This document shows, in pieces, positions 1 to 64,000 of a DNA stretch of 64,000 bases. The notes below the pieces were generated by a model that saw only the letters and a list, made by a program, of their open reading frames with translations, did not search any database and was not told the origin of the DNA. The DNA lies in the NCBI RefSeq assembly GCF_900177245.1, contig NZ_FXBM01000001.1, forward strand, positions 62,001 through 126,000, read 5' to 3'. The DNA comes from Rathayibacter oskolensis (GTDB taxonomy: Bacteria > Actinomycetota > Actinomycetes > Actinomycetales > Microbacteriaceae). The translations under genes were made by a program, and so were the position numbers. How positions within the stretch are numbered: position 1 is the stretch's first letter; each line of letters starts with the position of its first letter.

Positions 1-599
1 GTGTCCTGGGTGAAGAACTCGGCGGCGTCGGTGTACTGCTGCCAGGTGGTGGGCGGCACGAGGTCGTAGCCGTACTCGTCCTTGAACGCCGCCTGCTGCG
101 CCGGGTCCTCGAAGAGGTCGGTGCGGTAGTAGAGGATCTCGGAGTTGGTCCACGCGGGCATGCCGACGTAGCTGCCGTCGACCTGCGCCTCCTGGACGAG
201 GGAGGGGAACAGGTCGGAGACGACGTCATCGGTGTAGAGGTCGTCGAGCGGAGTGACCGCGCCGGCGAAGGCGGGCAGCCAGATGGCGTCGAGGGCGGCC
301 ACGTCGAACGAGACGCTGCCTGAGGAGAACTCGCTGTTCAGGCGGTTGTAGAGGCCGTCGTAGGGGAGCTCGACGAACTCGATCGAGGTTCCGGTCTCCT
401 CGGCGTACTGGTCGGCGATCGGCTGCAGTTCGCCGTGGCCGCCCGCTTCGACGAGAACGGTCACGGTGTCGGCGTCGCCGGAGGCGCCGGTGCCGCCGCC
501 GGCACCGCAGCCGGTGAGGACGACGGCGGCCGTGAGGGCGACGGCGCCGACCTGGAGGAGTCGGCGGGCAGGGCGGGAAGCAGGTCTGCGAAGCGACAT
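1..599 (-). CDS. Sugar ABC transporter substrate-binding lipoprotein (partial, runs off left edge)
   Basis: This is the N-terminal 199 residues of an extracellular solute-binding protein. It opens with a basic stretch, a hydrophobic core and a lipobox (VLTGC, Cys31), so it should be a membrane-anchored lipoprotein. The mature part has the family 1 sugar-binder style (ADTVTVLVEAGG..., then LPYDGLYNRL, FDVAALDAIWLPAFA, YVGMPAWTNSEILYYRTDLF), as in CUT1 importers. ATG at 597-599 has GGAG about 8 bases upstream. It diverges from the GH32 gene across the palindrome at 697-727, so it probably imports the fructo-oligosaccharide or difructose anhydride made by the neighbouring enzymes. The C-terminus and presumably the permeases lie outside the window. 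Confidence 0.85.
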   Translation of the reverse strand, partial: MSLRRPASRPARRLLQVGAVALTAAVVLTGCGAGGGTGASGDADTVTVLVEAGGHGELQPIADQYAEETGTSIEFVELPYDGLYNRLNSEFSSGSVSFDVAALDAIWLPAFAGAVTPLDDLYTDDVVSDLFPSLVQEAQVDGSYVGMPAWTNSEILYYRTDLFEDPAQQAAFKDEYGYDLVPPTTWQQYTDAAEFFTQD

Positions 600-696
600 C
601 ACTTCGGCTCCAATCGAGAGCGCTTGAGCGGAGGGAGGGGGTGGGCCGGTGTCGACGACGGCCCCGGGACCCCAGCATGCAACGAATCCCGAAGAT

Positions 697-727
697 TGAC
701 AATACGTTTTGCCAAAACGTATTGTCA
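697..727. promoter_or_regulatory. Perfect 31-base palindromic divergent promoter-operator
   Basis: The arms TGACAATACGTTTTG (697-711) and CAAAACGTATTGTCA (713-727) are exact reverse complements around one central base. It can be read as two overlapping LacI-family operators with CG centres at 705/706 and 718/719. Going right, TTGACA (696-701) and TATTGT (720-725) form -35/-10 boxes 18 bases apart, with a start near 733, which is the GH32 ATG, so that mRNA may be leaderless. Going left, symmetry gives GTGACA and TATTGT for the binding-protein gene. The boxes are seen; regulator identity is inferred. Confidence 0.8.
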
Positions 728-732
728 CTTCC

Positions 733-1998
733 ATGACCACCACCTCTCCGGATGCCGCCGAGCGCGCCGTCTCCGCCGCCGTCCGCCCCCGGATCCACTT
801 CACGGCCGCGACCGGCTGGATCAACGATCCGCACGGGATCACCTTCCACGAGGGGCGCTACCACCTCTTCCATCAGTACGTCCCGGGCTCGGCCGTCTGG
901 GCGCCGAACTGCCACTGGGGTCACGCGGTCGCGACGGACCTCCTGCACTGGGAGCACCGTCCGATCGCGCTCGCTCCGGGCGACGGGGACGGCGGGATCT
1001 GGACGGGCAGCCTCGTGGTGGCCGAGGACGGCGCGAGGATCCTCTACACCTCGACCGTCGCAGACGACTACGCGCGGGGGCGGATCCGCGTCGCACGACC
1101 GGTCGACGAGAGCTGGGACCGCTGGGAGAAGGGGCCGGTGCTCCTCGACGCGCCGGCGGAGGCGGACGTCGTGGTCTTCCGCGACCCCTTCGTGCTGCGC
1201 GAGGGCGACGGCTGGCGGATGTTCGTCGGGGCCGGCACGTCGACGGGCGAAGCGCAGGCGATCACCTACACGTCGAGCGATCTCGCCTCGTGGGAGTACG
1301 ACGGAGTCGCCGCGCGACGCTCCTCGAGCGAGCGCGAACCCGTGTGGACAGGGGCGCTGTGGGAGTGCCCGCAGGTCGTCGAGGTCGACGGCCGCCACGT
1401 GCTGATCAGCTCGGTCTGGGACGCGGACGTGCTGCACTACGCGGCCTACGGGATCGGCGACTACGCCGAGGGGCGCTTCGAGGCGCGCGACTGGGGACGG
1501 CTCAGCTTCGGCGACTCCTACTATGCGCCCTCGTTCTTCCGCGACGCCGAGGGCCGCCCCTGCTTGATGTTCTGGATGCGCGACGTCGAGGACGCGGAGG
1601 CCGGCTGGAGCAGCGCGCTCAGCCTCCCGCACCTGCTCGCAGTGCGCGAGGAGAGGCTCGTGCTGCTGCCTCACCCGGCGTGGTCGGGTGTCCGTCCGGT
1701 CGAGCCGGGTGAGGCGGGGGACGGCCCCGTGCGCATCGACTGGACGCCGGAGCACTCCGGCGATCGCCTCGAGATCGCTCCGTCGACCGCGCTCGTGTGG
1801 AGCGCGGGGGAGCTCGTGCTGGAGCGGGAGGGATCGGAGCCGTGGACCGCGCCGCACGCGGGCGGCCCCGTCGCCGTGGTCCTCGACGGGCCGGTGCTGG
1901 AGGCGGTGACCACGGCCGGAGTTCTGGGCGGACCCATCGCGCCGGCGGTGTCGGTGCGGGTGCACGGCGGCCGGGCGTCCGCGTCCGCCCTCGACTGA
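733..1998 (+). CDS. Glycoside hydrolase family 32 beta-fructosidase
   Basis: This 421-residue protein has no signal peptide and is therefore cytoplasmic. It carries the GH32 landmarks in order: WINDPHG (residues 29-35, nucleophile Asp32), FHQY, WGHAVATDLLHWEHRPIAL, FRDPF (transition-state stabiliser Asp151) and WECPQV (acid/base Glu211). It should release fructose from sucrose-, inulin- or inulobiose-type beta-fructosides. Beside an ABC importer and two GH91 enzymes, its probable substrate is the inulobiose or short fructan taken up by the cell. No Shine-Dalgarno precedes ATG 733, and the promoter palindrome ends 5 bases before it, which suggests a leaderless transcript. Substrate preference (sucrose, levan, inulin) cannot be read from the sequence. 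Confidence 0.92.
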   Translation: MTTTSPDAAERAVSAAVRPRIHFTAATGWINDPHGITFHEGRYHLFHQYVPGSAVWAPNCHWGHAVATDLLHWEHRPIALAPGDGDGGIWTGSLVVAEDGARILYTSTVADDYARGRIRVARPVDESWDRWEKGPVLLDAPAEADVVVFRDPFVLREGDGWRMFVGAGTSTGEAQAITYTSSDLASWEYDGVAARRSSSEREPVWTGALWECPQVVEVDGRHVLISSVWDADVLHYAAYGIGDYAEGRFEARDWGRLSFGDSYYAPSFFRDAEGRPCLMFWMRDVEDAEAGWSSALSLPHLLAVREERLVLLPHPAWSGVRPVEPGEAGDGPVRIDWTPEHSGDRLEIAPSTALVWSAGELVLEREGSEPWTAPHAGGPVAVVLDGPVLEAVTTAGVLGGPIAPAVSVRVHGGRASASALD

Positions 1999-2032
1999 CG
2001 CGGAGGGAGCCGCGGGCGACTCCCTCCGCGTC
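1997..2032. terminator. Hairpin terminator between convergent fructan genes
   Basis: GACGCGGAGGGAG (1997-2009) pairs perfectly over 13 bases with CTCCCTCCGCGTC (2020-2032) around a 10-base loop. It lies exactly between the stop of the GH32 gene and the stop of the first GH91 gene, which converge. There is no U-tract on either side, as is common in actinobacteria. It probably stops transcription from both directions. Confidence 0.75.
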
Positions 2033-2033
2033 C

Positions 2034-3368
2034 TCAGGACGGGATCGAGGGCGTGGCCCGAACGGCGTTGACGGCGCGGTCGGCGAGCACCTCGGTCTCG
2101 GTGCCGGAGTCGAGGATCGTGTTGCGCGCCGACCCGGCCTCGACCAGCACGGTCGTCAGAGGCAGGTGGTCGGAAGCCTCCGTCGAGAGGAGCGCGTCGA
2201 CCTGCGCCTCGAAGGCGGATCCGCCCGAGGCGGCACGGACGTCCTTGCCCACCATGTGGTTCCCCGAGACCTGGTTGCCGCTGCCGCCGACGAGCAGGAC
2301 GATCACCGGCGCGGTCCCCCCGGGTCGGACCTGCCGGGCGTCCACGACCTCCGAGAAGTGATTGGCGAGCACGGAGTTGTCGCTGCCGTCGATCCGCAGC
2401 AGGCCGAAGTCGTCGTCCAGGCCGTTGTCGACCCCGAGGAACGGCGTCCACGGCTCGTGATCGCGCAGGAAGTGGTTCGAGGCGACGAGGTTCTCGGAGC
2501 TCCCGGCGTCGAGCCGCACCATGCCGGGATAGAACGAGTGGAGGCGGTTCGAGACGACGCTCGAGCGCGTCACCGCGCTGAGGTGCACGCTGCTCGCGCC
2601 CCGAGGGAACACGTTGTTCGCGGTGATCAGCAGCCCGCCGTGGTTCTCGGCCCGGATCGAGTGACCGCGCGGCCCTGCACCGAGCAGGTTGTCGGTGATC
2701 TTCGACGCCTGCCCCCAGCCCAGCAGCTCGATGCAGCTGCCGCACTCGGCGAGGAAGTTGTCGTGCACGGAGAGCGCGTCGGCGTGGTGGATCGTCAGCG
2801 CGTGCTCGAGGTAGACGAAGCCCATCCCGCTGATGCGGAACGAGTCGTTCGCGCTCGCGACGAGGATCCCGGTGCGCCCGTTGACATACGTGTTCTCGGG
2901 GAGTGCGTCCGACTCGTCGGCCACGAAGTGCAGGCCGTCGAGGCAGAAGTCGACGAACTCGACCGAGCTGATCCGCGGGCTGCCCTCTCGGCGGACGACG
3001 AACGCGGCGCCCGCCTCCTGGTCCGCGCCTGCGTCGAGCTGCACCAGGATCCGACTGCCGCCCGGCCACAGCTCGTGCAGACCGGCCCACTCCTCCTCGG
3101 GCACGTTGAAGCGGATGCTGGAGGACGTGAAGCCGTGACCCGACCCCTGGATCCTCAGATAGCTGATGTCGATGACGACCTGGGTGCGGAGGGGGTAATC
3201 GCCGGGCGGGAGGTGGATCACCGCTCCGGGCTTCCCGCCGTCGAGCTCATCGGTGGCCGTCTGCCGCGCTCGGATGTCGTCGAGGATGCTGTTCAGCACC
3301 TCGCCGACGTCCTCGGTCGGATCGCCGACGGGCCAGGTCGTGACGTCGTAGTAATGGGCGCTGGGCAT
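2034..3368 (-). CDS. GH91 beta-helix enzyme, difructose anhydride III hydrolase / inulin fructotransferase-like (cytoplasmic)
   Basis: This 444-residue protein begins MPSAHYYDVTTWPVGDP and has no signal peptide. It shows the GH91 right-handed parallel beta-helix pattern (IQGSGHGFTSSSIRF, NFLAECGSCIEL, ANNVFPRG, SNRLHSFYPGM, NHFLRDHEPW). The two acidic residues reported as catalytic in GH91 are present as Asp203 (HDNF) and Glu214 (CIEL), with the expected 11-residue spacing. The family contains secreted inulin fructotransferases (inulin to difructose anhydride) and intracellular DFA-IIIases that open the anhydride to inulobiose. Lack of a secretion signal and an intact pair favour the DFA-IIIase role; this is inference. 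It lies 89 bases downstream of the second GH91 gene on the same strand and ends at a shared hairpin. Confidence 0.88.
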   Translation of the reverse strand: MPSAHYYDVTTWPVGDPTEDVGEVLNSILDDIRARQTATDELDGGKPGAVIHLPPGDYPLRTQVVIDISYLRIQGSGHGFTSSSIRFNVPEEEWAGLHELWPGGSRILVQLDAGADQEAGAAFVVRREGSPRISSVEFVDFCLDGLHFVADESDALPENTYVNGRTGILVASANDSFRISGMGFVYLEHALTIHHADALSVHDNFLAECGSCIELLGWGQASKITDNLLGAGPRGHSIRAENHGGLLITANNVFPRGASSVHLSAVTRSSVVSNRLHSFYPGMVRLDAGSSENLVASNHFLRDHEPWTPFLGVDNGLDDDFGLLRIDGSDNSVLANHFSEVVDARQVRPGGTAPVIVLLVGGSGNQVSGNHMVGKDVRAASGGSAFEAQVDALLSTEASDHLPLTTVLVEAGSARNTILDSGTETEVLADRAVNAVRATPSIPS

Positions 3369-3457
3369 CGGTGCTCGCTCTCGTGCAGTACTGCGGATGG
3401 ACGTAGGAGGGGAGGCGGCCGGTGGCGCCGCCACCCCTCCGTGCTCTCTCGACGGGG

Positions 3458-4720
3458 TCAGGGGGTGGGGCGGAAGCCGTAGCTGGTCGTCGCGGTGCTG
3501 AACTGCGCCTCGGTGCCGCTGTCGAACACGTGCGAGTTCGTCGTGCCCGCGTCGAGGACCACGGTGTGGACGACGAGGTTCGTGATCACGTGGTTCGCAC
3601 CGATCTGGTTCTGATCGCCCGACTGCACCCGGAAGACGGCCGCTGTCGCGCCGGCGGGGGCGACCTGCTCCGGCGGCATGATCAGCGACACGTGGTTGCC
3701 GGTGATCGTGTTGCCGTCGCCGTTCACCTGCACCACTCCGAACAGGTCGTCGCGGCCGTTGCCGACGCCGATGAACGGCCCGTAGGTCTCCACCTGCCGT
3801 TCGAGCACGTTGGCCCCGATCAGGTTCTCCTTGCAGTTGCCCTCGAGCGTGATCATGCCGGGGTAGAAGGAGTGCAGTCGGTTCGAGGTGATCGCGGAGC
3901 GGTAGCAGTTCTTCAGGTGCACCGAGTCGATGCCCCGCGGGAACACGTTGTTGCCCGTGATCAGGAGCCCGTTGTGGGCTTCGGCGAAGAGTGAGAAGCC
4001 GATCGGTCCGGCTCCGAGGTGGTTGTCGGCCACCTTCGACGCCTGCCCGGAGCCGACGAGCTCGATGCAGCTGCCGCACTCGGCGAGGAAGTTGCCCGAG
4101 ACGTCCAGCGCGTCGGCGTCCTGCACGATCAGGCCGCGCTCGAGGTACACCATGCCCATCCCGCGCACCCGCGTCGCGTCCGTCGCCGTGGCGAAGCGGA
4201 TGCCGACCTTGCCGTTGCGATAGGAGTTCTGGTCCGCACCGAACGAGACCCCGTCGAGACAGAAGTTCTCGAACGTCACCGAGCTCAGCCGCGGGTCTGC
4301 TGTCCTCGAGACGAGGAACGCCTCCGAGTGGCCGTCCGTGTTCTCGACCCGCACGTGGCTCCCGCCCGGGTTCACCTCCTTCCACGCGGAGGTGTCGCCC
4401 GAGTTGTACCGGATGCTGAGCGAGGTGAAGCCGTGCCCGGATCCGCGGATCGTGAGGTAGCTGACATCGACCACGACACGCGTCTTCAGGGAGTAGGTGC
4501 CCGGCGGGATGTAGACGACGGCGCCCGGCTTGTCGGCCTGGTCGGGCTGCTTCCGCTTGACGTCGCTGATGATGTCGTTGATCACGGCGCCGAGGTCGTC
4601 CTGCGCGGTGACCGCGCGACCACGGACCTTCCACAGCGTCACGTCGTAGACGTTCGAGGCGAAGATCCCCCTGGCCAGATCGGCCGCCGCGTTCTTCAGG
4701 TCGACCGCGGTGCCGCTCAC
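3458..4720 (-). CDS. GH91 inulin fructotransferase-like domain, frame-disrupted from its signal peptide
   Basis: The open frame from GTG 4720 encodes 420 residues with strong GH91 motifs (NVYDVTLWKVRGR, IPPGTYSLKT, GSGHGFTSLSIRY, NFLAECGSCIEL, SNRLHSFYPGM). A Tat signal peptide lies immediately upstream (4717-4878) but in another frame; its TGA overlaps this GTG by 4 bases. Either a one-base indel broke a secreted enzyme (or is a sequencing error), or the domain is made by coupled re-initiation without its signal. The catalytic Asp position reads Gly209 (DVSGNF), while the partner Glu220 is kept. It would normally convert inulin to difructose anhydride outside the cell. Function is uncertain because of both defects. 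Confidence 0.8.
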   Translation of the reverse strand: MSGTAVDLKNAAADLARGIFASNVYDVTLWKVRGRAVTAQDDLGAVINDIISDVKRKQPDQADKPGAVVYIPPGTYSLKTRVVVDVSYLTIRGSGHGFTSLSIRYNSGDTSAWKEVNPGGSHVRVENTDGHSEAFLVSRTADPRLSSVTFENFCLDGVSFGADQNSYRNGKVGIRFATATDATRVRGMGMVYLERGLIVQDADALDVSGNFLAECGSCIELVGSGQASKVADNHLGAGPIGFSLFAEAHNGLLITGNNVFPRGIDSVHLKNCYRSAITSNRLHSFYPGMITLEGNCKENLIGANVLERQVETYGPFIGVGNGRDDLFGVVQVNGDGNTITGNHVSLIMPPEQVAPAGATAAVFRVQSGDQNQIGANHVITNLVVHTVVLDAGTTNSHVFDSGTEAQFSTATTSYGFRPTP

Positions 4721-4878
4721 AGCAGGCCCACCATGACGTAGCGACCGATCGCGGTCTCGATGACCGGTTCGATCGAGGTGGCGGCTGCCGCCGGCTGGTG
4801 CGCCCAGGCGGTGCCGACGGCGGTGATGGTCGTGACCGCCTGGAGGACGGTCCGTCGGGTGAGAACGGGAATGTGCAT
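4717..4878 (-). CDS. Tat-type signal peptide reading frame belonging to the GH91 gene (53 codons)
   Basis: ATG 4878 follows a clear AGAGGAG ribosome site. The product has TRRTVLQA (twin arginines at residues 8-9), a hydrophobic stretch and an alanine-rich cleavage region (HQPAAAAT), then about 20 more residues before TGA at 4717-4719. It has no catalytic part. The GH91 domain begins in a different frame at the overlapping GTG 4720. I read it as the true N-terminus of the exported fructotransferase, separated by a frameshift. An independently functional 53-residue peptide seems unlikely. Confidence 0.7.
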   Translation of the reverse strand: MHIPVLTRRTVLQAVTTITAVGTAWAHQPAAAATSIEPVIETAIGRYVMVGLL

Positions 4879-4930
4879 GCTGGCTCCTCTTCGAGTGCAG
4901 ATCGCGGCGGATCAGTCCGCGCGATTCGGT

Positions 4931-4948
4931 TGACAAAACGATTTGTCA
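4931..4948. promoter_or_regulatory. LacI-type operator upstream of the GH91 genes
   Basis: TGACAAA (4931-4937) and TTTGTCA (4942-4948) form a perfect 7-base inverted repeat around ACGA. With its CG centre the 18-mer differs by one base from the ideal TGACAAAACGTTTTGTCA. It shares TGACAA...TTGTCA ends and the ACG core with the palindrome at 697-727, so the same regulator probably controls both fructan promoters. It sits about 50 bases before the Tat-signal ATG. The regulator gene is not evident in this window; the LacI protein at 7931-8941 is a possible but unproven partner. Confidence 0.65.
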
Positions 4949-5092
4949 TCGACGGTCATGATCTTAGAAGGAATCTCCGTTCGGCGGAAGAGGGGCCGCG
5001 GGCCGGGGCGCGGATCGGCGTACGCGAGCCGGCGCAGACGAGGGTGAGCGGCCGGTCAGGAGTGCGCGGGCGCCGATGTGTAGCGTCGGGGC

Positions 5093-5779
5093 ATGCCCCC
5101 TCACGACCCCACCGACCCCGCCGCCGTCCTCTGGGACATGGACGGGACACTCGTCGTCTCCGAGCCCGCCTGGATCCGTGCGCAGGCCGCCCTCGCGGAG
5201 CGGTTCGGCTGCGTCTGGACTCAGGCCGACGCGGTCACGCTGATCGGCAGCACGATGCAGCAGACCGTGGAGGCGCTGCAGGCGGCGGGCGTCGCGCTCG
5301 AGGACGACGCGCTCGCCTCCTCCCTCGAGAACGACGTGCTCGCCGAGATGCACCGCGAGCTCTCCTGGCGGCCGGGTGCGCGCGAGCTGATGCGCGAGGT
5401 CGCGGGCGCCGGGATCCCCCAGGCGATCGTCACGACCTCGTCGCGCCCGGTCGCGCAGGTCGTCGTCGACGCCCTCGCGGCAGAGGTGCCTCTGGCCACC
5501 GTCGTGACGGGCGACGACGTCGTGCAGGGCAAGCCGCATCCGGAGCCGTACCTGCTGGCGGCGACACGTCTCGGCGTCGACGTCGCGCACTGCATTGCGG
5601 TCGAGGACTCGCCGACCGGGCTCGCCGCCGCGATCGCCTCCGGAGCCGTCCCTGTCGGAGTGCCGCACGACGCCGTCCTCGAGGAGGGCGGCGACCGGAC
5701 GATCTGGCCGAGCCTCTCGGGGCGGACGCTCGCCGATCTGCGCGGCCTGGTCGCTCGCCGCCTGCGGAACCAGAGCTGA
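5093..5779 (+). CDS. HAD-superfamily hydrolase, beta-phosphoglucomutase / sugar-phosphatase-like
   Basis: This 228-residue cytoplasmic protein has all four HAD motifs: WDMDGTL (nucleophile Asp15, acid/base Asp17), TTSS, the KPHP lysine (VQGKPHPEPY) and the acidic EDSPTG motif. The helical cap between motifs I and II is typical of subfamily I phosphatases and beta-phosphoglucomutases acting on small sugar phosphates. ATG 5093 follows GGGGC only, so the ribosome site is weak. The gene converges with the GH51 gene, and the two stops are 4 bases apart. The exact substrate cannot be told. Confidence 0.85.
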   Translation: MPPHDPTDPAAVLWDMDGTLVVSEPAWIRAQAALAERFGCVWTQADAVTLIGSTMQQTVEALQAAGVALEDDALASSLENDVLAEMHRELSWRPGARELMREVAGAGIPQAIVTTSSRPVAQVVVDALAAEVPLATVVTGDDVVQGKPHPEPYLLAATRLGVDVAHCIAVEDSPTGLAAAIASGAVPVGVPHDAVLEEGGDRTIWPSLSGRTLADLRGLVARRLRNQS

Positions 5780-5783
5780 GCGG

Positions 5784-7319
5784 CTACGCCGTCAGCGCGA
5801 CCGCCGTCCACGACACGGGCGGGAGGGTCAGCGTCAGCACGCCGTCGACCAGCTCGGCCGACGCGGCGCGGAGGCCGACGCGCTCCTGGTCGTCCTTCGT
5901 GTTCTTCGCATAGGGGTCCTCGTCGAACAGGGCGACCGCCTCTGCGACGCTCGTGACGCCGAGGCCGCTCACGTCGACGGACACCTCGAGCGACTCGCTC
6001 GTCGAGCGGTTGACGAGGAACACCGACGCGCGACCGTCGTCGAGCGTCGCCACCGAGTCGACCAGCGGCGCGTCGCCGTGCCGGGCGGTCGGGTAGGAGC
6101 CGACCTCGATGCGCGGCCTGAGCACCGACCCGGAGGCGAGGCGCGCGGTCGTCGCGAACGGGAAGAAGGTGGTCTGACGCCAGGCGGCGCCTCCGGGCTC
6201 GGTCATGATCGGCGCGATCACGTTGACGAGCTGCGCGAGCGAGGCGGAGGTGACCCGGTCGGAGTTCTTCAGCAGCGTGATCAGGAGGTTGCCGACGACG
6301 ACCGCGTCGGCGACGGAGTAGACGTCCTCGAGCAGGCGCGGGGCGTAGGCCCACTCGCGCGTGGTCTGGTCGCCCTCCGCGTCCGCCTTCTCCTTCGCCT
6401 GCCACTCCTCGAGGTACCAGACGTTCCACTCGTCGAAGGAGAGCTTGATGTCCTTGGTCTTGCGGAGCTTGTGCTTCACGTGATCGACCGTCGCGGCGAC
6501 CGTCGTGATGAAGTACTCCATCTCGAGCGACGAGGCGAGGAACGAGCCCAGGTCGCCGCCGTACTCCTGGTAGTAGGCGTGGCACGAGACGTACTCGACG
6601 TCGTCGTAGGTGTGCTCGAGCACGACGCGCTCCCACTCGCCGAACGTCGGCATGCTCGATCCCGACGAGCCGCAGACGACCAGCTCGAGGGACGGGTCGG
6701 CGATCTTGAGCGCCTTGGCCGTGCGCGAGGCGAGCTTGCCGTAGTCCTCGGCGTTCATGTGCCCGACCTGCCAGGGCCCGTCCATCTCGTTGCCGAGGCA
6801 CCACATCCGGATGTCGTGCGGCTCGGCCGCGCCGTTCGCGATGCGCTGGTCGGCGAGGGCGGTGCCCGCGGGTCCGTTGGCGTACTCGAGGACGTCGAGC
6901 GCCTCCATCACCCCGCGCGTGCCGAGGTTCACGGCGTACATGATCTCGCTGCCCGTGAGCTTCGCCCACCTCGCGAAGTCGTCGAGCCCGACCTCGTTGG
7001 TCTCGAGCGAGTGCCAGGCCAGGTCGCGGCGGCGCGGTCGCCCCTCGCGCGGGCCGACCCCGTCCTCCCAGCGGTAGCCGGACACGAAGTTGCCGCCGGG
7101 GTAGCGGATGGTCGTGGAGCCGAGCTCCTTGACCAGCTCGACCACGTCGAGGCGGAAGCCGTCCTCGTTCGCGGTGGGGTGCCCGGGCTCGTAGATGCCG
7201 TCGTACACGCAGCGGCCGAGGTGCTCGACGAACGAGCCGAACAGCCGGGGATTCACGGGCGCGACGACCGCGGCGGGATCGAGGGTGATGCGCGCGGCGG
7301 CGCGGGAGGCGTCGGTCAT
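5784..7319 (-). CDS. abfA: Alpha-L-arabinofuranosidase, glycoside hydrolase family 51
   Basis: This 511-residue protein has no signal peptide and matches intracellular GH51 arabinofuranosidases in length and motifs. These are GSFVEHLGRCVYDGIYEPGH near the N-terminus, STTIRYPGGNFVSGYRWEDGVGP, WCLGNEMDGPWQ with acid/base Glu178, and SFDEWNVWY with nucleophile Glu297, followed by a C-terminal beta-sandwich. It removes terminal arabinofuranose from imported arabino-oligosaccharides. ATG 7319 follows a purine-rich GAAAGGCTCCCCC leader. A LacI-like half palindrome lies about 75 bases upstream, and a LacI gene is nearby. No arabinose transport gene is in the window. Confidence 0.95.
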   Translation of the reverse strand: MTDASRAAARITLDPAAVVAPVNPRLFGSFVEHLGRCVYDGIYEPGHPTANEDGFRLDVVELVKELGSTTIRYPGGNFVSGYRWEDGVGPREGRPRRRDLAWHSLETNEVGLDDFARWAKLTGSEIMYAVNLGTRGVMEALDVLEYANGPAGTALADQRIANGAAEPHDIRMWCLGNEMDGPWQVGHMNAEDYGKLASRTAKALKIADPSLELVVCGSSGSSMPTFGEWERVVLEHTYDDVEYVSCHAYYQEYGGDLGSFLASSLEMEYFITTVAATVDHVKHKLRKTKDIKLSFDEWNVWYLEEWQAKEKADAEGDQTTREWAYAPRLLEDVYSVADAVVVGNLLITLLKNSDRVTSASLAQLVNVIAPIMTEPGGAAWRQTTFFPFATTARLASGSVLRPRIEVGSYPTARHGDAPLVDSVATLDDGRASVFLVNRSTSESLEVSVDVSGLGVTSVAEAVALFDEDPYAKNTKDDQERVGLRAASAELVDGVLTLTLPPVSWTAVALTA

Positions 7320-7391
7320 GGGGGAGCCTTTCGGGGCGACGACGGGCTCCGCCGTCTGCGGAGGTGGCGCTCCTCGGTGAGCGCCGCCCGT

Positions 7392-7410
7392 CGTTTCTAA
7401 CGTTGTACAA
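7392..7410. promoter_or_regulatory. Candidate LacI-family operator upstream of abfA
   Basis: On the minus strand the segment reads TTGTACAACGTTAGAAACG, with the central AACGTT (7399-7404) typical of LacI/GalR operators in actinobacteria. The match outside the core is imperfect (TTGTACAA against TTAGAAAC). It is placed correctly for control of abfA by the LacI gene at 7931-8941. Position and core are seen; binding is inference. Confidence 0.45.
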
Positions 7411-7484
7411 GCGATGGTGCGCGGTCCGCTCCTCCCTGTCAAGCTCTCCGCTCGCGTCCAGTCGCGCTGTGCTCGGATGGACGG

Positions 7485-7916
7485 GTGGCCCCCTCGAACG
7501 CCTGCCTGATCCTCGCCGACCGCGTCGACGCGCTCGCCGCGTCGTCGCCGCCTCCCCGCGCGCTGATCCGCTCGGTCGCGACCGAGGTCGCGGGCATCCG
7601 GCCCGGCCCCCTCGGCGCGATCGACCTGCTCGGCGGCGGCCGCAACCGGATCCGCGGCCGGGGTTTCCTCGGTCCGTACGACGACGGGACCCGCGGCCAG
7701 GCTCGGCACTTCGCCGGAGTCGCGGGGGCGACGCTCTACCTCGGCGGTGGACTCGCCCGCCTGTTCCTGCGCACGGCCGGCGGCGACAGGAAGGGCTCCG
7801 CGGACGACCGCCTCACCCGTCGCGCGGTTGAGTGGAGTCGCCTCCTGCGCCGGGGCGAGCTGGCGGGCTCCGAGGCGGGGGAGTGGATCCGCCGAGAGGT
7901 CTGCGCCTGCGGCTGA
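7485..7916 (+). CDS. Conserved-looking hypothetical protein, 143 aa
   Basis: I do not recognise this protein. It starts at GTG 7485 and reads as a genuine gene by its GC3-rich codon use and lack of stops. Features are an N-terminal helix, a glycine-rich centre (LLGGGRNRIRGRGFLGPYDDGTRGQARHFAG), a short apolar segment (ATLYLGGGLARLFL) and a C-terminus ending REVCACG. There is no signal peptide or clear membrane helix. It sits between abfA (divergent) and the LacI gene (convergent, shared hairpin at 7910-7937). No function is proposed. Confidence 0.6.
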   Translation: MAPSNACLILADRVDALAASSPPPRALIRSVATEVAGIRPGPLGAIDLLGGGRNRIRGRGFLGPYDDGTRGQARHFAGVAGATLYLGGGLARLFLRTAGGDRKGSADDRLTRRAVEWSRLLRRGELAGSEAGEWIRREVCACG

Positions 7917-7937
7917 GCGGCCGCGCCGGCTCAGCCG
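7910..7937. terminator. Bidirectional hairpin across two convergent stop codons
   Basis: CGGCTGAGC (7910-7918) pairs with GCTCAGCCG (7929-7937), a 9-base stem with a 10-base GC-rich loop. The stem contains both stop codons: TGA of the hypothetical gene at 7914-7916 and TGA of the LacI gene at 7931-7933. No T-run is present. Confidence 0.6.
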
Positions 7938-8941
7938 GCAGCGCTCGACTCCCGGGGCACGACGGTGAAGGAGGCCTCGTGCAGCCCGGGCGACGAGGTC
8001 GCGCTGCCGTCGATCCGCGACTGGAGGACGTCGACGGCGGTCTGCGCGATCTCGTCCCGGCCGGAGTCGACGCTCGAGAGGCTGGGTGAGGAGTAGCGCG
8101 CCTCGTCGATGTCGTCGAAGCCGATCACGGCCACGTCCTCGGGTACCCGCACGCCCGCCTCCTGGAGCGCGCGGATCGCGCCGAGCGCCAGGGTGTCGTT
8201 GAGGGCGAAGACGCCGTCGAAGGCGAGACCGGAGTCGAGGATCCGCCGCATCGCCTCGGCCCCGCCCGAGCGGCGCCACGGCCCCGAGGCGCCGATGAGC
8301 CGGTCGTCGGGGGCGATCCCCGCGGCGGCGAGTGCCTCGCGGTAGCCCTGCAGGCGGAGCGAGGCCGAGCTCACCCCGCTGTCGGCGTGCGAGCCGAGGG
8401 CGACGATCCTCGTGCGCCCCGCCTCGAGGAGGTGCGCGGTCGCGGCCCGGGCGGCGGCGACGTTCTGCATCGTCACGTGGTCGGTGCGGTCGGTGAAGAT
8501 GCGCTCGCCGAGCAGGACGAGCGGGAAGTCCACCGCGAGCGCCTCCTCGTCGGCGCTGCCGAGTCCGAGCGGGCTGAAGAGCAGTCCGTCGGTGAGCTGC
8601 CGCCGCGCGCTGGTGAGGACGCTCCGCTCGCGCTCGGGGTCGCCCTCGGTCTGCTCGATCAGCACGGTGAGGCCGCGCCTGTCGGCGGCGCGCATGACGC
8701 TGTCGGCGAGCTCGGCGAAGTAGGGGAGGCTCAGCTCGGGCAGGGCGAGACCGATCACGCCGGTGCGACCCCGGCGGAGGCTGCGCGCCGAGAGGTTGGG
8801 CCGGTAGCCGAGCTCGGCGATCGCCGCCTCGACGCGCGCCCGCGTCGCGGGGCGGATGTGCGGGTAGTCGTTGATGACGTTCGACACCGTCTTGATCGAG
8901 ACGTCGGCGACGCGGGCGACGTCGTGCAGGGTGACGGCCAC
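7931..8941 (-). CDS. LacI-family transcriptional regulator
   Basis: This 336-residue protein has an N-terminal LacI helix-turn-helix (TLHDVARVADVSIKTVSNVINDYPHIRPATRARVEAAIAELGYRPN in outline) and the hinge NLSARSLRRGRTGVIGL. A periplasmic-binding-protein-like effector domain follows, ending with DVAVIGFDDIDEARYSSPSLSSV. The start is GTG 8941, preceded at 3 bases by AGGAGG. The usual effector of the family is a sugar. Its nearest metabolic gene is abfA, which carries an AACGTT-centred site, so arabinoside control is the simplest role; control of the fructan operators is possible. It converges with the 7485-7916 gene. Confidence 0.9.
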   Translation of the reverse strand: MAVTLHDVARVADVSIKTVSNVINDYPHIRPATRARVEAAIAELGYRPNLSARSLRRGRTGVIGLALPELSLPYFAELADSVMRAADRRGLTVLIEQTEGDPERERSVLTSARRQLTDGLLFSPLGLGSADEEALAVDFPLVLLGERIFTDRTDHVTMQNVAAARAATAHLLEAGRTRIVALGSHADSGVSSASLRLQGYREALAAAGIAPDDRLIGASGPWRRSGGAEAMRRILDSGLAFDGVFALNDTLALGAIRALQEAGVRVPEDVAVIGFDDIDEARYSSPSLSSVDSGRDEIAQTAVDVLQSRIDGSATSSPGLHEASFTVVPRESSAAG

Positions 8942-9034
8942 GGTCCTCCTCCGCTCGGCCTCCCACGCTACAAGCCCCGGTGCCGGCCGGTCGCGACCCC
9001 GAGCGGTCAGGGCGGGAGCTGCGCCGACGCGATT

Positions 9035-9051
9035 TTGACAATCGTTATCAA
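9035..9051. promoter_or_regulatory. Zur box in the znu promoter
   Basis: TTGACAATCGTTATCAA is a near-perfect inverted repeat of the Fur/Zur kind (TTGAtAACGATTgTCAA on the other strand). Its first six bases are also a consensus -35 (TTGACA), so repressor binding would block polymerase. It lies 60 bases upstream of znuA, and zur is the last gene of the cluster. Zinc-dependent autoregulation is the natural reading. Confidence 0.75.
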
Positions 9052-9110
9052 TAGTGGCTACCGTGGGGCCACACCGACCGTCCGACTCCGGACCTAGATT
9101 GGCTCTCCCC

Positions 9111-10169
9111 GTGAACACCTCCTCGGCGATCACCCGCACCGTGACGACCCGCACCCCGAAGCACGACACTTCGAAGCACGACACTCCGAAGCGCCGCACG
9201 CCCGCCCTCGCGGCCCTGCTTGGCGCCACCGTCCTCGCCCTGTCCGCCTGCTCGGGCACCGGCGCCGCCTCCGACACCGCGAGCGACGGCGGCCCCGTCC
9301 GCATCGTCGCCTCCACCGACGTCTACGGCGACCTCGCCCAGAGCGTCGGCGGCGACCTGGTCGAGGTCACCAGCATCATCGACAGCCCCGACAAGGACCC
9401 GCACGAGTACGAGGCGACCGCCCGCGACCAGCTCGCCCTCTCGGACGCCGCGCTCGTGATCGAGAACGGCGGAGGCTACGACTCCTTCATCGAGCCCATG
9501 CTCGACGCCGCCTCCTCGGACGCCGCCGTGATCACCGCGACGGTCGCCGCCGGGCTCGAGGACGAGCACGACCACGAGGGCGAGGGCGAGGACGCCCACG
9601 ACGACACCGACGCCCACGACGACACCGACGGCCACGAGCACGCCGACTACAACGAGCACGTCTGGTACGACCTCGCCGCCGTGCGCGACGTGGTGACCGT
9701 GATCGGCGACCAGCTCTCGACGATCGACCCCGCGAACACGGCCACCTACACGGCGAACGTGCAGACCCTCGGCGGCCAGATCGACGCCCTCGTCCAGCGT
9801 CAGGGCGAGCTGTCGGGCACGCTGGGCGGCCGATCGATCGCGATCACCGAGCCGGTGCCCCTCTACCTCACCGATGCCCTCGGGCTCGTGAACGAGACTC
9901 CGGAGGCGTTCAGCGAAGCGATCGAGGAGGGCACCGACGTGCCGGCGACCACGCTGCAGGACACCCTCGCGCTCTTCTCGGACGGGACCGTCGACGCCCT
10001 GGTCTACAACGAGCAGACCGAGGGGGCGCAGACCGACGCCGTGCTCGACGCGGCGGAGCAGGCCGGGATCCCCGCGGTCGGCGTCACCGAGACGCTGCCC
10101 GAGGGCGACGGCTACGTCGCCTGGATGACGGCGAACCTCGACGCGCTCGAGGGGGCGCTCTCGTCGTGA
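9111..10169 (+). CDS. znuA: Zinc ABC transporter substrate-binding lipoprotein ZnuA-type
   Basis: This 352-residue cluster A-I metal-binding protein has a lipobox LSAC (Cys47) after an unusually long charged n-region of about 30 residues containing repeated KHDT. The ligand and backbone motifs are DVYGDLAQSVGGD, DPHEYEATARDQLALSDAALVIENGGGYDSF, NEHVWYDL and ITEPVPLYLTDALGL. A His/Asp-rich loop (about residues 150-183, DEHDHEGEGEDAHDDTD... HEHADYNEH) is typical of zinc importers. It captures Zn(II) outside the membrane for ZnuBC. GTG 9111 is chosen because no later start leaves an intact signal. Its stop overlaps znuC by 4 bases, and the Zur box lies upstream. Confidence 0.93.
   Translation: MNTSSAITRTVTTRTPKHDTSKHDTPKRRTPALAALLGATVLALSACSGTGAASDTASDGGPVRIVASTDVYGDLAQSVGGDLVEVTSIIDSPDKDPHEYEATARDQLALSDAALVIENGGGYDSFIEPMLDAASSDAAVITATVAAGLEDEHDHEGEGEDAHDDTDAHDDTDGHEHADYNEHVWYDLAAVRDVVTVIGDQLSTIDPANTATYTANVQTLGGQIDALVQRQGELSGTLGGRSIAITEPVPLYLTDALGLVNETPEAFSEAIEEGTDVPATTLQDTLALFSDGTVDALVYNEQTEGAQTDAVLDAAEQAGIPAVGVTETLPEGDGYVAWMTANLDALEGALSS
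9157..9201 (+). repeat. Three 15-base tandem units in the znuA signal region
   Basis: CGAAGCACGACACTT (9157-9171), CGAAGCACGACACTC (9172-9186) and the diverged CGAAGCGCCGCACGC (9187-9201) repeat in frame. They encode the PKHDTSKHDTPKRRT part of the lipoprotein n-region. The two first copies differ by one base, so the duplication is recent. Confidence 0.85.
9591..9644 (+). repeat. 18-base tandem repeat coding the zinc-binding His/Asp loop
   Basis: GACGCCCACGACGACACC occurs exactly twice (9591-9608, 9609-9626), followed by a related third unit (GACGGCCACGAGCACGCC, 9627-9644). Each unit encodes a six-residue block such as DAHDDT. Copy-number change would lengthen or shorten the metal-binding loop without a frameshift. 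Confidence 0.85.
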
Positions 10170-11020
10170 CCTCGACCTCGCCGTCCGGGCCCGTCTCCGA
10201 GGAGGCGGGCCCCTCGGTGCTGCAGCTTCGCGGCGCCGGGCTCCGCTTCGGCGACCGCGAGCTCTGGAGCGGCGTCGACCTCGACGTGCGGGCGGGCGAG
10301 TTCATCGCCGTCCTCGGCGCGAACGGATCCGGCAAGACGAGTCTGCTCAAGGCCGTGCTCGGGCAGCAGCCGCTGAGCGCGGGCGAGCTGAGGGTGCTCG
10401 GCGGCCCGGTGCACCGCGGCAACCGCCGCATCGGCTATGTCCCCCAGCAGAAGCTCGCGGACGACGGCACGCCGCTGCGGGCGCGCGATCTCATCGGCCT
10501 GGGCATCGACGGCCACCGCTTCGGCCTGCCGCTCCCCTCGCGCTCGCGGCGGGCGCAGGTCGACGCGCTGCTCGCGGCGGTCGGCGCGAGCGGCTTCGGC
10601 GACGCCCCCATCGGCAGCCTCTCCGGAGGCGAGCAGCAGCGGGTCCGCGTCGGCCAGGCGCTCGCGGGCGACCCCGCGCTCCTGCTCTGCGACGAGCCCC
10701 TGATCGCGCTCGACCTCGCGCACCAGCGCGCGGTGAGCGAGCTGATCGACCGGCACCGGAGGGAGCGGAACCTCGGCGTCCTCTTCGTCACGCACGACGT
10801 GAATCCGGTGCTCGGGATGGTCGACCGGGTGCTCTACCTCGCCGGCGGCCGATTCCGCGTCGGCACACCCGACGAGGTGCTGCGCTCGGAGGTGCTCAGC
10901 GAGCTCTACGACGCCCCGGTCGACGTCATCCGCGCGCGCGGCCGCGTGATCGTGGTGGGCGCGCCCGACCACTCCCACGTGCACGAGCACGGTCACGCTC
11001 ACGAGGGCGAGCGCGCATGA
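10166..11020 (+). CDS. znuC: Zinc ABC transporter ATP-binding protein ZnuC-type
   Basis: This 284-residue ATPase has Walker A GANGSGKT (51-58), Q-loop VPQQK, signature LSGGEQQR (152-159), Walker B LLLCDEP and switch His (FVTHD). The C-terminus carries a His-rich tail (DHSHVHEHGHAHEG) that may sense or chelate zinc. Its GTG overlaps the znuA stop (GTGA), and its stop overlaps the znuB start (ATGA), so the three subunits are translationally coupled. It powers zinc import from the cytoplasmic face. Confidence 0.93.
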   Translation: MTSTSPSGPVSEEAGPSVLQLRGAGLRFGDRELWSGVDLDVRAGEFIAVLGANGSGKTSLLKAVLGQQPLSAGELRVLGGPVHRGNRRIGYVPQQKLADDGTPLRARDLIGLGIDGHRFGLPLPSRSRRAQVDALLAAVGASGFGDAPIGSLSGGEQQRVRVGQALAGDPALLLCDEPLIALDLAHQRAVSELIDRHRRERNLGVLFVTHDVNPVLGMVDRVLYLAGGRFRVGTPDEVLRSEVLSELYDAPVDVIRARGRVIVVGAPDHSHVHEHGHAHEGERA

Positions 11021-11892
11021 GCGACGACGTCTGGTCGCAGATCTTCGACTTCTCGGACTACGGCGCGCTGCTCGCGCTGCTGATGAACTCGGTCATCGCG
11101 GGAGCCGTGCTAGGCGTCGTGGGCGGGCTCATCGGCGTCTTCGTGATGTCGCGCGACATGGCGTTCGCGGTGCACGGGATCAGCGAGCTGTCGTTCGCCG
11201 GTGCCTCCGCGGGACTGCTGCTGGGCATCGGAGTGGTGCAGGGCTCGATCGTCGGCTCGCTCGTCGCCGCCCTGCTGATCGGGCTGCTCGGCACGCGCGC
11301 GAGAGACCGCAACTCGATCATCGCGGTGCTGATGCCGTTCGGCCTGGGCCTCGGGATCCTCTGCCTCGCGCTCTACCCGGGCCGCAGCGCGAACAAGTTC
11401 GGCCTGCTCACCGGGCAGATCGTCGCCGTCGACGACCCGCAGCTCGGCTGGCTGATCGCGATCTCGGTCGTGGTCGTGATCGGCCTCGCGCTGATCTGGC
11501 GACCCCTCACCTTCGCGAGCGTCGACGCCGACGTGGCGACCGCGCGCGGGATCCCGACGCGCGGCCTGTCGATCGCCTTCATGCTGCTGCTGGGTCTCGC
11601 CGTCGCCGTCTCGGTGCAGATCGTCGGCTCGCTGCTCGTCCTCGCGGTCCTGGTGACTCCCGCCGCCGCGGCTCTGCGGCTCTCGGCCTCGCCGATCGTG
11701 GTGCCGCTGCTCAGCGTGCTCTTCGCGGTCGGCTCCCTGGTCGGCGGGATCCTGCTGGCGCTCGGCGGCTCCGTGCCGATCAGCCCCTACGTCACCACGA
11801 TCTCGTTCACGATCTACGTGGTGTGCCGCATCGCCGGCCGCAAGGGCATCCGGAGGGGCCGCTCCCGGCCGGCCGTCGGGGCGGGCGCGTAG
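11017..11892 (+). CDS. znuB: Zinc ABC transporter permease ZnuB-type
   Basis: This 291-residue membrane protein has about eight hydrophobic segments and the ABC-3 family pattern (LMNSVIAGAVLGVVGGLIGVFVMSRDMAFAVHGISELSFAGASAGLLLG; later ALIWRPLTFASVDADVATARGIP). It forms the membrane channel with ZnuC. ATG overlaps the znuC stop by 4 bases. It ends one base before the zur start, so zur is probably in the same transcript. Confidence 0.93.
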   Translation: MSDDVWSQIFDFSDYGALLALLMNSVIAGAVLGVVGGLIGVFVMSRDMAFAVHGISELSFAGASAGLLLGIGVVQGSIVGSLVAALLIGLLGTRARDRNSIIAVLMPFGLGLGILCLALYPGRSANKFGLLTGQIVAVDDPQLGWLIAISVVVVIGLALIWRPLTFASVDADVATARGIPTRGLSIAFMLLLGLAVAVSVQIVGSLLVLAVLVTPAAAALRLSASPIVVPLLSVLFAVGSLVGGILLALGGSVPISPYVTTISFTIYVVCRIAGRKGIRRGRSRPAVGAGA

Positions 11893-11893
11893 C

Positions 11894-12319
11894 GTGGCCG
11901 GCGGGATGCGGAAGGACGGTGGCCCGGTGGTCAAGCGGAACACGTGGCAGCGCGAGGCCGTGCGCGAGGCGCTGACGGGGCGCGACGACTTCGTGAGCGC
12001 GCAGGGTCTGCACAGCGCGCTGCACGCCTCCGGATCGCCGATCGGACTCGCGACCGTCTATCGAGCGCTCTCGGACCTCGCGGGGGAGGGCGAGGCCGAC
12101 TCGCTGCAGTCGCCCGAGGGCGAGAGCCTCTACCGCGCGTGCACGCCCGGCACGCACCACCACCACCTGATCTGCCGGCGCTGCGGACTCACGGTCGAGA
12201 TCGCGGCCGACGAGGTCGAGACCTGGGCGCGCTCCGTCGCGGCGCAGAACGGATTCACCGACGCGCACCACGTCGTCGACGTCTTCGGCCTCTGCGCGGA
12301 CTGCACGCGCGCGCTCTGA
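11894..12319 (+). CDS. zur: Fur-family zinc uptake regulator Zur
   Basis: This 141-residue Fur-family protein has an N-terminal winged helix (NTWQREAVREALTGRDDFVSAQGLHSALHASG, GLATVYRALSDLAGEG). The dimerisation domain has the regulatory metal ligands HHHHLICRRCG and the structural second CxxC (CADC) near the C-terminus. With zinc bound it should repress the operon through the box at 9035-9051. The GTG at 11894 is just after the znuB stop; an internal GTG at VVKRN would also be plausible and removes 12 residues. The position at the end of the zinc operon supports Zur over Fur or PerR. Confidence 0.9.
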   Translation: MAGGMRKDGGPVVKRNTWQREAVREALTGRDDFVSAQGLHSALHASGSPIGLATVYRALSDLAGEGEADSLQSPEGESLYRACTPGTHHHHLICRRCGLTVEIAADEVETWARSVAAQNGFTDAHHVVDVFGLCADCTRAL

Positions 12320-12344
12320 TCCCGCGGAGCGGAGCGGAGCCCGG

Positions 12345-13010
12345 TCAGCCGACGGTGACGAGCGGGGGCACCGGACGCCGCGCCTGACGCAGCCAGACGA
12401 AGAAGCCGGTCAGCGTGAACGCGCCGTAGAAGACGTACATCAGGCCGGAGGCGTAGTAGCCCGCCGAGAACAGCAGCGGCACCCCGACGAGGTCGACCGC
12501 CACCCAGATCAGCCAGAACTCGACCCAGCCCTTGGCCATGCCGTACGTGGCCAGCAGCGACCCGACGAAGATCCACGCGTCGCTCCACACCGGCTCGTAC
12601 GAGCCGAGCGCGCGGAACACCGGAGTGAGCACCGCGGTGCCGCCGACCATCCCGGCCACCAGCAGACCGCGGGTACGCCAGGAGGCCCAGCGCGGCTCGA
12701 TCATGGTCGTCGCGGCGTCGGGGCGGTGCGTCCAGCGGTACCAGCCGTAGATGCTCACGATGATGAACATCACCTGGCGTCCCGCCTGGCCCAGGAGGTT
12801 GACGGGATTCGGGGTGTCGAACAGCGCGCCCATGAAGACGGTGAACAGCAGCACGTTGCCGACGAGGCCCACCGGCCACGCCCAGACCTTCCGGCGCATG
12901 CCGCCGAGGGCGCTGAGGAGCCCGAAGATGTTGCCGATGACCTCCCGCCAGAGGATCGTCTGGTCTCCGATCACGAGCTGCGCGTCGAACAGCCAGCGCA
13001 CGACGTCCAC
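12345..13010 (-). CDS. pnuC: Nicotinamide riboside transporter PnuC family
   Basis: This 221-residue protein has about seven hydrophobic segments and the PnuC hallmark IYGWYRWTHR (tryptophans in the permeation path), plus WPVGLVGNVLLFTVF and DAWIFVGSLLATYGMAKGWVEFWLIWVAVDL. It is a facilitator for nicotinamide riboside or a related vitamin precursor. GTG 13010 is preceded by GAGGGAG. There is no riboswitch-like leader in the 170 bases before it. It stands alone; its stop faces zur, 25 bases away. Members of this family also carry thiamine or riboflavin, so the substrate is likely but not certain. Confidence 0.87.
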   Translation of the reverse strand: MDVVRWLFDAQLVIGDQTILWREVIGNIFGLLSALGGMRRKVWAWPVGLVGNVLLFTVFMGALFDTPNPVNLLGQAGRQVMFIIVSIYGWYRWTHRPDAATTMIEPRWASWRTRGLLVAGMVGGTAVLTPVFRALGSYEPVWSDAWIFVGSLLATYGMAKGWVEFWLIWVAVDLVGVPLLFSAGYYASGLMYVFYGAFTLTGFFVWLRQARRPVPPLVTVG

Positions 13011-13185
13011 GTGGTCTCCCTCGGATCTGTTTCGAACCCACCCGTGCAACGACAGCGCGGGCCGGCCCATTCCGTCAGGGCAAGGCTCCCACGCCGATGT
13101 TTCGGCCGAGTACATCGCCGGGAGGTCGGAGCAGGGGAGCGCAACCGCCTGATGGGCCCGCTCCCTCCGCCCGTAGGCTGGCGGG

Positions 13186-14037
13186 ATGATCTCGCGGGTG
13201 CGCCTCCTCCTGGCCTCGTCGCACCCCGGGCCGACCCTCACGGTGACGGTCCTCGCGACCGTGATCGCGGCCGCCTCGGGCCACCCGCTCGGGACCGTGT
13301 TGCTGGTCGCCCTCGCGGTGCTCGCCGGGCAGCTCTCGATCGGGCTCGCGAACGACTGGATCGACGCCGATCGCGACCGGGCGGTCGGCCGCGCCGACAA
13401 GCCGGTCGCCCTCGGTCGGATCAGCGTCGGAGCAGTGCGTGCCGCCGCGTTCGGCACCGCGGCGGCGGCCGTGGTGCTCTCGCTCCTCCTCGGCCCGGTC
13501 GCGGCCGTCGCGCACCTGGTGCTCGTCGGCGCGGGCTGGGCCTACGACGCCGGGCTCAAGCGCACCGCGTGGTCGGTGGCTCCGTTCGTCGTCGCGTTCG
13601 GGCTGCTCCCGGTGGTGGCGGTCGCGGCGGGCGGCGGTCAGCTCCCCGCCTGGTGGGCGATCGCGACGGGCGCGGTGTTCGGAGTGGCGATCCACTGCAC
13701 GAACGTCCTCCCCGATCTCGTCGACGACGCGGCGACGGGGGTCCGCGGCTTCCCGCACCGGCTCGGGCTGAGGCTCTCGGGAGTCGTCGCGTTCGGCTCC
13801 CTCGTCGTCGCGGCCGTGCTGGTGCTGCTCGGGCAGCTCGTCGGCGACGAGCCGGTGCGCGGCGTCGGAGTCGCTCTCGCCGCTGTGGGCACCGCCGCGG
13901 TGGTCGTGCTCGCGGCCCTCGGCATCCGCCTCGTGACGACCGGGCCGCCGACCAGGACGCTGTTCCGGCTGGTGATCATCGCGTCGCTCGTGCTCGTGGT
14001 CGAGCTGGGCCTGTCGGGCGCGCGACTCGTCGCCTGA
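13186..14037 (+). CDS. UbiA-family prenyltransferase, integral membrane
   Basis: This 283-residue protein has about eight to nine hydrophobic segments. The first aspartate-rich motif reads NDWIDADRDRAVGRADKP (NDxxDxxxD type), and a second Asp site is NVLPDLVDDAATG. The conserved YDAGLKRTAWS loop is present. Enzymes of this family move a prenyl chain to an aromatic or sugar acceptor in the membrane. Whether it acts in menaquinone, lipid or secondary metabolism is not decided by context. It converges with an FAD monooxygenase, and the gap holds a 15-base triple repeat. Confidence 0.88.
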   Translation: MISRVRLLLASSHPGPTLTVTVLATVIAAASGHPLGTVLLVALAVLAGQLSIGLANDWIDADRDRAVGRADKPVALGRISVGAVRAAAFGTAAAAVVLSLLLGPVAAVAHLVLVGAGWAYDAGLKRTAWSVAPFVVAFGLLPVVAVAAGGGQLPAWWAIATGAVFGVAIHCTNVLPDLVDDAATGVRGFPHRLGLRLSGVVAFGSLVVAAVLVLLGQLVGDEPVRGVGVALAAVGTAAVVVLAALGIRLVTTGPPTRTLFRLVIIASLVLVVELGLSGARLVA

Positions 14038-14047
14038 GCGGCCGCTC

Positions 14048-14092
14048 CGGAGTCGCGCCGCACGGAGTCGCGCCGAGCGGAGTCGCGCCGCG
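14048..14092. repeat. Three 15-base direct repeats between convergent genes
   Basis: The unit CGGAGTCGCGCCG plus two variable bases occurs at 14048-14062, 14063-14077 and 14078-14092. It fills most of the gap between the UbiA-like stop (14037) and the monooxygenase stop (14096). The units are too short and spacerless to be CRISPR. No role is evident. Confidence 0.8.
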
Positions 14093-14095
14093 CGG

Positions 14096-15280
14096 TCAGG
14101 ACCAGCGCATCGCGTAGACCCGAGCGAGCAGCTCGCCCGTGGGCAGCGCCAGGGCCGATCGCAGCGCCGCTTCCCGGCCGAGCAGCGCGAGGCCGCCGGC
14201 CGGACGCCCGAGCGCCATGTTCGCCTCCGCCTGCCGCGCCGCACGACCCGCGACGACGCTCCGGCGTCGCGCGAAGGCGGGCCACGGCCCCTCGGCACCG
14301 GTGCGGACGGCGTCGGCCAGGATCGGCGCGAGCTCGGCGGCGTCGAGCCAGCCGAGGTTCATCCCCTGCCCGCCGATCGGGCTGATCTCGTGCGCCGCGT
14401 CGCCGATCAGCACGACCCTGCCGACTCCGGTGCGCTCGGCGGCGCGGCGGCGGACCCGGAAGCCGCTGGTCATCGTGCAGCTCGCCGGGTCGGGGGCCGC
14501 GCCGGTCCGCGCGCGCACGATGGAGGCGAGCGCCTCCGCCGCCTGCGGGTCGGGCTCGGGCCCCCAGGCCGGGTCTCCCGCATCGCCGTCGGCCCGGAGA
14601 GCGACGTACCGCCTCCGCCCGCCCGGCAGCGGGAACGACTCGACGACGCCGGCCGGGCCGACGTCGACCAGCGCCGACGACAGCCACGAGGCCTCCTCGG
14701 GGTCGGCGAAATCGCCCATGAGGTAGCGGTCGGGGTAGTCGCGGCCGGTGGTCGCGATGCCGAGCAGCTCGCGCACGGTGCTGCGCGCCCCGTCGGCGCC
14801 GACGACGAACGACGCGCTGATCGCGACGCCTCCGCCGCTCTGGTCGGTGCCGGTGACCTCGACGCGGTCGCGGTGCCGCCGCAGCGCGGTCACCGCGACA
14901 CCCGGCCGCAGCGCCCCCGGATCGAGCGCGAGCAGGCGATCGCGGAGGATCGCCTCCGTGCGCTGCTGGTCGAGCGTGACGACGTAGGGGTGCGTGCTCG
15001 AGGCCCGCGCGAACGACAGGGTGCCGAGGGTGCGCCCGCGGCTGCGCGCGACACCCTGCCGCACCAGGGCGGCCTCGGCCAGCACCGGCCCTGCGGCGTC
15101 GATGGCCGCGAACGCGTCGAGCGACGGCGGGTGGATGCCGATCGCGCGCGATCCCGCAGGCACGTCGGTGCGCCGCTCCCAGACCTGCACCGCGACCCCC
15201 GCGCGGGCGAGCAGCGCGCCGAGGAACACCCCGACCGGCCCACCGCCGACCACGAGCACGTCCGTCCGCGATGCCGCCAC
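14096..15280 (-). CDS. FAD-dependent monooxygenase (PHBH/group A type)
   Basis: This 394-residue flavoprotein has the Rossmann FAD motif VLVVGGGPVGVFLGALLARAG at the N-terminus, the DG motif VVGADGARSTVR and the GD motif VLIGDAAHEISPIGGQGMNLG. These are the three signatures of group A aromatic hydroxylases, which use NAD(P)H and oxygen. There is no signal peptide. The length is that of class A hydroxylases acting on small phenolics or polyketide/quinone-type molecules. GTG 15280 is the start. It faces the UbiA-like gene, so a link to prenylated quinones is possible but unproven. Confidence 0.88.
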   Translation of the reverse strand: MAASRTDVLVVGGGPVGVFLGALLARAGVAVQVWERRTDVPAGSRAIGIHPPSLDAFAAIDAAGPVLAEAALVRQGVARSRGRTLGTLSFARASSTHPYVVTLDQQRTEAILRDRLLALDPGALRPGVAVTALRRHRDRVEVTGTDQSGGGVAISASFVVGADGARSTVRELLGIATTGRDYPDRYLMGDFADPEEASWLSSALVDVGPAGVVESFPLPGGRRRYVALRADGDAGDPAWGPEPDPQAAEALASIVRARTGAAPDPASCTMTSGFRVRRRAAERTGVGRVVLIGDAAHEISPIGGQGMNLGWLDAAELAPILADAVRTGAEGPWPAFARRRSVVAGRAARQAEANMALGRPAGGLALLGREAALRSALALPTGELLARVYAMRWS

Positions 15281-15320
15281 GGGTCGAGCCTACGGACGGG
15301 GATGCCCGAAGTGGTGCGCG

Positions 15321-15857
15321 TCAGCCCCGCCGCCACCAGCGTCGGCGACGCGGGGGCTCCGGCTCGACCACGGCGGCCCGCCTCGCGGCCCGGCGCTCCG
15401 ACCACGCCGCGACCTCGGCGTCGACGTCGCGCAGCGGTGTCACCACCGGCGGGCCGCCGAGCAGCTGCCGCCGCGCCTCGACGACCCGGCTGTTGAAGTC
15501 GACGAGCATCGCTCGGACCTCGGACTCGCGGTTGAGGCGGTCGAGGTCGCCGTCCAGCCGCCGGTCCTCCGCACGCAGGAGGAACGCTGCCGGCCCGAGC
15601 CCGGTGAGGTTCTCGGTCTCGATCTTGCGGCGGATCCACCAGTCCGGATCGTGCGAGGCGCCGAGGCCCTGGAGCGGCTTGCCGGCTCCCGGGAGGTCGT
15701 CGAACTCCCCGCGCCGGATGGCCTGCTGGATCGTCGTCTCGATGAACGCGGCCCGGTCCTCCGCGTTCTCCGGCAGGGAGCCGGCGGTGGAGTCGTCACC
15801 GGCACCCCGCTCGGCGGCGTAGCGCGCGGCCCTGTCCCTGGCGTCGGACACGGTCAC
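15321..15857 (-). CDS. DUF1992 (DnaJ-C28-like) domain protein
   Basis: This 178-residue protein contains the DUF1992 core: IETTIQQAIRRGEFDDLPGAGKPLQGLG followed by DPDWWIRRKI and a helical region with LRAEDRRLDGDL. The C-terminus is Arg/Trp-rich (PPRRRRWWRRG). Homologues occur in many bacteria and in human DNAJC28; their function is unknown. ATG/GTG 15857 follows an AGGAGGTGACC ribosome site. Confidence 0.85.
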   Translation of the reverse strand: MTVSDARDRAARYAAERGAGDDSTAGSLPENAEDRAAFIETTIQQAIRRGEFDDLPGAGKPLQGLGASHDPDWWIRRKIETENLTGLGPAAFLLRAEDRRLDGDLDRLNRESEVRAMLVDFNSRVVEARRQLLGGPPVVTPLRDVDAEVAAWSERRAARRAAVVEPEPPRRRRWWRRG

Positions 15858-15885
15858 CTCCTGTGCTCTCGAATGCGGGCGCGAC

Positions 15886-16476
15886 TCACGGCCAGATCGG
15901 CGCGGCCTCGGCGGCGAGCGCCCGCAGGGACGTGGCGTCGATCACGGTCCGCGACTCGGGCACCCCCCGGTCGGGCCACTGGACGACGAGCTCGAGCGGG
16001 CCCTCCGGGGGCAGCGGCCAGAGCCACAGCCCCTCCTCGGAGGTGTGGAAGCGATCGGAGCCGCCCCCGCTTCCGCCGGTCATCGTGAGCACGTGCCGCG
16101 AGCCGTCACGCGGCTCCTGCTCGCCGCCCCACGACCGGTCGAGGACGAGGTGCTGACCGTCGGAGAGGCCGAGTCCGTACCGCATCCTGCCGGGCGAACC
16201 GACGCCGTGGTGGCCGTGGAAGCCCATCTGCGCCAGCTGCCACTCCTCCTCCGACATCCCGCCGCGCCTCATCCGGCGCTCGATCGAGAACTCGACGCCG
16301 GTGCTGTAGACGCGGACGCCGGTGGCGATGATCGCGACGTCCTCGGCCACCGCGAGCACCTCGGAGAGCGGGAAGAGGGCGGGGACCTCGTTCTCGGGCG
16401 GCGCGCGCCACGGCTCCGGCTCGCTCTCGACGGCGACGCTCTCGTCCTGGGGCGGGTCGGCGGGGAAGAAGTCCAT
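15886..16476 (-). CDS. Conserved hypothetical protein, 196 aa
   Basis: I do not recognise a named domain. The protein starts MDFFPADPPQDES with an acidic, proline-rich region. It then has a beta-rich part (VAIIATGVRVYSTGVEFSIERRMRR, LSDGQHLVLDRSW, LTMTGGSGGGSDRFHTSEEGLWLWPLPPEGPLELVVQWPDRGVPESRTVIDATSL). It is cytoplasmic, with no membrane segment. Similar acidic/beta proteins are common hypotheticals in actinobacteria. It lies 28 bases upstream of the DUF1992 gene on the same strand and may be co-transcribed with it. Confidence 0.75.
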   Translation of the reverse strand: MDFFPADPPQDESVAVESEPEPWRAPPENEVPALFPLSEVLAVAEDVAIIATGVRVYSTGVEFSIERRMRRGGMSEEEWQLAQMGFHGHHGVGSPGRMRYGLGLSDGQHLVLDRSWGGEQEPRDGSRHVLTMTGGSGGGSDRFHTSEEGLWLWPLPPEGPLELVVQWPDRGVPESRTVIDATSLRALAAEAAPIWP

Positions 16477-16529
16477 GCTCCACCGCACCACATCCCGCGA
16501 CGGCCGCGCAAGGCTCGCCACCGGGCGGC

Positions 16530-17081
16530 TCAGCCGTCGAGCGGGAACCCGGGCAGCCCGTCGATGCTCCGCGCGTTCCTCGTGGCACGGTACTCGGCCA
16601 TCGCCTCCGGGCCCTTCTTCTCGGCCTGCAGGCGGAGGAGGTCGCGCTCGCCGGTCAGCTCCATGATCGGCACTCCCCAGCCGCAGGCGTCGCTGATGCG
16701 GGTGAGGTCGACGGTGATGACCGCCCTCGTGCTCGGGTGCCCGGGATGCAACGCGACGACCTCGTCGAACGCGGTCTCGCCCGGCAGCGACACCGACCCG
16801 AGACCGTGCAGCCGGACGATGCGCGGGCGAGTGTCGAACGAGGCGAACATCAGGCAGACGCGCCGGTTCTCGCGGAGGTGCGCGATCGTCTCGACGCCGC
16901 TGCCGGTGTAGTCGACCCAGGCGACCCGGTGCGGGCTCAGCACCGAGAACGAGTCGAGGCCGCGCGGCGAGATGTTGACGTGCCCGTCCGCCGACAGGGG
17001 AGCGGTCGCGACGAACCACATCGGCTGCGCCCGGATCCACGCCGTGAGGGACTCGTCGAGGGCGTCGAAGATCGTGGCCAT
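16530..17081 (-). CDS. Pyridoxamine-5'-phosphate-oxidase-fold (split-barrel FMN) protein
   Basis: This 183-residue protein has the split-barrel pattern: MWFVATAPLSADGHVNISPRG near the N-terminus, VAWVDYTGSGVETIAHLRENRRVCLMFASFDTRPRIVRLHGLG in the core, and a C-terminal helix. Members bind FMN or F420/haem-type cofactors and often act as small reductases. It lacks the full PdxH C-terminal motif, so it is not a true PNP oxidase. ATG 17081 stands 53 bases from a divergent YdcF-like gene. Confidence 0.85.
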   Translation of the reverse strand: MATIFDALDESLTAWIRAQPMWFVATAPLSADGHVNISPRGLDSFSVLSPHRVAWVDYTGSGVETIAHLRENRRVCLMFASFDTRPRIVRLHGLGSVSLPGETAFDEVVALHPGHPSTRAVITVDLTRISDACGWGVPIMELTGERDLLRLQAEKKGPEAMAEYRATRNARSIDGLPGFPLDG

Positions 17082-17133
17082 GCTCCGAGCGTAGGGCGGG
17101 GGTCCTGCTGTACGAGCGTCCTATCGTGGGCGG

Positions 17134-17766
17134 ATGCGCGGTCGCCTCCTCCTGCTGCCGGTCGGCCTCGTCGCGGCCGTCCTCGGCTGGGCCGAGTGGC
17201 AGCACTGGCGGGCGTCGTGTCGGCGACTCGGGAGCCCGAGCCCCTCGCCCGGGCGGGAGGCCGTCGTCGTCCTCGGCTTCCGGAATCGCGGAGTGCGGGC
17301 GAACGCCGCCAACCGGTACCGAGTCCGTGCGGGACTGCGGTCGAGGGATCCGCGGGCCGTGGAGAGCGTGCTCGTGCTCTGCGGCGGGAGCGTCGGAGGC
17401 GCGGTGCCCGAGGCGGTGCTGATGGCGCGGTACGCGCGCGAGGATCGGGGCTGCTCCGGCCCGGTCCTGCTGGACTGCGACAGTCGGACGACGTGGGAGA
17501 ACATCGCGAACGCGGTGCCGCTGATCGCGTCGTGCGACACGATCAAGATCGTCTCGCACTCGCTGCACGCCGAGAAGGCTCGGGCGTACCTCTGGCGGCA
17601 GCGCCCCGATCTCGCGCGGCGACTGGTGCGCGCGGACGAGTACCGGCTCGGCGAGATCCTCCTCGTGAAGCCGATCGCGGCGGTCATCGGGCTGGCGAAG
17701 CTGCGACGGCTGCGGGACGGAGCCTCCTTCACGCCGGGAGGAAGACCCCCGCCGCTCGGTCCTTGA
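17134..17766 (+). CDS. YdcF/SanA-like DUF218 protein
   Basis: This 210-residue protein has one N-terminal membrane segment (RLLLLPVGLVAAVLGW) followed by a DUF218 Rossmann-like domain: EAVVVLGFRNRG, SVLVLCGGSVGGAVPEAVLMARYARE, LLDCDSRTTWENIANA and TIKIVSHSLHAEKARAYL. The ExxMxxY and TxxN pieces are the family core. Homologues act at the envelope, but their biochemical role is unclear. Its last 38 bases overlap the 3' end of the asparaginase-like gene on the other strand. Confidence 0.85.
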   Translation: MRGRLLLLPVGLVAAVLGWAEWQHWRASCRRLGSPSPSPGREAVVVLGFRNRGVRANAANRYRVRAGLRSRDPRAVESVLVLCGGSVGGAVPEAVLMARYAREDRGCSGPVLLDCDSRTTWENIANAVPLIASCDTIKIVSHSLHAEKARAYLWRQRPDLARRLVRADEYRLGEILLVKPIAAVIGLAKLRRLRDGASFTPGGRPPPLGP

Positions 17767-18214
17767 CGACGGAGCCGGCCGGAAGCACCCGCCCGCTCAT
17801 CGCGAGGTAGACGCCCGGGGGCAGCAGCTGGACCGCCGCCACAGCGACGCCGAGGTTGAAGGAGGCGTCGCTGTCGCGCATCCGCGCGGGCTGCATCGCG
17901 CCGGTGAGCACGACGACGCGGTCGCGGACGACGCCGATCGCCTCGGCCGTCGTCGTCATGGTGTCGGTGCCGTGGGTGATGACGATGCGGTCCTCCTCGG
18001 CGCCGAGGACCCGCTCCCGGATGAGCGCTCGGTCGTCGTCGTCGAGGTCGAGGCTGTCCTTCGCGAGCACCGGCTCGATGCGGAACCGGAGCGTCGACAG
18101 CACGGGCTCGAGGAGGCGCGGCACGGTCGGCTCGCCGATCTCGAGCTCGCCCGCGAGCGAGTACTCCTTGTCGATCGTGCCGCCGGTGGTGAGAACGAGG
18201 ATGCGGTCTGTCAC
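17729..18214 (-). CDS. Single-domain asparaginase/glutaminase-like protein
   Basis: This 161-residue protein consists only of the N-terminal asparaginase domain. It has VLTTGGTIDKEYS with nucleophile Thr13 and ITHGTDTM with Thr83-Asp84, followed by LTGAMQPARMRDSDASFNLGVA. Normal bacterial asparaginases are about 320-350 residues with a second domain that closes the site from a neighbouring subunit; that half is absent with no trace downstream. Short relatives exist and their activity is doubtful or unknown. GTG 18214 is the start. The 3' end overlaps the YdcF-like gene by 38 bases in antisense. Confidence 0.85.
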   Translation of the reverse strand: MTDRILVLTTGGTIDKEYSLAGELEIGEPTVPRLLEPVLSTLRFRIEPVLAKDSLDLDDDDRALIRERVLGAEEDRIVITHGTDTMTTTAEAIGVVRDRVVVLTGAMQPARMRDSDASFNLGVAVAAVQLLPPGVYLAMSGRVLPAGSVVKDRAAGVFLPA

Positions 18215-18329
18215 CCGATCAGCGTACGGGCGGCCACCGACACCGGCTCGGGTCACCGCACACCCCCCGCCGAGCACATCCGTGCGGAAACCGCGGGACG
18301 CTCCGATCGCGTCGAGCGTATCCGTCACG

Positions 18330-18740
18330 ATGGAGCCCATGTCCTCCTCCGCGTCGTCCGTCGTCCGCACCGGAGCCCGAGTGCTCCTCGGCTCCGCCCT
18401 CGTCTTCGCGGGGGTGAGCCACCTCACCCGCGCACGCGAGGAGTTCCAGGCTCAGGTCCCCGAGTGGGTGCCGCTCGACAAGGACACGGTGGTGCTCGCC
18501 TCCGGAGTCGTCGAGATCGCGCTCGGTGCCTCGCTCGTGCTGGCGCGTCGCCGCGCTCCGCTGGTCGGTACCGCCGCGGCGGCCTTCTTCACCGCGATCT
18601 TCCCCGGCAACGTCTCGCAGTGGCTCACCCGCACCAGCGCGTTCGGTCTCGACACCGACCGCAAGCGCGCCGTCCGGCTGCTGTTCCAGCCCGTGCTGGT
18701 GGCCTGGGCCCTCTGGTCGACCCGGCGCCCGACGGCCTGA
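18330..18740 (+). CDS. DoxX-family membrane protein
   Basis: This protein has about 136 residues with four hydrophobic segments: VLLGSALVFAGVSHL, TVVLASGVVEIALGASLVLA, LVGTAAAAFFTAIF and LLFQPVLVAWALWS. The AGVSHL and FPGNVSQW features fit small DoxX-like quinone/oxidoreductase-associated membrane proteins. Start choice is between ATG 18330 and ATG 18339; neither has a good ribosome site. It is divergent from the asparaginase-like gene. Function is unknown. Confidence 0.75.
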   Translation: MEPMSSSASSVVRTGARVLLGSALVFAGVSHLTRAREEFQAQVPEWVPLDKDTVVLASGVVEIALGASLVLARRRAPLVGTAAAAFFTAIFPGNVSQWLTRTSAFGLDTDRKRAVRLLFQPVLVAWALWSTRRPTA

Positions 18741-18787
18741 TCGGCTTCGCTCCGGCGGCCGAGAGAGGGCGACCCGCACGGCAGGCG

Positions 18788-18825
18788 GGGGTGCCGTCAC
18801 GAGGCCGGGGTGCCGTCACGAGGCC
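18788..18825. repeat. Perfect 19-base tandem duplication at the end of the FadR-type gene
   Basis: GGGGTGCCGTCACGAGGCC occurs at 18788-18806 and again at 18807-18825. The second copy contains the stop codon (18816-18818) of the regulator gene on the minus strand. The first copy is a downstream duplicate of that 3' end. No role can be assigned. Confidence 0.85.
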
Positions 18826-19511
18826 CGATCGACCAGCGGAGTCAGCAGCTCCTCGATCTGACGACGCGCCTCCACAGGATCACCGGCCGCGATCGCCCGC
18901 ACCAGCAGCTCGTGCCGGCGCGCGTGCTCGTCGACCTCGCCGACGACATCGACGCTGAGCACCGACTCGAACAGCTCGACCAGCCCGTCGTAGAGCTCCA
19001 CGAACAGCTCGTTGTGCGTGGCGACGGCGACGGCCCGGTGCAGGGCGGTGTCCGCCGCGATCCGCTCGGAGAGGTCGGACCCGACCCACGAGCGTGCCCG
19101 CCGGTCGAGGAGTTCGCGCAGGATCGCGATGTCGGAGGCGGTGCGCCGCTCGGCCGCCAGCGCAGCGGTCGCCCCGTCGATCGCGAACCGCAGCTCGAGT
19201 CCGTCGCGGCGCCCGGCGCTGGGGAGCCGCCTCCGCAGCGACTGGGTGAGCTGCGACCGCGCGATCACGAAGGTGCCCCGGCCCTGCTCCCGCCGGACGA
19301 GTCCGGCCTGCACCAGGGCCTGGACCGCCTCGCGGACCGAGTTGCGCCCGGCGCCCGTCCAGCGCACGAGCTCGGTCTCGACCGGGATCCTGCCCCCGAC
19401 CCTCCATCGCCCCGAGCTGATCTCTTCGTGGAAGAGCGCGGTGACGTGGTCGATGACGCTCTCGCGCTCGAACGGGGCGGCCGTCGGAGCGGTAGGCTCG
19501 CCTGAATTCAT
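18816..19511 (-). CDS. GntR-family regulator, FadR/FCD subfamily
   Basis: This 231-residue protein has a GntR winged helix at residues 15-80 (VIDHVTALFHEEISSGRWRVGGRIPVETELVRWTGAGRNSVREAVQALVQAGLVRREQGRGTFV in outline). An all-helical FCD effector domain follows, with the metal/acid-ligand pattern typical of the subfamily (D...H, then ELLVRAIAAGD near the end). These regulators answer to organic acids or sugar acids. It is divergent from the MFS gene with only 27 bases between start codons, so that exporter is its likely target. ATG 19511 may be leaderless. Confidence 0.9.
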   Translation of the reverse strand: MNSGEPTAPTAAPFERESVIDHVTALFHEEISSGRWRVGGRIPVETELVRWTGAGRNSVREAVQALVQAGLVRREQGRGTFVIARSQLTQSLRRRLPSAGRRDGLELRFAIDGATAALAAERRTASDIAILRELLDRRARSWVGSDLSERIAADTALHRAVAVATHNELFVELYDGLVELFESVLSVDVVGEVDEHARRHELLVRAIAAGDPVEARRQIEELLTPLVDRAS

Positions 19512-19517
19512 CCCATC

Positions 19518-19545
19518 ATCCTACCGAGGTGGTTCAGCGTGTCGA
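19518..19545 (-). promoter_or_regulatory. Leaderless-type promoter for the FadR-like gene
   Basis: On the minus strand TCGACA (19540-19545) and TAGGAT (19518-19523) are 16 bases apart. The -10 box ends 6 bases before ATG 19511, so the transcript would start at the initiation codon. The -35 lies inside the first codons of the divergent MFS gene. Boxes are seen; use is inferred. Confidence 0.45.
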
Positions 19546-20747
19546 GTCCGGTCATCACGAGCACCCGGGGCGCCACCGCGTCCCTGGCGCTCGCCGCGGT
19601 CGTGATGACCGCGCTCAATCTGCGCACCGCCGTCACCGGCTTCAGTCCGCTGCTCGAGACGATCGGCGCCGACCTCGGCTTCGGCCCCGCCCTCTACGGC
19701 GCCTTCGGAACCATCGTCACGGCCTCGTTCGCCGTCTTCGGGTTCGTCGCCTCGGCCGCGGCGCGACGCCTCGGACTCGAGCGGACCCTCGCTGCCGCCA
19801 CGCTCGTCACGACCGCCGGTCTGATCCTGCGCGCCCTCAGCCCGGCTCCGCTCGCGCTGGTGCTCTCGAGCGTCGTCGCGCTCGCCGGGGTCGGGATGTC
19901 GAACGTGCTGATCATCCCGATCGTGAAGCGCTACTTCGCCGACCGCCTCAGGGCCGTGAGCTCGCTCTACCTCGCGCTGCTCCAGGTCGGCCAGTTCGTG
20001 GCGCCGCTCGTCGCCGTCCCGCTCGCCCAGTCGCTGGGCTGGCGCTCGGCCGTCGGCGGCTGGGCCCTGCTCACGGCGACCGCCTGCCTCCTATGGCTGG
20101 CGCTGGCGACCCGCGAGACGGCGACCACCGCGCCCGCGGCTCACGCCGAGCGGCTCACGGGCGCATGGCGCACACCGCTGCTCTGGGCGATGGTGCTGCT
20201 GCTCGGGATGACGGCGCTGAACACCTACGCCGTGATCACCTGGCTGCCGACGATCCTCGTCGACGCCGGAGCGGATCCGGCTCTGGGAGGCGCGCTGCTG
20301 GCGCTCTTCTCGATCTTCGGACTGGGGGCCGCCTTCGTCGTCCCGCCGCTGACGCTGGGGATGCGGAATCCGGTCGTCATCGTCGTGGTCTGCGTCGCAC
20401 TGCTCGCCGTCGGCTACCTCGGGCTCCTCGTCGCGCCGCTCGAGGGCGCCGTCGCCTGGGTCGTCTGCCTCGGGCTCGGCGTGAGCACGTTCCCCCTGAC
20501 GCTCACCCTCGTGAATGCGCGCACCCGCACCACCGCGGGCTCGTCGGTGCTGTCGGGGGCGACCCAGGGTCTCGGCTACGCGCTCGCGTGCGCGGGGCCG
20601 CTGGTGATCGGGCTGCTCTACGAGGCGCAGGGCGGCTGGGGAGGCGCCTCCGTCTTCCTCCTCGCGAGCCTGGTGGTGCTGCTGGTCAGCGGCATCGTGG
20701 CGTGCCGTCCGCGGTTCCTCGAGGACGAGGCGTCCCGGCGCGGCTGA
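19539..20747 (+). CDS. MFS transporter, CynX/NimT-like
   Basis: This 402-residue protein has about 12 membrane segments and begins GTG 19539 after GAGGTGG. LNLRTAVTGFSPLLETIGADLGF in the first helix-loop and the NARTRTTAGSSVLSGATQGLGYALACAGPLVIGLLYE region are typical of the cyanate/2-nitroimidazole permease branch. Substrates in this branch vary widely. The divergent FadR-type regulator suggests induction by a small organic acid or related compound. It may be exporter or importer. Confidence 0.88.
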   Translation: MSSPVITSTRGATASLALAAVVMTALNLRTAVTGFSPLLETIGADLGFGPALYGAFGTIVTASFAVFGFVASAAARRLGLERTLAAATLVTTAGLILRALSPAPLALVLSSVVALAGVGMSNVLIIPIVKRYFADRLRAVSSLYLALLQVGQFVAPLVAVPLAQSLGWRSAVGGWALLTATACLLWLALATRETATTAPAAHAERLTGAWRTPLLWAMVLLLGMTALNTYAVITWLPTILVDAGADPALGGALLALFSIFGLGAAFVVPPLTLGMRNPVVIVVVCVALLAVGYLGLLVAPLEGAVAWVVCLGLGVSTFPLTLTLVNARTRTTAGSSVLSGATQGLGYALACAGPLVIGLLYEAQGGWGGASVFLLASLVVLLVSGIVACRPRFLEDEASRRG

Positions 20748-20776
20748 CTCTGCAGGGCGCCGGGACGCTCACCGCG

Positions 20777-22102
20777 TCAGGACGCGGGGACGAGGTTCCA
20801 GCGCGCGACCAGCAGCTCCAGGCCCTTGTCGAACACCGTCGACCAGGCCGTCACGTCGTGCGCACTGTCCGGCACCTCGATGTAGGTCGCCTGCATCCCC
20901 GCTGCCTGCGCGTCGGCGTAGAGCGTCTTCACGCCGTCGACGAACGCGGCGTCGTTCGCGCCCACGCCGAACACGGCGAAGGAGTCGGCGTAGGGGGCGT
21001 TCTCCGCGAGCAGGCTCGCGGGCTTCGCCGCCTCGTACGCCGCGGCGCTGCCTCCGAAGCCCTTCTCGATCGTGGTCGCGTCGTCGCCGAGGGTGGGTGC
21101 GAGCTCGCCCGACGCGTCGATGATGTTGCCGAACAGCTGCGGATACCCGGCGCCGAGCTGGATGGCGCAGGTGCCGCCCTGCGAGAGCCCGCCGATCGCC
21201 CAGTCGTGCGCGTCACCGAGCACCGGGAGGTTCGCGCGGATCCAGTTCGGCACGTCGACCGTGAGATAGGTCGCGGAGGCGCCGAGCGGCGAGTCGACGC
21301 ACATCGGGTTGGCCGAGGGGTCGCCGAGCTGGTCGGGTGAGACCACGATCGGAGCGAGCCCGGCGTGCGCGGCGGCGTAGTCGTCGAGGGTCTTCTGCAG
21401 GTTCTCGGTCGACAGCGGGTCGGAGGGGACGCCCGGCTGCCCCGAGAGCATCACCATCACGGGCAGGAGCGGCGGGTCGGCCGTGAGCGCGGCGGGCGGC
21501 AGGTAGACGACCGCGTCACGGGCGGAGAAGTTCGAGGCGGTGGCCGGGATGGTCACGGTCGAGACCGTGCCGACGGCCGGCATGTCGGCGGGCGGCGTCC
21601 AGTCGGCGAGGCTCGGGTGGTCGCCGCTCGGTGTCGGGACGGGGTCGGCGACCGTGGGGTAGGCGCTGATGCCGAGCGCGCTGCGCACCGTCGGGTACTG
21701 GCCGAAGTCGATGTTCACGGCCATCGCGGCGGTTGCGACGACGAGCACTCCGACGCCGAGGGAGGCGAGGGCGCGGCGCAGCCGGCGCGCGGAGAGGGCG
21801 TGCACGAGCACGATCGCGACGAGCGCGAGTCCGCCGAGCCCGAGGCCGATCCAGACGCGCGTCACCGGGGTGAAGTCGACGCCGAAGGGGCCGTCCGTTC
21901 CGTCGACCAGGGCCGCCAGCGCGACGCCGCCGAGGAGTCCGACGAGGAGGACGGCGACGGTCAGCGCGAGCCGGCGACGCCGGCCGGTCCTGCGGGCTCG
22001 GACGAAGGCGGCGGCGAGGAGGAGGAGGGCCGCTCCGCCGATCGCGTAGACGCCGATGACGAGGGGTCCGGAGACGAGGCTGAGCCCGAGGAGTGTGTTC
22101 AT
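20777..22102 (-). CDS. Membrane-anchored esterase of the PF00756 (esterase D / Ag85-like) fold
   Basis: In this 441-residue protein the first ~130 residues contain four hydrophobic helices. An extracytoplasmic alpha/beta-hydrolase domain follows. Motifs are VVYLPPAAL, LLPVMVMLSGQPG and the nucleophile elbow GGLSQGGTCA (catalytic Ser), with a late His in DSAHDVTAW. The architecture (membrane helices plus esterase) is seen in corynebacterial/mycobacterial cell-wall esterases, but this organism type lacks mycolates, so the substrate is unknown. It is followed by the convergent MFS gene. The start is ATG 22102. Confidence 0.82.
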   Translation of the reverse strand: MNTLLGLSLVSGPLVIGVYAIGGAALLLLAAAFVRARRTGRRRRLALTVAVLLVGLLGGVALAALVDGTDGPFGVDFTPVTRVWIGLGLGGLALVAIVLVHALSARRLRRALASLGVGVLVVATAAMAVNIDFGQYPTVRSALGISAYPTVADPVPTPSGDHPSLADWTPPADMPAVGTVSTVTIPATASNFSARDAVVYLPPAALTADPPLLPVMVMLSGQPGVPSDPLSTENLQKTLDDYAAAHAGLAPIVVSPDQLGDPSANPMCVDSPLGASATYLTVDVPNWIRANLPVLGDAHDWAIGGLSQGGTCAIQLGAGYPQLFGNIIDASGELAPTLGDDATTIEKGFGGSAAAYEAAKPASLLAENAPYADSFAVFGVGANDAAFVDGVKTLYADAQAAGMQATYIEVPDSAHDVTAWSTVFDKGLELLVARWNLVPAS

Positions 22103-22351
22103 GCGTCGATCCGGTCGTCGAGTCGTCTGGGCCGCCGGAGGGGGCGGCGGCGGTCAGTCTCCCGCCGACGTCTGGAGGTGGTCTGGACGTCTCCTGGACG
22201 GATCGACACCCCGTCTCCCCGGGTTCTCCTCCCCGAGCGCCGATCTCCCGACCCTCCCGCAGATCGGGCGCAACCCCGCGCGGAGCGCTCTCCTCCGGCC
22301 TAGCGTGGAAGAACGAAGACGCCGCCGGCACCCTCACGAAGGAGCTCGACC

Positions 22352-22399
22352 ATGACGCAGGATCCCCGCCCGACCGCCTCCTCGCGAGCAGCCGCATGA
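22352..22399 (+). CDS. 15-codon leader reading frame coupled to the SDR gene
   Basis: ATG 22352 follows the strong ribosome site AAGGAG at 5-6 bases spacing and encodes [15 protein letters not shown], then TGA overlapping the SDR ATG (ATGA). The SDR itself has no Shine-Dalgarno. The peptide probably loads ribosomes that re-initiate on the SDR. The peptide sequence resembles nothing I recognise. Confidence 0.5.
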   Translation: MTQDPRPTASSRAAA

Positions 22400-23394
22400 G
22401 CCGCGGCGTCGCCGTCGTCACCGGTGGCACCGCGGGGCTCGGCAGGGCGACCGTGCGCGAACTGGCCTCCCGCGGATGGGACGTCGCGGTCCTCGCCCGG
22501 GGCGAGGACGGGCTCGCGGCGACTCTCGCCGAGATCGAGCAGGCCGGCCGACGCGGGCTCACGATCCCGACCGACGTGGCCGACCGCGAGGCGGTCGAGT
22601 CGGCCGCCAATCGCATCGAGGCCGAGCTCGGCCCGATCGAGCTGTGGGTGAACGACGCCATGGTCGGCGTGTTCGGCGAGTTCCTGTCGACAGACCCCGC
22701 CGACTTCGAGCGGGCCGTGTCGGTCAACTTCTTCGGCTTCGTCAACGGCACCCGCGCCGCCCTCTCGCGGATGACGCCGCGCGGGCGCGGGCACGTGATC
22801 CAGGTCGGGTCCGCTCTCGCCCACCGCGGCATCCCGCTGCAGGCCGCCTACTGCGCCTCGAAGTTCGGTGCGCGGGGCTTCACCGAGTCCGTGACCGCCG
22901 AGCTGCTCCACTCGAAGAGCAGGATCCGGCTCTCCGAGGTCGACATGCCGGCGCTCAACACGATCCAGTTCAACTGGGTGAAGTCGCAGCTGCCGCACCA
23001 CCCGCAGCCGGTGCCGCCGATCTACGAGCCGGAGGTGGGTGCCATCGCGATCGCCGACGTCGCCGACAAGCCGCGTCGGCGCACCTGGGTCGGCGAGCCC
23101 ACCGCGGGGACCATCCTCGGCGACCGCTTCGCCGGTGCGTTCATGGACTGGTACCTCGCCCGGAGCGCCTTCGACGGTCAGCAGGCGCCCGACAAGAAGG
23201 AGCCGATGCTCCCGAACAACGTCTACGAGCCGGTCCCGGGCGACCACGGGGCGCGCGGACTCTTCAGCGACCGGGCGCACACCATGACTCCCCAGATCTG
23301 GATGATCAGGCACCGGGCGCTCAGCTACGCGGGCGCGGCCGTCGCCGTCGCCGCGGGAGCCGTCGGCGCCGTCGCCGCTCTGCGGAGGAGGTGA
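22396..23394 (+). CDS. Short-chain dehydrogenase/reductase
   Basis: This 332-residue SDR has the nucleotide motif TGGTAGLG (9-16) and catalytic Ser139 (VGSALAHR) with YxxxK (Tyr152, Lys156). The usual NNAG reads NDAM. It is longer than the ~250-residue norm, with a C-terminal extension that carries a hydrophobic tail ([19 protein letters not shown]) and so may sit at the membrane. It overlaps the leader peptide upstream and the FAD oxidoreductase downstream by 4 bases each. With the SRPBCC gene it forms an operon for an unidentified lipid or hydrophobic substrate. Confidence 0.88.
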
Positions 23395-24839
23395 GCGTGG
23401 TCGACGCCGTCGTCGTCGGCGCGGGCCCGAACGGGCTCGCCGCCGCGGTCACCCTCGCCAGGGCCGGTCTCTCGGTGACCGTGCTCGAGCGCAACGAGAC
23501 CATCGGCGGCGGGGCCAGGACGGCCGAGCTGACGCTGCCGGGATTCCATCACGACGTCTGCTCGGCGGTGCATCCGATGGCGCTCGCCTCCGGGTTCTTC
23601 CGCAGCTTCGGTCTCGACCAGCGGATCGAGCTGCGGGTGCCCGAGATCTCCTACGCGCATCCGCTCGACGGCGGTCGCGCCGGAGTCGCCTACCGCGACA
23701 TCGAGAGGACGGCCGGGCGCCTCGGCCGCGACGGGGCGGCCTGGCGGTCGCTGATGCGTCCGCTCGCCGAGAGGGCCGACCGCGTCGCCGGATTCACCAA
23801 CGACGCGCTGCTGCGGATCCCGACCGACCCGGCGATCCTCCTCCGCTTCGGACTCCGAGTGCTCGAGCAGGGCTCGCCGCTCTGGAACCTGCGCTTCTCG
23901 GAGGAGGTGGCGCCCGCGATGCTCGCCGGTGTCGCCGCGCACGCGATCCGCCCCCTGCCGAGCCTGTCGACGGCCGCCGCGGCGCTCGCCCTCGGCACCT
24001 ACGCCCACGCGCGGGGCTGGCCGGTGCCGATCGGCGGCAGCCAGGCGATCGTCGACGCGATGGCCGACGACCTCCGTGCGCACGGGGGCACGATCGAGAC
24101 CGGAGTCGAGGTCACCTCCCTCGCGCAGCTGCCCGCGGCGAAGGCGGTGCTGTTCGACCTGACGCCCGACGCTCTGCTCGAGCTCGCAGGAAGCCGCCTC
24201 CCCGCGCCCTACGCGAAGGCGCTGCGGCTCTTCCGCTACGGCAACGGAGTCGCCAAGGTCGACTTCGCCCTCGACGGCCCCGTGCCGTGGACGAACTCCG
24301 AGCTCGCCCGCGCGGGAACCCTCCACGTCGGGGGCACGCGCGGCGAGATCGCCGCAGCGGAGCGCGACGTCGCCCAGGGCAGGCACAGCGAGAACCCCTA
24401 CGTGCTCGTCGCGCAGCCCTCGTTGGCCGATCCCGGCCGAGCGCCGGCGGGCAAGCACGTCCTCTGGGCCTACACCCACGTGCCGCGCAATTCGCCCGCT
24501 CACCAGCGCGAGGCGATCACCGCGCAGATCGAGCGCTTCGCCCCGGGGTTCCGCGATCGCATCCTCGGCGTCTCGTCGATGACCGCGCGCGACATGCAGG
24601 CGTACAACCCCAACTACCTCGGCGGGGACATCGCCGCCGGAGCCGCCGGCGTCGCGCAACTCGTCTCGCGCCCCGTCCCCTCTCCCGACCCGTGGCGCAC
24701 CCCGGCGAAGGGCTTCTACCTGTGCTCCTCCTCGACCCCGCCGGGGCCGGGAGTGCACGGGATGGCGGGCTGGCACGCCGCCCGGAGCGCCCTCAGGCAC
24801 GAGTTCGGTATCAGGCAGGCGCCCGACCTGGCACCCTGA
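23391..24839 (+). CDS. Phytoene-dehydrogenase-like FAD/NAD(P) oxidoreductase
   Basis: This 482-residue flavoprotein begins [44 protein letters not shown], the dinucleotide-binding fold of the CrtI/PNOD group. It ends with the second FAD motif [27 protein letters not shown] 23391 overlaps the SDR stop (GTGA). CrtI relatives desaturate or isomerise isoprenoids, but this subgroup (COG1233 type) has mixed and mostly unknown substrates. No carotenoid genes are adjacent. The operon context with an SDR and a SRPBCC protein implies stepwise oxidation of a lipid-like compound. Confidence 0.87.
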
Positions 24840-24895
24840 AGGCGGGCCGCCGGACGCACGGCGGCACCTCCGCCCGCAACCAGAAGGAGCCCGCG

Positions 24896-25495
24896 ATGTC
24901 CCGCAACACCCGCGTCTTCCACTGCCCGCCCGAATCCGTCTTCGCCGTCTTCGCGAACGGATGGCTCTTCCCCGGCTGGGTGGTGGGCTCCTCGAGGATG
25001 CGGCGCGTCGGGCGCGACTGGCCGCACGTCGGCTCGAAGCTCCACCACTCGTTCGGCGTCTGGCCGCTCGTCATCGACGACGAGACGACGGTGCTCGAGT
25101 GGGACCCGTCCCGCCGCTTCATCATCCAGGCGGCCGGCTGGCCGATGGGGGAGGCGCGGGTCCGCCTCGAGGTCGAGCCGCACCCGAAGGGCTGCCGCGT
25201 CCGCATCCACGAGGCGGCGGTGAAGGGCCCCGGGACCCTCATCCCCAAGCCGCTCCTGCACTCGTTCCTCTGGGTCCGCAACATCGAGACCCTCCGGAGG
25301 CTCGCCCACATGGCCGAGGCCGGCGCGAACGGGAGGACCCTCGAGCCGACCGCCCTGGCCTCACCCCGCGATCGCGAGGGGCTGCCGACGCCGAAGCACG
25401 TGCTGCCCCGGCTGCTCGGGACCCTCGCCTCGGTGGCCGTGGGATCCCTCGTCGTCCGCGCCCTGCTGGCGGCGGCGCGACGCGCGCGGAGCTGA
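24896..25495 (+). CDS. SRPBCC-family protein
   Basis: This 199-residue protein begins MSRNTRVFHCPPESVFAVFANGWLFPGWVVGSSRMR, the usual START-like (SRPBCC) N-terminus. It shows the helix-grip pattern through VLEWDPSRRFIIQAAGWPMGEARVRLEV, then a short C-terminal apolar segment (LASVAVGSLVVRALLAA) that may anchor it. Such proteins bind hydrophobic ligands. AGAAGGAG precedes ATG 24896. It is third in the SDR-oxidoreductase run, 56 bases after the previous stop. Confidence 0.85.
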   Translation: MSRNTRVFHCPPESVFAVFANGWLFPGWVVGSSRMRRVGRDWPHVGSKLHHSFGVWPLVIDDETTVLEWDPSRRFIIQAAGWPMGEARVRLEVEPHPKGCRVRIHEAAVKGPGTLIPKPLLHSFLWVRNIETLRRLAHMAEAGANGRTLEPTALASPRDREGLPTPKHVLPRLLGTLASVAVGSLVVRALLAAARRARS

Positions 25496-25532
25496 CCCGC
25501 CGCGCCTCCGGGCGTCGCGGCGGCCTCGCCGC

Positions 25533-25850
25533 TCAGACGATGCGCTCGATGAGCCTCACGTGGTGCACGGCCACCCGGACGGGCTCACCGGCGAAGGCGG
25601 CCTCGCGCTCGGGAGACGCCAGGTACGTCTTCTCGATCTCCGCGTAGGCGTCGGCGTCGCCCGGCGCGCTCACCGCCCAGATGAACTCGTTCACCTCGCG
25701 GTCGGCGTAGGCGAACTCGATGCGGAACCCGTGGGCCTCGCGGGCCGGGATGATCTTCGCGGTGTACCAGGCGAGGAAGTCGTCCATCACCCCGTCCACC
25801 AGTTCGTAGCGTCGGAGTTGGATGGTCCTGGTCTCGGCGGCGTCGCTCAT
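25533..25850 (-). CDS. NIPSNAP-like dimeric alpha/beta-barrel protein
   Basis: This 105-residue protein reads IQLRRYELVDGVMDDFLAWYTAKIIPAREAHGFRIEFAYADREVNEFIWAVSAP, the pattern of the NIPSNAP and antibiotic-monooxygenase-like ferredoxin folds. It is small, soluble and without cofactor motifs. The fold assignment is firm; the role is unknown. Divergent from the MFS exporter at 25949. Confidence 0.78.
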   Translation of the reverse strand: MSDAAETRTIQLRRYELVDGVMDDFLAWYTAKIIPAREAHGFRIEFAYADREVNEFIWAVSAPGDADAYAEIEKTYLASPEREAAFAGEPVRVAVHHVRLIERIV

Positions 25851-25948
25851 GCCGTCGACGCTACCCGAGCGCGCGGCCGGGAGGGGCGCGCCCGCGCTAC
25901 GCTCCTCCGGGTGCGCGAGCACGCTCCCGTCACTCCGAGGAGGCACGC

Positions 25949-27316
25949 CTGGATCCCCGCCGCCAACGCGCGATCGCGTTCCTCGTCGCCGGCTGCTTCT
26001 TCATGGAGAACCTCGACGGCACGATCGTGACCACCGCCGCGCCGGCCATCGCGGCCGACCTCGGCGTCGACTCCGCCGCGGTCGCGATCACGGTGACGGC
26101 GTTCCTGCTGACGGTCGCGGTGCTCATCCCCGCCTCGGGCTGGCTCAGCGAGCGCTTCGGCGTGCGCCGCGTCTTCACTCTCGCGATCGCGATCTTCACC
26201 CTCGCCTCCCTCCTCTGCGCACTCAGCCCGACGCTGCCGCTGCTCGTCGCCGCCCGAGTGCTGCAGGGTGTCGGCGGTGCGCTGATGGTGCCGGTCGGGC
26301 GGCTCGCGGTGCTCCGCGTCACGCCGAGGGAGGGGATCATCCGGGCCATCGCGATCCTCGTCTGGCCGGGTCTCGTCGCGCCCATCCTCGCGCCGTTCAT
26401 CGGCGGGCTCCTGACCACCTACGCCTCCTGGCACTGGATCTTCCTGATCAACCTGCCGCTCGGTGTCGTCGCCTTCGTGATCGCCCGGCGCATCATCCCG
26501 GTCGGGACAGAGGCGGCGCCGCCTCCGCTCGACGTCACCGGACTGCTGCTGGTCGCGGTCGGTCTCGGCGCGCTGGTCGGGGCGTCGGGCCTCGTCTCGG
26601 CCGACGCGGCCGACCCGTTCGCGCTCGCCCTGGCCGTCGGAGGCGCGGCCGTCACGATCGTCGCGGTGCGGCACCTCCTCCGCACGCCGCACCCGCTCGT
26701 GAGTCTCGACGCCTTCCGCTTCTCGACCTTCCGCGTCGCGAACGCGAGCGGGTCGCTCTACCGGGCGACGATCAGCGCCGTGCCGTTCCTGCTGCCGCTG
26801 CTGTTCCAGGACGCGTTCGGCTGGGACGCCGTGCAGGCGGGTTCGATCGTGCTCGCGCTCTTCGTCGGCAATCTCGCCATCAAGCCGGCGACGACCTGGC
26901 TGCTGCGCACCGCCGGGTTCAGGGCCGTCCTGGTCGCCTCGAACGCCGTCGGGATCGCCTGCATGGTCGCGATGGCGTTCCTGACCGACGACGTCCCGGT
27001 CGCGGCGATCGTCGCCCTGCTGGTGCTGAGCGGAGTCGCACGATCAGCGGGCTTCACGGCCTACAACACCGTCACCTTCGCCGAGGTGACGCCCGAGGGG
27101 ATGTCGGGCGCCAACACGCTGAGCGCGACCACTCAGCAGGTCGCGGCGGGCTTCGGAGTCGCGGCCGGCGGCATCGCGCTCGCGGTCGGGTCGGCGCTGG
27201 GCCCCGGCCTCGTGCCCTACCGGTTCGCGTTCCTCGCGATGGCGGCGCTGACGCTCGTCCCGCTGATCGCCGCCGCCCGCCTGTCCCGCGACTCCGGCAG
27301 CGCCCTCACGGGCTGA
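25949..27316 (+). CDS. DHA2-like MFS exporter, probable CTG start
   Basis: This protein has about 455 residues and 12-14 hydrophobic segments. It has ENLDGTIVTTAAPAIAADLGV in helix 1 (DHA2 motif D1), SGWLSERFGVRR (motif A) and LQGVGGALMVPVGRLAVLR. These are multidrug exporters driven by protons. The first ATG (26003) cuts helix 1 and has no ribosome site. CTG 25949 is in frame, with GAGGAGG 5 bases upstream, and restores RRQRAIAFLVAGCFF, so I choose it. Substrate unknown. Confidence 0.85.
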   Translation: MDPRRQRAIAFLVAGCFFMENLDGTIVTTAAPAIAADLGVDSAAVAITVTAFLLTVAVLIPASGWLSERFGVRRVFTLAIAIFTLASLLCALSPTLPLLVAARVLQGVGGALMVPVGRLAVLRVTPREGIIRAIAILVWPGLVAPILAPFIGGLLTTYASWHWIFLINLPLGVVAFVIARRIIPVGTEAAPPPLDVTGLLLVAVGLGALVGASGLVSADAADPFALALAVGGAAVTIVAVRHLLRTPHPLVSLDAFRFSTFRVANASGSLYRATISAVPFLLPLLFQDAFGWDAVQAGSIVLALFVGNLAIKPATTWLLRTAGFRAVLVASNAVGIACMVAMAFLTDDVPVAAIVALLVLSGVARSAGFTAYNTVTFAEVTPEGMSGANTLSATTQQVAAGFGVAAGGIALAVGSALGPGLVPYRFAFLAMAALTLVPLIAAARLSRDSGSALTG

Positions 27317-27338
27317 ACGCCTGCTCGCGGGGCGGGGG

Positions 27339-27656
27339 TCAGAGAGCGCCCTGCTCCGGGGTTCCGGCGGGGATGGGGGCGAGGCGGACGATGCGCGGCG
27401 GCTCGGCGAGCAGGCCCTCGAGGGACGCGTTCATCCGGGCGACGGGCTCGCCGGCTCCGTGGGTGTCGAGCTCCTCGGCGCTCGACCACTTCTCGATCAT
27501 CACGACCGTGCCGTCGGGAGCGTAGTGGATCGAGTAGAGCTCGCAGCCGGGCTCGGTGTGCACCTCGGCGATGCCCGCGCGGAGCGCCTCGACCATCCGG
27601 TCCAGAGCTCCCTCGGCGGGGGTGAAGACGACGTGGACGACGACGGGCTCGGTCAT
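27339..27656 (-). CDS. Antibiotic biosynthesis monooxygenase (ABM) domain protein
   Basis: This 105-residue protein has VVHVVFTPAEGALDRMVEALRAGIAEVHTEPGCELYSIHYAPDGTVVMIEKWSSAEELDTH. This is the ABM ferredoxin-like fold with GCELY and IEKW motifs, as in small quinol monooxygenases and haem-degrading relatives. No cofactor is needed in many members. ATG 27656 follows GGAAG. It converges with the MFS exporter. Confidence 0.85.
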   Translation of the reverse strand: MTEPVVVHVVFTPAEGALDRMVEALRAGIAEVHTEPGCELYSIHYAPDGTVVMIEKWSSAEELDTHGAGEPVARMNASLEGLLAEPPRIVRLAPIPAGTPEQGAL

Positions 27657-27701
27657 GGAGCTTCCTTCCAGAGGCGGTCCGCCCACCGTACCCCGCAGTG
27701 A

Positions 27702-28619
27702 TCAGCCCAGCCCGAGCGCGATCCCGTCGAGGATGTCGTGCGCGGTGGTCGTGACCGAGTCGAGCGCCGGCGACGCCTCCTGCACCGCTCTCAGGACCTC
27801 GCTCCAGATCAGCGCCCCGGCGGCGAGCACGTCCTCGCGTCCGCTCCGGACGTAGGGCAGCGCGGCGCTCTCGGCGGGCGAGAGCGCGGCGAGCTCGTCG
27901 CAGGCCCTGATCACCTCGGCGAGCGGGAGTGCCGCCTCCAGAGCCGCGCGATCGTAGCTCTCGAGCCGCAGCACGTGCGCCGTGATGGTGAGGACCGTGG
28001 CCGCGACTCCGACGACGCTCCGCGCCCGCGTCAGATCGACGGAGGAGGCGGCCAGAGCCGCGCGGACGTCGCCGCGGATCGCCTCCCGCTCCTCGGCCGT
28101 CGGAGCGGCGGCCCGCCGGTGCCGCTCGGTGAGCCGCACGCTGCCGACGTCCATCGAGTGCGCCTCCATCGGCTCGGCGTCTCCGAGCACCAGCTCGGTG
28201 GAGCCTCCGCCGAGGTCGACGACGAGCACGGGCCGAGCGGAGTCGACGGCCGAGACCGCTCCGCGGAAGGACAGCGCCGCCTCCTCCTCGCCGCTGATCG
28301 TCTCGGGTCGCACGCCGATGATCCGCTCGACCTCGTCGAGGAACTCGTCGCGGTCCGCGGCGTCGCGGGTCGCCGAGGTCGCGACGAAGCGCAGGCGCTC
28401 GGCGCCGCTCTCGCGGGCGAGCACGGCGTACTCGCGGGTCACCGCGAGGGTGCGCTCGAGCGCGTGCTGGTCGAAGCGCCCCGTCCGGTCGACTCCGTGG
28501 CCGAGGCGCACGATCTCGGTGCGTCGCAGCATGTCGACGAGCCGGCCTCCGTCGACGTCGGCGATCAGCAGTCGGAGGGAGTTCGTGCCGCAGTCGAAGG
28601 CGGCGACGCGGGTGGGCAT
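27702..28619 (-). CDS. Ppx/GppA-family exopolyphosphatase
   Basis: This 305-residue ASKHA-fold phosphatase has phosphate-1 motif [12 protein letters not shown], the catalytic-region SGEEEA and phosphate-2 motif [14 protein letters not shown]. It has only the two core domains, like the short actinobacterial Ppx proteins and unlike the ~500-residue E. coli enzymes. It should remove terminal phosphate from polyphosphate or pppGpp. ATG 28619 is divergent from the PrpD-like gene. Confidence 0.9.
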
Positions 28620-28691
28620 GCGCCCATTCTGGCGGGCCTCGCGCGCGGGAGCGCGACGATAGATTGGGCGGGACGAGCCGAAGGAGCACCC

Positions 28692-30215
28692 GTGCACGAA
28701 CACCACGTCCGCGTCCACCGCAGCGACGAGGAGCTCCCGCGACACGGGCAGCTGGCCCACGCGATCGCCCAGGTGGCCGCCGACCCGGTCGAGGTCGACT
28801 CCGAGGTCGCCGAGATGGTCGTCAACCGCGTCATCGACAACGCGGCCGTCGCCACCGCCTCCCTGCTGCGCCCCCCCGTCGTGGCCGCGCGCTCGCAGGC
28901 CCTCGCGCACCCCGCCTCCATCGGCGGCGACGGCGCGAACGTCGTCGGCGTCGACCCCGCCCGGCGCGTCTCGCCCGAGTGGGCGGCGTGGGCCAACGGG
29001 GTCGCCGTGCGCGAGCTCGACTACCACGACACCTTCCTCGCGGCCGAGTACTCGCACCCGGGCGACAACATCCCCCCGCTGATCGCGGTGGCCCAGCACG
29101 CGGGCCTCCCGGGCGCGCAGCTGCTCCGCGGCATCGTCACCGGCTACGAGATCCAGGTCGACCTCGTCCGCGCGATCAGCCTGCACCGGCACAAGATCGA
29201 CCACGTCGCGCACCTCGGCCCCTCGGCCGCCGCCGGGATCGGCACCCTGCTCGGCCTCGACGTCGCCACCATCGAGCAGGCGGTCGCGCAGGCGCTGCAC
29301 ACCACGACCGCGACCCGGCAGTCGCGCAAGGGCGAGATCTCGAGCTGGAAGGCGTACGCCCCCGCCTTCGCGGGCAAGGCGGCGATCGAGGCGGTCGACA
29401 GGGCGATGCGCGGCGAGACCAGCCCGTCGCCGATCTACGAGGGCGAGGACGGCGTGATCGCCTGGCTGCTCGACGGCCCCGACGCCTCCTACGACGTGCC
29501 GCTGCCCGACGCGGGCGAGGCGAAGCGCGCGATCCTCGACACGTACACGAAGGAGCACTCGGCCGAGTACCAGGCGCAGGCCCTGATCGACCTGGCGCGC
29601 CGCCTCCACCACGCGCACCCCGAGGCGGCCGATCCCGACCGTGTCGAGCGCATCGTCATCCACACCTCGCACCACACCCACTCGGTGATCGGATCGGGAG
29701 CGAACGACCCGCAGAAGTACGACCCGACCGCCTCGCGCGAGACGCTCGACCACTCCGTGCCCTACATCTTCACGGTCGCGCTGCAGGACGGCGCCTGGCA
29801 CCACGAGCGCAGCTACGCGCCCGAGCGGGCGGCTCGCCCCGACACCGTCGCGCTCTGGCACCGCACGACGACGGAGGAGGACGCGGAGTGGACGCGCCGC
29901 TACCACTCCACCGACCCGGCCGAGAAGGCGTTCGGCGCTCGCGTCGAGATCGTGCTCACCGACGGCTCGACGATCGTCGACGAGATCGCGGTGGCGGACG
30001 CGCACCCGCTCGGGGCGCACCCGTTCACGCGCGAGCAGTACGTGTCGAAGTTCCGGACGCTGGCCGAGGGGGTGCTGGAGGCCGTCGAGATCGAGCGCTT
30101 CCTCGAGCTCGCGCAGCGCCTGCCCGAGCTGACCCCGGAGGAGGTCGGGCGGCTCACGGTCGTCGCGGCGCCCGGCGTGCTCGCGTCGGTGGAGTCGCCG
30201 CGCGGCCTGTTCTAG
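28692..30215 (+). CDS. prpD: MmgE/PrpD family dehydratase (2-methylcitrate dehydratase-like)
   Basis: This 507-residue protein has the MmgE/PrpD layout: an N-terminal helical domain ([33 protein letters not shown]) and a later alpha/beta lid (CTG-like [14 protein letters not shown], then [26 protein letters not shown]). The length and [15 protein letters not shown] motif match PrpD that dehydrates 2-methylcitrate in propionate breakdown. prpB and prpC are not beside it, so an alternative dicarboxylate substrate is possible. GTG 28692 follows GAAGGAGC. Confidence 0.85.
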
Positions 30216-30273
30216 GCGGCGCCCGCACCGCGTCGCCGGGAGTGCTGGGCGCGGAGGATCTCGGTGCGGCCAC

Positions 30274-31065
30274 TCACGCCGGGGCGTGCACGAGCTCCGA
30301 GATCCGGCGCTTGTACTCGTTGAACTCGGGTGCGGTCACGTCGCGCGGCTCGGGCAGGTCGATCGTCACGACCTCGCTGATGTGACCGGGCACGCCGTGG
30401 GAGGCGCCGCCCGTCATCACGACGACGCGGTCGGCCAGGTACACCGCCTCCTCGATGGAGTGCGTGACGAAGAGCACCGTGGTGCGGGTCTCGCGGTGGA
30501 TGCGCTTGAGCTCGGTCTGCAGATCGGAGCGGGTCAGCGCGTCGAGCGCGCCGAACGGCTCGTCCATCAGCAGCAGCGACGGCTCGTTCGCGAGGACGCG
30601 GGCGATCGCGACGCGCTGCTGCATGCCTCCGGACAGCTCGCCCGGGAACCGGTCGGCGAAGCGGGTGAGCCGCACCGCCTCGATGAAGCGGTCGGTCACC
30701 TCCGCCGCGGCCGCCTTCGACAGCTTCTTGCGGCGAGGACCGTAGGCGACGTTCTCGCGCACGGTCAGCCACGGGAACAGGCCGTAGTCCTGGAACACCA
30801 CGCCCCGATCGGGGCCGGGTGTCGAGATCGGCGTGCCGCCCACCTCGACGACGCCCTCCGTCGCCTCCTCGAAGCCCGCGAGGATGCGCAGCAGCGTCGA
30901 CTTGCCGCAGCCGCTCGCGCCGACCACCGCGACGAACTCGCCGGAGGGGATGTCGAGCGTCACGTCGGCCATCGCCAGCACGCCGCCGCCCGCCGTCTCG
31001 TAGCGCTTGACGAGATCGAGCACGTGGACGTCCGCGGTGCGGACCGGAGCAGTCGGGAGAGTCAT
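30274..31065 (-). CDS. ABC transporter ATP-binding protein, nitrate/sulfonate/taurine type
   Basis: This 263-residue ATPase has Walker A GASGCGKST, Q-loop FQDYGLFPW, signature LSGGMQQRVAIAR, Walker B LLLMDEPFGALD and switch HSIEEA. The FPWLTVRENVAYGP and HSIEEAVYLADRVVVMT phrases are those of the TauB/SsuB/NrtD branch. It starts 7 bases after the permease stop. It is the last gene of a three-gene importer operon. Confidence 0.93.
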   Translation of the reverse strand: MTLPTAPVRTADVHVLDLVKRYETAGGGVLAMADVTLDIPSGEFVAVVGASGCGKSTLLRILAGFEEATEGVVEVGGTPISTPGPDRGVVFQDYGLFPWLTVRENVAYGPRRKKLSKAAAAEVTDRFIEAVRLTRFADRFPGELSGGMQQRVAIARVLANEPSLLLMDEPFGALDALTRSDLQTELKRIHRETRTTVLFVTHSIEEAVYLADRVVVMTGGASHGVPGHISEVVTIDLPEPRDVTAPEFNEYKRRISELVHAPA

Positions 31066-31072
31066 CCGAACC

Positions 31073-31951
31073 TCACTTGATGAGCGGCCGGCGGCCGAAG
31101 AGCACGCGGAACAGGAGCAGGAGCAGGCGGTCGGAGGCGAAGCCCGCGATCGCGATGCAGATCATCCCGACCACGATCAGGTCGGTGCGCACGACGTCGC
31201 GCGCGAGGAAGATCGTCGAGCCGAGGCCCGTGGCGACTCCCGTCGTCTCGCTCAGCACCAGCACCACCCAGGCGAGCCCGAGGCCGACCCGCATGCCGTT
31301 GACGATCGCGGCGGCGGAGGCGGGCAGGACGACGCGGGCGAGCACGCCGGCCCGGCCCGTGCCCAGCATCCGGGCCGCCTCGATCAGCCGCGGCGGGACC
31401 TGGCGCGCCCCGCTGATGGTGCCGAGGACGATCGGGAAGAACGCGGACAGCGTGATCAGGAAGATCGAGGCCTGGTCGCCGTAGCCGATCAGCAGCGCGA
31501 CGAGCGGCACCCAGGCGGTCGCCGGGACCGGCCGGAACAGGTTGATGAACGGGTCGAAGAGCGAGTTCACCACGTAATAGCGGCCCATCAGCACGCCGAG
31601 CGGGATCGCGATCAGCGTCGCGAGGGCGAATCCGCCGAAGACGCGACCGGCGCTCGCCGCGAGGTCGGTCCAGAGCAGCCCGCTGAACGCGTCGTTCCGG
31701 AGGCCCCCGACGGCGTAGTCGATCAGGGAGACGAGGACGTCTCCCGGGTAGGGCAGGAACGCCATCCGGATCCCGAACGGCAGCTCCCACTCTCCCGCCC
31801 GCCCGAGCTGCCAGAGCAGCACGAACAGGATCGGGACGGGGAGCCCGAGGAGGAACGTGGTCCAGCCGGAGCGACCGGGCCGGCGCCTCCTCGAGGTCGT
31901 CGCGAGGCGCTCGGTGGCGGTCGAGGGCTCGACCCGGGAGGTGGTGGTCAC
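31073..31951 (-). CDS. ABC transporter permease, TauC/SsuC-like
   Basis: This 292-residue protein has about six membrane segments and the permease EAA-like loop EAARMLGTGRAGVLARVVLPASAAAIVNGMRVGLGLAW, typical of the BPD_transp_1 group for taurine, sulfonate, nitrate and thiamine precursors. GTG 31951 overlaps the binding-protein stop (GTGA). It carries the solute through the membrane with the ATPase downstream. Confidence 0.92.
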   Translation of the reverse strand: MTTTSRVEPSTATERLATTSRRRRPGRSGWTTFLLGLPVPILFVLLWQLGRAGEWELPFGIRMAFLPYPGDVLVSLIDYAVGGLRNDAFSGLLWTDLAASAGRVFGGFALATLIAIPLGVLMGRYYVVNSLFDPFINLFRPVPATAWVPLVALLIGYGDQASIFLITLSAFFPIVLGTISGARQVPPRLIEAARMLGTGRAGVLARVVLPASAAAIVNGMRVGLGLAWVVLVLSETTGVATGLGSTIFLARDVVRTDLIVVGMICIAIAGFASDRLLLLLFRVLFGRRPLIK

Positions 31952-32916
31952 GAGGTCGGCGCGAAGGTGGTGTCGACGACGTCCTCGATGGCGGGCGCCT
32001 CGTCGATGAAGCCGAGGCCCTGCATCTGGGTCGCGAGCGCCTCGAGCTGACCCTGGTACTCCTCGGTCAGGTCGGAGCGGAGCCAGAAGTTCTCGAGGGC
32101 CGACTCGAGGACGTCCTGGTCGCCTCCGAACTCGGCGATCATCTCGGGGAGCCACTCGTCGACGTTGTCGCTCATGTACTCGGTGGTCGCCGCGTGGGTG
32201 TCGACGACCTTCTGCACGACCTCCGGCTGCTCCTCGATCATCGCGCCGGTGGTGACCAGGCCGATGTTCACGCGGCCGATCGGGGTGTCGTAGGGGTCGG
32301 CGATCTCGGTGCCGCCCGCCGCTTCCGCGATCGAGACGCCGATCTCGACGCCGAAGAACGCGTCGATCGACCCGCTAGTGTAGGCCGAGGCCATCTCGGG
32401 GACGGGGATCGTGGTCAGCTCGAGGTCGGAGTCGGTGAGACCCGCCTGCTCGAGGTAGTAGCGCAGAGCGACCTCCTGGGCCGAGCCCTGGATGTAGCCG
32501 ACCTTCTTGCCCGCGAGGTCCTCGACCGACGAGATGCCCTCGCCTCCGATGAAGCCCGAGCCGCCGTCCGCCGCCGAGGCGACGATCTTCAGGTCGCGGT
32601 CCTGCGCGACGGACGAGATGGTGGGCGTCACTCCCGAGATGGCGAAGTCGATGGTGCCGGCGACCAGCGCGTCCGAGAGCGCGGGGGTCGTGTCGAGCGT
32701 GATCACCTCGAACTCGACTCCCTCCTCGGCGAACTGCTCGTAGAGGAACGGCTGGTAGAAGTGCGGCTGGCCGCGCAGGGTGCCGACGGTCACGGTGACC
32801 GTGTCGCCGGAGGCGTCGCCCGCGTCGCTCGCACCCGAGCAGGCGGCGAGGGGGACGGCGGTGGCGAGGACGGCACCGAGGGCGAGGGCGCGCAGGAGGG
32901 AACGGGACGGGGGCAT
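31948..32916 (-). CDS. ABC transporter substrate-binding lipoprotein, sulfonate/taurine/nitrate type
   Basis: This 322-residue lipoprotein has lipobox LAACS after a short signal. The mature part shows the NMT1/SsuA pattern: VTVGTLRGQPHFYQPFLYEQFAEEGVEFEVITLDTTPALSDALVAGTIDFAISGVTPTISS, GGEGISSVEDLAGKKVGYIQGSAQEVALRYYLEQAG. The ligand is probably a small sulfonate or other anion, but sequence alone does not separate these. It is the first gene of its operon and is preceded by a GGGTTT/AAACCC inverted repeat. Confidence 0.88.
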   Translation of the reverse strand: MPPSRSLLRALALGAVLATAVPLAACSGASDAGDASGDTVTVTVGTLRGQPHFYQPFLYEQFAEEGVEFEVITLDTTPALSDALVAGTIDFAISGVTPTISSVAQDRDLKIVASAADGGSGFIGGEGISSVEDLAGKKVGYIQGSAQEVALRYYLEQAGLTDSDLELTTIPVPEMASAYTSGSIDAFFGVEIGVSIAEAAGGTEIADPYDTPIGRVNIGLVTTGAMIEEQPEVVQKVVDTHAATTEYMSDNVDEWLPEMIAEFGGDQDVLESALENFWLRSDLTEEYQGQLEALATQMQGLGFIDEAPAIEDVVDTTFAPTS

Positions 32917-33017
32917 GGCGGGCTCCGAAGGTCAGAAGGGGCGCTCGCCCCGTGCTGTCGGGGCGGTCACGCGTGTGCCTCCACTCAACCGTGTGAAGAA
33001 GTCGGGGAGTTTCTGAG

Positions 33018-33039
33018 GGGTTTCCGATGTGTAAAACCC
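33018..33039. promoter_or_regulatory. Inverted repeat GGGTTT-N10-AAACCC upstream of the sulfonate-type importer
   Basis: GGGTTT (33018-33023) and AAACCC (33034-33039) are exact reverse complements. They lie about 100 bases before the SBP ATG and 26 bases past the dual-ATPase stop. It may be an operator for the importer or part of an upstream terminator. The surrounding 148 bases hold nothing else recognisable. Confidence 0.3.
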
Positions 33040-33064
33040 TGGGCCGCCCTTCCGGGGGAGGGGA

Positions 33065-34693
33065 TCACGGAACGGGCGCGGCCCACGGGTCGGGGATCGC
33101 GGCCAGCAGGGCCCGCGTGTAGGGGTGCTGCGGGGCGTCGAAGATCTGCTCCGGAGTCCCGGACTCGACGATGCGACCCTGCTGCATGACGTGCACGGTG
33201 TGCGAGATCATCCGCACCACCGCGAGGTCGTGGCTGATGAAGAGGTAGCTGAGGCCGAGCTCGCGCTGCAGTCCGGCCAGGAGCTCCAGGATCTGCTCCT
33301 GCACGAGCACGTCGAGCGCCGACACCGCCTCGTCGAGCACCACGAGCTCGGGCGAGAGGGCGAGCGCCCTGGCGATCGCGACCCGCTGCAGCTGGCCGCC
33401 CGAGAGCTGCCGCGGCAGCTTGGACGCGACGTCCTGCGGGAGCGCGACCTGCGACAGCAGCTCCTCCACCCGCTTCCGGCGGCTCTCGCGATCGCCGATG
33501 CGGTGCAGGAGGAGCGGCTCCTCGATGCTGCGGAACACGGTGTAGCGCGCGTCGAGCGAGCTGTAGGGGTTCTGGAAGACGGGCTGCACGTGCCGGCGGA
33601 AGTCCGTCAGCTCTCCTCCGCGCAGGTGCGCGACGTTCCGCCCGCGGAACTCGATCGTGCCGCTGGTCGGCTCCTCGAGTCGCAGCACCAGCTTCGCCGT
33701 CGTCGACTTGCCCGAGCCGGACTCGCCGACCACCGCGATCGTCCTGCCCCGCGGGATGTCGAACGAGGACGACTCGACCGCGGTGAACGAGGACCGGCCG
33801 ATCCGGCCCGTGCGCACCGGGTACTGCTTGCCGACCTCGGTCAGTGAGACGAGCGGCGCCTCCTCCGACGCCGGGGCCGCCTCCGCAGTGACGAGCCGCT
33901 TCGAGGTCAGGTTCGGCGCGGCGGCGAGCAGGCGCTGCGTGTACTCGTGCTCGGGCGAGCGGAGGATCCGCTCCGCCTCGCCCTGCTCGACCACCTCGCC
34001 GCGGAACAGCACGAGCACGCGGTCGGCGCGCTCGGCCGCGAGCGCGAGGTCGTGCGTGATCAGGATGACGGCCGTGCCCATCTCGGCGGTGAGCCGCTCG
34101 AGCTGGTCGAGGATCCCGCGCTGCACCGTGACGTCGAGGGCGCTCGTCGGCTCGTCGGCGATCAGCAGGCGCGGACGGCAGGCGAGGCCGATCGCGATGA
34201 GCACCCGCTGCCGCATCCCTCCGGAGAGCTCGTGCGGATACTGCCGCGCCCGGCGTGCCGGCTCGGGGATGCCGACCATCTCGAGCAGCTCGACGACGCG
34301 GTCGTTCGCGGCGGCCGCGCTCAGCCGGCCGTGCACGAGCAGCGCCTCCCGGATCTGGGTCCCGATCCGCTGCAGCGGATTCAGGTTCGACATCGGGTCC
34401 TGGGGGACGAGCCCGATGCCCGCACCGCGGAGGGCGGTCATCCGCTTCTCGGTCGCCTGCGCCAGATCCTCGCCGTCGAAGAGGATCGAGCCCGAGGAGA
34501 TGCGGCCGTTGTCGGGCAGGAGGCGGTTGATGCTCGCCGCGGTCGTCGACTTGCCGGAGCCGGACTCGCCGACGATCGCGATCGTCTCGCCCGCGCTCAG
34601 CTCGAGGTCGAGGCCGCGCACGGCGTCGATCTCGCCGGTGGGCGTGCTGAACGAGATCGTGACGTCGCGGAGGGACAGGAGCGGAGCGGACAC
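33065..34693 (-). CDS. Fused two-domain ABC ATPase of a peptide/nickel-type importer (DppD-DppF)
   Basis: This 542-residue protein has two complete ABC domains. The first (about 1-265) has GESGSGKST, LSGGMRQRVLIAIGLACRPRLLIADEPTSALD. The second (about 285-535) has GESGSGKST, LSGGQLQRVAIARALALSPELVVLDEAVSALD. Each is followed by the oligopeptide C-terminal piece (EHEYTQRLL, QHPYTRALL). In many bacteria these are separate DppD and DppF proteins. It is last in the operon 38738-33065, which holds its permeases and binding protein. GTG start. Confidence 0.93.
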   Translation of the reverse strand: MSAPLLSLRDVTISFSTPTGEIDAVRGLDLELSAGETIAIVGESGSGKSTTAASINRLLPDNGRISSGSILFDGEDLAQATEKRMTALRGAGIGLVPQDPMSNLNPLQRIGTQIREALLVHGRLSAAAANDRVVELLEMVGIPEPARRARQYPHELSGGMRQRVLIAIGLACRPRLLIADEPTSALDVTVQRGILDQLERLTAEMGTAVILITHDLALAAERADRVLVLFRGEVVEQGEAERILRSPEHEYTQRLLAAAPNLTSKRLVTAEAAPASEEAPLVSLTEVGKQYPVRTGRIGRSSFTAVESSSFDIPRGRTIAVVGESGSGKSTTAKLVLRLEEPTSGTIEFRGRNVAHLRGGELTDFRRHVQPVFQNPYSSLDARYTVFRSIEEPLLLHRIGDRESRRKRVEELLSQVALPQDVASKLPRQLSGGQLQRVAIARALALSPELVVLDEAVSALDVLVQEQILELLAGLQRELGLSYLFISHDLAVVRMISHTVHVMQQGRIVESGTPEQIFDAPQHPYTRALLAAIPDPWAAPVP

Positions 34694-34755
34694 GGCGGAG
34701 CCTTTCGCGGGGGGTGGGGCGGGTGCCGCCGAGGGGGCGACGGCACCCGGTGTGG

Positions 34756-35379
34756 TCAGGCGGAGACGGTCTCGAGCGCCCAGGACTCCTCGATCTCGGC
34801 GAGATCGACGACCTCGCCGAACGACCAGGCGATCCCGAAGAGCGCGTAGTGGTTGCGCTCGGCGGTGAACTCGGCGACCGCGTCGCGGACGACGTAGGTG
34901 CCGTAGTCGCGCTGACCGGCGTCGCGCGCCGTCGACTCGACGCAGATGTTGGTCGTCACTCCGCAGATCACGACGTTGCGGATGCCCATGCCGTTCAGCA
35001 CCGGCTCGAGCCGGGTGCCGTAGAAGGCGCTCGGCCGCGACTTGTCGATGACGATCTCGTCGGGTCGCGCCTCGAGCTCGGGGATCAGCTCGATCTCGTC
35101 GGTTCCCGCGCCGAGCGAGTTCGACGCGATCCGCTCGGCGGCCTTCGCCCCGCGGACGGGCCCGAAGTCGACCATCCCGGGCATGTAGACGTAGCGGGTG
35201 AAGATGACCGGGACGCCGGCTGCGCGGGCGTCGCGGACGAGGCGCACGGTGCCGGGGATCGCGTCGCGGAGCGGGGTGACGTCGATGCCCGAGCGGCCGA
35301 GCGAGTCGTCGTTGTCGAAGAAGGCGCGCTGCATGTCGACGACGATGAGGGCGGTGTTCTCGCGGGGGATGGTGGTCAT
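34756..35379 (-). CDS. Isochorismatase-family cysteine hydrolase
   Basis: This 207-residue protein has the family triad: Asp15 (VVDMQ), Lys113 (IDKSRPSAFYGT) and Cys146 (CGVTTNICVESTARDA, with the usual cis-peptide VTT). Members hydrolyse nicotinamide, N-carbamoyl compounds, ureidoacrylate, biuret or isochorismate. Its place inside a peptide-type ABC operon, between the SBP gene and the ATPase gene, implies that it cleaves the imported compound. An amide such as an N-carbamoyl or ureido acid is most likely; this is inference. ATG 35379 has AGGAG nearby (TCAGGAGAAACGCC). Confidence 0.9.
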   Translation of the reverse strand: MTTIPRENTALIVVDMQRAFFDNDDSLGRSGIDVTPLRDAIPGTVRLVRDARAAGVPVIFTRYVYMPGMVDFGPVRGAKAAERIASNSLGAGTDEIELIPELEARPDEIVIDKSRPSAFYGTRLEPVLNGMGIRNVVICGVTTNICVESTARDAGQRDYGTYVVRDAVAEFTAERNHYALFGIAWSFGEVVDLAEIEESWALETVSA

Positions 35380-35420
35380 GGCGTTTCTCCTGATCGGATT
35401 CGGTATCGGGGTGGGGTGCG

Positions 35421-36935
35421 TCAGTTGAAGACGATCATCCCGTCGGGCCGCGGGGTCCACTCGAGGCCCTGGGCGACGCCGTAGGTGTAGGTGTCGGTGA
35501 AGAGGGGGGCGTAGTAGGTGTTCTCGTCGACGAGGGCCGAGATCTGCGCGAAGTCCTCCGCGCGGGCGGTCTCGTCGGCCTCTCCGGTCTCGGCGACGAG
35601 CAGCTCGTCGATCGCGGGGTCCGAGGTGTAGCCCTGTCCGCCCGACTTCAGCAGCATCGTCAGCGGCAGGTCGGCGTCCATGACGGACGGCGCGAAGGCG
35701 TAGAGGTAGAGACCCGGGAGCGACGCCGAGAACCAGTTGCCGCTGAAGGTGTTCGCCTCCTGGCCGTCGAGCTCGATGGTGAGCCCGACGTCCTCGAGCT
35801 GGCTCGCGATCGCCTGGGCGATCTGGTCGATCTGGGGGAGGCCGGAGGAGGGGTAGGAGAGGGTGATCGGGCTGCCGTCGTAGCCGGAGGCGGCGATCAG
35901 CTCGCGGGCGGCGTCGGCGTCGGTCTCGGTGGCGGCGAGAGCGTCGTCGTAACCGAACGACACCGGCGCGATCAGCTGGGCGGTGGGGGTGACGGAGCCG
36001 TTGAGCAGGTCGTCGCTGATCGCCGTGCGGTCGATCGCGAGATCGACGGCCTCGCGGACCTCGGGGTCGGAGAGCCACGGTGCGGTCGCGTTGAAGCCCG
36101 TGTAGAGGACGCGGTTCGACTCCTGCTCGACCACGTCGACGGTGCCGGAGCCCTCGACGGCCGCCACGTTCGACGGACCGAGCAGCGCGAGGTCGAGGTC
36201 GCCGGACTGCACGGAGTTGGCGCGGGTCGTCTCGTCGGGGACGGGCTGGAACACGACCTCCTGGTAGGCGCCCTTCTCGCCCCAGTAGTCGTCGTTGCGC
36301 TCGAGGGTGATCGAGTCGCCGTTCACCCACGACTCGACCGAGTAGGGGCCGGAGCCGACGGGGGCCTTCGCGAACGCGTCGGCGCCCGTCTCCTCGTAGG
36401 CGGCCTTCGGCACGATCGGGACGAGGGTGACCTGGCGGTCGAAGGGGGCGAACGGCGTGTTCAGCGTGAAGGTGACCTCGTTCTCTCCGGTGGCCTCGAC
36501 GGAGTCGACGGCCGACAGGTAGCCGCCGAGGTTCGAGGCGGGGTCGCCCATCGCTGTCTCGTAGGTGAAGACCACGTCCTCGGGGGTGACGTCGGTGCCG
36601 TCCTGCCAGGTGGCGTCGTCGCGGAGCGTGAAGACCCAGCTGGTCAGGGAGTCGTCGTGGGTCCACTCCGAGGCGAGGCGCGGCGAGACGCTGCCGTCGG
36701 CGTCGACCTGCGCGAGCTGGTCGAACACGTTGTAGAAGATGTTCAGCGCCGGCAGCTGGGTGTCGTAGAGCGGGTCGAGCGACGAGGGCTCGCCGGTCAG
36801 CGCGACGGTGATGCTCGTCGTGTCGGCGGCCGAGGCCGAGCCGTCGTCGAAGGAGGCGCAGCCGCCGAGGGCGAGCGCGGCCGCGCCGACGAGCGCGACG
36901 GCGCCGAGGGGGCGGCGGAGGGGTGCGGGAGTCAC
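35421..36935 (-). CDS. ABC transporter substrate-binding lipoprotein, family 5 (peptide/nickel type)
   Basis: This 504-residue protein has lipobox LGGCA at the end of a signal peptide, then SITVALTGEPSSLDPLYDTQLPALNIFYNVFDQLAQVDADGSVSPRLASEWTHDD, the SBP_bac_5 opening. The core has APVGSGPYSVESWVNGDSITLERNDDYWG. It captures peptides, or in this subgroup other amide-type ligands, outside the cell. It lies 34 bases downstream of the second permease. The family is broad, so the ligand is not assigned. Confidence 0.92.
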   Translation of the reverse strand: MTPAPLRRPLGAVALVGAAALALGGCASFDDGSASAADTTSITVALTGEPSSLDPLYDTQLPALNIFYNVFDQLAQVDADGSVSPRLASEWTHDDSLTSWVFTLRDDATWQDGTDVTPEDVVFTYETAMGDPASNLGGYLSAVDSVEATGENEVTFTLNTPFAPFDRQVTLVPIVPKAAYEETGADAFAKAPVGSGPYSVESWVNGDSITLERNDDYWGEKGAYQEVVFQPVPDETTRANSVQSGDLDLALLGPSNVAAVEGSGTVDVVEQESNRVLYTGFNATAPWLSDPEVREAVDLAIDRTAISDDLLNGSVTPTAQLIAPVSFGYDDALAATETDADAARELIAASGYDGSPITLSYPSSGLPQIDQIAQAIASQLEDVGLTIELDGQEANTFSGNWFSASLPGLYLYAFAPSVMDADLPLTMLLKSGGQGYTSDPAIDELLVAETGEADETARAEDFAQISALVDENTYYAPLFTDTYTYGVAQGLEWTPRPDGMIVFN

Positions 36936-36969
36936 GAGGGGGATGCCTTTCGGGAGGTGGGGACGGGGA

Positions 36970-37824
36970 TCAGCGGCGCGAGCGGCCGGCGATGCCCTGC
37001 GAGACGAACTGGATGCCTCCGATGACGAAGAGGATCATCAGGGCGGGCAGGAGGGTGAGGGCGGGGTCGGTCTGCAGGTACTTCTGGCCCTCGTTGATCA
37101 TCAGACCGAGGCTCGGGGTGGGCGGCTGGATGCCCAGGCCGAGGAAGCTCAGCGACGACTCGATCGTGATCACGACGCCGATCTCGAACGCTGCGAGGAT
37201 GAGCACCTGCGGGAGGACGTTGGGGAGCAGGTGCTTGCGCACGATCCACCAGCCGCCTCCTCCCGCCGCGGTCACGGCGGCGACGAACTCGCGCTCGCGC
37301 AGCGACACCGCCAGCGACCGGGTCACCCGGCCGTAGCCGACCCAGTTCGTCAGCCCGAGCAGCGTCACGAGCAGCAGCGGGCTCGAGCCCAGCGCCGCGA
37401 CCAGCACGATCAGGAGGAGCACGACGGGGATCGCGAGCTGCACGTCGCCGACGGCCATCAGGAAGCTGTCGAGGCGTCCGCGCCGCCACCCCGCGAGGAG
37501 TCCGATCGCCAGGCCCACGACCGCGCTGATGGCGACGGCGCCCAGGGCGACGAGGAGGGAGACCCTGGTCGCGACCGCGAGCCGGCTGAGCGTGTCGCGG
37601 CCGAGCGCATCGGTTCCGAGCAGGTGCGCGGGGTCGGTGAACGGCACGGCCCGGCTGCCCGCCAGATCCTGCGAGTAGGGGTCGAACGTCGGGAGGAACG
37701 GGACCACGGCCACGACGAGAGCGACGACCGCGAGCATCGCGACGGCCAGCACCAGCGACGGGGTCGAGAGGTGGGAGGAGGCGAGCTGCCAGCGGGTGCG
37801 GGTCTTGATGACCTCGGTCGTCAC
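36970..37824 (-). CDS. ABC transporter permease, DppC-like
   Basis: This 284-residue protein has about six membrane segments, LLGTDALGRDTLSRLAVATRVSLLVALGAV, and the permease loop REREFVAAVTAAGGGGWWIVRKHLLPNVLPQVLILAAFEIG, ending LSFLGLGIQPPTPSLGLMINEGQKYL. This is the standard DppC pattern. GTG 37824 overlaps the first permease stop by 4 bases. Confidence 0.93.
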   Translation of the reverse strand: MTTEVIKTRTRWQLASSHLSTPSLVLAVAMLAVVALVVAVVPFLPTFDPYSQDLAGSRAVPFTDPAHLLGTDALGRDTLSRLAVATRVSLLVALGAVAISAVVGLAIGLLAGWRRGRLDSFLMAVGDVQLAIPVVLLLIVLVAALGSSPLLLVTLLGLTNWVGYGRVTRSLAVSLREREFVAAVTAAGGGGWWIVRKHLLPNVLPQVLILAAFEIGVVITIESSLSFLGLGIQPPTPSLGLMINEGQKYLQTDPALTLLPALMILFVIGGIQFVSQGIAGRSRR

Positions 37825-38738
37825 GACAGCCTCACTCTCGGGTCGAGGACCGCGTAGAGCAGGTCGACGACCAGATTGATCACGATGAACAGGAGTGCGA
37901 TGACGACGACTCCCGCCTGGACGACGGGGTAGTCGCGCTGCGTGACGCCCTGCACGATCAGGCGCCCGAGCCCCGGCCAGTTGAAGACCGTCTCGAGCAC
38001 CACCAGGCCGCCCACGAGCACCCCGAGGTTGATCCCCGCGACCGTGATGATCGGCAGGAGCGCGTTGGGGAGCATGTGGCGGACGACGATCCTCCCCTTC
38101 GAGACGCCCTTGGCGCGGGCGGTGCGGACGAAGTCGAGCGAGCGGCTCTCGTCGAAGGAGGCGTTGAACAGGCGCAGGTAGAGGGCGACCTCGAAGGTGG
38201 CGATCGTGATCACCGGGATCACGTAGCTCGCGTAGGAGGTCCGGCCGAGCGCGGGCAGCAGCCCGAGGCCGACCGAGAAGACCAGGATCATCAGGATCCC
38301 GAAGAGGTACGGCGGGATCGCCTGCCGCAGCGTCGCCGCCCACAGCATCACCCCGCGGAGCCGGCGGTCGCCCGTCACCTCGGCCAGAACGGCGAGGCCC
38401 GTGGCCATCACGATCCCGATCACGAACGAGACGATCGCGAGCTCGAGGGTCGCCGGCAGCCGGTCGAGGACGAGGGAGAGGGCGGGCTGCCCCTGGCGGA
38501 TCGACTCGCCGAGATCGCCGCGCAGGATGTCGGCGAGGAACGTGCCGTACTGCACGAGCAGCGGCTGATCGAGGCCGAGCGACCGGCGCACGTCGGCGAC
38601 GTCCTCGGCGGTGGCCTGATCGGGCAGCATGAGGCGGACCGGGTCGCCGGTGAGGCGGGCCAGCACGAAGGCGAACGTGAGCACGGCGAGCAGAGTCGCG
38701 AGGGCCCTCACGGCCCTCCAGCCGAGGAATCGGAGCAT
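37821..38738 (-). CDS. ABC transporter permease, DppB-like; first gene of its operon
   Basis: This 305-residue protein has about six membrane segments and the DppB marks: LTGDPVRLMLPDQATAEDVADVRRSLGLDQPLLVQYGTFLADILRGDLGESIRQGQPALSLVLDRLPATLELAIVSF in outline and FVRTARAKGVSKGRIVVRHMLPNALLPIITVAGINLGVLVGG. ATG 38738 has AGAGGGG 8 bases upstream. It heads the minus-strand run DppB-DppC-SBP-hydrolase-ATPase and faces a flavin reductase pair across a 549-base gap. Confidence 0.93.
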   Translation of the reverse strand: MLRFLGWRAVRALATLLAVLTFAFVLARLTGDPVRLMLPDQATAEDVADVRRSLGLDQPLLVQYGTFLADILRGDLGESIRQGQPALSLVLDRLPATLELAIVSFVIGIVMATGLAVLAEVTGDRRLRGVMLWAATLRQAIPPYLFGILMILVFSVGLGLLPALGRTSYASYVIPVITIATFEVALYLRLFNASFDESRSLDFVRTARAKGVSKGRIVVRHMLPNALLPIITVAGINLGVLVGGLVVLETVFNWPGLGRLIVQGVTQRDYPVVQAGVVVIALLFIVINLVVDLLYAVLDPRVRLS

Positions 38739-38828
38739 GTCGTCACCCCTCTCTCGGTGTCGGCGATGGTGTGTCGAGCGGGGAGTCCGTCGATGAGTCA
38801 GGAGCGTAGGAGGACCGGACTCGCTGCC

Positions 38829-38859
38829 TGATTGCGGGGGCGTGAAGACTGGATTGCGC
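38829..38859. promoter_or_regulatory. Pair of ATTGCG boxes in the DppB-side promoter
   Basis: TGATTGCG (38829-38836) and TGGATTGCGC (38850-38859) repeat 22 bases apart (ATTGCG start to start), about two helical turns. The second is repeated in inverted form as GCGCAATCCA at 39210-39219 near the flavin reductase operon. They look like sites for a shared regulator, for example LysR-type. No regulator gene is adjacent. Confidence 0.45.
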
Positions 38860-39209
38860 ACGATCGATCCGCGGCGGGGCGGCGATCCGGGCGCTGTCCG
38901 CCACCGCTCGACGGCCGCCCCCGAGCACCGCGGAGACGGGCTCGCCGGACGGTGCGGGCGCGGCGCCGGCGCTCGCGGTCACTGCGCTGCCCGCTCGCGG
39001 GAGGACAGGACGGTGCACGGGCGACCGGTCGTCGCGGCGGGCGATCGCCTCCTCGGTGGCGGATTCGACGCGGTCGATCGCGTCAGGGGTGCTCCCGGTC
39101 GCGTCCCGGGCGGCGGAATCTCCGCGACTTCCGCGTGATTCCGGGCGCTTCGGCCCCTCGCGGCCGGCGCTGAGCGAACCCCGGAACACCGTCCGCACTG
39201 TGTCGACCG

Positions 39210-39219
39210 GCGCAATCCA
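39210..39219. promoter_or_regulatory. Inverted ATTGCG box near the flavin-reductase promoter
   Basis: GCGCAATCCA is the exact reverse complement of TGGATTGCGC at 38850-38859, about 360 bases away. It lies 69 bases before the GTG of the FMN reductase. The mirrored placement suggests coordinated control of both divergent operons. Confidence 0.4.
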
Positions 39220-39287
39220 GATTCAACATCCGGGTGTCAAGATCGTGCCCAGACGGCGGGATCCCTCCCGCCGTGGAGGGAGTGGCC

Positions 39288-39800
39288 GTGCGCAGCGTGG
39301 TCGTCGTCGGGAATCCGAAACCGCAGTCCCGGACGCGCGCCGCCGCCGAGAACCTCCTCGCGCAGCTCGGCCTGCCCGCCCCCGAGGTGATCGAGCTGTC
39401 GGACCTCGGCCCGGGGCTCCTCGGCTGGGGAGACCCAGCGGTGAAGGAGGCGGTCGCGCTCGTGCAGTCGGCCGACGTCGCCGTCTTCGCCTCACCCACC
39501 TTCAAGGCGACCTACTCGGGCCTGCTCAAGCTCTTCCTCGACCAGTTCGCCGGAGGCACCGGACTCGCGGGCGTCGTCGCGATCCCCTTCATGCTCGGCG
39601 CCGCGCCGAACCACGCGCTGGCGCCCGACCTCACTCTCAAGCCCGTCCTCGTCGAGATCGGCGGGATCTGCGCCACCCCCGGTCTGTACCAGCTCGACTC
39701 CTCCTTCCTGGAGGATCCCGCCCTCGCCGCCTGGACGGCGCGCTGGGCTCCCGTCATCACCGCACTCACCGACTCCTCCGGAAGGACCTCCTCGTCATGA
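39288..39800 (+). CDS. NADPH-dependent FMN reductase
   Basis: This 170-residue flavodoxin-like protein has VVVVGNPKPQSRTRAAAENLLAQL at the N-terminus and VFASPTFKATYSGLLKLFLDQF, the SsuE/MsuE pattern for FMN binding. GTG 39288 is chosen because GGAGGG lies 7 bases upstream; GTG 39282 is too near. It supplies reduced FMN. ATGA overlap links it to the next gene, and the pair may serve a flavin-dependent desulfonation or similar oxygenase encoded elsewhere. Confidence 0.87.
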   Translation: MRSVVVVGNPKPQSRTRAAAENLLAQLGLPAPEVIELSDLGPGLLGWGDPAVKEAVALVQSADVAVFASPTFKATYSGLLKLFLDQFAGGTGLAGVVAIPFMLGAAPNHALAPDLTLKPVLVEIGGICATPGLYQLDSSFLEDPALAAWTARWAPVITALTDSSGRTSSS

Positions 39801-40300
39801 CGCTCGAGACCTACTCGCCCGACCCGCAGCTGCTCCGCCAGGCTTTCTCGCACTTCCCCTCCGGAGTCGCGGCGTTCGCCGCCGAGGTCGACGGGCAGCT
39901 GGAGGGGATGGTCGCCTCCTCCTTCTCGGTGGGCGTGTCGATGGACCCGCCGCTGGTGATGTTCGCGATCCAGAACTCGTCGACCACCTGGCCGGTGCTG
40001 CGCTCGGCCGGCCGCGTCGGCGTCTCGGTGATGGGCGCCGGCCACGACGGAGCCGCGCGCCAGCTCGCCTCCCGCAACAAGGCGGGCCGGTTCGAGGGCC
40101 TCGAGATCGAGAAGAGCGAGGCCGGCGCGGTGTTCGTGCACGGGTCACCGCTGTGGCTCGAGTGCTCGATCTTCGGCGAGATCCCGGCGGGCGACCACCA
40201 CGTGGTGCTGCTCGAGGTCACCGCTCTGCACAACGACGAGACGATCGAGCCGCTGGTCTTCCACGGCTCGGCGTTCCGCCACCTCCGCTCGGTCGCCTGA
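39797..40300 (+). CDS. Flavin reductase domain protein (HpaC/DIM6-like)
   Basis: This 167-residue protein is of the flavin_reduct split-barrel family: FSHFPSGVAAFAAEVDGQLEGMVASSFSVGVSMDPPLVMFAIQNSSTTWPVLRSAGRVGVSVM, later WLECSIFGEIPAGDHHVVLLEV. It reduces free flavin with NAD(P)H for a partner oxygenase. ATG 39797 overlaps the previous stop by 4 bases. Two flavin reductases in tandem but no oxygenase is unusual. Confidence 0.88.
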   Translation: MTLETYSPDPQLLRQAFSHFPSGVAAFAAEVDGQLEGMVASSFSVGVSMDPPLVMFAIQNSSTTWPVLRSAGRVGVSVMGAGHDGAARQLASRNKAGRFEGLEIEKSEAGAVFVHGSPLWLECSIFGEIPAGDHHVVLLEVTALHNDETIEPLVFHGSAFRHLRSVA

Positions 40301-40318
40301 GCTCAGGGCCCCGGCGCG

Positions 40319-40621
40319 TCAGTCCTCGGTCGGAGGCTCGCGAGTCTCGGCGGGCGGCACGACGGGGACGAGCACGACCCGATCCGCCTCGACGGTGACC
40401 GTCATCGAGCGGTGACCCTCGATGGTGATCGTCTGGCCCGCCTTCAGGCCGCCGCTCTCGAGGAGCGACTGCGCCACGAGGGTGCTCTGCTCGACCGAGT
40501 CCTGCGTGATCAGCGCGGGCTGGGGTCCGTCGGCGGTCGCCGGCGGCACGTCCTGCGAGTGCTGGAGCCTGGTCATCACCCGGCTGAGGAGATCGCGGCG
40601 GAGGAATCGGGGGCGCGGCAT
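40319..40621 (-). CDS. Small hypothetical protein, 100 aa
   Basis: I do not recognise this protein. The product begins MPRPRFLRRDLLSRVMTRLQ, basic and amphipathic. It ends with a beta-like region (LKAGQTITIEGHRSMTVTVEADRVVLVPVVPP). Codon use fits a real gene. It is on the minus strand between the flavin reductase and DHFR-like genes. No function is proposed. Confidence 0.5.
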   Translation of the reverse strand: MPRPRFLRRDLLSRVMTRLQHSQDVPPATADGPQPALITQDSVEQSTLVAQSLLESGGLKAGQTITIEGHRSMTVTVEADRVVLVPVVPPAETREPPTED

Positions 40622-40767
40622 CCTCCGATCGTGCCAGGGCCGCCTGGGGAGCAGGCCGGGAGGCGCGGGTGGTTGCGGTCGCGGCGCCGATCGAGGTAGT
40701 GCGTCCCTTGACAGCGGGCCTCCCTCGTCGGGACCCTGGGGCTCATGCCGAACCAGGAGGCACAACC

Positions 40768-41424
40768 GTGACCCGTGTCCGCGTCGACCTCAACATCTCG
40801 CTCGACGGCTTCGCCACGACGACCGATCAGACGCCCGAGAACCCGTTCGGCGACGACTGGGGTCGCCTCACCGCCGCCTACGTGGCGACGCGCACCTTCC
40901 GCGAGCGCGTGCTGCACGACACGAGCGGAGGCGGCACGACGGGCGTCGACGACCGCTACGCCGCGCACTACTTCGAGGGCATCGGCGCCGAGATCATGGG
41001 CGCCGGGATGTTCGGGCTGCACGCGAACCCCGACGACCCCGACTGGCGGGGATGGTGGGGCGACGAGCCTCCGTTCCACGTGCCCGTCTTCGTGCTCACG
41101 CACACGGCCCGTCCGCCGCTCGAGATGGCGGGAGGCACCACCTTCCACTTCGTGAGCGCCTCGCCGGAGGAGGTCCTCCGCTCGGCCGTCGAGGTCGCCG
41201 GCGACGGCGACGTGCGGGTGGGCGGCGGCGCCTCGACCGTCCGGCAGTTCCTCCGCGCCGGCCTCGTCGACGACCTCCACGTCGCCGTCGCGCCGATCGT
41301 CCTCGGGAGCGGTGTGCGGCTCTGGGACGACTTGCGCGGTCTCGAGTCGGGGTGCGTCGTCAGCTCGGAGGCGGCCCCCGGCGGCGTCACGCACCTCACC
41401 TTCCGGCGCGAGGCCCGCCCGTGA
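40768..41424 (+). CDS. Dihydrofolate-reductase-like (RibD C-terminal type) protein
   Basis: This 218-residue protein has MTRVRVDLNISLDGFATTTDQTPENPFGDDWGRLTAAYVATR at the N-terminus, VFVLTHTARPPLEMAGGTTFHFV in the core and DVRVGGGASTVRQFLRAGLVDDLHVAVAPIVLGSGVRLWDDL at the C-terminus. This is the RibD_C/YwjB pattern of small NADPH reductases. The role is unknown in most members. GTG 40768 has AGGAGG 7 bases upstream. Confidence 0.88.
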   Translation: MTRVRVDLNISLDGFATTTDQTPENPFGDDWGRLTAAYVATRTFRERVLHDTSGGGTTGVDDRYAAHYFEGIGAEIMGAGMFGLHANPDDPDWRGWWGDEPPFHVPVFVLTHTARPPLEMAGGTTFHFVSASPEEVLRSAVEVAGDGDVRVGGGASTVRQFLRAGLVDDLHVAVAPIVLGSGVRLWDDLRGLESGCVVSSEAAPGGVTHLTFRREARP

Positions 41425-41470
41425 CGGCGATCGCCCGCTCCTGACCCGCGCCCTGCGTCAGGACGACCGG

Positions 41471-42100
41471 ATGGACCGCAGCGAGGTCTGGCAGAGCATC
41501 GACGCCGAGCGGGAGGCGCTGGCCGACCAGCTCGACGGGCTCGACGCCTCCCTCTGGATCACGCCCTCGCTCTGCACGGGCCTCACGGTGCGCGAGGTGC
41601 TCGCGCACCTCACGGCCAGCGGAGCGGTCTCGGGCCCGCGCTGGTTCGCGGGAGTGGTCCGCGCCCGGTTCGACTTCGACCGGCAGCTCGAGGATCGCCT
41701 GCGCGAGCAGCTCGGCGCCACGCCGGAGGAGACGCTGAGCCGGTTCCGGGGCACCATCGGCAGCCGAACGTCGCCCCCGCTGCCCGGGCTGGCGCTCCTG
41801 GGTGAGACGGTCGTGCACGGGGAGGACATCCGTCGCCCGCTCGGCCTCGCCCGCGAGCACCCTCCCGCTGCTCTGGTCGCGCTGCTGCGCTACTACGCCG
41901 GCACCGATCAGGTGGTGCTCGCGAAGAAGCGCGTGCGGGGCCTCCGGCTGGAGGCCGTCGACAGCGGGGTCTCGCTCGGAGTCGGCGAGCCGGTCCGCGG
42001 CCGCACCCTCGCGCTCATCATGGCGATGACCGGACGGGGGGACTACTGCTCCGAGCTGACCGGGCCCGGAGTGCCCGTCCTCGCGTCCCGCGCGGGCTGA
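41471..42100 (+). CDS. Mycothiol-dependent maleylpyruvate isomerase-like (TIGR03083) protein
   Basis: This 209-residue protein has WQSIDAEREALADQLDGLDASLWITPSLCTGLTVREVLAHLTASGAV, the helical-bundle N-terminus of the DinB/MDMPI group with the metal-site HL. Members use mycothiol, which fits an actinobacterium. The C-terminal GEDIRRPLGL and GRTLALIMAMTGR fit the family. The actual substrate is unknown. Confidence 0.78.
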   Translation: MDRSEVWQSIDAEREALADQLDGLDASLWITPSLCTGLTVREVLAHLTASGAVSGPRWFAGVVRARFDFDRQLEDRLREQLGATPEETLSRFRGTIGSRTSPPLPGLALLGETVVHGEDIRRPLGLAREHPPAALVALLRYYAGTDQVVLAKKRVRGLRLEAVDSGVSLGVGEPVRGRTLALIMAMTGRGDYCSELTGPGVPVLASRAG

Positions 42101-42152
42101 GGCGCTCTCGGAGCAGTGTCCCTGGCGATCCGCCACCGCCCCGGCCGCCCGG

Positions 42153-42836
42153 TCACCCGCCCGGGACGATCTCCCGCGTCGGCCGCTGGAACGCGTCGGA
42201 CCAGTACCGGTAGCCGCGGTCGTTGAGGTGGGGCGGGAGGAGGGAGAAGATGTCGAGCCGCCTCCCCGGACCGGTGAACACGGAGGCGAAGTCGGCCCGG
42301 CGGATGCGGCGCTCGTCGGCGACGTCGGCGAGGACGCTCTGATAGGCGTTCCGGCCGGGCTCGAGGGGCAGGTCGCTGATGACCGTGCGGTCGGCGGGGA
42401 GGAGCGCTGTGAAGCGCAGCAGGTCGCGCCGGTAGTCGGGGAGGGGCACCCGGGACTCGAGATCGCTGGGCGTCGCGACGACGATGAGATCCGCCGTGGC
42501 CAGGTCGGCGCGCTGAACCTGGTCGCGCAGGATCTCGTCGGTCGTGGCTCCGGCGGCGGCGAGGTTGGTGACGTGCACGGAACGGCCCGTGCGCTGCTCG
42601 AGGTCGCGCGCGATGCGGCCGACGAGGCTGTTCCGAGGGTCGAGCGCACCCACGCCGACCACGCAGGAGTCGCCGAAGGCGACCATGCGCAGTGCGTCGG
42701 GAGCGGCGGGGCGCGCGGCGAGCTCGCGCCAGTAGCGGGGGTGATCGGCCGCCCGGGCGGCGGTGAGGGCGACACCGGACCCGAGGACGGCGACGACCGA
42801 CGCGGCGGCGATCAGCGACAGCCGGCGGATCGTCAC
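42153..42836 (-). CDS. SGNH/GDSL-family hydrolase, exported
   Basis: This 227-residue protein has a signal peptide (MTIRRLSLIAAASVVAVLGSGVALTAARA) and an SGNH domain. Block I is MVAFGDSCVVGVGALDP (nucleophile Ser), block III gives NLAAAGATTDEIL, and the catalytic Asp/His region is LLPPHLNDRGYRYW. It is a lipase/acylesterase-type enzyme acting outside the membrane. Its GTG overlaps the MarR stop by 4 bases, so it is translated with the regulator. Substrate unknown. Confidence 0.87.
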   Translation of the reverse strand: MTIRRLSLIAAASVVAVLGSGVALTAARAADHPRYWRELAARPAAPDALRMVAFGDSCVVGVGALDPRNSLVGRIARDLEQRTGRSVHVTNLAAAGATTDEILRDQVQRADLATADLIVVATPSDLESRVPLPDYRRDLLRFTALLPADRTVISDLPLEPGRNAYQSVLADVADERRIRRADFASVFTGPGRRLDIFSLLPPHLNDRGYRYWSDAFQRPTREIVPGG

Positions 42837-43288
42837 GAGGGCTCGTGCCGCAGAGGCCGGGCCGACCAGCCGGCGCCCCTGAGTGCGCCTCTCAGCGCCG
42901 CGGCGAGGGAGAGGAGCTGGTCGTCGTCGATGTCGTGCTGCCGAAGGAGGTCCGTCAGGGCGTCATCGAGCAGCGTGCCGGCCTGCTGCTCCCGCGCCGC
43001 TCCGGTCGGAGTCAGCGCGACGGTGTTCCGGCGGCGGTGGGCGAGGTCGGCGGCGACCGTCACGTAGCCGGCCTCGGAGAGGGTGACCAGCATCCGACTC
43101 ACGGCGGCGTCGCTGTGGCCGATGTGCTCGGCGAGCTCGTGCTGATGGGTGCGCCCGAGTCTCGCCACGGCGGACAGTACGTAGTACTGCCGATACGACA
43201 GGCCGGTCTCGCGCTTCAGGATGGCGGCGGCGGAGCGGTCCAGCAGTCCGACGACCTCGTGCAGCACTCCGGCCAGTGACTCTTGCAT
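42833..43288 (-). CDS. MarR-family transcriptional regulator
   Basis: This 151-residue winged-helix protein has GLSYRQYYVLSAVARLGRTHQHELAEHIGHSDAAVSRMLVTLSEAGYVTVAADLAHRRRNTVALTPTG in the centre, the MarR fold with the typical DxRRxxxLT wing (AHRRRNTVALT). ATG 43288 is used; an upstream TTG is less likely. A palindrome GTCAA-N3-TTGAC overlaps its start. It is followed by the SGNH hydrolase in the same transcript and is divergent from a small membrane protein. Confidence 0.9.
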   Translation of the reverse strand: MQESLAGVLHEVVGLLDRSAAAILKRETGLSYRQYYVLSAVARLGRTHQHELAEHIGHSDAAVSRMLVTLSEAGYVTVAADLAHRRRNTVALTPTGAAREQQAGTLLDDALTDLLRQHDIDDDQLLSLAAALRGALRGAGWSARPLRHEPS

Positions 43289-43289
43289 A

Positions 43290-43302
43290 GTCAAATATTG
43301 AC
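43290..43302. promoter_or_regulatory. Palindrome at the MarR start, candidate autoregulatory operator
   Basis: GTCAA (43290-43294) and TTGAC (43298-43302) are perfect reverse complements around ATA, in an unusually AT-rich local patch. It lies 1 base upstream of the MarR ATG and about 46 bases before the divergent membrane gene. MarR proteins usually bind such sites in their own promoter. Confidence 0.5.
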
Positions 43303-43348
43303 GTGTTTACTGAGCCGTGGCAAGCCCGCCGCGACCGAAGGGGTCCCG

Positions 43349-43858
43349 ATGTACGCCACCGCGATCGCGATTCACGCCACGGCAGGAACAGCCGGCTTCG
43401 TCCTCGGCCTGCTCCTCGCGTGCCGGCCCGGTCTCGCGGGCCGGCGCCGACCGGTCGTCCGGGTCTACGTCGGGCTCATCGTGGTGCTCGTCGCGGGCCT
43501 CGCCGCCGCCGTCATCGCCGACTGGTCCGGGATGGAGGCCTCGCGACGTCTCGTCGATGTCGGCCTGATCCTCCTCGGTCTGTACACCCTGCACCGGGCG
43601 GTGCGTGCGCTGCGGGTCTCGAGGGCGGCGGGCGGCGAGTGGCGCCCGGCGTTCGTCGATCACGTCGGGTTCACCCTGATCTCGCTGTTCGACGGCTTCG
43701 TCATCGTCGCCGCTCTCAACCTGGGCGCCCCGACCCCGCTCGTTCTGCTCATCGCCGCGCTCGGGGTCGTCGGCGGTATCGCCGGTGTCCACCGCCTCCG
43801 TGTCCGAGCGGAGACGGAGGCCGGGGCTCGACGCGCCTCCGATCCCGATCGGGTCTGA
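43349..43858 (+). CDS. Hypothetical membrane protein, about four helices
   Basis: This 169-residue protein has hydrophobic segments at about 3-25, 37-58, 65-85 and 115-145 (IAIHATAGTAGFVLGLLLA, VYVGLIVVLVAGLAAAVIA, FDGFVIVAALNLGAPTPLVLLIAALGVVGG). It resembles small DUF2306-like or DoxX-sized integral proteins, but I cannot name the family. It is divergent from MarR and may be its target. Confidence 0.7.
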   Translation: MYATAIAIHATAGTAGFVLGLLLACRPGLAGRRRPVVRVYVGLIVVLVAGLAAAVIADWSGMEASRRLVDVGLILLGLYTLHRAVRALRVSRAAGGEWRPAFVDHVGFTLISLFDGFVIVAALNLGAPTPLVLLIAALGVVGGIAGVHRLRVRAETEAGARRASDPDRV

Positions 43859-43909
43859 GCGAAGGCGCGGTGCAGGGTCCCGGTCAGGACGGACGCGTCG
43901 CCTCACCGG

Positions 43910-44806
43910 TCACTCCGGACGCGTGCTCCCCCCACTGCTCCGCGACAGGCCCAGGTCGGTCAGCCAGTCCTCCACCGCGTCGACGACGAGGCCCGGCTGC
44001 CGACGCGCCCAGAGGAAGTGGTCGGTCGAACCGGCACGGACGCTGATCGACTCGGCCGTCGGGGGCAGGCGCGCGGCGAGATGGGCGACGGCGCCGGCGG
44101 GGACCAGCGGATCGCCCTCGACGGCGACGAGGAGAGCCGGCGGGCGAAGGAAGGCGAGGGCTGTCTCGTAGTCGGTGTCGTCGCCGTGCAGGCGGTAGCG
44201 GCCGTGGCGGGCCTCGAACGCCCAGTCGCGCATGAGGGCGCGCGGTTGCCTGCCGGCGAAGCCGAGGCGGTGCCCCGGCCAGTAGCCGAGCACGGCCGCC
44301 GTCGCCCGGACGATCGCGATCTGGAGGCCGCGCTGGACCCGCCGGCGCGGAGACCTCCGGCGCGGAGACCTCCGACCCGGAGACCGTCGACCCGGAGCGG
44401 AGTCGCGCGGCACCGAGCTGGTGCCGGCCGCGAGGGTGACGACGCCGTCGGGGGAGATCGCCCCCGAGGCCGCCGCGAGGAGCGCGACCTGACCGCCGAG
44501 GCTGTGGCCGACCACGACCACCGGCCCCTCGGAGCCGACCAGCTCGAGCACAGCGGGCAGGTCGTGCCGGACGAGGTGCCGGTAGCCGAACGGCGCGCGC
44601 CTCAGATCGCGCGGCGTCGAGGACGGCATGCCGCGCATCTCGACGGCGACGATGCGGCGCCCGCGGTCGGCCCAGTGCGTCAGCAGCGGGTCGTAGAAGG
44701 CGAGGGGCACCCCGAGCGCCGGGAGGAACACGAGGGTCGCGCCCTCGCTCGGGACGCCGTACTCGACGGTGACGGGTCGCGGCTGGGGCGTCGGTTCGGC
44801 GGTCAC
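43910..44806 (-). CDS. Alpha/beta hydrolase with an RRSP repeat insertion
   Basis: This 298-residue protein has catalytic Ser in GHSLGG, the acid in VAVEGDPLVPAG and His in STDHFLW, giving the full triad. Residues ~140-157 contain GRRSPGRRSPRRRSPRRR, coded by a 15-base tandem repeat and located just after the core strand LAAGTSSV, in the lid region. GTG 44806 overlaps the Lrp stop by 4 bases. The substrate is unknown. Confidence 0.85.
   Translation of the reverse strand: MTAEPTPQPRPVTVEYGVPSEGATLVFLPALGVPLAFYDPLLTHWADRGRRIVAVEMRGMPSSTPRDLRRAPFGYRHLVRHDLPAVLELVGSEGPVVVVGHSLGGQVALLAAASGAISPDGVVTLAAGTSSVPRDSAPGRRSPGRRSPRRRSPRRRVQRGLQIAIVRATAAVLGYWPGHRLGFAGRQPRALMRDWAFEARHGRYRLHGDDTDYETALAFLRPPALLVAVEGDPLVPAGAVAHLAARLPPTAESISVRAGSTDHFLWARRQPGLVVDAVEDWLTDLGLSRSSGGSTRPE
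44342..44401 (-). repeat. 15-base tandem repeat coding RRSP units in the hydrolase
   Basis: The first two units CCGGCGCGGAGACCT (44342-44356, 44357-44371) are identical. Two diverged units follow (CCGACCCGGAGACCG, then TCGACCCGGAGCGGA). All keep the reading frame and give basic RRSP/RR blocks. The repeat is likely to vary between strains. Confidence 0.85.
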
Positions 44807-45327
44807 CGGCCGCTCCCGCGCCGCGGCCGCGCGCTCCGGTCGGACAGCGGCAGCACGACGTGCTCCCGGAGGTGCTGGTAGACCACCGAGGTGCGGACGT
44901 CGGCGACCTCGCGGCGCTGGGTCAGTTCGTCGATGACGAAGGCGTAGAGGTCGTCGTTGTCGCGGACGGCGACGTGGATGATGAAGTCCTCGTTGCCGGC
45001 GGTGACGAACACGCCGACGGTCTCGTCGAGGCCGCTCACCCAGTCGCGGAACGCCTCGATGACCTCCCGCGACGGGGGCCGGATCCGCACGGCGATGAGG
45101 GCCTGGACCCCGCGGCCGATCGACGCCAGATCGACCGCGAGGGTCGCCTGCTCGATGACGCCGCGGTTCCGGAGGCTCCGCGTCCGATCGAGCGCGGTCG
45201 TCGGCGAGACGTGGACCGCCGTCGCGAGGTCGCGGTTCGTCGTCCGTGCATCCGACTGGAGAACGCGCAGGATCCGGACGTCGAGCTCGTCGAGCACCGC
45301 CTCTCGGGGTTTCCGCTGGTCATTCAT
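44803..45327 (-). CDS. Lrp/AsnC-family transcriptional regulator
   Basis: This 174-residue protein has an N-terminal HTH (LDELDVRILRVLQSDARTTNRDLATAVHVSPTTALDRTRSLRNRGVIEQATLAVD) and the RAM ligand domain (VQALIAVRIRPPS, WVSGLDETVGVFVTAGNEDFIIHVAVRDNDDLYAFVIDEL, VYQHLREHVVLPL). It senses an amino acid or related ligand. It is upstream of and overlaps the alpha/beta hydrolase, and is divergent from the DUF2000 gene. ATG 45327. Confidence 0.9.
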   Translation of the reverse strand: MNDQRKPREAVLDELDVRILRVLQSDARTTNRDLATAVHVSPTTALDRTRSLRNRGVIEQATLAVDLASIGRGVQALIAVRIRPPSREVIEAFRDWVSGLDETVGVFVTAGNEDFIIHVAVRDNDDLYAFVIDELTQRREVADVRTSVVYQHLREHVVLPLSDRSARPRRGSGR

Positions 45328-45406
45328 ACGGTGATCTTCTCGCGCATGAGTCGCCGTGCCTAGTCTCGTCCCATCCCACCGGAGGAACGACGACTCGAGG
45401 ATCCCC

Positions 45407-45886
45407 ATGACCGACACTCCCCCCACCCGCGTCGGGTTCAGTCCCGACGAGATCGACACCTCCGCCCCGACCCGCTCCGCGCGGCTCAAGTGGGTCGTCG
45501 TCGTCGACGAGGCGCTGCCTCCGGGTCGCGCCGTCAACGCCGCGGTCTGCGTCAGTGCGGCGACGGCCGCCGGGGTCGACGGGCTGCTCGGCCCCTCGGT
45601 CCGCGACGCAGCGGGCTCCCCGCATCCGGGGCTGCCCTGGGCCGGATGCACGGTGCTCGCCGCCGACGCGGCGACCCTCCGCACGATCCGCGAGAGGGCG
45701 GAGGCGCACGAGGGCACCTTCGTCGCCGACATGCCCGCCGCGGCGCAGGCGACCCGCGTCTACGACGAGTACCTCGACGCCGTCTCGACGAGCACCCCTG
45801 ACGAGGTCGACTACCTCGCGGTCAGCCTCGTCGGCCCGAAGAACCGCATCGACAAGATCGTCGGCCGGCTGCGGCTGCTGGCGTGA
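45407..45886 (+). CDS. DUF2000 family protein
   Basis: This 159-residue protein has RLKWVVVVDEALPPGRAVNAAVCVSAATAAGVDGLLGPSVRDAAGSPHPGLPWAGCTVLAADAATLRTIRERAEAHEGTFVADMPAAAQATRVYDEYLDAVSTSTPDEVDYLAVSLVGPKNRIDKIVGRLRLL in outline. This is the compact DUF2000 (peptidyl-tRNA-hydrolase-like fold) pattern. Function unknown. The divergent Lrp gene may control it. Confidence 0.85.
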   Translation: MTDTPPTRVGFSPDEIDTSAPTRSARLKWVVVVDEALPPGRAVNAAVCVSAATAAGVDGLLGPSVRDAAGSPHPGLPWAGCTVLAADAATLRTIRERAEAHEGTFVADMPAAAQATRVYDEYLDAVSTSTPDEVDYLAVSLVGPKNRIDKIVGRLRLLA

Positions 45887-45952
45887 CGCCTGCCGTGCCG
45901 AGGCGGTGACCGCGAGGCGTGAAGAAACCGATTTTCGTGATTCGGACGTCTC

Positions 45953-45967
45953 TGAAAACTTTGTTCA
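45953..45967. promoter_or_regulatory. Candidate RpiR operator
   Basis: TGAAAACTTTGTTCA has TGAA/TTCA ends and five of seven inner positions symmetric. This resembles the TGAAA-N-TTTCA sites of MurR/RpiR proteins. It lies in an AT-rich island 54 bases before the regulator ATG. A further ATTTTC (45931-45936) stands upstream. Confidence 0.45.
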
Positions 45968-46020
45968 CCGTTCACCTGGCCGGCCTCTGAGCGTCACGAG
46001 GCGGGTCTAGCGTCGGACGC

Positions 46021-46878
46021 ATGACGATCACGGACCGCGCGACAGGCATCACGGAGCACATCCGTGCGACGCTGCCGACCCTCTCACCCGCTGAACGGCG
46101 AGTGGCGACCGAACTGCTGCGCGACCCGCAGGCCGTCATCCACCAGTCCGTCACCGAGCTGGCGCTGCGCGCGGAGACGTCGGCGGCCACCGTCGTCCGG
46201 CTCTGCACGAGCGTCGGTCTGCGCGGGTTCCAGGACCTCAAGATCACTCTGGCCCGCGAGACCATCCCCACCGATCAGCGCGTGCTCGGCGCGATCCTCC
46301 CCGACGACGACGACCGCGACATCGTCCGCAAGGTGCTCGGCGGCTCCATCGCCGCGCTCGAGCAGGCCGTCTCCTCCGTCGACACGGGCGCGGTCACGCG
46401 CATCGCCGACACCATCCTCGGCGCCCGCCGTGTCCACTTCGGCGCGGTCGGCACCTCCGCCCCCCTCGCCTCCGATGCCGCCTACCGACTCACCACCATC
46501 GGGATCGACGCCACCTTCCACCCGGACGTGCACGCCCAGCACGTCGGCGCGAGGATGCTCGGCCCCGAGGACGTGTTCTTCGCGATCAGCCACACCGGCT
46601 CGACCTTCGAGACCCTCGCCACCGCCAAGGCGGCCCGGGCCGCCGGTGCGACGATCGTGGCGCTCACCAGCTTCGCCAGTTCGCCCCTGCTGGACGTCGT
46701 CGACCACGCCGTGATCGCCGGGAGCCCGGAGGTCGCGTACCGGGTCGAGGCGATGGCCAGCCGGATCGTGCACCTCGCCCTCTTCGACGCGATCTTCGTG
46801 CTGCTCACCCTGCGCAGCCCCGACAGCGCCGACTACCAGAACCTCACCGCCGACGTGCTCATCGAGCACCGCATCTAG
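46021..46878 (+). CDS. MurR/RpiR-family regulator with SIS domain
   Basis: This 285-residue protein has an N-terminal HTH (LSPAERRVATELLRDPQAVIHQSVTELALRAETSAATVVRLCTSVGLRGFQDLKITLAR in outline) and a C-terminal SIS domain (HFGAVGTSAPLASDAAYRLTTIG, FFAISHTGSTFETLATAKAARAAGATIVALTS). SIS domains bind phosphosugars. It is the first gene of a same-strand run ending at 53948. It presumably senses the phosphosugar handled by that operon. Confidence 0.9.
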   Translation: MTITDRATGITEHIRATLPTLSPAERRVATELLRDPQAVIHQSVTELALRAETSAATVVRLCTSVGLRGFQDLKITLARETIPTDQRVLGAILPDDDDRDIVRKVLGGSIAALEQAVSSVDTGAVTRIADTILGARRVHFGAVGTSAPLASDAAYRLTTIGIDATFHPDVHAQHVGARMLGPEDVFFAISHTGSTFETLATAKAARAAGATIVALTSFASSPLLDVVDHAVIAGSPEVAYRVEAMASRIVHLALFDAIFVLLTLRSPDSADYQNLTADVLIEHRI

Positions 46879-46978
46879 GCCACACCCCCCCCGGAACGCT
46901 CCCACTCGACGGACCCCGCCCGTCGATGCCTCCAGCGCGCCCGGAGCCCAGCCCTCACCCCTAGCGAAGGACACCCCT

Positions 46979-49153
46979 GTGCACGGACACATCACCGACG
47001 GCGACACCGGCGCCCCGCGCTCCGGAGTCGTCGTCACCAACGGCGTCGACGTCACCGCGACCGACGCCGACGGCCGCTACGACCTGCCCGACCGCGGCGA
47101 CTTCGTCGTCATCACCCGCCCCTCGGGCACGACGGCCGCCACCTGGTGGCGCCGCCGCGCCGAGCTCGACGGCACCGGGCGAGCCGACTTCGCGCTCACC
47201 GCCGTCGATCAGCCGCTGCCCTACCGCTTCGTCCACCTCACCGACACCCACATGACGGTCCCGGAGGGAGTCGACCCCGACGCCGACGCCCACCGCGACA
47301 ACTTCCTCCTCTACCGCGAGGGCAGCCTCCCCGCCCAGATCGACGAGTTCCTCGCCGAGCTCGACCGGCACGCACCGGACGTGCAGAGCATCATGATCAC
47401 GGGAGACCTCGTCGACCACGGCCTGCCGGCGCAGTACCGCGCCTACCTCGAGGTCATGGCGACGAGCCCGGTGCCGGTGCACCTCATCCCGGGCAACCAC
47501 GACCACATGAACGGCGGCCACGACACCGTCGTGAGCCGGAACAACTACCTCACCAACGCCGGCACCGTCGAGAACTACGAGCGCTTCGTCGGACCCCGCT
47601 GGTACAGCTTCGACGTCGCCGGACTGCACGTGGTCGCCATGGACTGGCACAGCCACGAGCTCGGCCTGGACCACGAGCAGCAGAACGCGTGGGTCGCGAA
47701 CGACCTCGCCGCGCTCACCCCGGGCGCCCCCTGGATCCTGCTCTTCCACGACCAGCCGGGGAGCTCGCTCGTCGACCACCTGCCCTGGCAGCCGATCGCC
47801 TCGTTCTCGGGCCACTGGCACACCTCGCGCGTCGTCGACGTCGAGGGCACGATGCACGTCAACTCGCCCACCACCTTCTTCGCCAGCCTCGACTACAGCC
47901 CCCCGGCCTACCGCATCGTCACCTGGGACGGCACGGGCATCGCCCTCGAGACCCGCACCCTGACGGCCGAGAGCGAGCCGAGCGTCCGCACGGCCACCTT
48001 CGCCGCCTCCCGCGCCGAGCCCGCCTCGGGGGAGGTGCTCTGGCGCTCGCAGCTCACCGGAGCAGCGCACCGGCAGTCCGCGAGCATCGACGGCACCCTC
48101 GTCCTCGCCGGCTCCCAGATCGAGGACCGCGCGGCGGGCACCGTGGAGGCGTTCGACCTCGCCTCGGGCGAGCGGGTCTGGAGCGCCGCCACCTCCTCGG
48201 CCGTGAAGACGACTCCGCTCGCCGCCGGCGACCTCGTGATCGCCGCCGAGGTCAGCGGAGACGTGACCGCCCACCACCGCGAGACCGGCGACCTCGTCTG
48301 GCGCACGCCGTCGAGCGATCCGCTCCGCCGGTTCGCGTGGGGCGGGCTCGCTCTCGCCGACGGCCGCGTCTTCGTCGGCGACCAGGCCGACCTGCGCTGC
48401 CTCGACGCCGCCACCGGAGCCGTGATCTGGCGCCGCACGGACCTCTCGCCGCACCACAACCTCGTGAACCACGCGGCCCCGCTGATCGTCGGCGACCTGC
48501 TCGTGATGGGCTTCTGGCCCACGCCGCAGCACCCCGTCGGCCTCGACGCTCGCACCGGCGAGAGCGTCTGGGCGACCGAGGAGCCCGACACCGCTCAGGC
48601 GTTCAAGACCTTCAAGCGCCTGCTGATCATGGGCACCGCAGCGTTCGACCCGGCGACCGACGCCGCCTACCTCCCCGCCTTCGGAGGCACCACCCGCGTC
48701 GATGGCGCCACCGGCGCCGTGCGGTGGATCGCCGAGCACCCCGGCGGGTTCAGCCCCTCGACTCCGCTCGTCACCGAGCGCGGCATCGTCGCGACGGCGG
48801 CGGGCCAGGGGATCCGGATGCTCGACAGCGAGACCGGAGCGACGATCTGGGACCTCGACATCGCCGGGGACGCTCCGTTCCCGATGGCGTCGTACACCAA
48901 GATCCCGCACCCGGTCCTGGCCGCTCCGACGCTGGTGGACGGCGAGCTGCTGCTGCCGGGCCTCGACGGAGTGATCCGCCGCGTCGATTTCGACGGCCGG
49001 CAGATCGGCGAGAGCGCACTCGGTGTGCCGCTCGCCTCGAGCCTGACCGACGCCGGCGGTGCGCTCGTGGCGGTCGGGGTCGACGGCGGCGTGCTGGCGT
49101 TGGAGCGCACCGTCGCCGGTGCCCGCGTGCTCGCGCAGGAGTCGGTCTCGTGA
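46979..49153 (+). CDS. Cytoplasmic metallophosphoesterase fused to a PQQ-type beta-propeller
   Basis: This 724-residue protein has three parts. Residues 1-78 form an immunoglobulin/transthyretin-like lead domain (MetallophosN type: GHITDGDTGAPRSGVVVTNGVDVTATDADGRYDL). Residues 83-330 form a calcineurin-like phosphoesterase with Asp89/His91 (DTH), Asp143 (GDLVDH), Asn173-His174 (GNHDH), His257 and His279/His281 (GHWH), so both metals should bind. Residues ~345-715 form a PQQ/WD-type beta-propeller with repeated GxVxWR/ATGxxxW strands. No signal peptide is present, which is unusual for the propeller and lead domains. GTG 46979 start; its stop overlaps the first permease. Substrate is probably a phosphoester imported by the neighbouring ABC system. 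Confidence 0.88.
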   Translation: MHGHITDGDTGAPRSGVVVTNGVDVTATDADGRYDLPDRGDFVVITRPSGTTAATWWRRRAELDGTGRADFALTAVDQPLPYRFVHLTDTHMTVPEGVDPDADAHRDNFLLYREGSLPAQIDEFLAELDRHAPDVQSIMITGDLVDHGLPAQYRAYLEVMATSPVPVHLIPGNHDHMNGGHDTVVSRNNYLTNAGTVENYERFVGPRWYSFDVAGLHVVAMDWHSHELGLDHEQQNAWVANDLAALTPGAPWILLFHDQPGSSLVDHLPWQPIASFSGHWHTSRVVDVEGTMHVNSPTTFFASLDYSPPAYRIVTWDGTGIALETRTLTAESEPSVRTATFAASRAEPASGEVLWRSQLTGAAHRQSASIDGTLVLAGSQIEDRAAGTVEAFDLASGERVWSAATSSAVKTTPLAAGDLVIAAEVSGDVTAHHRETGDLVWRTPSSDPLRRFAWGGLALADGRVFVGDQADLRCLDAATGAVIWRRTDLSPHHNLVNHAAPLIVGDLLVMGFWPTPQHPVGLDARTGESVWATEEPDTAQAFKTFKRLLIMGTAAFDPATDAAYLPAFGGTTRVDGATGAVRWIAEHPGGFSPSTPLVTERGIVATAAGQGIRMLDSETGATIWDLDIAGDAPFPMASYTKIPHPVLAAPTLVDGELLLPGLDGVIRRVDFDGRQIGESALGVPLASSLTDAGGALVAVGVDGGVLALERTVAGARVLAQESVS

Positions 49154-50073
49154 CCGCCCTCCTCGAGCGTCCCGAGACCGACGCCCCGGAGGTTCCCGAC
49201 CGGCCCCGTCGCGGTCGCTCGCGCCTCGCACCGATCCTCTTCGTCGCGCCGGCGGTGATCGGCATCACCCTGTTCGTGGTCGTCCCGGCCGTGCTGTCGC
49301 TCGTGGCGAGCTTCTTCTCCGTCCCGCTCGCCGGTGGCGAGTGGAGCTTCGTCGGTCTCGCCAACTTCGAACGGATCCTCTCCGATCCCGCCGTGCTGCA
49401 GTCGATCGGCAACACCCTCCTCTACTCGCTGATCACGATCGTGCCGAGCCTCGCGATCGGCCTCGCGCTCGCGCTCCTGGCCGACAGCGTCACCACCGGT
49501 CGCGCGCTCGTGCGCACGCTGCTGTTCCTCCCGATGACCGCCAACCTGGTCGCGATGGCCGTCGTGTTCCGGTGGGTGTTCGCCTTCCAGGGCGGATTCG
49601 TGAACCAGCTGCTCGGTTTCGTCGGCATCGGCGCCGTGAACTGGCTCGGCGACACGTCGACCTCGCTGGTGACCGTGGCGCTCGTGGGCGTCTGGCGCGG
49701 CGCCTCCTTCGCGATGATGATCTTCTTCGCGGGCCTGGCCACCGTGCCGGGCACGATCCACGAGGCGACGAGGGCCGAGGGCATCCGCGGCTGGACGAAG
49801 CTCACGCGGATCACCCTGCCGATCATGAAGCCGACGGTGGTGTTCGCCGCGGTGATCACGATCCTCGGCTCCGTGCAGGCGTTCGACACGATCAACGTGA
49901 TGACGCAGGGCGGCCCCCAGGGCTCCTCCGAGACCGTCCTCACGATGATCTGGAAGCTCGGCTTCTCGTACTTCGACCTCGGCGCGGCGTCGGCGCTCTC
50001 GCTGCTGCTGCTCGTGGTGCTGATCGGCGTCGGGGTCCTGCAGCGCAAGGTCCTGGCCGGAGGCTCGCGATGA
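49150..50073 (+). CDS. Sugar-type ABC permease (UgpA/MalF-like)
   Basis: This 307-residue protein has about six membrane segments and the permease loop EATRAEGIRGWTKLTRITLPIMKPTVVFAAVITILGSVQAFDTINVMTQGGPQGSSETVL, close to the UgpA style. GTG 49150 overlaps the phosphoesterase stop by 4 bases and the next permease by 4 bases, so the two functions are translationally coupled. Glycerol-3-phosphate, its diesters or other CUT1 substrates are possible ligands. Confidence 0.93.
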   Translation: MTALLERPETDAPEVPDRPRRGRSRLAPILFVAPAVIGITLFVVVPAVLSLVASFFSVPLAGGEWSFVGLANFERILSDPAVLQSIGNTLLYSLITIVPSLAIGLALALLADSVTTGRALVRTLLFLPMTANLVAMAVVFRWVFAFQGGFVNQLLGFVGIGAVNWLGDTSTSLVTVALVGVWRGASFAMMIFFAGLATVPGTIHEATRAEGIRGWTKLTRITLPIMKPTVVFAAVITILGSVQAFDTINVMTQGGPQGSSETVLTMIWKLGFSYFDLGAASALSLLLLVVLIGVGVLQRKVLAGGSR

Positions 50074-50891
50074 GCGCCGCCTACCGCCCGCTGAAGTGGC
50101 TGCTGATCACCCTCGCCGTGCTCATCTCGGTGTTCCCCTTCTACTGGATGCTGCGCACCGCCGTCGCGCCCGCCGACGAGGTCTACTTCGACGGGATCTC
50201 CCTCCTGCCCTCGAGCATCGATCTCGGCAACTTCGTCCGCGCCTGGACGAAGGCCGACCTCGGCACGGCGGTGCTCAACGGGGCACTCGTCACCGTCGCG
50301 ATCCTCGCGGCGCAGCTGCTGACCTGCATCCCCGCCGCCTACGTCCTCGCGAAGGTGCGGATGCGCGGCTCCGGTCTGGTGCTCGCCCTCGTGCTCGGCT
50401 GCCTCCTGGTCCCCAGTCAGGTGACGCTGATCCCGACCTTCATCGGGATCAACATGGTCGGCCTCGGCGACACGCTCGCCGGGCTGGTGCTGCCGTTCGT
50501 CACCAGCGCGTTCGGGATCTTCCTCCTGCGCCAGCAGATGATGTCGATCCCGGAGTCGCTGATGGAGGCGTCGCGCACCGACGGGCTCGGGCACGGTCGC
50601 ACTCTCCTGCACGTCGTGATCCCGATGGCCGGCCCCGGCATCGCCGCCTTCAGCGTCTTCTCGGTGTTCGTGCACTGGAACGAGTACCTGTGGCCGCTGC
50701 TGGTGGCCCGCAGCCCCGAGATCGCCACCCCTCCTCTCGCGCTCGCTGTGTTCCAGCAGGCCGAGATCGGTTACGACTACTCCGCGCTCGCCGCCGCGGC
50801 CGCCATCGTCACGGCGCCCGTCGTCATCCTCTTCCTCGTCGCGCAGAAGCGCTTCGTGCAGGGGATGAGCGGCAGCGAGATCCCCGGCTGA
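50070..50891 (+). CDS. Sugar-type ABC permease (UgpE/MalG-like)
   Basis: This 273-residue protein has about six membrane segments, the N-terminal FPFYWMLRTAVAPADEVY and the loop EASRTDGLGHGRTLLHVVIPMAGPGIAAFSVFSVFVHWNEYLWPLLVARSPEIATPPLALAVFQ. These are MalG/UgpE family marks. ATG 50070 overlaps the previous stop. Confidence 0.93.
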   Translation: MSAAYRPLKWLLITLAVLISVFPFYWMLRTAVAPADEVYFDGISLLPSSIDLGNFVRAWTKADLGTAVLNGALVTVAILAAQLLTCIPAAYVLAKVRMRGSGLVLALVLGCLLVPSQVTLIPTFIGINMVGLGDTLAGLVLPFVTSAFGIFLLRQQMMSIPESLMEASRTDGLGHGRTLLHVVIPMAGPGIAAFSVFSVFVHWNEYLWPLLVARSPEIATPPLALAVFQQAEIGYDYSALAAAAAIVTAPVVILFLVAQKRFVQGMSGSEIPG

Positions 50892-50944
50892 GACCCCTCC
50901 CTCCTCTCACCCCCACGTTCTTCGACTCAAGGAGCTCCACCGTC

Positions 50945-52246
50945 ATGTCCGCACCCCGTCTCCTCGCCGTCGGCGCCCTCGCGCTGTCCTCGGCTCTCCT
51001 CCTCTCGGCCTGCTCCGGCTCGTCCGCCGCCTCCGACCCCGACGCGAGCGTCGCCGCGGCAGCCGCGATCGACAGCTGCGACCCCGCCGCCACGACCATC
51101 AGCGCCGTCTTCGGCCAGCAGGCCACGGAGGCGATGACCGTCGCCGCCGCGAACCTGCAGGCCGAGTACCCCGGCCTCACGATCGACGCGACCCCGCAGC
51201 AGACCACCAGCTATGACGAGCTGACCAAGCAGATCGTCGCCGACATCGCGGTGGGCAAGCGCCCCGACGTGATCATGACCGGCCTCGGCCAGCTGCGCTT
51301 CTGGGTCGACACCTACGCGCCGATGCCGATCGACCCGTCGACCCTGCCCGAGACCTACCAGTCGCAGTTCCTCGGCGCCGGCACCGTCGATGACACGGTC
51401 TACCTCGCCCCCGCTCAGATCTCGGCTCCGGTGCTGCTCGTGAACGAGCAGCTGGCCGACGAGGCCGGAGTCGACGCCGCCGACATCTCCACGCTCGACG
51501 AACTCGTCGCCGCGGCCGAGAAGGTCACCGCGGTCACCGGGTCCCCCTCCGTCACCATCCCCACCGACGGACTCGCCGACTGGTTCGGCCAGGCCTTCGT
51601 GCAGGGCTCCGGCGGCACGTTCGTGAACGAGGACGGCACCGCCGGCTTCGGCGACGACACCGGTGTCGAGGCGCTCTCGATCTGGTCCACCCTCGGGGCC
51701 GAGAAGCTCGAGCTCGGAGTCGGCCAGCAGGACGCCATCGCTCAGTTCGCGGGCGGCAACGCGGCCTTCATGGTCACCACCACCTCGCTCATCGCCACGA
51801 TGAGCACCACGATCAACGGAGCGTTCGACTGGACCCCGGTCGACCTGCCGAGCGTCGGCGGCGAGGGCGGTGCGCTGCCCGCCGGCGGCAACGGCTGGGT
51901 CGTCCTCTCGGAGGACGCCTGCCAGGCCGCCTTCTCGAGCGCGCTGGTCTCAGAGCTGCTCTCGACCGAGGCCGTGCTGAAGGCCTCCGGGACCGCCTAC
52001 AGCTACATCCCCGTCGACTCCGCCGCCGCGGCCGAGCTGCTCGCGAGCGACGCGGCGACTCCCCAGCTCACCTACGCCTGGAGCTACGACAAGGACCTCA
52101 CCCCCTGGGGCGGCTTCGCCGGCGACACGACCGTCCAGGTGAACGACACGTTCCGCTCGATGGCCCAGAGGCTGGCCACCGGAGCGGACGCGGCCGAGAC
52201 GGTCGGCGCGGCCGTCACCACCATCGACGGCATCGTCGGGAAGTGA
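50945..52246 (+). CDS. Sugar-type ABC substrate-binding lipoprotein
   Basis: This 433-residue protein has lipobox LLSACS after a short signal peptide. The mature part begins with ISAVFGQQATEAMTVAAANLQAEYPGLTIDATPQQTTSYDELTKQIVADIAVGKRPDVIMTGLGQLRFWVDTYAPMPIDP in outline, as in family 1 binders of the UgpB kind. The Ser-Ala-rich linker fits a tethered lipoprotein. AAGGAGC precedes ATG 50945. Its stop overlaps the ATPase start. Ligand not assigned. Confidence 0.9.
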   Translation: MSAPRLLAVGALALSSALLLSACSGSSAASDPDASVAAAAAIDSCDPAATTISAVFGQQATEAMTVAAANLQAEYPGLTIDATPQQTTSYDELTKQIVADIAVGKRPDVIMTGLGQLRFWVDTYAPMPIDPSTLPETYQSQFLGAGTVDDTVYLAPAQISAPVLLVNEQLADEAGVDAADISTLDELVAAAEKVTAVTGSPSVTIPTDGLADWFGQAFVQGSGGTFVNEDGTAGFGDDTGVEALSIWSTLGAEKLELGVGQQDAIAQFAGGNAAFMVTTTSLIATMSTTINGAFDWTPVDLPSVGGEGGALPAGGNGWVVLSEDACQAAFSSALVSELLSTEAVLKASGTAYSYIPVDSAAAAELLASDAATPQLTYAWSYDKDLTPWGGFAGDTTVQVNDTFRSMAQRLATGADAAETVGAAVTTIDGIVGK

Positions 52247-53337
52247 CGACGATGGCCTCCGTCGAGCTCGCCTCCCTGACCAAGACCTTCGGCGCCGTCC
52301 GTGCGCTCGACGGCATCGACCTCCGCATCGAGGACGGCGAGCACGTCGCCGTCCTCGGGCCCTCGGGCTCCGGCAAGTCCACGCTCCTCCGGGTGATCGC
52401 GGGCCTCGAGGACGCCGACTCCGGCACCGTCTCGTTCGCGGGCGTCTCGCAGGCCGGGATCCCGGCCCACCAGCGCGACGCGGCGATCGTGTTCCAGCAC
52501 TTCGCCCTCTACCCCCACCTGTCCTCGCTCGAGAACATCACCCTCGGGCTCCGGCACGGCCTCGGCCTCCCCAAGAAGGAGGCGGAGGCGCGGGCCAGGG
52601 ACATCGCCGGCCGGATGCAGGTCGAGCACCTCCTCGACCGCCGGCCCAAGCAGATGTCGGGCGGGCAGCGGCAGCGCATCGCTCTCGCGCGGGCCCTGGC
52701 CCGCCGCAGCGGCATCGTGCTGCTCGACGAACCGCTCTCGGGCCTCGACGCTCAGCTCCACGCCGTCCTGCGTCTCGAGATCGCGACCCTGCTGCGCTCG
52801 GTCGGTGCGACCGGGATCAACGTCACGCACGACCAGCTCGACGCCATGGCGATGGCCGACCGCATCGCGGTCATCCGCGACGGACGCATCGAGCAGCTGG
52901 GCACGCCCGACGAGCTCTACGCGGCACCGGCGACGCTCTTCGTCGCCGGGTTCATCGGCACCCCTCCGATGAACCTGATGACCGTCGGCGAGGATCAGGC
53001 GTCGCCGTTCGGCGCGGTCCGCGGTGCGGCCGGTCTGACGCTTGGCGTGCGCGCCGAGCAGCTGCGGCTCGCGAGCGGCCCGGGCGACGGCTGGTCGATC
53101 ACGGGAGTCGTCGAGCTGGTCGAGCCGACCGGCAAGGACCGCGTCGTGCACCTGCGCACGGCGGAGGGCGCCGCGGTCGCGCTGCGCTGTGACGTGGTCG
53201 AGTCGCCGCGGGTCGGCTCCGCGGTGAGCGCCGTCTGCGGGCGCTCGGACGTCCACGTCTACGACTCCCTCACCGGCGCGCGCCTCGGCGACGCGGTGGA
53301 GCGCGGACTGCTGCCCGTCGAGCGGGTCACCGCGTGA
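52243..53337 (+). CDS. Sugar-type ABC ATPase (MalK/UgpC-like)
   Basis: This 364-residue protein has Walker A GPSGSGKST, Q-loop FQHFALYPHLS, signature MSGGQRQRIALARAL, Walker B IVLLDEPLSGLD and switch THDQLDAMAMADR, plus a C-terminal TOBE/OB regulatory part after ~250. This is the MalK/UgpC form. GTG 52243 overlaps the SBP stop. Its own stop overlaps the HAD gene. It completes a full importer. Confidence 0.93.
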   Translation: MTTMASVELASLTKTFGAVRALDGIDLRIEDGEHVAVLGPSGSGKSTLLRVIAGLEDADSGTVSFAGVSQAGIPAHQRDAAIVFQHFALYPHLSSLENITLGLRHGLGLPKKEAEARARDIAGRMQVEHLLDRRPKQMSGGQRQRIALARALARRSGIVLLDEPLSGLDAQLHAVLRLEIATLLRSVGATGINVTHDQLDAMAMADRIAVIRDGRIEQLGTPDELYAAPATLFVAGFIGTPPMNLMTVGEDQASPFGAVRGAAGLTLGVRAEQLRLASGPGDGWSITGVVELVEPTGKDRVVHLRTAEGAAVALRCDVVESPRVGSAVSAVCGRSDVHVYDSLTGARLGDAVERGLLPVERVTA

Positions 53338-53948
53338 GCCTGTCGGACACGGCGGTGCTGTTCGACTGGAACGGCACCGTCGTGCTCGACGCCGACCGGG
53401 CTCGTGACGCGTTGAACGCCGTGCTGCTGTCGCGGGCCCGCCCCGAGCTGAGTCTCGCCGGCTTCAGCGCCGAGTTCTCTCTCCCGATGTCGGCGATGTT
53501 CGGCCGGCTCGGCGCCGAGGACGCTGTCGCGGCGGAGGAGGAGTGGAACGCGCACATGGCGACGCGTCCGTCCGTCGCCAGGGACGGCGCCCACGAGGCA
53601 CTCGGCGCACTGGCCGAGGGCGGGGCGTTCCTCGGCATCGTCTCCGCCGCCGCCCGCGTCAGCGTCGAGTACGACCTCGACAGCCTCGGCTTCGCGGTGG
53701 AGTGGGACGCGGTGGAGGCGCCGACGGTCGACAAGCTGGCGGTGCTCCAGCGCTACCGCGGGCGACGCGAGCGAGCGGTCTACGTGGGCGACACGGCCTA
53801 CGACGTGAGCTGTGCGCGGCGGGCGGGCTACCTCGCGGTCGCGGTGGCGGGCGGCTACAACCCGCCGGATGTCCTGCGGGCGGCGGGGGCCGACCACGTC
53901 GTCTCGGATCTGCGGGAGCTTCTGCCGCTGCTCGGAGGCGCGGACTGA
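53334..53948 (+). CDS. HAD-family protein with DxN motif I
   Basis: This 204-residue HAD-fold protein has motif I FDWNGTV, so the nucleophile Asp11 is present but the usual second Asp is Asn13. Motif II is SAAAR, the motif III lysine is in TVDKLAV, and motif IV is VGDTAYD. The second Asp normally serves as acid/base in phosphatases, so activity may be altered or the substrate unusual. It is the last gene of the RpiR operon (GTGA overlap). It may dephosphorylate the imported product. Confidence 0.85.
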   Translation: MSLSDTAVLFDWNGTVVLDADRARDALNAVLLSRARPELSLAGFSAEFSLPMSAMFGRLGAEDAVAAEEEWNAHMATRPSVARDGAHEALGALAEGGAFLGIVSAAARVSVEYDLDSLGFAVEWDAVEAPTVDKLAVLQRYRGRRERAVYVGDTAYDVSCARRAGYLAVAVAGGYNPPDVLRAAGADHVVSDLRELLPLLGGAD

Positions 53949-53984
53949 CGGGTCCGCCGCGTCACTCCGCCGCTGCCGGGGCCG

Positions 53985-54491
53985 TCACCGGGTGCCTGCG
54001 GAGTGCCGCCTGAGCCCGCGCCGCCTCTCGACGCCGAGGATCCCGGTGGCGAGAGCCGCGCCGATCGCGGCTCCCACGGTGTTCATGAACCAGTCGTCGG
54101 TGTCGCAGGAGCGACCCAGCGCCGGTGCGAGCGCCTGGACGAGCTCGATGAGCGCCGAGAGGCCGGAGACCGCTGCGAGAACAGGCAGCGGACGCCCGAC
54201 GCGCAGCGCGGCGAACAGGGTCAGCGGCAGGAGCATCGCGATGTTCGCGAGGGTGTCGAGCCCCTGGAACGGCATCGAGAACTGCACCGTGCAGAGGGCC
54301 GGCGCGCGGTTGTCCTCGGGCGACAGGGCGACCGCGAGTCCGGCGACGAGCGCGAGCACCGCCAGGACCGACAGGGTGCGAGCGCGTCGCGTGCGCACCA
54401 GCAGGAGGCCGAGTGCGGCACTCGCGACGATCCCGACCCAGAAGAGGATCCGCACGAGCACGACGTTCTCGGCGAGGAAGGTGCTGATCAT
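53985..54491 (-). CDS. VanZ-family membrane protein
   Basis: This 168-residue protein has about four hydrophobic segments and the VanZ core (LDTLANIAMLLPLTLFAALRVG, LIELVQALAPALGRSCDTDDWFMNTVGAAIGAALA). VanZ proteins give low-level glycopeptide tolerance in some bacteria. Here there are no vanA-type genes, so no resistance claim is made. ATG 54491. It converges with the HAD gene at 53948. Confidence 0.85.
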   Translation of the reverse strand: MISTFLAENVVLVRILFWVGIVASAALGLLLVRTRRARTLSVLAVLALVAGLAVALSPEDNRAPALCTVQFSMPFQGLDTLANIAMLLPLTLFAALRVGRPLPVLAAVSGLSALIELVQALAPALGRSCDTDDWFMNTVGAAIGAALATGILGVERRRGLRRHSAGTR

Positions 54492-54624
54492 CCGGTGGGC
54501 CTCCGCGGGCGTCGTCGTCTGCGTTCCCGACGCGACTCCCTGAAGGGTAGAGGAGCGAGGCCGGCTGACGCGGGACGGCGGCGGCTCCGATACTGTGCAG
54601 GCACACCCGTTCGAGGGAGCCCTC

Positions 54625-55236
54625 ATGAGCATCGCGTTCCTCCTCACCACCCTCGTCGTGGTGGTCACCCCGGGGACGGGCGCCCTGTTCACCATCGCGG
54701 CGGGGCTGTCGCGCGGGTCGCGGTCGAGCCTCATCGCCGCGGTCGGCTGCACCCTCGGCGTGGTCCCGCACATGGTCGCCGCGATCACGGGGCTCTCCGC
54801 CCTGCTCAACGCCTCGGCGATCGCGTTCCAGGCCCTCAAGTACCTGGGGGTCGCCTACCTGCTCTACCTCGCCTGGCAGACCTGGCGCGACCGGAGCCCG
54901 CTCGCCGTCGACGAGGAGGCGGCGCCGCAGTCGGCGGGGAGGGTCATCCGCAGCGCCGTCCTGATCAACGTGCTCAATCCGAAGCTCACGATCTTCTTCT
55001 TCGCATTCCTCCCGCAGTTCGTCGCCACCGACCGGTCGGGGGCGACGCTGCACATGGTGGCGCTCAGCCTAGTCTTCATGGCGGTCACCTTCGTCGTCTT
55101 CGCGCTCTACGGCCTCTTCGCCGCGGCGGTGCGCACCTTCGTCCTCTCGCGACCGCGGGTCGTGTCGTGGATGCGCCGCACGTTCGCCGCGGCCTACGTG
55201 CTGCTCGCCGGTCGCCTCGCGCTCGAGGAGCGCTGA
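54625..55236 (+). CDS. LysE/RhtB-family amino-acid exporter
   Basis: This 203-residue protein has about six hydrophobic segments and starts MSIAFLLTTLVVVVTPGTGALFTIAAGLSRGSRSSLIAAVGCTLGVVPHMVAAITGLSALL in outline, the RhtB/LysE fingerprint (VVTPGTG, G...R..G). KYLGVAYLLYLAWQTWR and NPKLTIFFFAFLPQFV follow. It exports amino acids or homoserine-lactone-like compounds. ATG 54625 has GAGGGAG upstream. Confidence 0.9.
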   Translation: MSIAFLLTTLVVVVTPGTGALFTIAAGLSRGSRSSLIAAVGCTLGVVPHMVAAITGLSALLNASAIAFQALKYLGVAYLLYLAWQTWRDRSPLAVDEEAAPQSAGRVIRSAVLINVLNPKLTIFFFAFLPQFVATDRSGATLHMVALSLVFMAVTFVVFALYGLFAAAVRTFVLSRPRVVSWMRRTFAAAYVLLAGRLALEER

Positions 55237-55302
55237 CCGGACGGATGGCGGTCGAGCAGCCGCCGATGCTCCGGTGTCGGTGGTCGCTGATTCAATACTC
55301 GT

Positions 55303-56703
55303 ATGGCAGGGATCGATTCGGCGGAGGCGGCGCTCGCCGAGGTGCGCGGGCACGGCGACCGCGCCGCCGAGCTCGCCCGCTCCGCAGCACCGCTGCACCT
55401 CGCCTCCGCTGAAGCGCTCTACGCGGGATACCGGGCGGCGACCGCGACACCGGAGTCGTTCGCTCGCGGCCTGTCCCGCAGCGAGACGGAGGATCTCGTC
55501 GAGCGGTCGATCCGGGCGGAGTTCGCGGTCGCGCTGGGGGTGTCGGAGCGGGTCGCGACGAGGGAGCTCGAGCACGCCCAGCTGCTCGTGGAGCACCTGC
55601 CGCTGACCCGCGCCGCACTCGCGGCGGCGCGCCTGCGATGGGAGGCCGGTCAGGCGATCTGCACGGTCGCCGACACGCTGCCGGTGGAGTCGCGCGCCGC
55701 CTTCGACGAGCGCGCAACAGAGCTCGCGGTCTCGGTGACGCCCACGCGGTTGCGGCAGCTGCTGGCGCGGTTGCGCGACGAACTGCACGCGCAGCCCCTC
55801 GCCGAGCGCCATGCTCGCGCGCGCGAGGACCGTGCCGTCTGGCTCACCCCGGACTTCGACGGGATGGCGACCCTCTGCGCGTTCGTCCCCGCGCCGGCCG
55901 CCGTCGGAGCGTTCGACCGTCTCGACCGGATCGCGCGTGCGCTCCGCGACGACGCGGACGGCTCCGGAGACCAGCGCACGCTCGCGCAGTTGCGCGCCGA
56001 CGCGCTGGCCGATCTGCTCTCTGACGGCGACGTCGCCGGGACCACGCCGATCAGCGACCCCGGTGAGCCTCCGGCGACGTTCGTCCCCGGCGTGCGCGCC
56101 GAGGTGCGGCTCACGCTGCCCGCGAGCACTGCCGCCGGGCTCGACGACACCGCCGCAGACCTCGACGGCTACGGTCTCATCCCGGCCGAGGTCGCGCGCA
56201 ACCTGGTCGGCGTCGGCACCTCCTTCACCGCGGTCGTGACCGACCCGAGCACCGGAACGGTCGTCTCCGTCGGCCGCACCCACCGCGTCCCTCCTCCGCG
56301 GATGCGGCTCCTCCTGCAGCTGCGCGACCAGACCTGCCGCTTCCCCGGCTGCACCCGCACCGCCGCGCGCGCCGAGGCCGACCACACGGTCGAGTGGCGG
56401 AACGGCGGCTCCACCGCCCTCGAGAACCTCGCGAGCCTCTGCGTCGCCCACCACCACGTCCGCCACGGCGACCGCTGGACCTACGTCCTCCATCCCGACG
56501 GCACGGCCGACTGGACCACTCCGACGGGCCGCAGGGTCACCACGAGGCCGCCCGTCCTCCCCGGGAGCCCGGCGGCACCACCTCCGCGACCGCGATTCCA
56601 CGACGCCCCGCCGCCGTTCCGACACCCGGAGTGGTCCCCTGCCGACGCTGTCCTGCCGGACCCTCCCACGACCGCGGGATCCGGTCGTAGCGTGGAGCCA
56701 TGA
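55303..56703 (+). CDS. DUF222 / HNH endonuclease domain protein
   Basis: This 466-residue protein has an all-helical DUF222 region (about 20-330) and an HNH site (CRFPGCTRTAARAEADHTVEWRNGGSTALENLASLCVAHHHVRH, about 345-390). It belongs to the 13E12-type family, often present in many copies in Microbacteriaceae and linked with mobile or restriction-like functions, but without direct proof. The C-terminus is proline-rich. Its stop overlaps the aldo/keto reductase ATG by 4 bases. Confidence 0.9.
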   Translation: MAGIDSAEAALAEVRGHGDRAAELARSAAPLHLASAEALYAGYRAATATPESFARGLSRSETEDLVERSIRAEFAVALGVSERVATRELEHAQLLVEHLPLTRAALAAARLRWEAGQAICTVADTLPVESRAAFDERATELAVSVTPTRLRQLLARLRDELHAQPLAERHARAREDRAVWLTPDFDGMATLCAFVPAPAAVGAFDRLDRIARALRDDADGSGDQRTLAQLRADALADLLSDGDVAGTTPISDPGEPPATFVPGVRAEVRLTLPASTAAGLDDTAADLDGYGLIPAEVARNLVGVGTSFTAVVTDPSTGTVVSVGRTHRVPPPRMRLLLQLRDQTCRFPGCTRTAARAEADHTVEWRNGGSTALENLASLCVAHHHVRHGDRWTYVLHPDGTADWTTPTGRRVTTRPPVLPGSPAAPPPRPRFHDAPPPFRHPEWSPADAVLPDPPTTAGSGRSVEP

Positions 56704-57587
56704 CCCTTCGACTCACCCTCAACAACGGCGTCACCCTGCCCGCCCTCGGCCTCGGCGTCTTCCAGAGCGCCCCCGAGGAGACGACGGCCGCCGTGCAGTC
56801 CGCTCTCGAGGTCGGCTACCGCCACATCGACACCGCGGCCGCGTACGGCAACGAGCGCGAGGTCGGCGAGGGCATCCGCCGCTCCGGTCTCGACCGCTCG
56901 GACGTGTTCATCGAGACGAAGGTCTGGGTCACCGACTACGGCTACGACCAGACGCTGCACGCCTTCGAGAAGGCGACCGGCAAGCTCGGCGTCGAGCAGC
57001 TCGACCTGCTGATCCTGCACCAGCCCGTCCCCTCCCGCTTCGACACGACGATCGCCGCCTACCGTGCGCTCCAGAAGCTCCTGGCCGACGGCGGCGTCCG
57101 CGCGATCGGCGTCAGCAACTTCACGCCCGCCCACCTGGCGCGGCTCCTCGCCGAGGTCGACGTGATCCCCGCCGTCAACCAGGTCGAGCTGCACCCCTAC
57201 TTCTCGCAGCCCGATGTGCGGCGCGAGGACGCGGAGCGCGGGATCCTCACCCAGGCCTGGTCGCCGATCGGCGGCATCACCTTCTACCCCGGCTGGGGTG
57301 ATGAGCGACGCAGCGTCATGGACGACCGGGCGATCGCGGCGATCGGGTCCGAGCACGGCAGGAGCCCCGCGCAGGTGATGCTGCGCTGGCACCTGCAGCA
57401 GGGCCGTTCCGCGATCCCCAAGTCGACGAACCCCGAGCGGATCGCCGCGAACTTCGACGTCTTCGACTTCGAGCTCACCGACGACCAGCTCGCCCGCATC
57501 GACGCCCTCGACACCGGCGTGCGCAGCGGACCCGACCCCGACGTCGAGCGCCCCGCCCTGTTCGAGCGCTCGATCCCGGAGGCGTGA
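56700..57587 (+). CDS. Aldo/keto reductase
   Basis: This 295-residue protein has the catalytic tetrad Asp44 and Tyr49 (DTAAAYGNE), Lys74 (IETKVWV) and His107 (LILHQP). The NADPH loop is IPKSTNPERIAANFDVFDFELT. It is the 2,5-diketo-D-gluconate reductase/AKR5 type. ATG 56700 overlaps the DUF222 stop, which couples it to an unrelated protein and may be accidental. Confidence 0.92.
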   Translation: MTLRLTLNNGVTLPALGLGVFQSAPEETTAAVQSALEVGYRHIDTAAAYGNEREVGEGIRRSGLDRSDVFIETKVWVTDYGYDQTLHAFEKATGKLGVEQLDLLILHQPVPSRFDTTIAAYRALQKLLADGGVRAIGVSNFTPAHLARLLAEVDVIPAVNQVELHPYFSQPDVRREDAERGILTQAWSPIGGITFYPGWGDERRSVMDDRAIAAIGSEHGRSPAQVMLRWHLQQGRSAIPKSTNPERIAANFDVFDFELTDDQLARIDALDTGVRSGPDPDVERPALFERSIPEA

Positions 57588-57615
57588 GCGCCGGCACACG
57601 TCGGTCGCCCCGCGG

Positions 57616-58242
57616 TCACGCGAGCGAGTACACCGCGACGAAGGCGGCCGCGGCGGCAGCGGTGACGGCGACCGCGCCCAGGACGACGAGCCCGCGCGGT
57701 CGTCGCCTGATCACCGCGAGGCTCAGGAACCCCACCCCGAGCACGATCTCGATCCACCAGTAGACGGGACTCGTGGTCTCGGCGATCGCGCCGAGAGCCC
57801 AGACCCCCTCGCCGCTCAGGACACCCGAGAGCGGCGCCACCGCGAGCACCCGCCAGGCGTTCGATCCGTGCCGGGTGAGCGCCGCGGCCGCTCCGAGGAT
57901 CGGTCCGGCCGGAACGGCCAGCAGCCAGAAGAGGTCGGTGAACGGCGGCGAGTAGCCGAAGCCGCGCCAGGCGGTGACGAGGTCGTAGCCCTCGAGCAGG
58001 AACCAGAACGAGAGCAGGCCGAGCACCGCACCGGCCACCGGCCGGACCCCGCCGAGCCGGACGAGCGCGAAGACCAGCATCGACCAGCCTCCGGACGAGT
58101 TGGCGAACGCGGTCACCGAGAACGGCAGCGAGCTCTGCAGGAGGCTGGTCAGGCCACCGAGGACGAGCCCCCCGACGACGGCGAGGACGAGGCCGCGGAG
58201 GAGGTGCGGGGCGTGCGGGCGGCGGGCCGGTGCGGAGGGCAT
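57616..58242 (-). CDS. Hypothetical multispanning membrane protein
   Basis: This 208-residue protein has about six hydrophobic segments (LVLAVVGGLVLGGLTSLLQS, MLVFALVRLGGVRPVAGAVLGLLSFWFLLEGYD, LFWLLAVPAGPILGAAAAL, YWWIEIVLGVGFLSLAVI, and a final AVAVTAAAAAAFVAVY). It resembles DUF6518-type actinobacterial membrane proteins. ATG 58242 has GGAGGG just upstream. Function unknown. Confidence 0.7.
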   Translation of the reverse strand: MPSAPARRPHAPHLLRGLVLAVVGGLVLGGLTSLLQSSLPFSVTAFANSSGGWSMLVFALVRLGGVRPVAGAVLGLLSFWFLLEGYDLVTAWRGFGYSPPFTDLFWLLAVPAGPILGAAAALTRHGSNAWRVLAVAPLSGVLSGEGVWALGAIAETTSPVYWWIEIVLGVGFLSLAVIRRRPRGLVVLGAVAVTAAAAAAFVAVYSLA

Positions 58243-58326
58243 GAGGCGATTCTCCGGACTCGCGGCGGCGGAGGGGATCAGGGGAAGCCCTGAGATCCGA
58301 TCACTCGACCCTGGCATCCTCTCGCG

Positions 58327-58542
58327 TCAGGTCTCGTCGTTCGCGCGCGCCTCGATCCAGTCGACGGAGTCGTCCGACAGGGTCGGCCCGTCGGAATCGT
58401 CCGCATCGGACTCCGCCCGCACGGCACCGCCGGCGGCGACGATCTCACGCACCAGTGCCTCCGGGATCGCATCGCCGTTGTTGGCGATCAACCACTCCCT
58501 CGCGGAGTCGCTCAGCTTCGGCCACCACACCTCGATATCCAT
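58327..58542 (-). CDS. Small acidic hypothetical protein, 71 aa
   Basis: The product is MDIEVWWPKLSDSAREWLIANNGDAIPEALVREIVAAGGAVRAESDADDSDGPTLSDDSVDWIEARANDET in outline, strongly acidic at its C-terminus with one helix (WLIANNGDAIPEALVREIVAAGG). It is short but has good codon use and an ATG. No domain is recognised. Similar small proteins are common in actinobacteria. Confidence 0.6.
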   Translation of the reverse strand: MDIEVWWPKLSDSAREWLIANNGDAIPEALVREIVAAGGAVRAESDADDSDGPTLSDDSVDWIEARANDET

Positions 58543-58558
58543 GGCGGAAGTCTCGCAC

Positions 58559-59260
58559 TCATGCCACCAGGGCCTCGAGCTGCTCGACGATCAGGTCGGG
58601 GCGGGTGAGGAACGGGTGGTGGCCGGTCGGCAGCTCGACGCTGCGCGTGGCCCGGGACGCGTGGAAGCGCTGCAGGGCGACCGACGTGCTGCGGTCCTCG
58701 GTGCAGACGAGGTAGGTGGAGTCGACTCCGTGCCAGCCGGCCGCGCTCGTCGGTGCGGTGAAGGCGGCGGCCGACTGCGCGGTCACCCGCTCCCAGGCCG
58801 CGCGCCGGGTCGCGGCGTCGGCGTCCTGCAGGAACCGGGCCCCGAAGGCGTCGGCATCGGAGCCGGCGAGCCTCAGCAGGCCGTCGTCGCCGCCGACGAG
58901 TGAGACCGGGTCGCTCTCGCCGCTCATGATCGCGCCCTGCGACAGACCGGTGTCGGGCAGGTACGACGAGACGTAGACCAGCCGCTGGGCTGCGGGGTGG
59001 TGTCCCGCCTCGGCGATCACCGTGCCGCCGTAGGAGTGCCCGACGACGATCGCGGAGTCGACGTCGTCGAGCGCGCGGCGGAGCGCCTCGGCGTCGGCGG
59101 CCAGGCCCGCGGACGACGGATCGGACGCGGTCTCGCCGCAGGACGGGAGGGCGAGGGCGCGGCTCCGGATGCCGGTGCGCTCCTGCAGGAGGTCGGCGCT
59201 CGGGCGCCACCACCACTCGCCGTCCCGCACCAGGGCGCCGTGCACGAAGATCAGGTCCAT
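58559..59260 (-). CDS. Alpha/beta hydrolase (EstA/methylesterase-like)
   Basis: This 233-residue protein begins MDLIFVHGALVRDGEWWWRP. The catalytic Ser is in GHSYGG and the His in TGHHPFLTRPD. The short form and start resemble plant-type methylesterases and bacterial salicylate-esterase-like proteins. ATG 59260 is divergent from the TetR gene 59334, which probably regulates it. Confidence 0.85.
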   Translation of the reverse strand: MDLIFVHGALVRDGEWWWRPSADLLQERTGIRSRALALPSCGETASDPSSAGLAADAEALRRALDDVDSAIVVGHSYGGTVIAEAGHHPAAQRLVYVSSYLPDTGLSQGAIMSGESDPVSLVGGDDGLLRLAGSDADAFGARFLQDADAATRRAAWERVTAQSAAAFTAPTSAAGWHGVDSTYLVCTEDRSTSVALQRFHASRATRSVELPTGHHPFLTRPDLIVEQLEALVA

Positions 59261-59303
59261 CGGGTTCTCCTCACCGAGCAGTCGTCGTCCTTCCACGGTA
59301 TCT

Positions 59304-59317
59304 GTACCGCTCGTTAC
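59304..59317. promoter_or_regulatory. Candidate TetR operator between hydrolase and regulator
   Basis: GTACCGCTCGTTAC has 10 of 14 positions symmetric (GTA...TAC with CG pairs inside). It sits midway between divergent ATG 59260 and GTG 59334. This is the usual site and size for TetR control. Confidence 0.35.
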
Positions 59318-59333
59318 GTGAAAAGATGACGGA

Positions 59334-59882
59334 GTGGGCAGGCAGCAGCAACCGGAGATCGCGGACAGGCTCCTCGACCGCTGCACCGACCACGCCCTCG
59401 AGTCCGGGCTCCCCGGCCGGCTCGAGCCTCTCGTCCAGGCGACCGGCACGTCGGCGCGGATGCTGCTCTACCACTTCGGGACCCGCGACGATCTGCTGCG
59501 CGCGATCCTCCGGAGGGCGCGGCAGCGCCAGCGGGAGCGCTGGACCGCGGCGCTGAGCGAGCGCGCCGACGAGCCCTACACCGAGACGCTGGCTCGGGCG
59601 TGGGGCGTGATGAGCGGTCAGGAGGGGCGACCCTTCGTGCGCCTGTTCACCCAGCTGCGCGAGGACGCGGAGCAGACCCTGTGGCCGGGCTTCCGTCGCG
59701 TCGCGACCACCGACTGGCTCGGTCCGCTCGAGGCGGGCCTGCACAGCATCGGGCGGGCCGACAGTGCGACCCTCGTCCTCGCGGTGATCCGCGGTCTGCT
59801 GATGGACCTCGACGCCACCGGCGACTCCGCCCGCGCCGACCGGGCGTTCGCCGAGCTGCTCGCGTTCCTCGGGGACCGCTAG
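59334..59882 (+). CDS. TetR-family regulator
   Basis: This 182-residue protein has an N-terminal HTH (IADRLLDRCTDHALESGLPGRLEPLVQATGTSARMLLYHFGTRDDLLRAILR in outline, with the TetR LLYHFGTRDDLL recognition part) and a helical ligand domain. GTG 59334 is the start. The last bases overlap the stop of the next TetR gene on the other strand (59879-59882). Confidence 0.88.
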   Translation: MGRQQQPEIADRLLDRCTDHALESGLPGRLEPLVQATGTSARMLLYHFGTRDDLLRAILRRARQRQRERWTAALSERADEPYTETLARAWGVMSGQEGRPFVRLFTQLREDAEQTLWPGFRRVATTDWLGPLEAGLHSIGRADSATLVLAVIRGLLMDLDATGDSARADRAFAELLAFLGDR

Positions 59883-60430
59883 CAGTCCGACGGGCGCGCG
59901 CGGATCCCCGCGAACAGCACCTCCGTGAAGAGCTCCCGGTCGTCGGGGACGCCGAGCCGCAGGGCGAGCTCGATGCCGCAGACGAGGTGCTCGAGCTGCT
60001 CGAGGGTGAGATCCGCGCGCACGTCGCCCGCGTCCTGGGCGCGAGCGAGCAGGCGGGAGGCGGCCGCGACGATCTCGACCTTCACCGCGTGGATCGCGGG
60101 GTCCTCGTCGCGATCGGCCAGCAGGATCCTCTGGAGTCCGTCGTCCTCGAGGTGGAGGGCGAGCGCCGAGCGGAGGTAGGTCGAGAACGCCGCGCCGGGG
60201 TCCGGGTCGTCCGCGGCCTGCTGCGAGAGGGCGAGCATCCGCTCGACCGTCCCGAGGGTCAGCGCCTCGACGAGGGAGTGCACGGTCGGGAAGTGCCGGT
60301 AGACGGTCGCGACTCCCACGCCCGCCTCCCGGGCGATCTCGTTGAGCCGCAGGTCGTCGGCGGCGTGGGTGCGCGCGGCCGTCAGGATGCGGGCGCGGCT
60401 GCGCTCGGCGTCGGAGCGGACGGGGGTCAT
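59879..60430 (-). CDS. TetR-family regulator
   Basis: This 183-residue protein has HTH residues 9-52 (AERSRARILTAARTHAADDLRLNEIAREAGVGVATVYRHFPTVHSLVEAL in outline) with the VATVYRHFP recognition helix. The C-terminal helical domain is variable. ATG 60430 is divergent from the SDR 60510, and two matching operators stand between them (60450-60495). Confidence 0.9.
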   Translation of the reverse strand: MTPVRSDAERSRARILTAARTHAADDLRLNEIAREAGVGVATVYRHFPTVHSLVEALTLGTVERMLALSQQAADDPDPGAAFSTYLRSALALHLEDDGLQRILLADRDEDPAIHAVKVEIVAAASRLLARAQDAGDVRADLTLEQLEHLVCGIELALRLGVPDDRELFTEVLFAGIRARPSDC

Positions 60431-60449
60431 GGAGGAAGCGTACCCGAAA

Positions 60450-60495
60450 CGGATTCTCTATCCGCTCGTGCTACGGTCTGCGGATGAAGCATCCG
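60450..60495. promoter_or_regulatory. Twin TetR operators CGGAT-N5-ATCCG
   Basis: CGGAT-TCTCT-ATCCG (60450-60464) and CGGAT-GAAGC-ATCCG (60481-60495) have identical 5-base arms and spacers. Their centres are 31 bases apart, about three turns. They cover the divergent TetR/SDR promoters. This is one of the clearest operators in the window. Confidence 0.75.
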
Positions 60496-60509
60496 TTTGA
60501 AGGAGGATC

Positions 60510-61439
60510 ATGACCTGGGACCCCGCACGACCGCCGGAGCAGACCGGCCGCACGCTCATCGTCACCGGCGCCACGGCCGGCATCGGCTACTTCGCGGCGG
60601 AGCAGCTCGCCGCAGCGGGAGCGGACGCGGTGCTCGCCTCCCGGTCGGCGACGAAGCTCCGCGTCGCCGAATCGGCGATCCGCGCGCAGGTGCCCGGCGC
60701 ATCGCTGCGGTCGGTGGTGATCGACCTCGGCTCGCCCGCCTCCGTCGACGAGGCGGCCGCGGAGCTCGCCGCCCTGCCGCGCCTGGACGGCGTCCTGCTC
60801 AACGGAGGGGCGATGACGATGGACCGCCGTGCCGTGACCGACGACGGCGCCCCGCTCCTCCTCGGCACCCACGTGACCGCGAACGTCCGGCTCCTCGCCC
60901 GGATCCTCCCGGCGATGACGGCGAGCGCGGCCGCCCACGACTCCGTCGGCCGCATCGTCCACACGTCGACCGGCTTCGTGAGCCGTTTCCGGTTCGGACT
61001 CGACGACCTCGGCCGCGTGCCCCGCACCGGCATCGGCGCCTACACGAAGGCGAAGACGGCGACCGAGGTCTTCGCGTTCGAGCTCGACCGGCGCCTGCGC
61101 GCCGCCCGGCTCCCGATCGTCTCGGTGGTGACGCGTCCCGGAGTCGGAGTCGACGCGCGGACCCCGGAGAGGCCCGGCATCCGCGACGCGACGACTCCCT
61201 ACCGCCGGAATCCCTACACGCCCTGGGCCCAGGGCAAGGACACGGCGGCCTGGCCGGCCGTCCGCGCGCTCACCGACCCCGCCGTCGAGGGAGGCGACTA
61301 CTACGCGCCGAGGGACGGGACCCGGGGAGTCCCCGTCGCCGTCGACCCGACGCCGCGCACGGCGACCCCGGCCGGCGACGAGGCGGCTCGCGTGTGGCGG
61401 CAGCTCGAGGAGCTCGCCGGAGTCGGCCTGCCGCTCTGA
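60510..61439 (+). CDS. Short-chain dehydrogenase/reductase under TetR control
   Basis: This 309-residue SDR has TLIVTGATAGIGYFAAEQLAAAGADAVLASRS (TGATAGIG nucleotide motif), the conserved Ser in HTSTGFVS, and YTKAK (YxxxK). NAG is replaced by NGG. The extended C-terminus has TPWAQGKDTAAWPAVRALTDPAVEGGDYYAPRDG, as in WWOX/retinol-dehydrogenase-like SDRs. GAAGGAGGA precedes ATG 60510. The substrate is unknown; probable inducer is the same compound. Confidence 0.9.
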   Translation: MTWDPARPPEQTGRTLIVTGATAGIGYFAAEQLAAAGADAVLASRSATKLRVAESAIRAQVPGASLRSVVIDLGSPASVDEAAAELAALPRLDGVLLNGGAMTMDRRAVTDDGAPLLLGTHVTANVRLLARILPAMTASAAAHDSVGRIVHTSTGFVSRFRFGLDDLGRVPRTGIGAYTKAKTATEVFAFELDRRLRAARLPIVSVVTRPGVGVDARTPERPGIRDATTPYRRNPYTPWAQGKDTAAWPAVRALTDPAVEGGDYYAPRDGTRGVPVAVDPTPRTATPAGDEAARVWRQLEELAGVGLPL

Positions 61440-61449
61440 CCGGTCGGCA

Positions 61450-62136
61450 TCACCGTGAGCCGGTTCGGACGTGCACCGTCTCGCCCTCGAGGACGAACCG
61501 GAGCCCGGTGCCGTCGGAGAAGGCCTCGCGCAACCGTGTCGGCAGCGCCGGCGACACGGTGAGCTGCGCCGTCGCAGCGTAGGTGCCCGCCGTGCAGCCG
61601 CTGTACGCGACCCCGCTGTAGGCGCCGTCGCCCTCGCCGGACGCCTGGAGGACGGAGATGCACGAGCCGCCGTCGGCTCCGCTGGGCTGCTTGAGGACCC
61701 TCAGCCCGTAGAAGTCCTCCGAGGTGAGCGAGTCCGCCGTCCCGCTGTTCACCCACCCGGGGAGCTCCCCGGTGTCCGAGAGCCGGAGGATCGCCACCTC
61801 CCGATCGCTCGACCCGCCGGCCCAGAGGGTCGCGCCGGCGGTGACGAGCGCCGTGACGACCGCGGTGACGAGGAGCGAGGCCGCCCACAGCAGCGCGATC
61901 CTCGTGACCCGCGCCGGGGGCGGGGCCGCGGGATCCGCCGCCTCCGGTGTCGAGCCGTCGAGCAGGACGTCCGGCGTGGCCGGGGCGTGCGGAGGCGCGA
62001 CCGGGCGCGTCCCCGGCGAGCGCGCTTCGAGGGCGTGCAGCCGGGCGAGCGCCCCGGGGTCCTCGGTGATGTCCGGACTCCGTCCGTAGGCCCGTCGCCG
62101 CAGCTCCGCGAGCTCGTCCCGCTGTGGATCGTCCAT
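61450..62136 (-). CDS. Hypothetical single-pass membrane protein
   Basis: This 228-residue protein has an acidic N-terminal cytoplasmic part, a Pro/Ala-rich linker, one membrane helix (ALLWAASLLVTAVVTALVTAGATLWAG) and an extracellular beta-rich domain (EVAILRLSDTGELPGWVNSGTADSLTSEDFYGLRVLKQPSG...). It is a common anchor layout in actinobacteria. Function unknown. It converges with the SDR gene. Confidence 0.7.
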   Translation of the reverse strand: MDDPQRDELAELRRRAYGRSPDITEDPGALARLHALEARSPGTRPVAPPHAPATPDVLLDGSTPEAADPAAPPPARVTRIALLWAASLLVTAVVTALVTAGATLWAGGSSDREVAILRLSDTGELPGWVNSGTADSLTSEDFYGLRVLKQPSGADGGSCISVLQASGEGDGAYSGVAYSGCTAGTYAATAQLTVSPALPTRLREAFSDGTGLRFVLEGETVHVRTGSR

Positions 62137-62192
62137 CCTCCGGATTCTGTCAGCGATGGGCTCGGCTGCGCCGCGCCGCCTAGGCTGCGGCC

Positions 62193-63077
62193 ATGATCGC
62201 CGTTCCGCAGTCCTTCCGGGCGATGCCGAGATGGTGGGGCGACGAGCGGGGCCGCGCGTGGCTCGACGAGCTTCCCCGGATCGTCGAGAGCCGGTGCTCG
62301 AGCTGGGGTCTCGACATCGACGGCGAGCCCTTGCACGGCTCGAACGCGCTCGTCGTTCCGGTGCGGCGCGGGCGCGAGGCGGCGGTCCTCCGCCTCGCTC
62401 CGCCCGGGGACGACGTGTCGAGCGAGCTGGCCGCACTGACGCACTGGGACGGCCGCGGAGTCGTGCGGCTCCTCGACTCGGCGCCGGAGGCCGGGGCCTC
62501 GCTCCTCGAGCGGCTCGACCACACGCGTTCCCTGCTCGCCGAGCCGCTCCACACGGCGGTCGTGACGCTGGGGGAGCTGACGCGCCTGCTGGCGGTGCCC
62601 GCGCCGACGAGCGCGCCCAGCACGCGGGTCATCGCCCGGGAGGAGTCGGTCGCCTTCCCCGCCGAGTGGGAGGCGCTCGGCCGCCCCACCTCCCGCGCCC
62701 TGCTCGACGCGGCGACGGGTGCCGCCTCCTGGCTCGGAGATCGTCACGCACCGCCGCTGTCGGTCGACGGCGATCTGCACTTCGAGCAGGTCCTCGCGGG
62801 GAGCCGCTCGCCCTGGGTGGTGGTCGATCCCGTGCTGCTGCAGGGCGATCCGGAGTACGACCTCGGACGGATCCTCTGGTCGCGACTCGACGAGCTCGAG
62901 CAGGACGCGGACGTGCACCGCGCCTTCGAGGGTTTCGTCGCGGCCGCCGAGGTGCCTCCGGAGCGGGCGCGGGCCTGGGTCCTCGTGCGCTCGATGTCGT
63001 ACCTGCTCTGGGGGCTCCGGCACGGTCTGACCCTCGACCCGCCGAAGTGCGAGCGCCTGCTGCGGCTCTTCGCCTGA
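62193..63077 (+). CDS. Aminoglycoside phosphotransferase-family kinase, APH(6)-like
   Basis: This 294-residue protein has the kinase-like fold with VDGDLHFEQVLAGSRSPWVVVDPVLLQGDPEYDLGRILWSR. This is the HGD-like brace (DGD, where DFG-type Asp and catalytic Asp stand) and matches the PF04655 streptomycin 6-kinase group (WVVVDPVLLQGDPEYDL). Chromosomal relatives often act on other sugars or give weak streptomycin resistance. No mobile element is near. Resistance is not claimed. Confidence 0.8.
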   Translation: MIAVPQSFRAMPRWWGDERGRAWLDELPRIVESRCSSWGLDIDGEPLHGSNALVVPVRRGREAAVLRLAPPGDDVSSELAALTHWDGRGVVRLLDSAPEAGASLLERLDHTRSLLAEPLHTAVVTLGELTRLLAVPAPTSAPSTRVIAREESVAFPAEWEALGRPTSRALLDAATGAASWLGDRHAPPLSVDGDLHFEQVLAGSRSPWVVVDPVLLQGDPEYDLGRILWSRLDELEQDADVHRAFEGFVAAAEVPPERARAWVLVRSMSYLLWGLRHGLTLDPPKCERLLRLFA

Positions 63078-63120
63078 GCCCGCCCGGGAGCGTGCGCCGC
63101 GTTGGTAGAGTCGCGAGGCC

Positions 63121-63498
63121 ATGGGCGGATCACAGAGCAGAGGCGCCGTCGTCGCCGCGATCGTCGTCGTCGGACTGCTCGCGGTGCTGTACCTCGGGCG
63201 ACTCGGCGTGCTCTTCGTGGGGGCGACCGAGGGCGACGTCCCGCCCGCCTCGTCGATCGGCCTCCCCGCCGGGAGCGAGGTCGTCCGCGAGAGCGTCGAG
63301 TGCGCCTCGGGCGGATGCTGGTCCCTCCTCGCGGTCCGGCCGCCGGAGGGCATGTCGCCGGAGGAGTTGTCGAGCGAGCTGGGCGCGCGCCTCCCCGGCT
63401 CGTTCTGGGACCCGCGGACGATCTCGCTGAGCTCGGACCCGCAGGGACGGCTCCTCGTCGTCCGCGCCGACTACTGGACGCGCGAGTCAGCGCCCTGA
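63121..63498 (+). CDS. Hypothetical protein with N-terminal membrane anchor
   Basis: This 125-residue protein has one helix (AVVAAIVVVGLLAVLYLGRLGVLFVG) and an extracellular beta-rich tail with a Cys pair (VECASGGCWSL). The start ATG 63121 is 43 bases after the kinase stop. No family is recognised; it may be co-transcribed with the kinase. Confidence 0.65.
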   Translation: MGGSQSRGAVVAAIVVVGLLAVLYLGRLGVLFVGATEGDVPPASSIGLPAGSEVVRESVECASGGCWSLLAVRPPEGMSPEELSSELGARLPGSFWDPRTISLSSDPQGRLLVVRADYWTRESAP

Positions 63499-63559
63499 TC
63501 CTCCGTGATCGGAGGCGCGATGCCGTCCCCCGTCGGCCTCCTCGTCGCCGGCCGCGTCG

Positions 63560-64000
63560 TCAGAGCGCGCGCGGCCGGTAGGCCTCGATCAGCGAGTCGA
63601 ACAGGGCGTTCATCCGCTCGTCGACCACCCGGCGCGCCGGGTCTGCGTCGTACCACTCGACGATCTCGCGCGCACCGTCGCTGAAGCGGACGGAGGGGGA
63701 GTAGGCCGGGACGAGACTCCGGATCTTCGCGTTGTCGAAGACCATCGAGTGGGCCTTGTCGCCGATGATGCCGGCTCCGAGCGCCGGGTCGGCCGCAGCG
63801 ATCGCGTCGGAGGCGATATGCACGATCCTCGCCTCGACTCCCGCGGCGGCGGCGAGGGCCTGGTGGATCCTGTCCCAGGTCGGCGTCTCGTCGCCCGTGA
63901 TGTGGAAGGCCTCGCCGATCGCGGCGGTCGCTCCGAAGAGCCCGACCAGCCCGACCGCGACGTCGTCGGTGTGCGTGAGCGTCCAGAGCGAGGTGCCGTC
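63560..64000 (-). CDS. NAD-dependent epimerase/dehydratase-like protein (partial, runs off right edge)
   Basis: The C-terminal 146 residues of an extended-SDR protein are visible: WTLTHTDDVAVGLVGLFGATAAIGEAFHITGDETPTWDRIHQALAAAAGVEARIVHIASDAIAAADPALGAGIIGDKAHSMVFDNAKIRSLVPAYSPSVRFSDGAREIVEWYDADPAR in outline, ending YRPRAL. The HxDDVA and ITGDET elements are usual in the substrate domain of UDP-sugar epimerase-like reductases. The Rossmann half lies beyond the edge, so the reaction cannot be named. Confidence 0.8.
   Translation of the reverse strand, partial: DGTSLWTLTHTDDVAVGLVGLFGATAAIGEAFHITGDETPTWDRIHQALAAAAGVEARIVHIASDAIAAADPALGAGIIGDKAHSMVFDNAKIRSLVPAYSPSVRFSDGAREIVEWYDADPARRVVDERMNALFDSLIEAYRPRAL

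Follow-up and report, generated by a model that had tools for sequence, protein, structure and literature searches.

A seven-gene actinobacterial cassette with a propeller-fused metallophosphoesterase and its probable role in phosphodiester scavenging

Which compound is taken up and processed by an operon that combines an RpiR-type regulator, a three-domain phosphoesterase, a complete ABC importer and a HAD protein? The question is raised by seven genes located at positions 46021-53948 of the analysed stretch of DNA (64 kb, in the following termed the window), all of them on the plus strand and in the order rpiR, phosphoesterase gene (MPE-propeller), two permease genes, gene of the substrate-binding protein (SBP), ATPase gene and HAD gene (Table 1; coordinates are positions in the window, and L001, L002 etc. 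denote homologous loci in other genomes). A preceding sequence-only reading had named this gene set with its domains (SIS regulator, MPE-propeller, CUT1 importer, DxN HAD), and all of them were found as stated. It had also described nearly all joints as four-base overlaps, which holds for four of the six; the remaining two are gaps (junctions in order: +100, -4, -4, +53, -4, -4 bases). The permeases and the ATPase have their best matches among the Ugp models, none of which (UgpA, UgpE, UgpC) is reached at its NCBIfam cut-off.

Table 1. Genes and operator-like sites of the cassette
Feature	Position	Strand	Remarks
Distal operator-like site AGAAACCGATTTTCG	45923..45937	+	8 of 10 to TGAAA-N5-TTTCA
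Proximal operator-like site TGAAAACTTTGTTCA	45953..45967	+	9 of 10 to TGAAA-N5-TTTCA
MurR/RpiR regulator, 285 aa	46021..46878	+	HTH_6 + SIS
Three-domain phosphoesterase (MPE-propeller), 724 aa, GTG start	46979..49153	+	MetallophosN, Metallophos, PQQ_2
CUT1-type permease 1	49150..50073	+	best NCBIfam model UgpA, 120 bits (cut-off 335)
CUT1-type permease 2	50070..50891	+	best NCBIfam model UgpE, 120 bits (cut-off 297)
Lipoprotein SBP, lipobox LSAC	50945..52246	+	phosphate-ligand pattern Y90, S160, T279, Y354
Importer ATPase	52243..53337	+	best NCBIfam model UgpC, 330 bits (cut-off 432)
HAD protein, motif I FDWNGT (DxN)	53334..53948	+	S104, K134, D153, D157 invariant in 8 rows

The grouping of the seven genes is not a matter of chance, since their order is kept in relatives. 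A scan of genome collections resulted in 13 loci (L001-L013), actinobacterial records throughout. The homology search of the phosphoesterase neighbourhood that the sequence-only reading had suggested is hereby available, and it revealed all seven genes in identical order in each of the nine loci with 10 kb on either side of the phosphoesterase match (L001-L005 and L007-L010; L003 and L005 are from Cryobacterium). As for the other loci, L006 covers part of the gene set on a contig of 3.5 kb, L013 contains no more than a fragment (about 70 residues), and the cassettes of L011 and L012 have a HAD of another kind. At the DNA level, the window and L001 share a single block (45953-53939, 84.7%), and a further 69 bases match at another place in the window; the block begins at 45953, where the proximal operator-like site also begins, and stops within the final codons of the HAD gene. 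L002 and L056 also match the window across the cassette only, apart from 108 further bases in the case of L056. Such a single block of similarity to the nearest relative, reaching from the operator-like site to the HAD gene, characterizes the cassette as portable. The distribution of the phosphoesterase is sporadic: near-full-length matches were detected in at least five of 249 genomes of the family to which the L001 genome belongs (E < 1e-200) and in at least three of 397 genomes of the order of the L011 genome, and at least 15 of 394 genomes of the class have a match with E up to 1e-20, nine of the 15 covering the model only partly. These three counts are lower bounds, because two to four candidates were scored per genome. 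In two further families, matches occur in four of 35 and two of 22 genomes (E up to 1e-30). Clustering of the ORFs around the loci revealed no recurring extra neighbour besides generic ABC ATPases and pairwise sharing (e.g. between L003 and L005), and this comparison of the flanks gave no lead to the ligand.

The most informative component with regard to the ligand is the SBP. Its best solved relatives by profile belong to the PDB series 7c0f-7c19, the titles of which describe a dinucleotide-binding protein with uridylyl-3'-5'-phospho-guanosine (UpG). In a fold search with a predicted model of modest quality (pLDDT 72.7) the same series occupied ranks 1-11 and many of the ranks 14-32; the other ranks were filled largely with sugar SBPs, with UgpB at ranks 38 and 47, and in both the profile and the fold list ordinary sugar SBPs follow closely behind. 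The protein of this series is taken to be the U3G-binding protein of Thermus thermophilus that is treated in PMC12718374, and the four phosphate-ligand positions of UgpB given there (Tyr, Ser, Ser, Tyr) were used as a four-point score. Their counterparts in the window SBP are Y90, S160, T279 (with Thr replacing Ser) and Y354, in agreement with the alignment to the Thermus protein, and these residues are invariant in all 12 aligned cassette SBPs. The full score of four was obtained for E. coli UgpB and for 14 of 14 cassette SBPs (the 12 rows together with L047 and L052; L011/L012 and L003/L005 are near-copies). Control SBPs behaved differently: among 30 PF01547 proteins, selected from 67 listed matches as the top 15 of each of two genomes that carry a cassette, 22 scored zero, seven scored one and one scored two, and the same scoring gave one for the sugar-type SBP YcjN and zero for MalE. 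The cassette SBPs of L048, L049, L055 and L056 reached four as well, in a different alignment, in which 13 of the 30 control loci aligned over 180 columns and scored zero (nine), one (three) or two (one). The score depends on the alignment, as UgpB obtained three in this second alignment and in a third one, because its first Tyr was left unaligned there, and YcjN obtained three in the second alignment but one in the first and third. On the basis of this pattern the SBP is predicted to recognise a phosphate group, and the pattern favours a phosphodiester as ligand. Counterparts of the residues by which UgpB holds the glycerol moiety (Glu88, Arg393 and the Trp pair 188/191) were not seen in the cassette SBP, in a region where the alignment is gappy, and plain glycerol-3-phosphate is for this reason not favoured.

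The likeness to the UpG-binding protein raises the question of whether dinucleotides or other nucleic-acid fragments are imported, cleaved into nucleoside and nucleotide and finally dephosphorylated. Three residues that are all mutated according to the PDB titles (Y56, S127, T240) align with Y90, S160 and T279, and the phosphoesterase is distantly similar to nucleotide phosphodiesterases. The two proteins share 20-22% sequence identity. However, Y224 and Y246, which are also mutated in the titles and presumably touch the bases, are replaced in the cassette profile by Asp and Thr if a numbering offset of two is assumed. Since an RpiR regulator and HADs resembling sugar phosphatases also fit sugar or polyol phosphates better, we regard dinucleotide uptake as very unlikely.

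The cassette could also encode an ordinary sugar importer, with the phosphoesterase and the HAD acting on an internal phosphorylated metabolite or a signalling nucleotide. RpiR regulators usually sense sugar phosphates, the importer belongs to the CUT1 family, NCBIfam places the SBP closest to a generic carbohydrate SBP (25.2 bits, cut-off 299), and the phosphoesterase scores weakly with models of cyclic nucleotide phosphodiesterases (29.9 bits, cut-off 400). Nevertheless, the absence of the phosphate-ligand pattern from all 30 control SBPs, together with the fact that Pfam and NCBIfam searches revealed no glycosidase, kinase or isomerase among the seven genes, makes a sugar importer an unlikely explanation.

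The phosphoesterase itself is of unusual build. The 724 residues of this cytoplasmic protein, in which [TS]G-x3-W repeats occur seven times, comprise a transthyretin-like lead (MetallophosN, 5-53), the catalytic domain (Metallophos, 83-281) and a BamB-like propeller (about 335-711). Class III metallophosphoesterases are characterised by the metal-ligand motifs DxH, GD, GNHD, H and GHxH, and this set is complete and invariant in 11 of 11 aligned rows of the predicted phosphodiesterase. The best hits among solved structures, namely class III phosphodiesterases, Lmo2642 and a purple acid phosphatase, are weak (E 2.3e-6 at best, across about 90 residues). The enzyme thus has its metal-ligand motifs in common with class III proteins such as 2zo9/3d03 (presumably GpdQ), Rv0805, Icc and SpdA, but differs from them by the additional lead and propeller, and no NCBIfam phosphodiesterase cut-off is reached. 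A fold comparison of the whole model (VIA-align) yielded a match list that was taken up by the propeller, which exhibits the eight-bladed fold of BamB. Unlike BamB, it lacks a signal peptide and a lipobox, is fused to an enzyme and stays below the cut-off of the corresponding model (TIGR03300: 77.9 bits, cut-off 285.2).

The sequence-only reading had noted the missing signal peptide and had seen in the propeller a possible binding platform instead of a quinoprotein. The N-terminus is indeed not hydrophobic, and the BamB-like fold, the missing export signal and the failure to reach any PQQ-dehydrogenase cut-off of NCBIfam (TIGR03075: 57 of 480 bits; TIGR03074: 18.7 of 833) all speak in favour of this view. 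PQQ-dependent quinoprotein dehydrogenases possess a vicinal Cys pair and an export signal, while the cassette enzyme contains a single Cys and no CC. A PQQ enzyme is therefore disfavoured, although the Pfam propeller model PF01011 passes with the whole protein (31.7 bits, cut-off 26.7; no single stretch passes), and a scaffold role is favoured. No paper on this enzyme build or its cassette was found in the open literature searched.

The last position of the operon is occupied by a HAD protein whose motif I reads DxN, the second Asp of a DxD motif being absent. A HAD with the same DWNGT motif is present in the window, in all nine full loci and, with 42-56% identity to the window protein, in L047-L049, L055, L056 and the importer-less L053. 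Its best matches are weak and point to phosphoglycolate phosphatase models and a predicted phosphatase in the PDB. Other loci possess unlike HADs directly after the ATPase gene, namely one with DLDGT in L011 and L012 and one with DWDGT in L052. These two types share 28% identity, and each matches the DWNGT lineage with E 0.003 or worse. The best NCBIfam models of the DxD proteins from L012 and L052 are hexitol phosphatase HxpB (72 bits, cut-off 191) and fructose-1-phosphate/6-phosphogluconate phosphatase (101 bits, cut-off 215), respectively. The occurrence of unlike HAD lineages in one slot suggests that hydrolysis of a phosphomonoester is needed. The motif FDWNGT recalls the FDWAGT of PhnX, but a PhnX-type C-P hydrolase is disfavoured: the sole Lys that is invariant in eight rows is K134 of motif III, and DxD HADs of the sugar-phosphatase kind occupy the same slot. 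Directly 3' of the cassette HAD gene, L048 (16008-16649) and L049 (15423-16490), which are near relatives, contain an extra metallophosphoesterase-like gene, the Pfam match being found in L049 only.

Upstream of rpiR, there are two operator-like sites (Table 1). Within the 64 kb window the proximal one is unique in agreeing at 9 or more of the 10 positions (spacers of 4-6 bases, palindromic motif read on the plus strand). Pairs of sites 30 bp apart precede rpiR in the window, in L001-L005 and L007 and also in L056; L009 has two sites 25 bp apart, and L008 and L010 have one clear site each. At least one site at 9 of 10 is present in L016, L017, L049, L053 and L055, L012 has sites at 8 of 10 and L048 a weak one. 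No clear TGAAA-N5-TTTCA site was detected in L047, L050 and L052. Because the motif had been chosen by visual inspection of these very sequences prior to its scoring against mononucleotide shuffles, the resulting figures overstate its significance. Taken as indicative, the paired sites are a candidate operator, to which RpiR may bind.

The gene set, its order, the phosphoesterase motifs, the SBP pattern, the unlike HADs in one slot and the paired site can all be read from the sequence; from them we infer a substrate class, an order of steps, a role of the propeller, and a ligand and binding site of RpiR. In the best explanation, which we consider probable as a whole, the seven genes form a self-contained, portable cassette for the scavenging of phosphodiesters. 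The CUT1 importer with its phosphate-recognising SBP would bring an intact phosphodiester into the cell, where the phosphoesterase would cut it into an alcohol and a phosphomonoester, with the propeller serving as a lid or binding scaffold, and the HAD would release phosphate from the monoester. The SIS domain of RpiR might sense a phosphorylated intermediate, most likely the monoester, and the regulator would control the operon from the two sites upstream of its own gene. That the regulator is of RpiR type and that the HADs of L012 and L052 resemble sugar phosphatases is a hint that this monoester might be a sugar or polyol phosphate. The sequence-only reading had proposed uptake of a phosphodiester or phosphorylated polyol, internal hydrolysis and dephosphorylation. 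This proposal is supported in part: import of a phosphodiester, followed by its cleavage and by dephosphorylation in the cell, is now the best-supported reading owing to the SBP pattern, the unlike HADs in one slot, the phosphonate-linked clade described below and the operator-like sites.

A known counterpart is the ugpBAECQ operon of E. coli, which unites SBP, two permeases, ATPase and phosphodiesterase for the uptake of glycerol-3-phosphate and glycerophosphodiesters. In the cassette, too, the genes of a CUT1 importer share an operon with one of phosphodiesterase type, and the SBP has the phosphate-ligand pattern of UgpB. In contrast, the phosphodiesterase-type gene encodes a calcineurin-type MPE-propeller and not a GDPD protein like UgpQ, and RpiR and HAD are additional. 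The cassette may thus be described as a ugpBAECQ layout with a different phosphodiesterase, plus a regulator and a phosphatase. To our knowledge, few dedicated bacterial routes for the uptake of intact phosphodiesters exist beyond Ugp and its kin, and the cassette is a portable candidate for such a route with an apparently unstudied enzyme build.

Relatives of the phosphoesterase also occur in a different context. In a midpoint-rooted tree of 22 rows (without L005, L006, L013, L018, L051 and any second copy from a named locus), L016, L017, L050 and L053 are grouped together (100/100) apart from 17 importer-linked rows, and L054 sits on a very long branch with unsure placement. In L016, L017 and L050 the pair of phosphoesterase and RpiR genes is divergent from genes for homologues of PhnY and PhnZ, the enzymes of oxidative phosphonate cleavage, which are absent from the window cassette. 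The PhnY-like proteins of L017 and L050 score 260.8 and 246.1 bits with the methylphosphonate hydroxylase PhnY model (cut-off 500), and with the Phn-HD oxygenase model (cut-off 214.6) L017 lies just below (212.5) and L050 above (245.4); for L016, which was compared with L017 instead of the models, the two corresponding proteins share 80% and 85% identity with their L017 counterparts. The divergent gene set (L016:7429-14969 and L017:7455-14969, on Rhodococcus and Dietzia plasmids, and L050) comprises a PhnZ-like HD oxygenase, a PhnY-like oxygenase, a YaaH carrier, a second 2OG oxygenase and a methionine-synthase-like protein, and no paper on it was found in the open literature searched. L051 was considered as a further PhnYZ locus and rejected, as the phosphoesterase relative is present there but PhnYZ genes are not.

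These loci tie the MPE-propeller family to phosphonate breakdown, and one may ask whether the window cassette itself serves for phosphonate esters, the importer taking up the ester, the phosphoesterase freeing the phosphonate and partners finishing the degradation. This would be in line with the PhnY- and PhnZ-like neighbours, with the site motif that L016 and L017 share in the divergent gap, and with the distant relative in L054 (about 26% identity), downstream of which PhnD- and PhnC-type genes are located that both exceed the cut-off of one phosphonate-importer model. Against it, L050 is without a clear site, and the fourth member of the clade, L053, lacks PhnYZ; besides RpiR and phosphoesterase it has an MFS carrier, a DWNGT HAD in divergent orientation and a methionine-synthase-like gene that shares 56% identity with that of the PhnYZ loci. 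Moreover, Pfam and NCBIfam recognised no C-P cleaving enzyme among the seven cassette genes, and the canonical DxD HADs in the HAD slot point to phosphomonoesters. A role of the window cassette in phosphonate ester use is therefore improbable, and phosphodiester scavenging remains preferred. As a tentative and still doubtful extension, RpiR and MPE-propeller might be the constant core of a modular actinobacterial platform for phosphorus esters. The enzyme would act as first-step diesterase on phosphate and phosphonate esters, importers (CUT1, MFS, perhaps PhnCDE) and last steps (DxN HAD, DxD HAD, PhnY/PhnZ-like) would be exchanged, and the regulator with its TGAAA-N5-TTTCA site would control whichever module is attached.

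Several minor observations concern the surroundings of such genes. The L054 region (11414-18454) also encodes a protein of the endonuclease/exonuclease/phosphatase family and a LysR regulator, with a further ORF (14604-16775) in between. In L051 (11007-13677), next to the MPE-propeller relative, the RpiR match consists of two parts separated by about 1.8 kb, and an ORF of 670 aa on the opposite strand (11209-13221) lies between and over them. Within the window, an ORF of 825 aa (27738-30215) contains MmgE/PrpD domains from residue 338 onward; its first 337 residues have no Pfam match at E 0.001, and it is either a fusion or has a wrongly extended start. A Pseudosulfitobacter plasmid (L019:4975-11580) carries an annotated gene row that combines an SBP and two permeases with two ATPases, an Icc/SpdA-like metallophosphoesterase of 269 aa and a tyrosine-phosphatase, and that possibly follows the same logic of import, diesterase and monoesterase with other parts.
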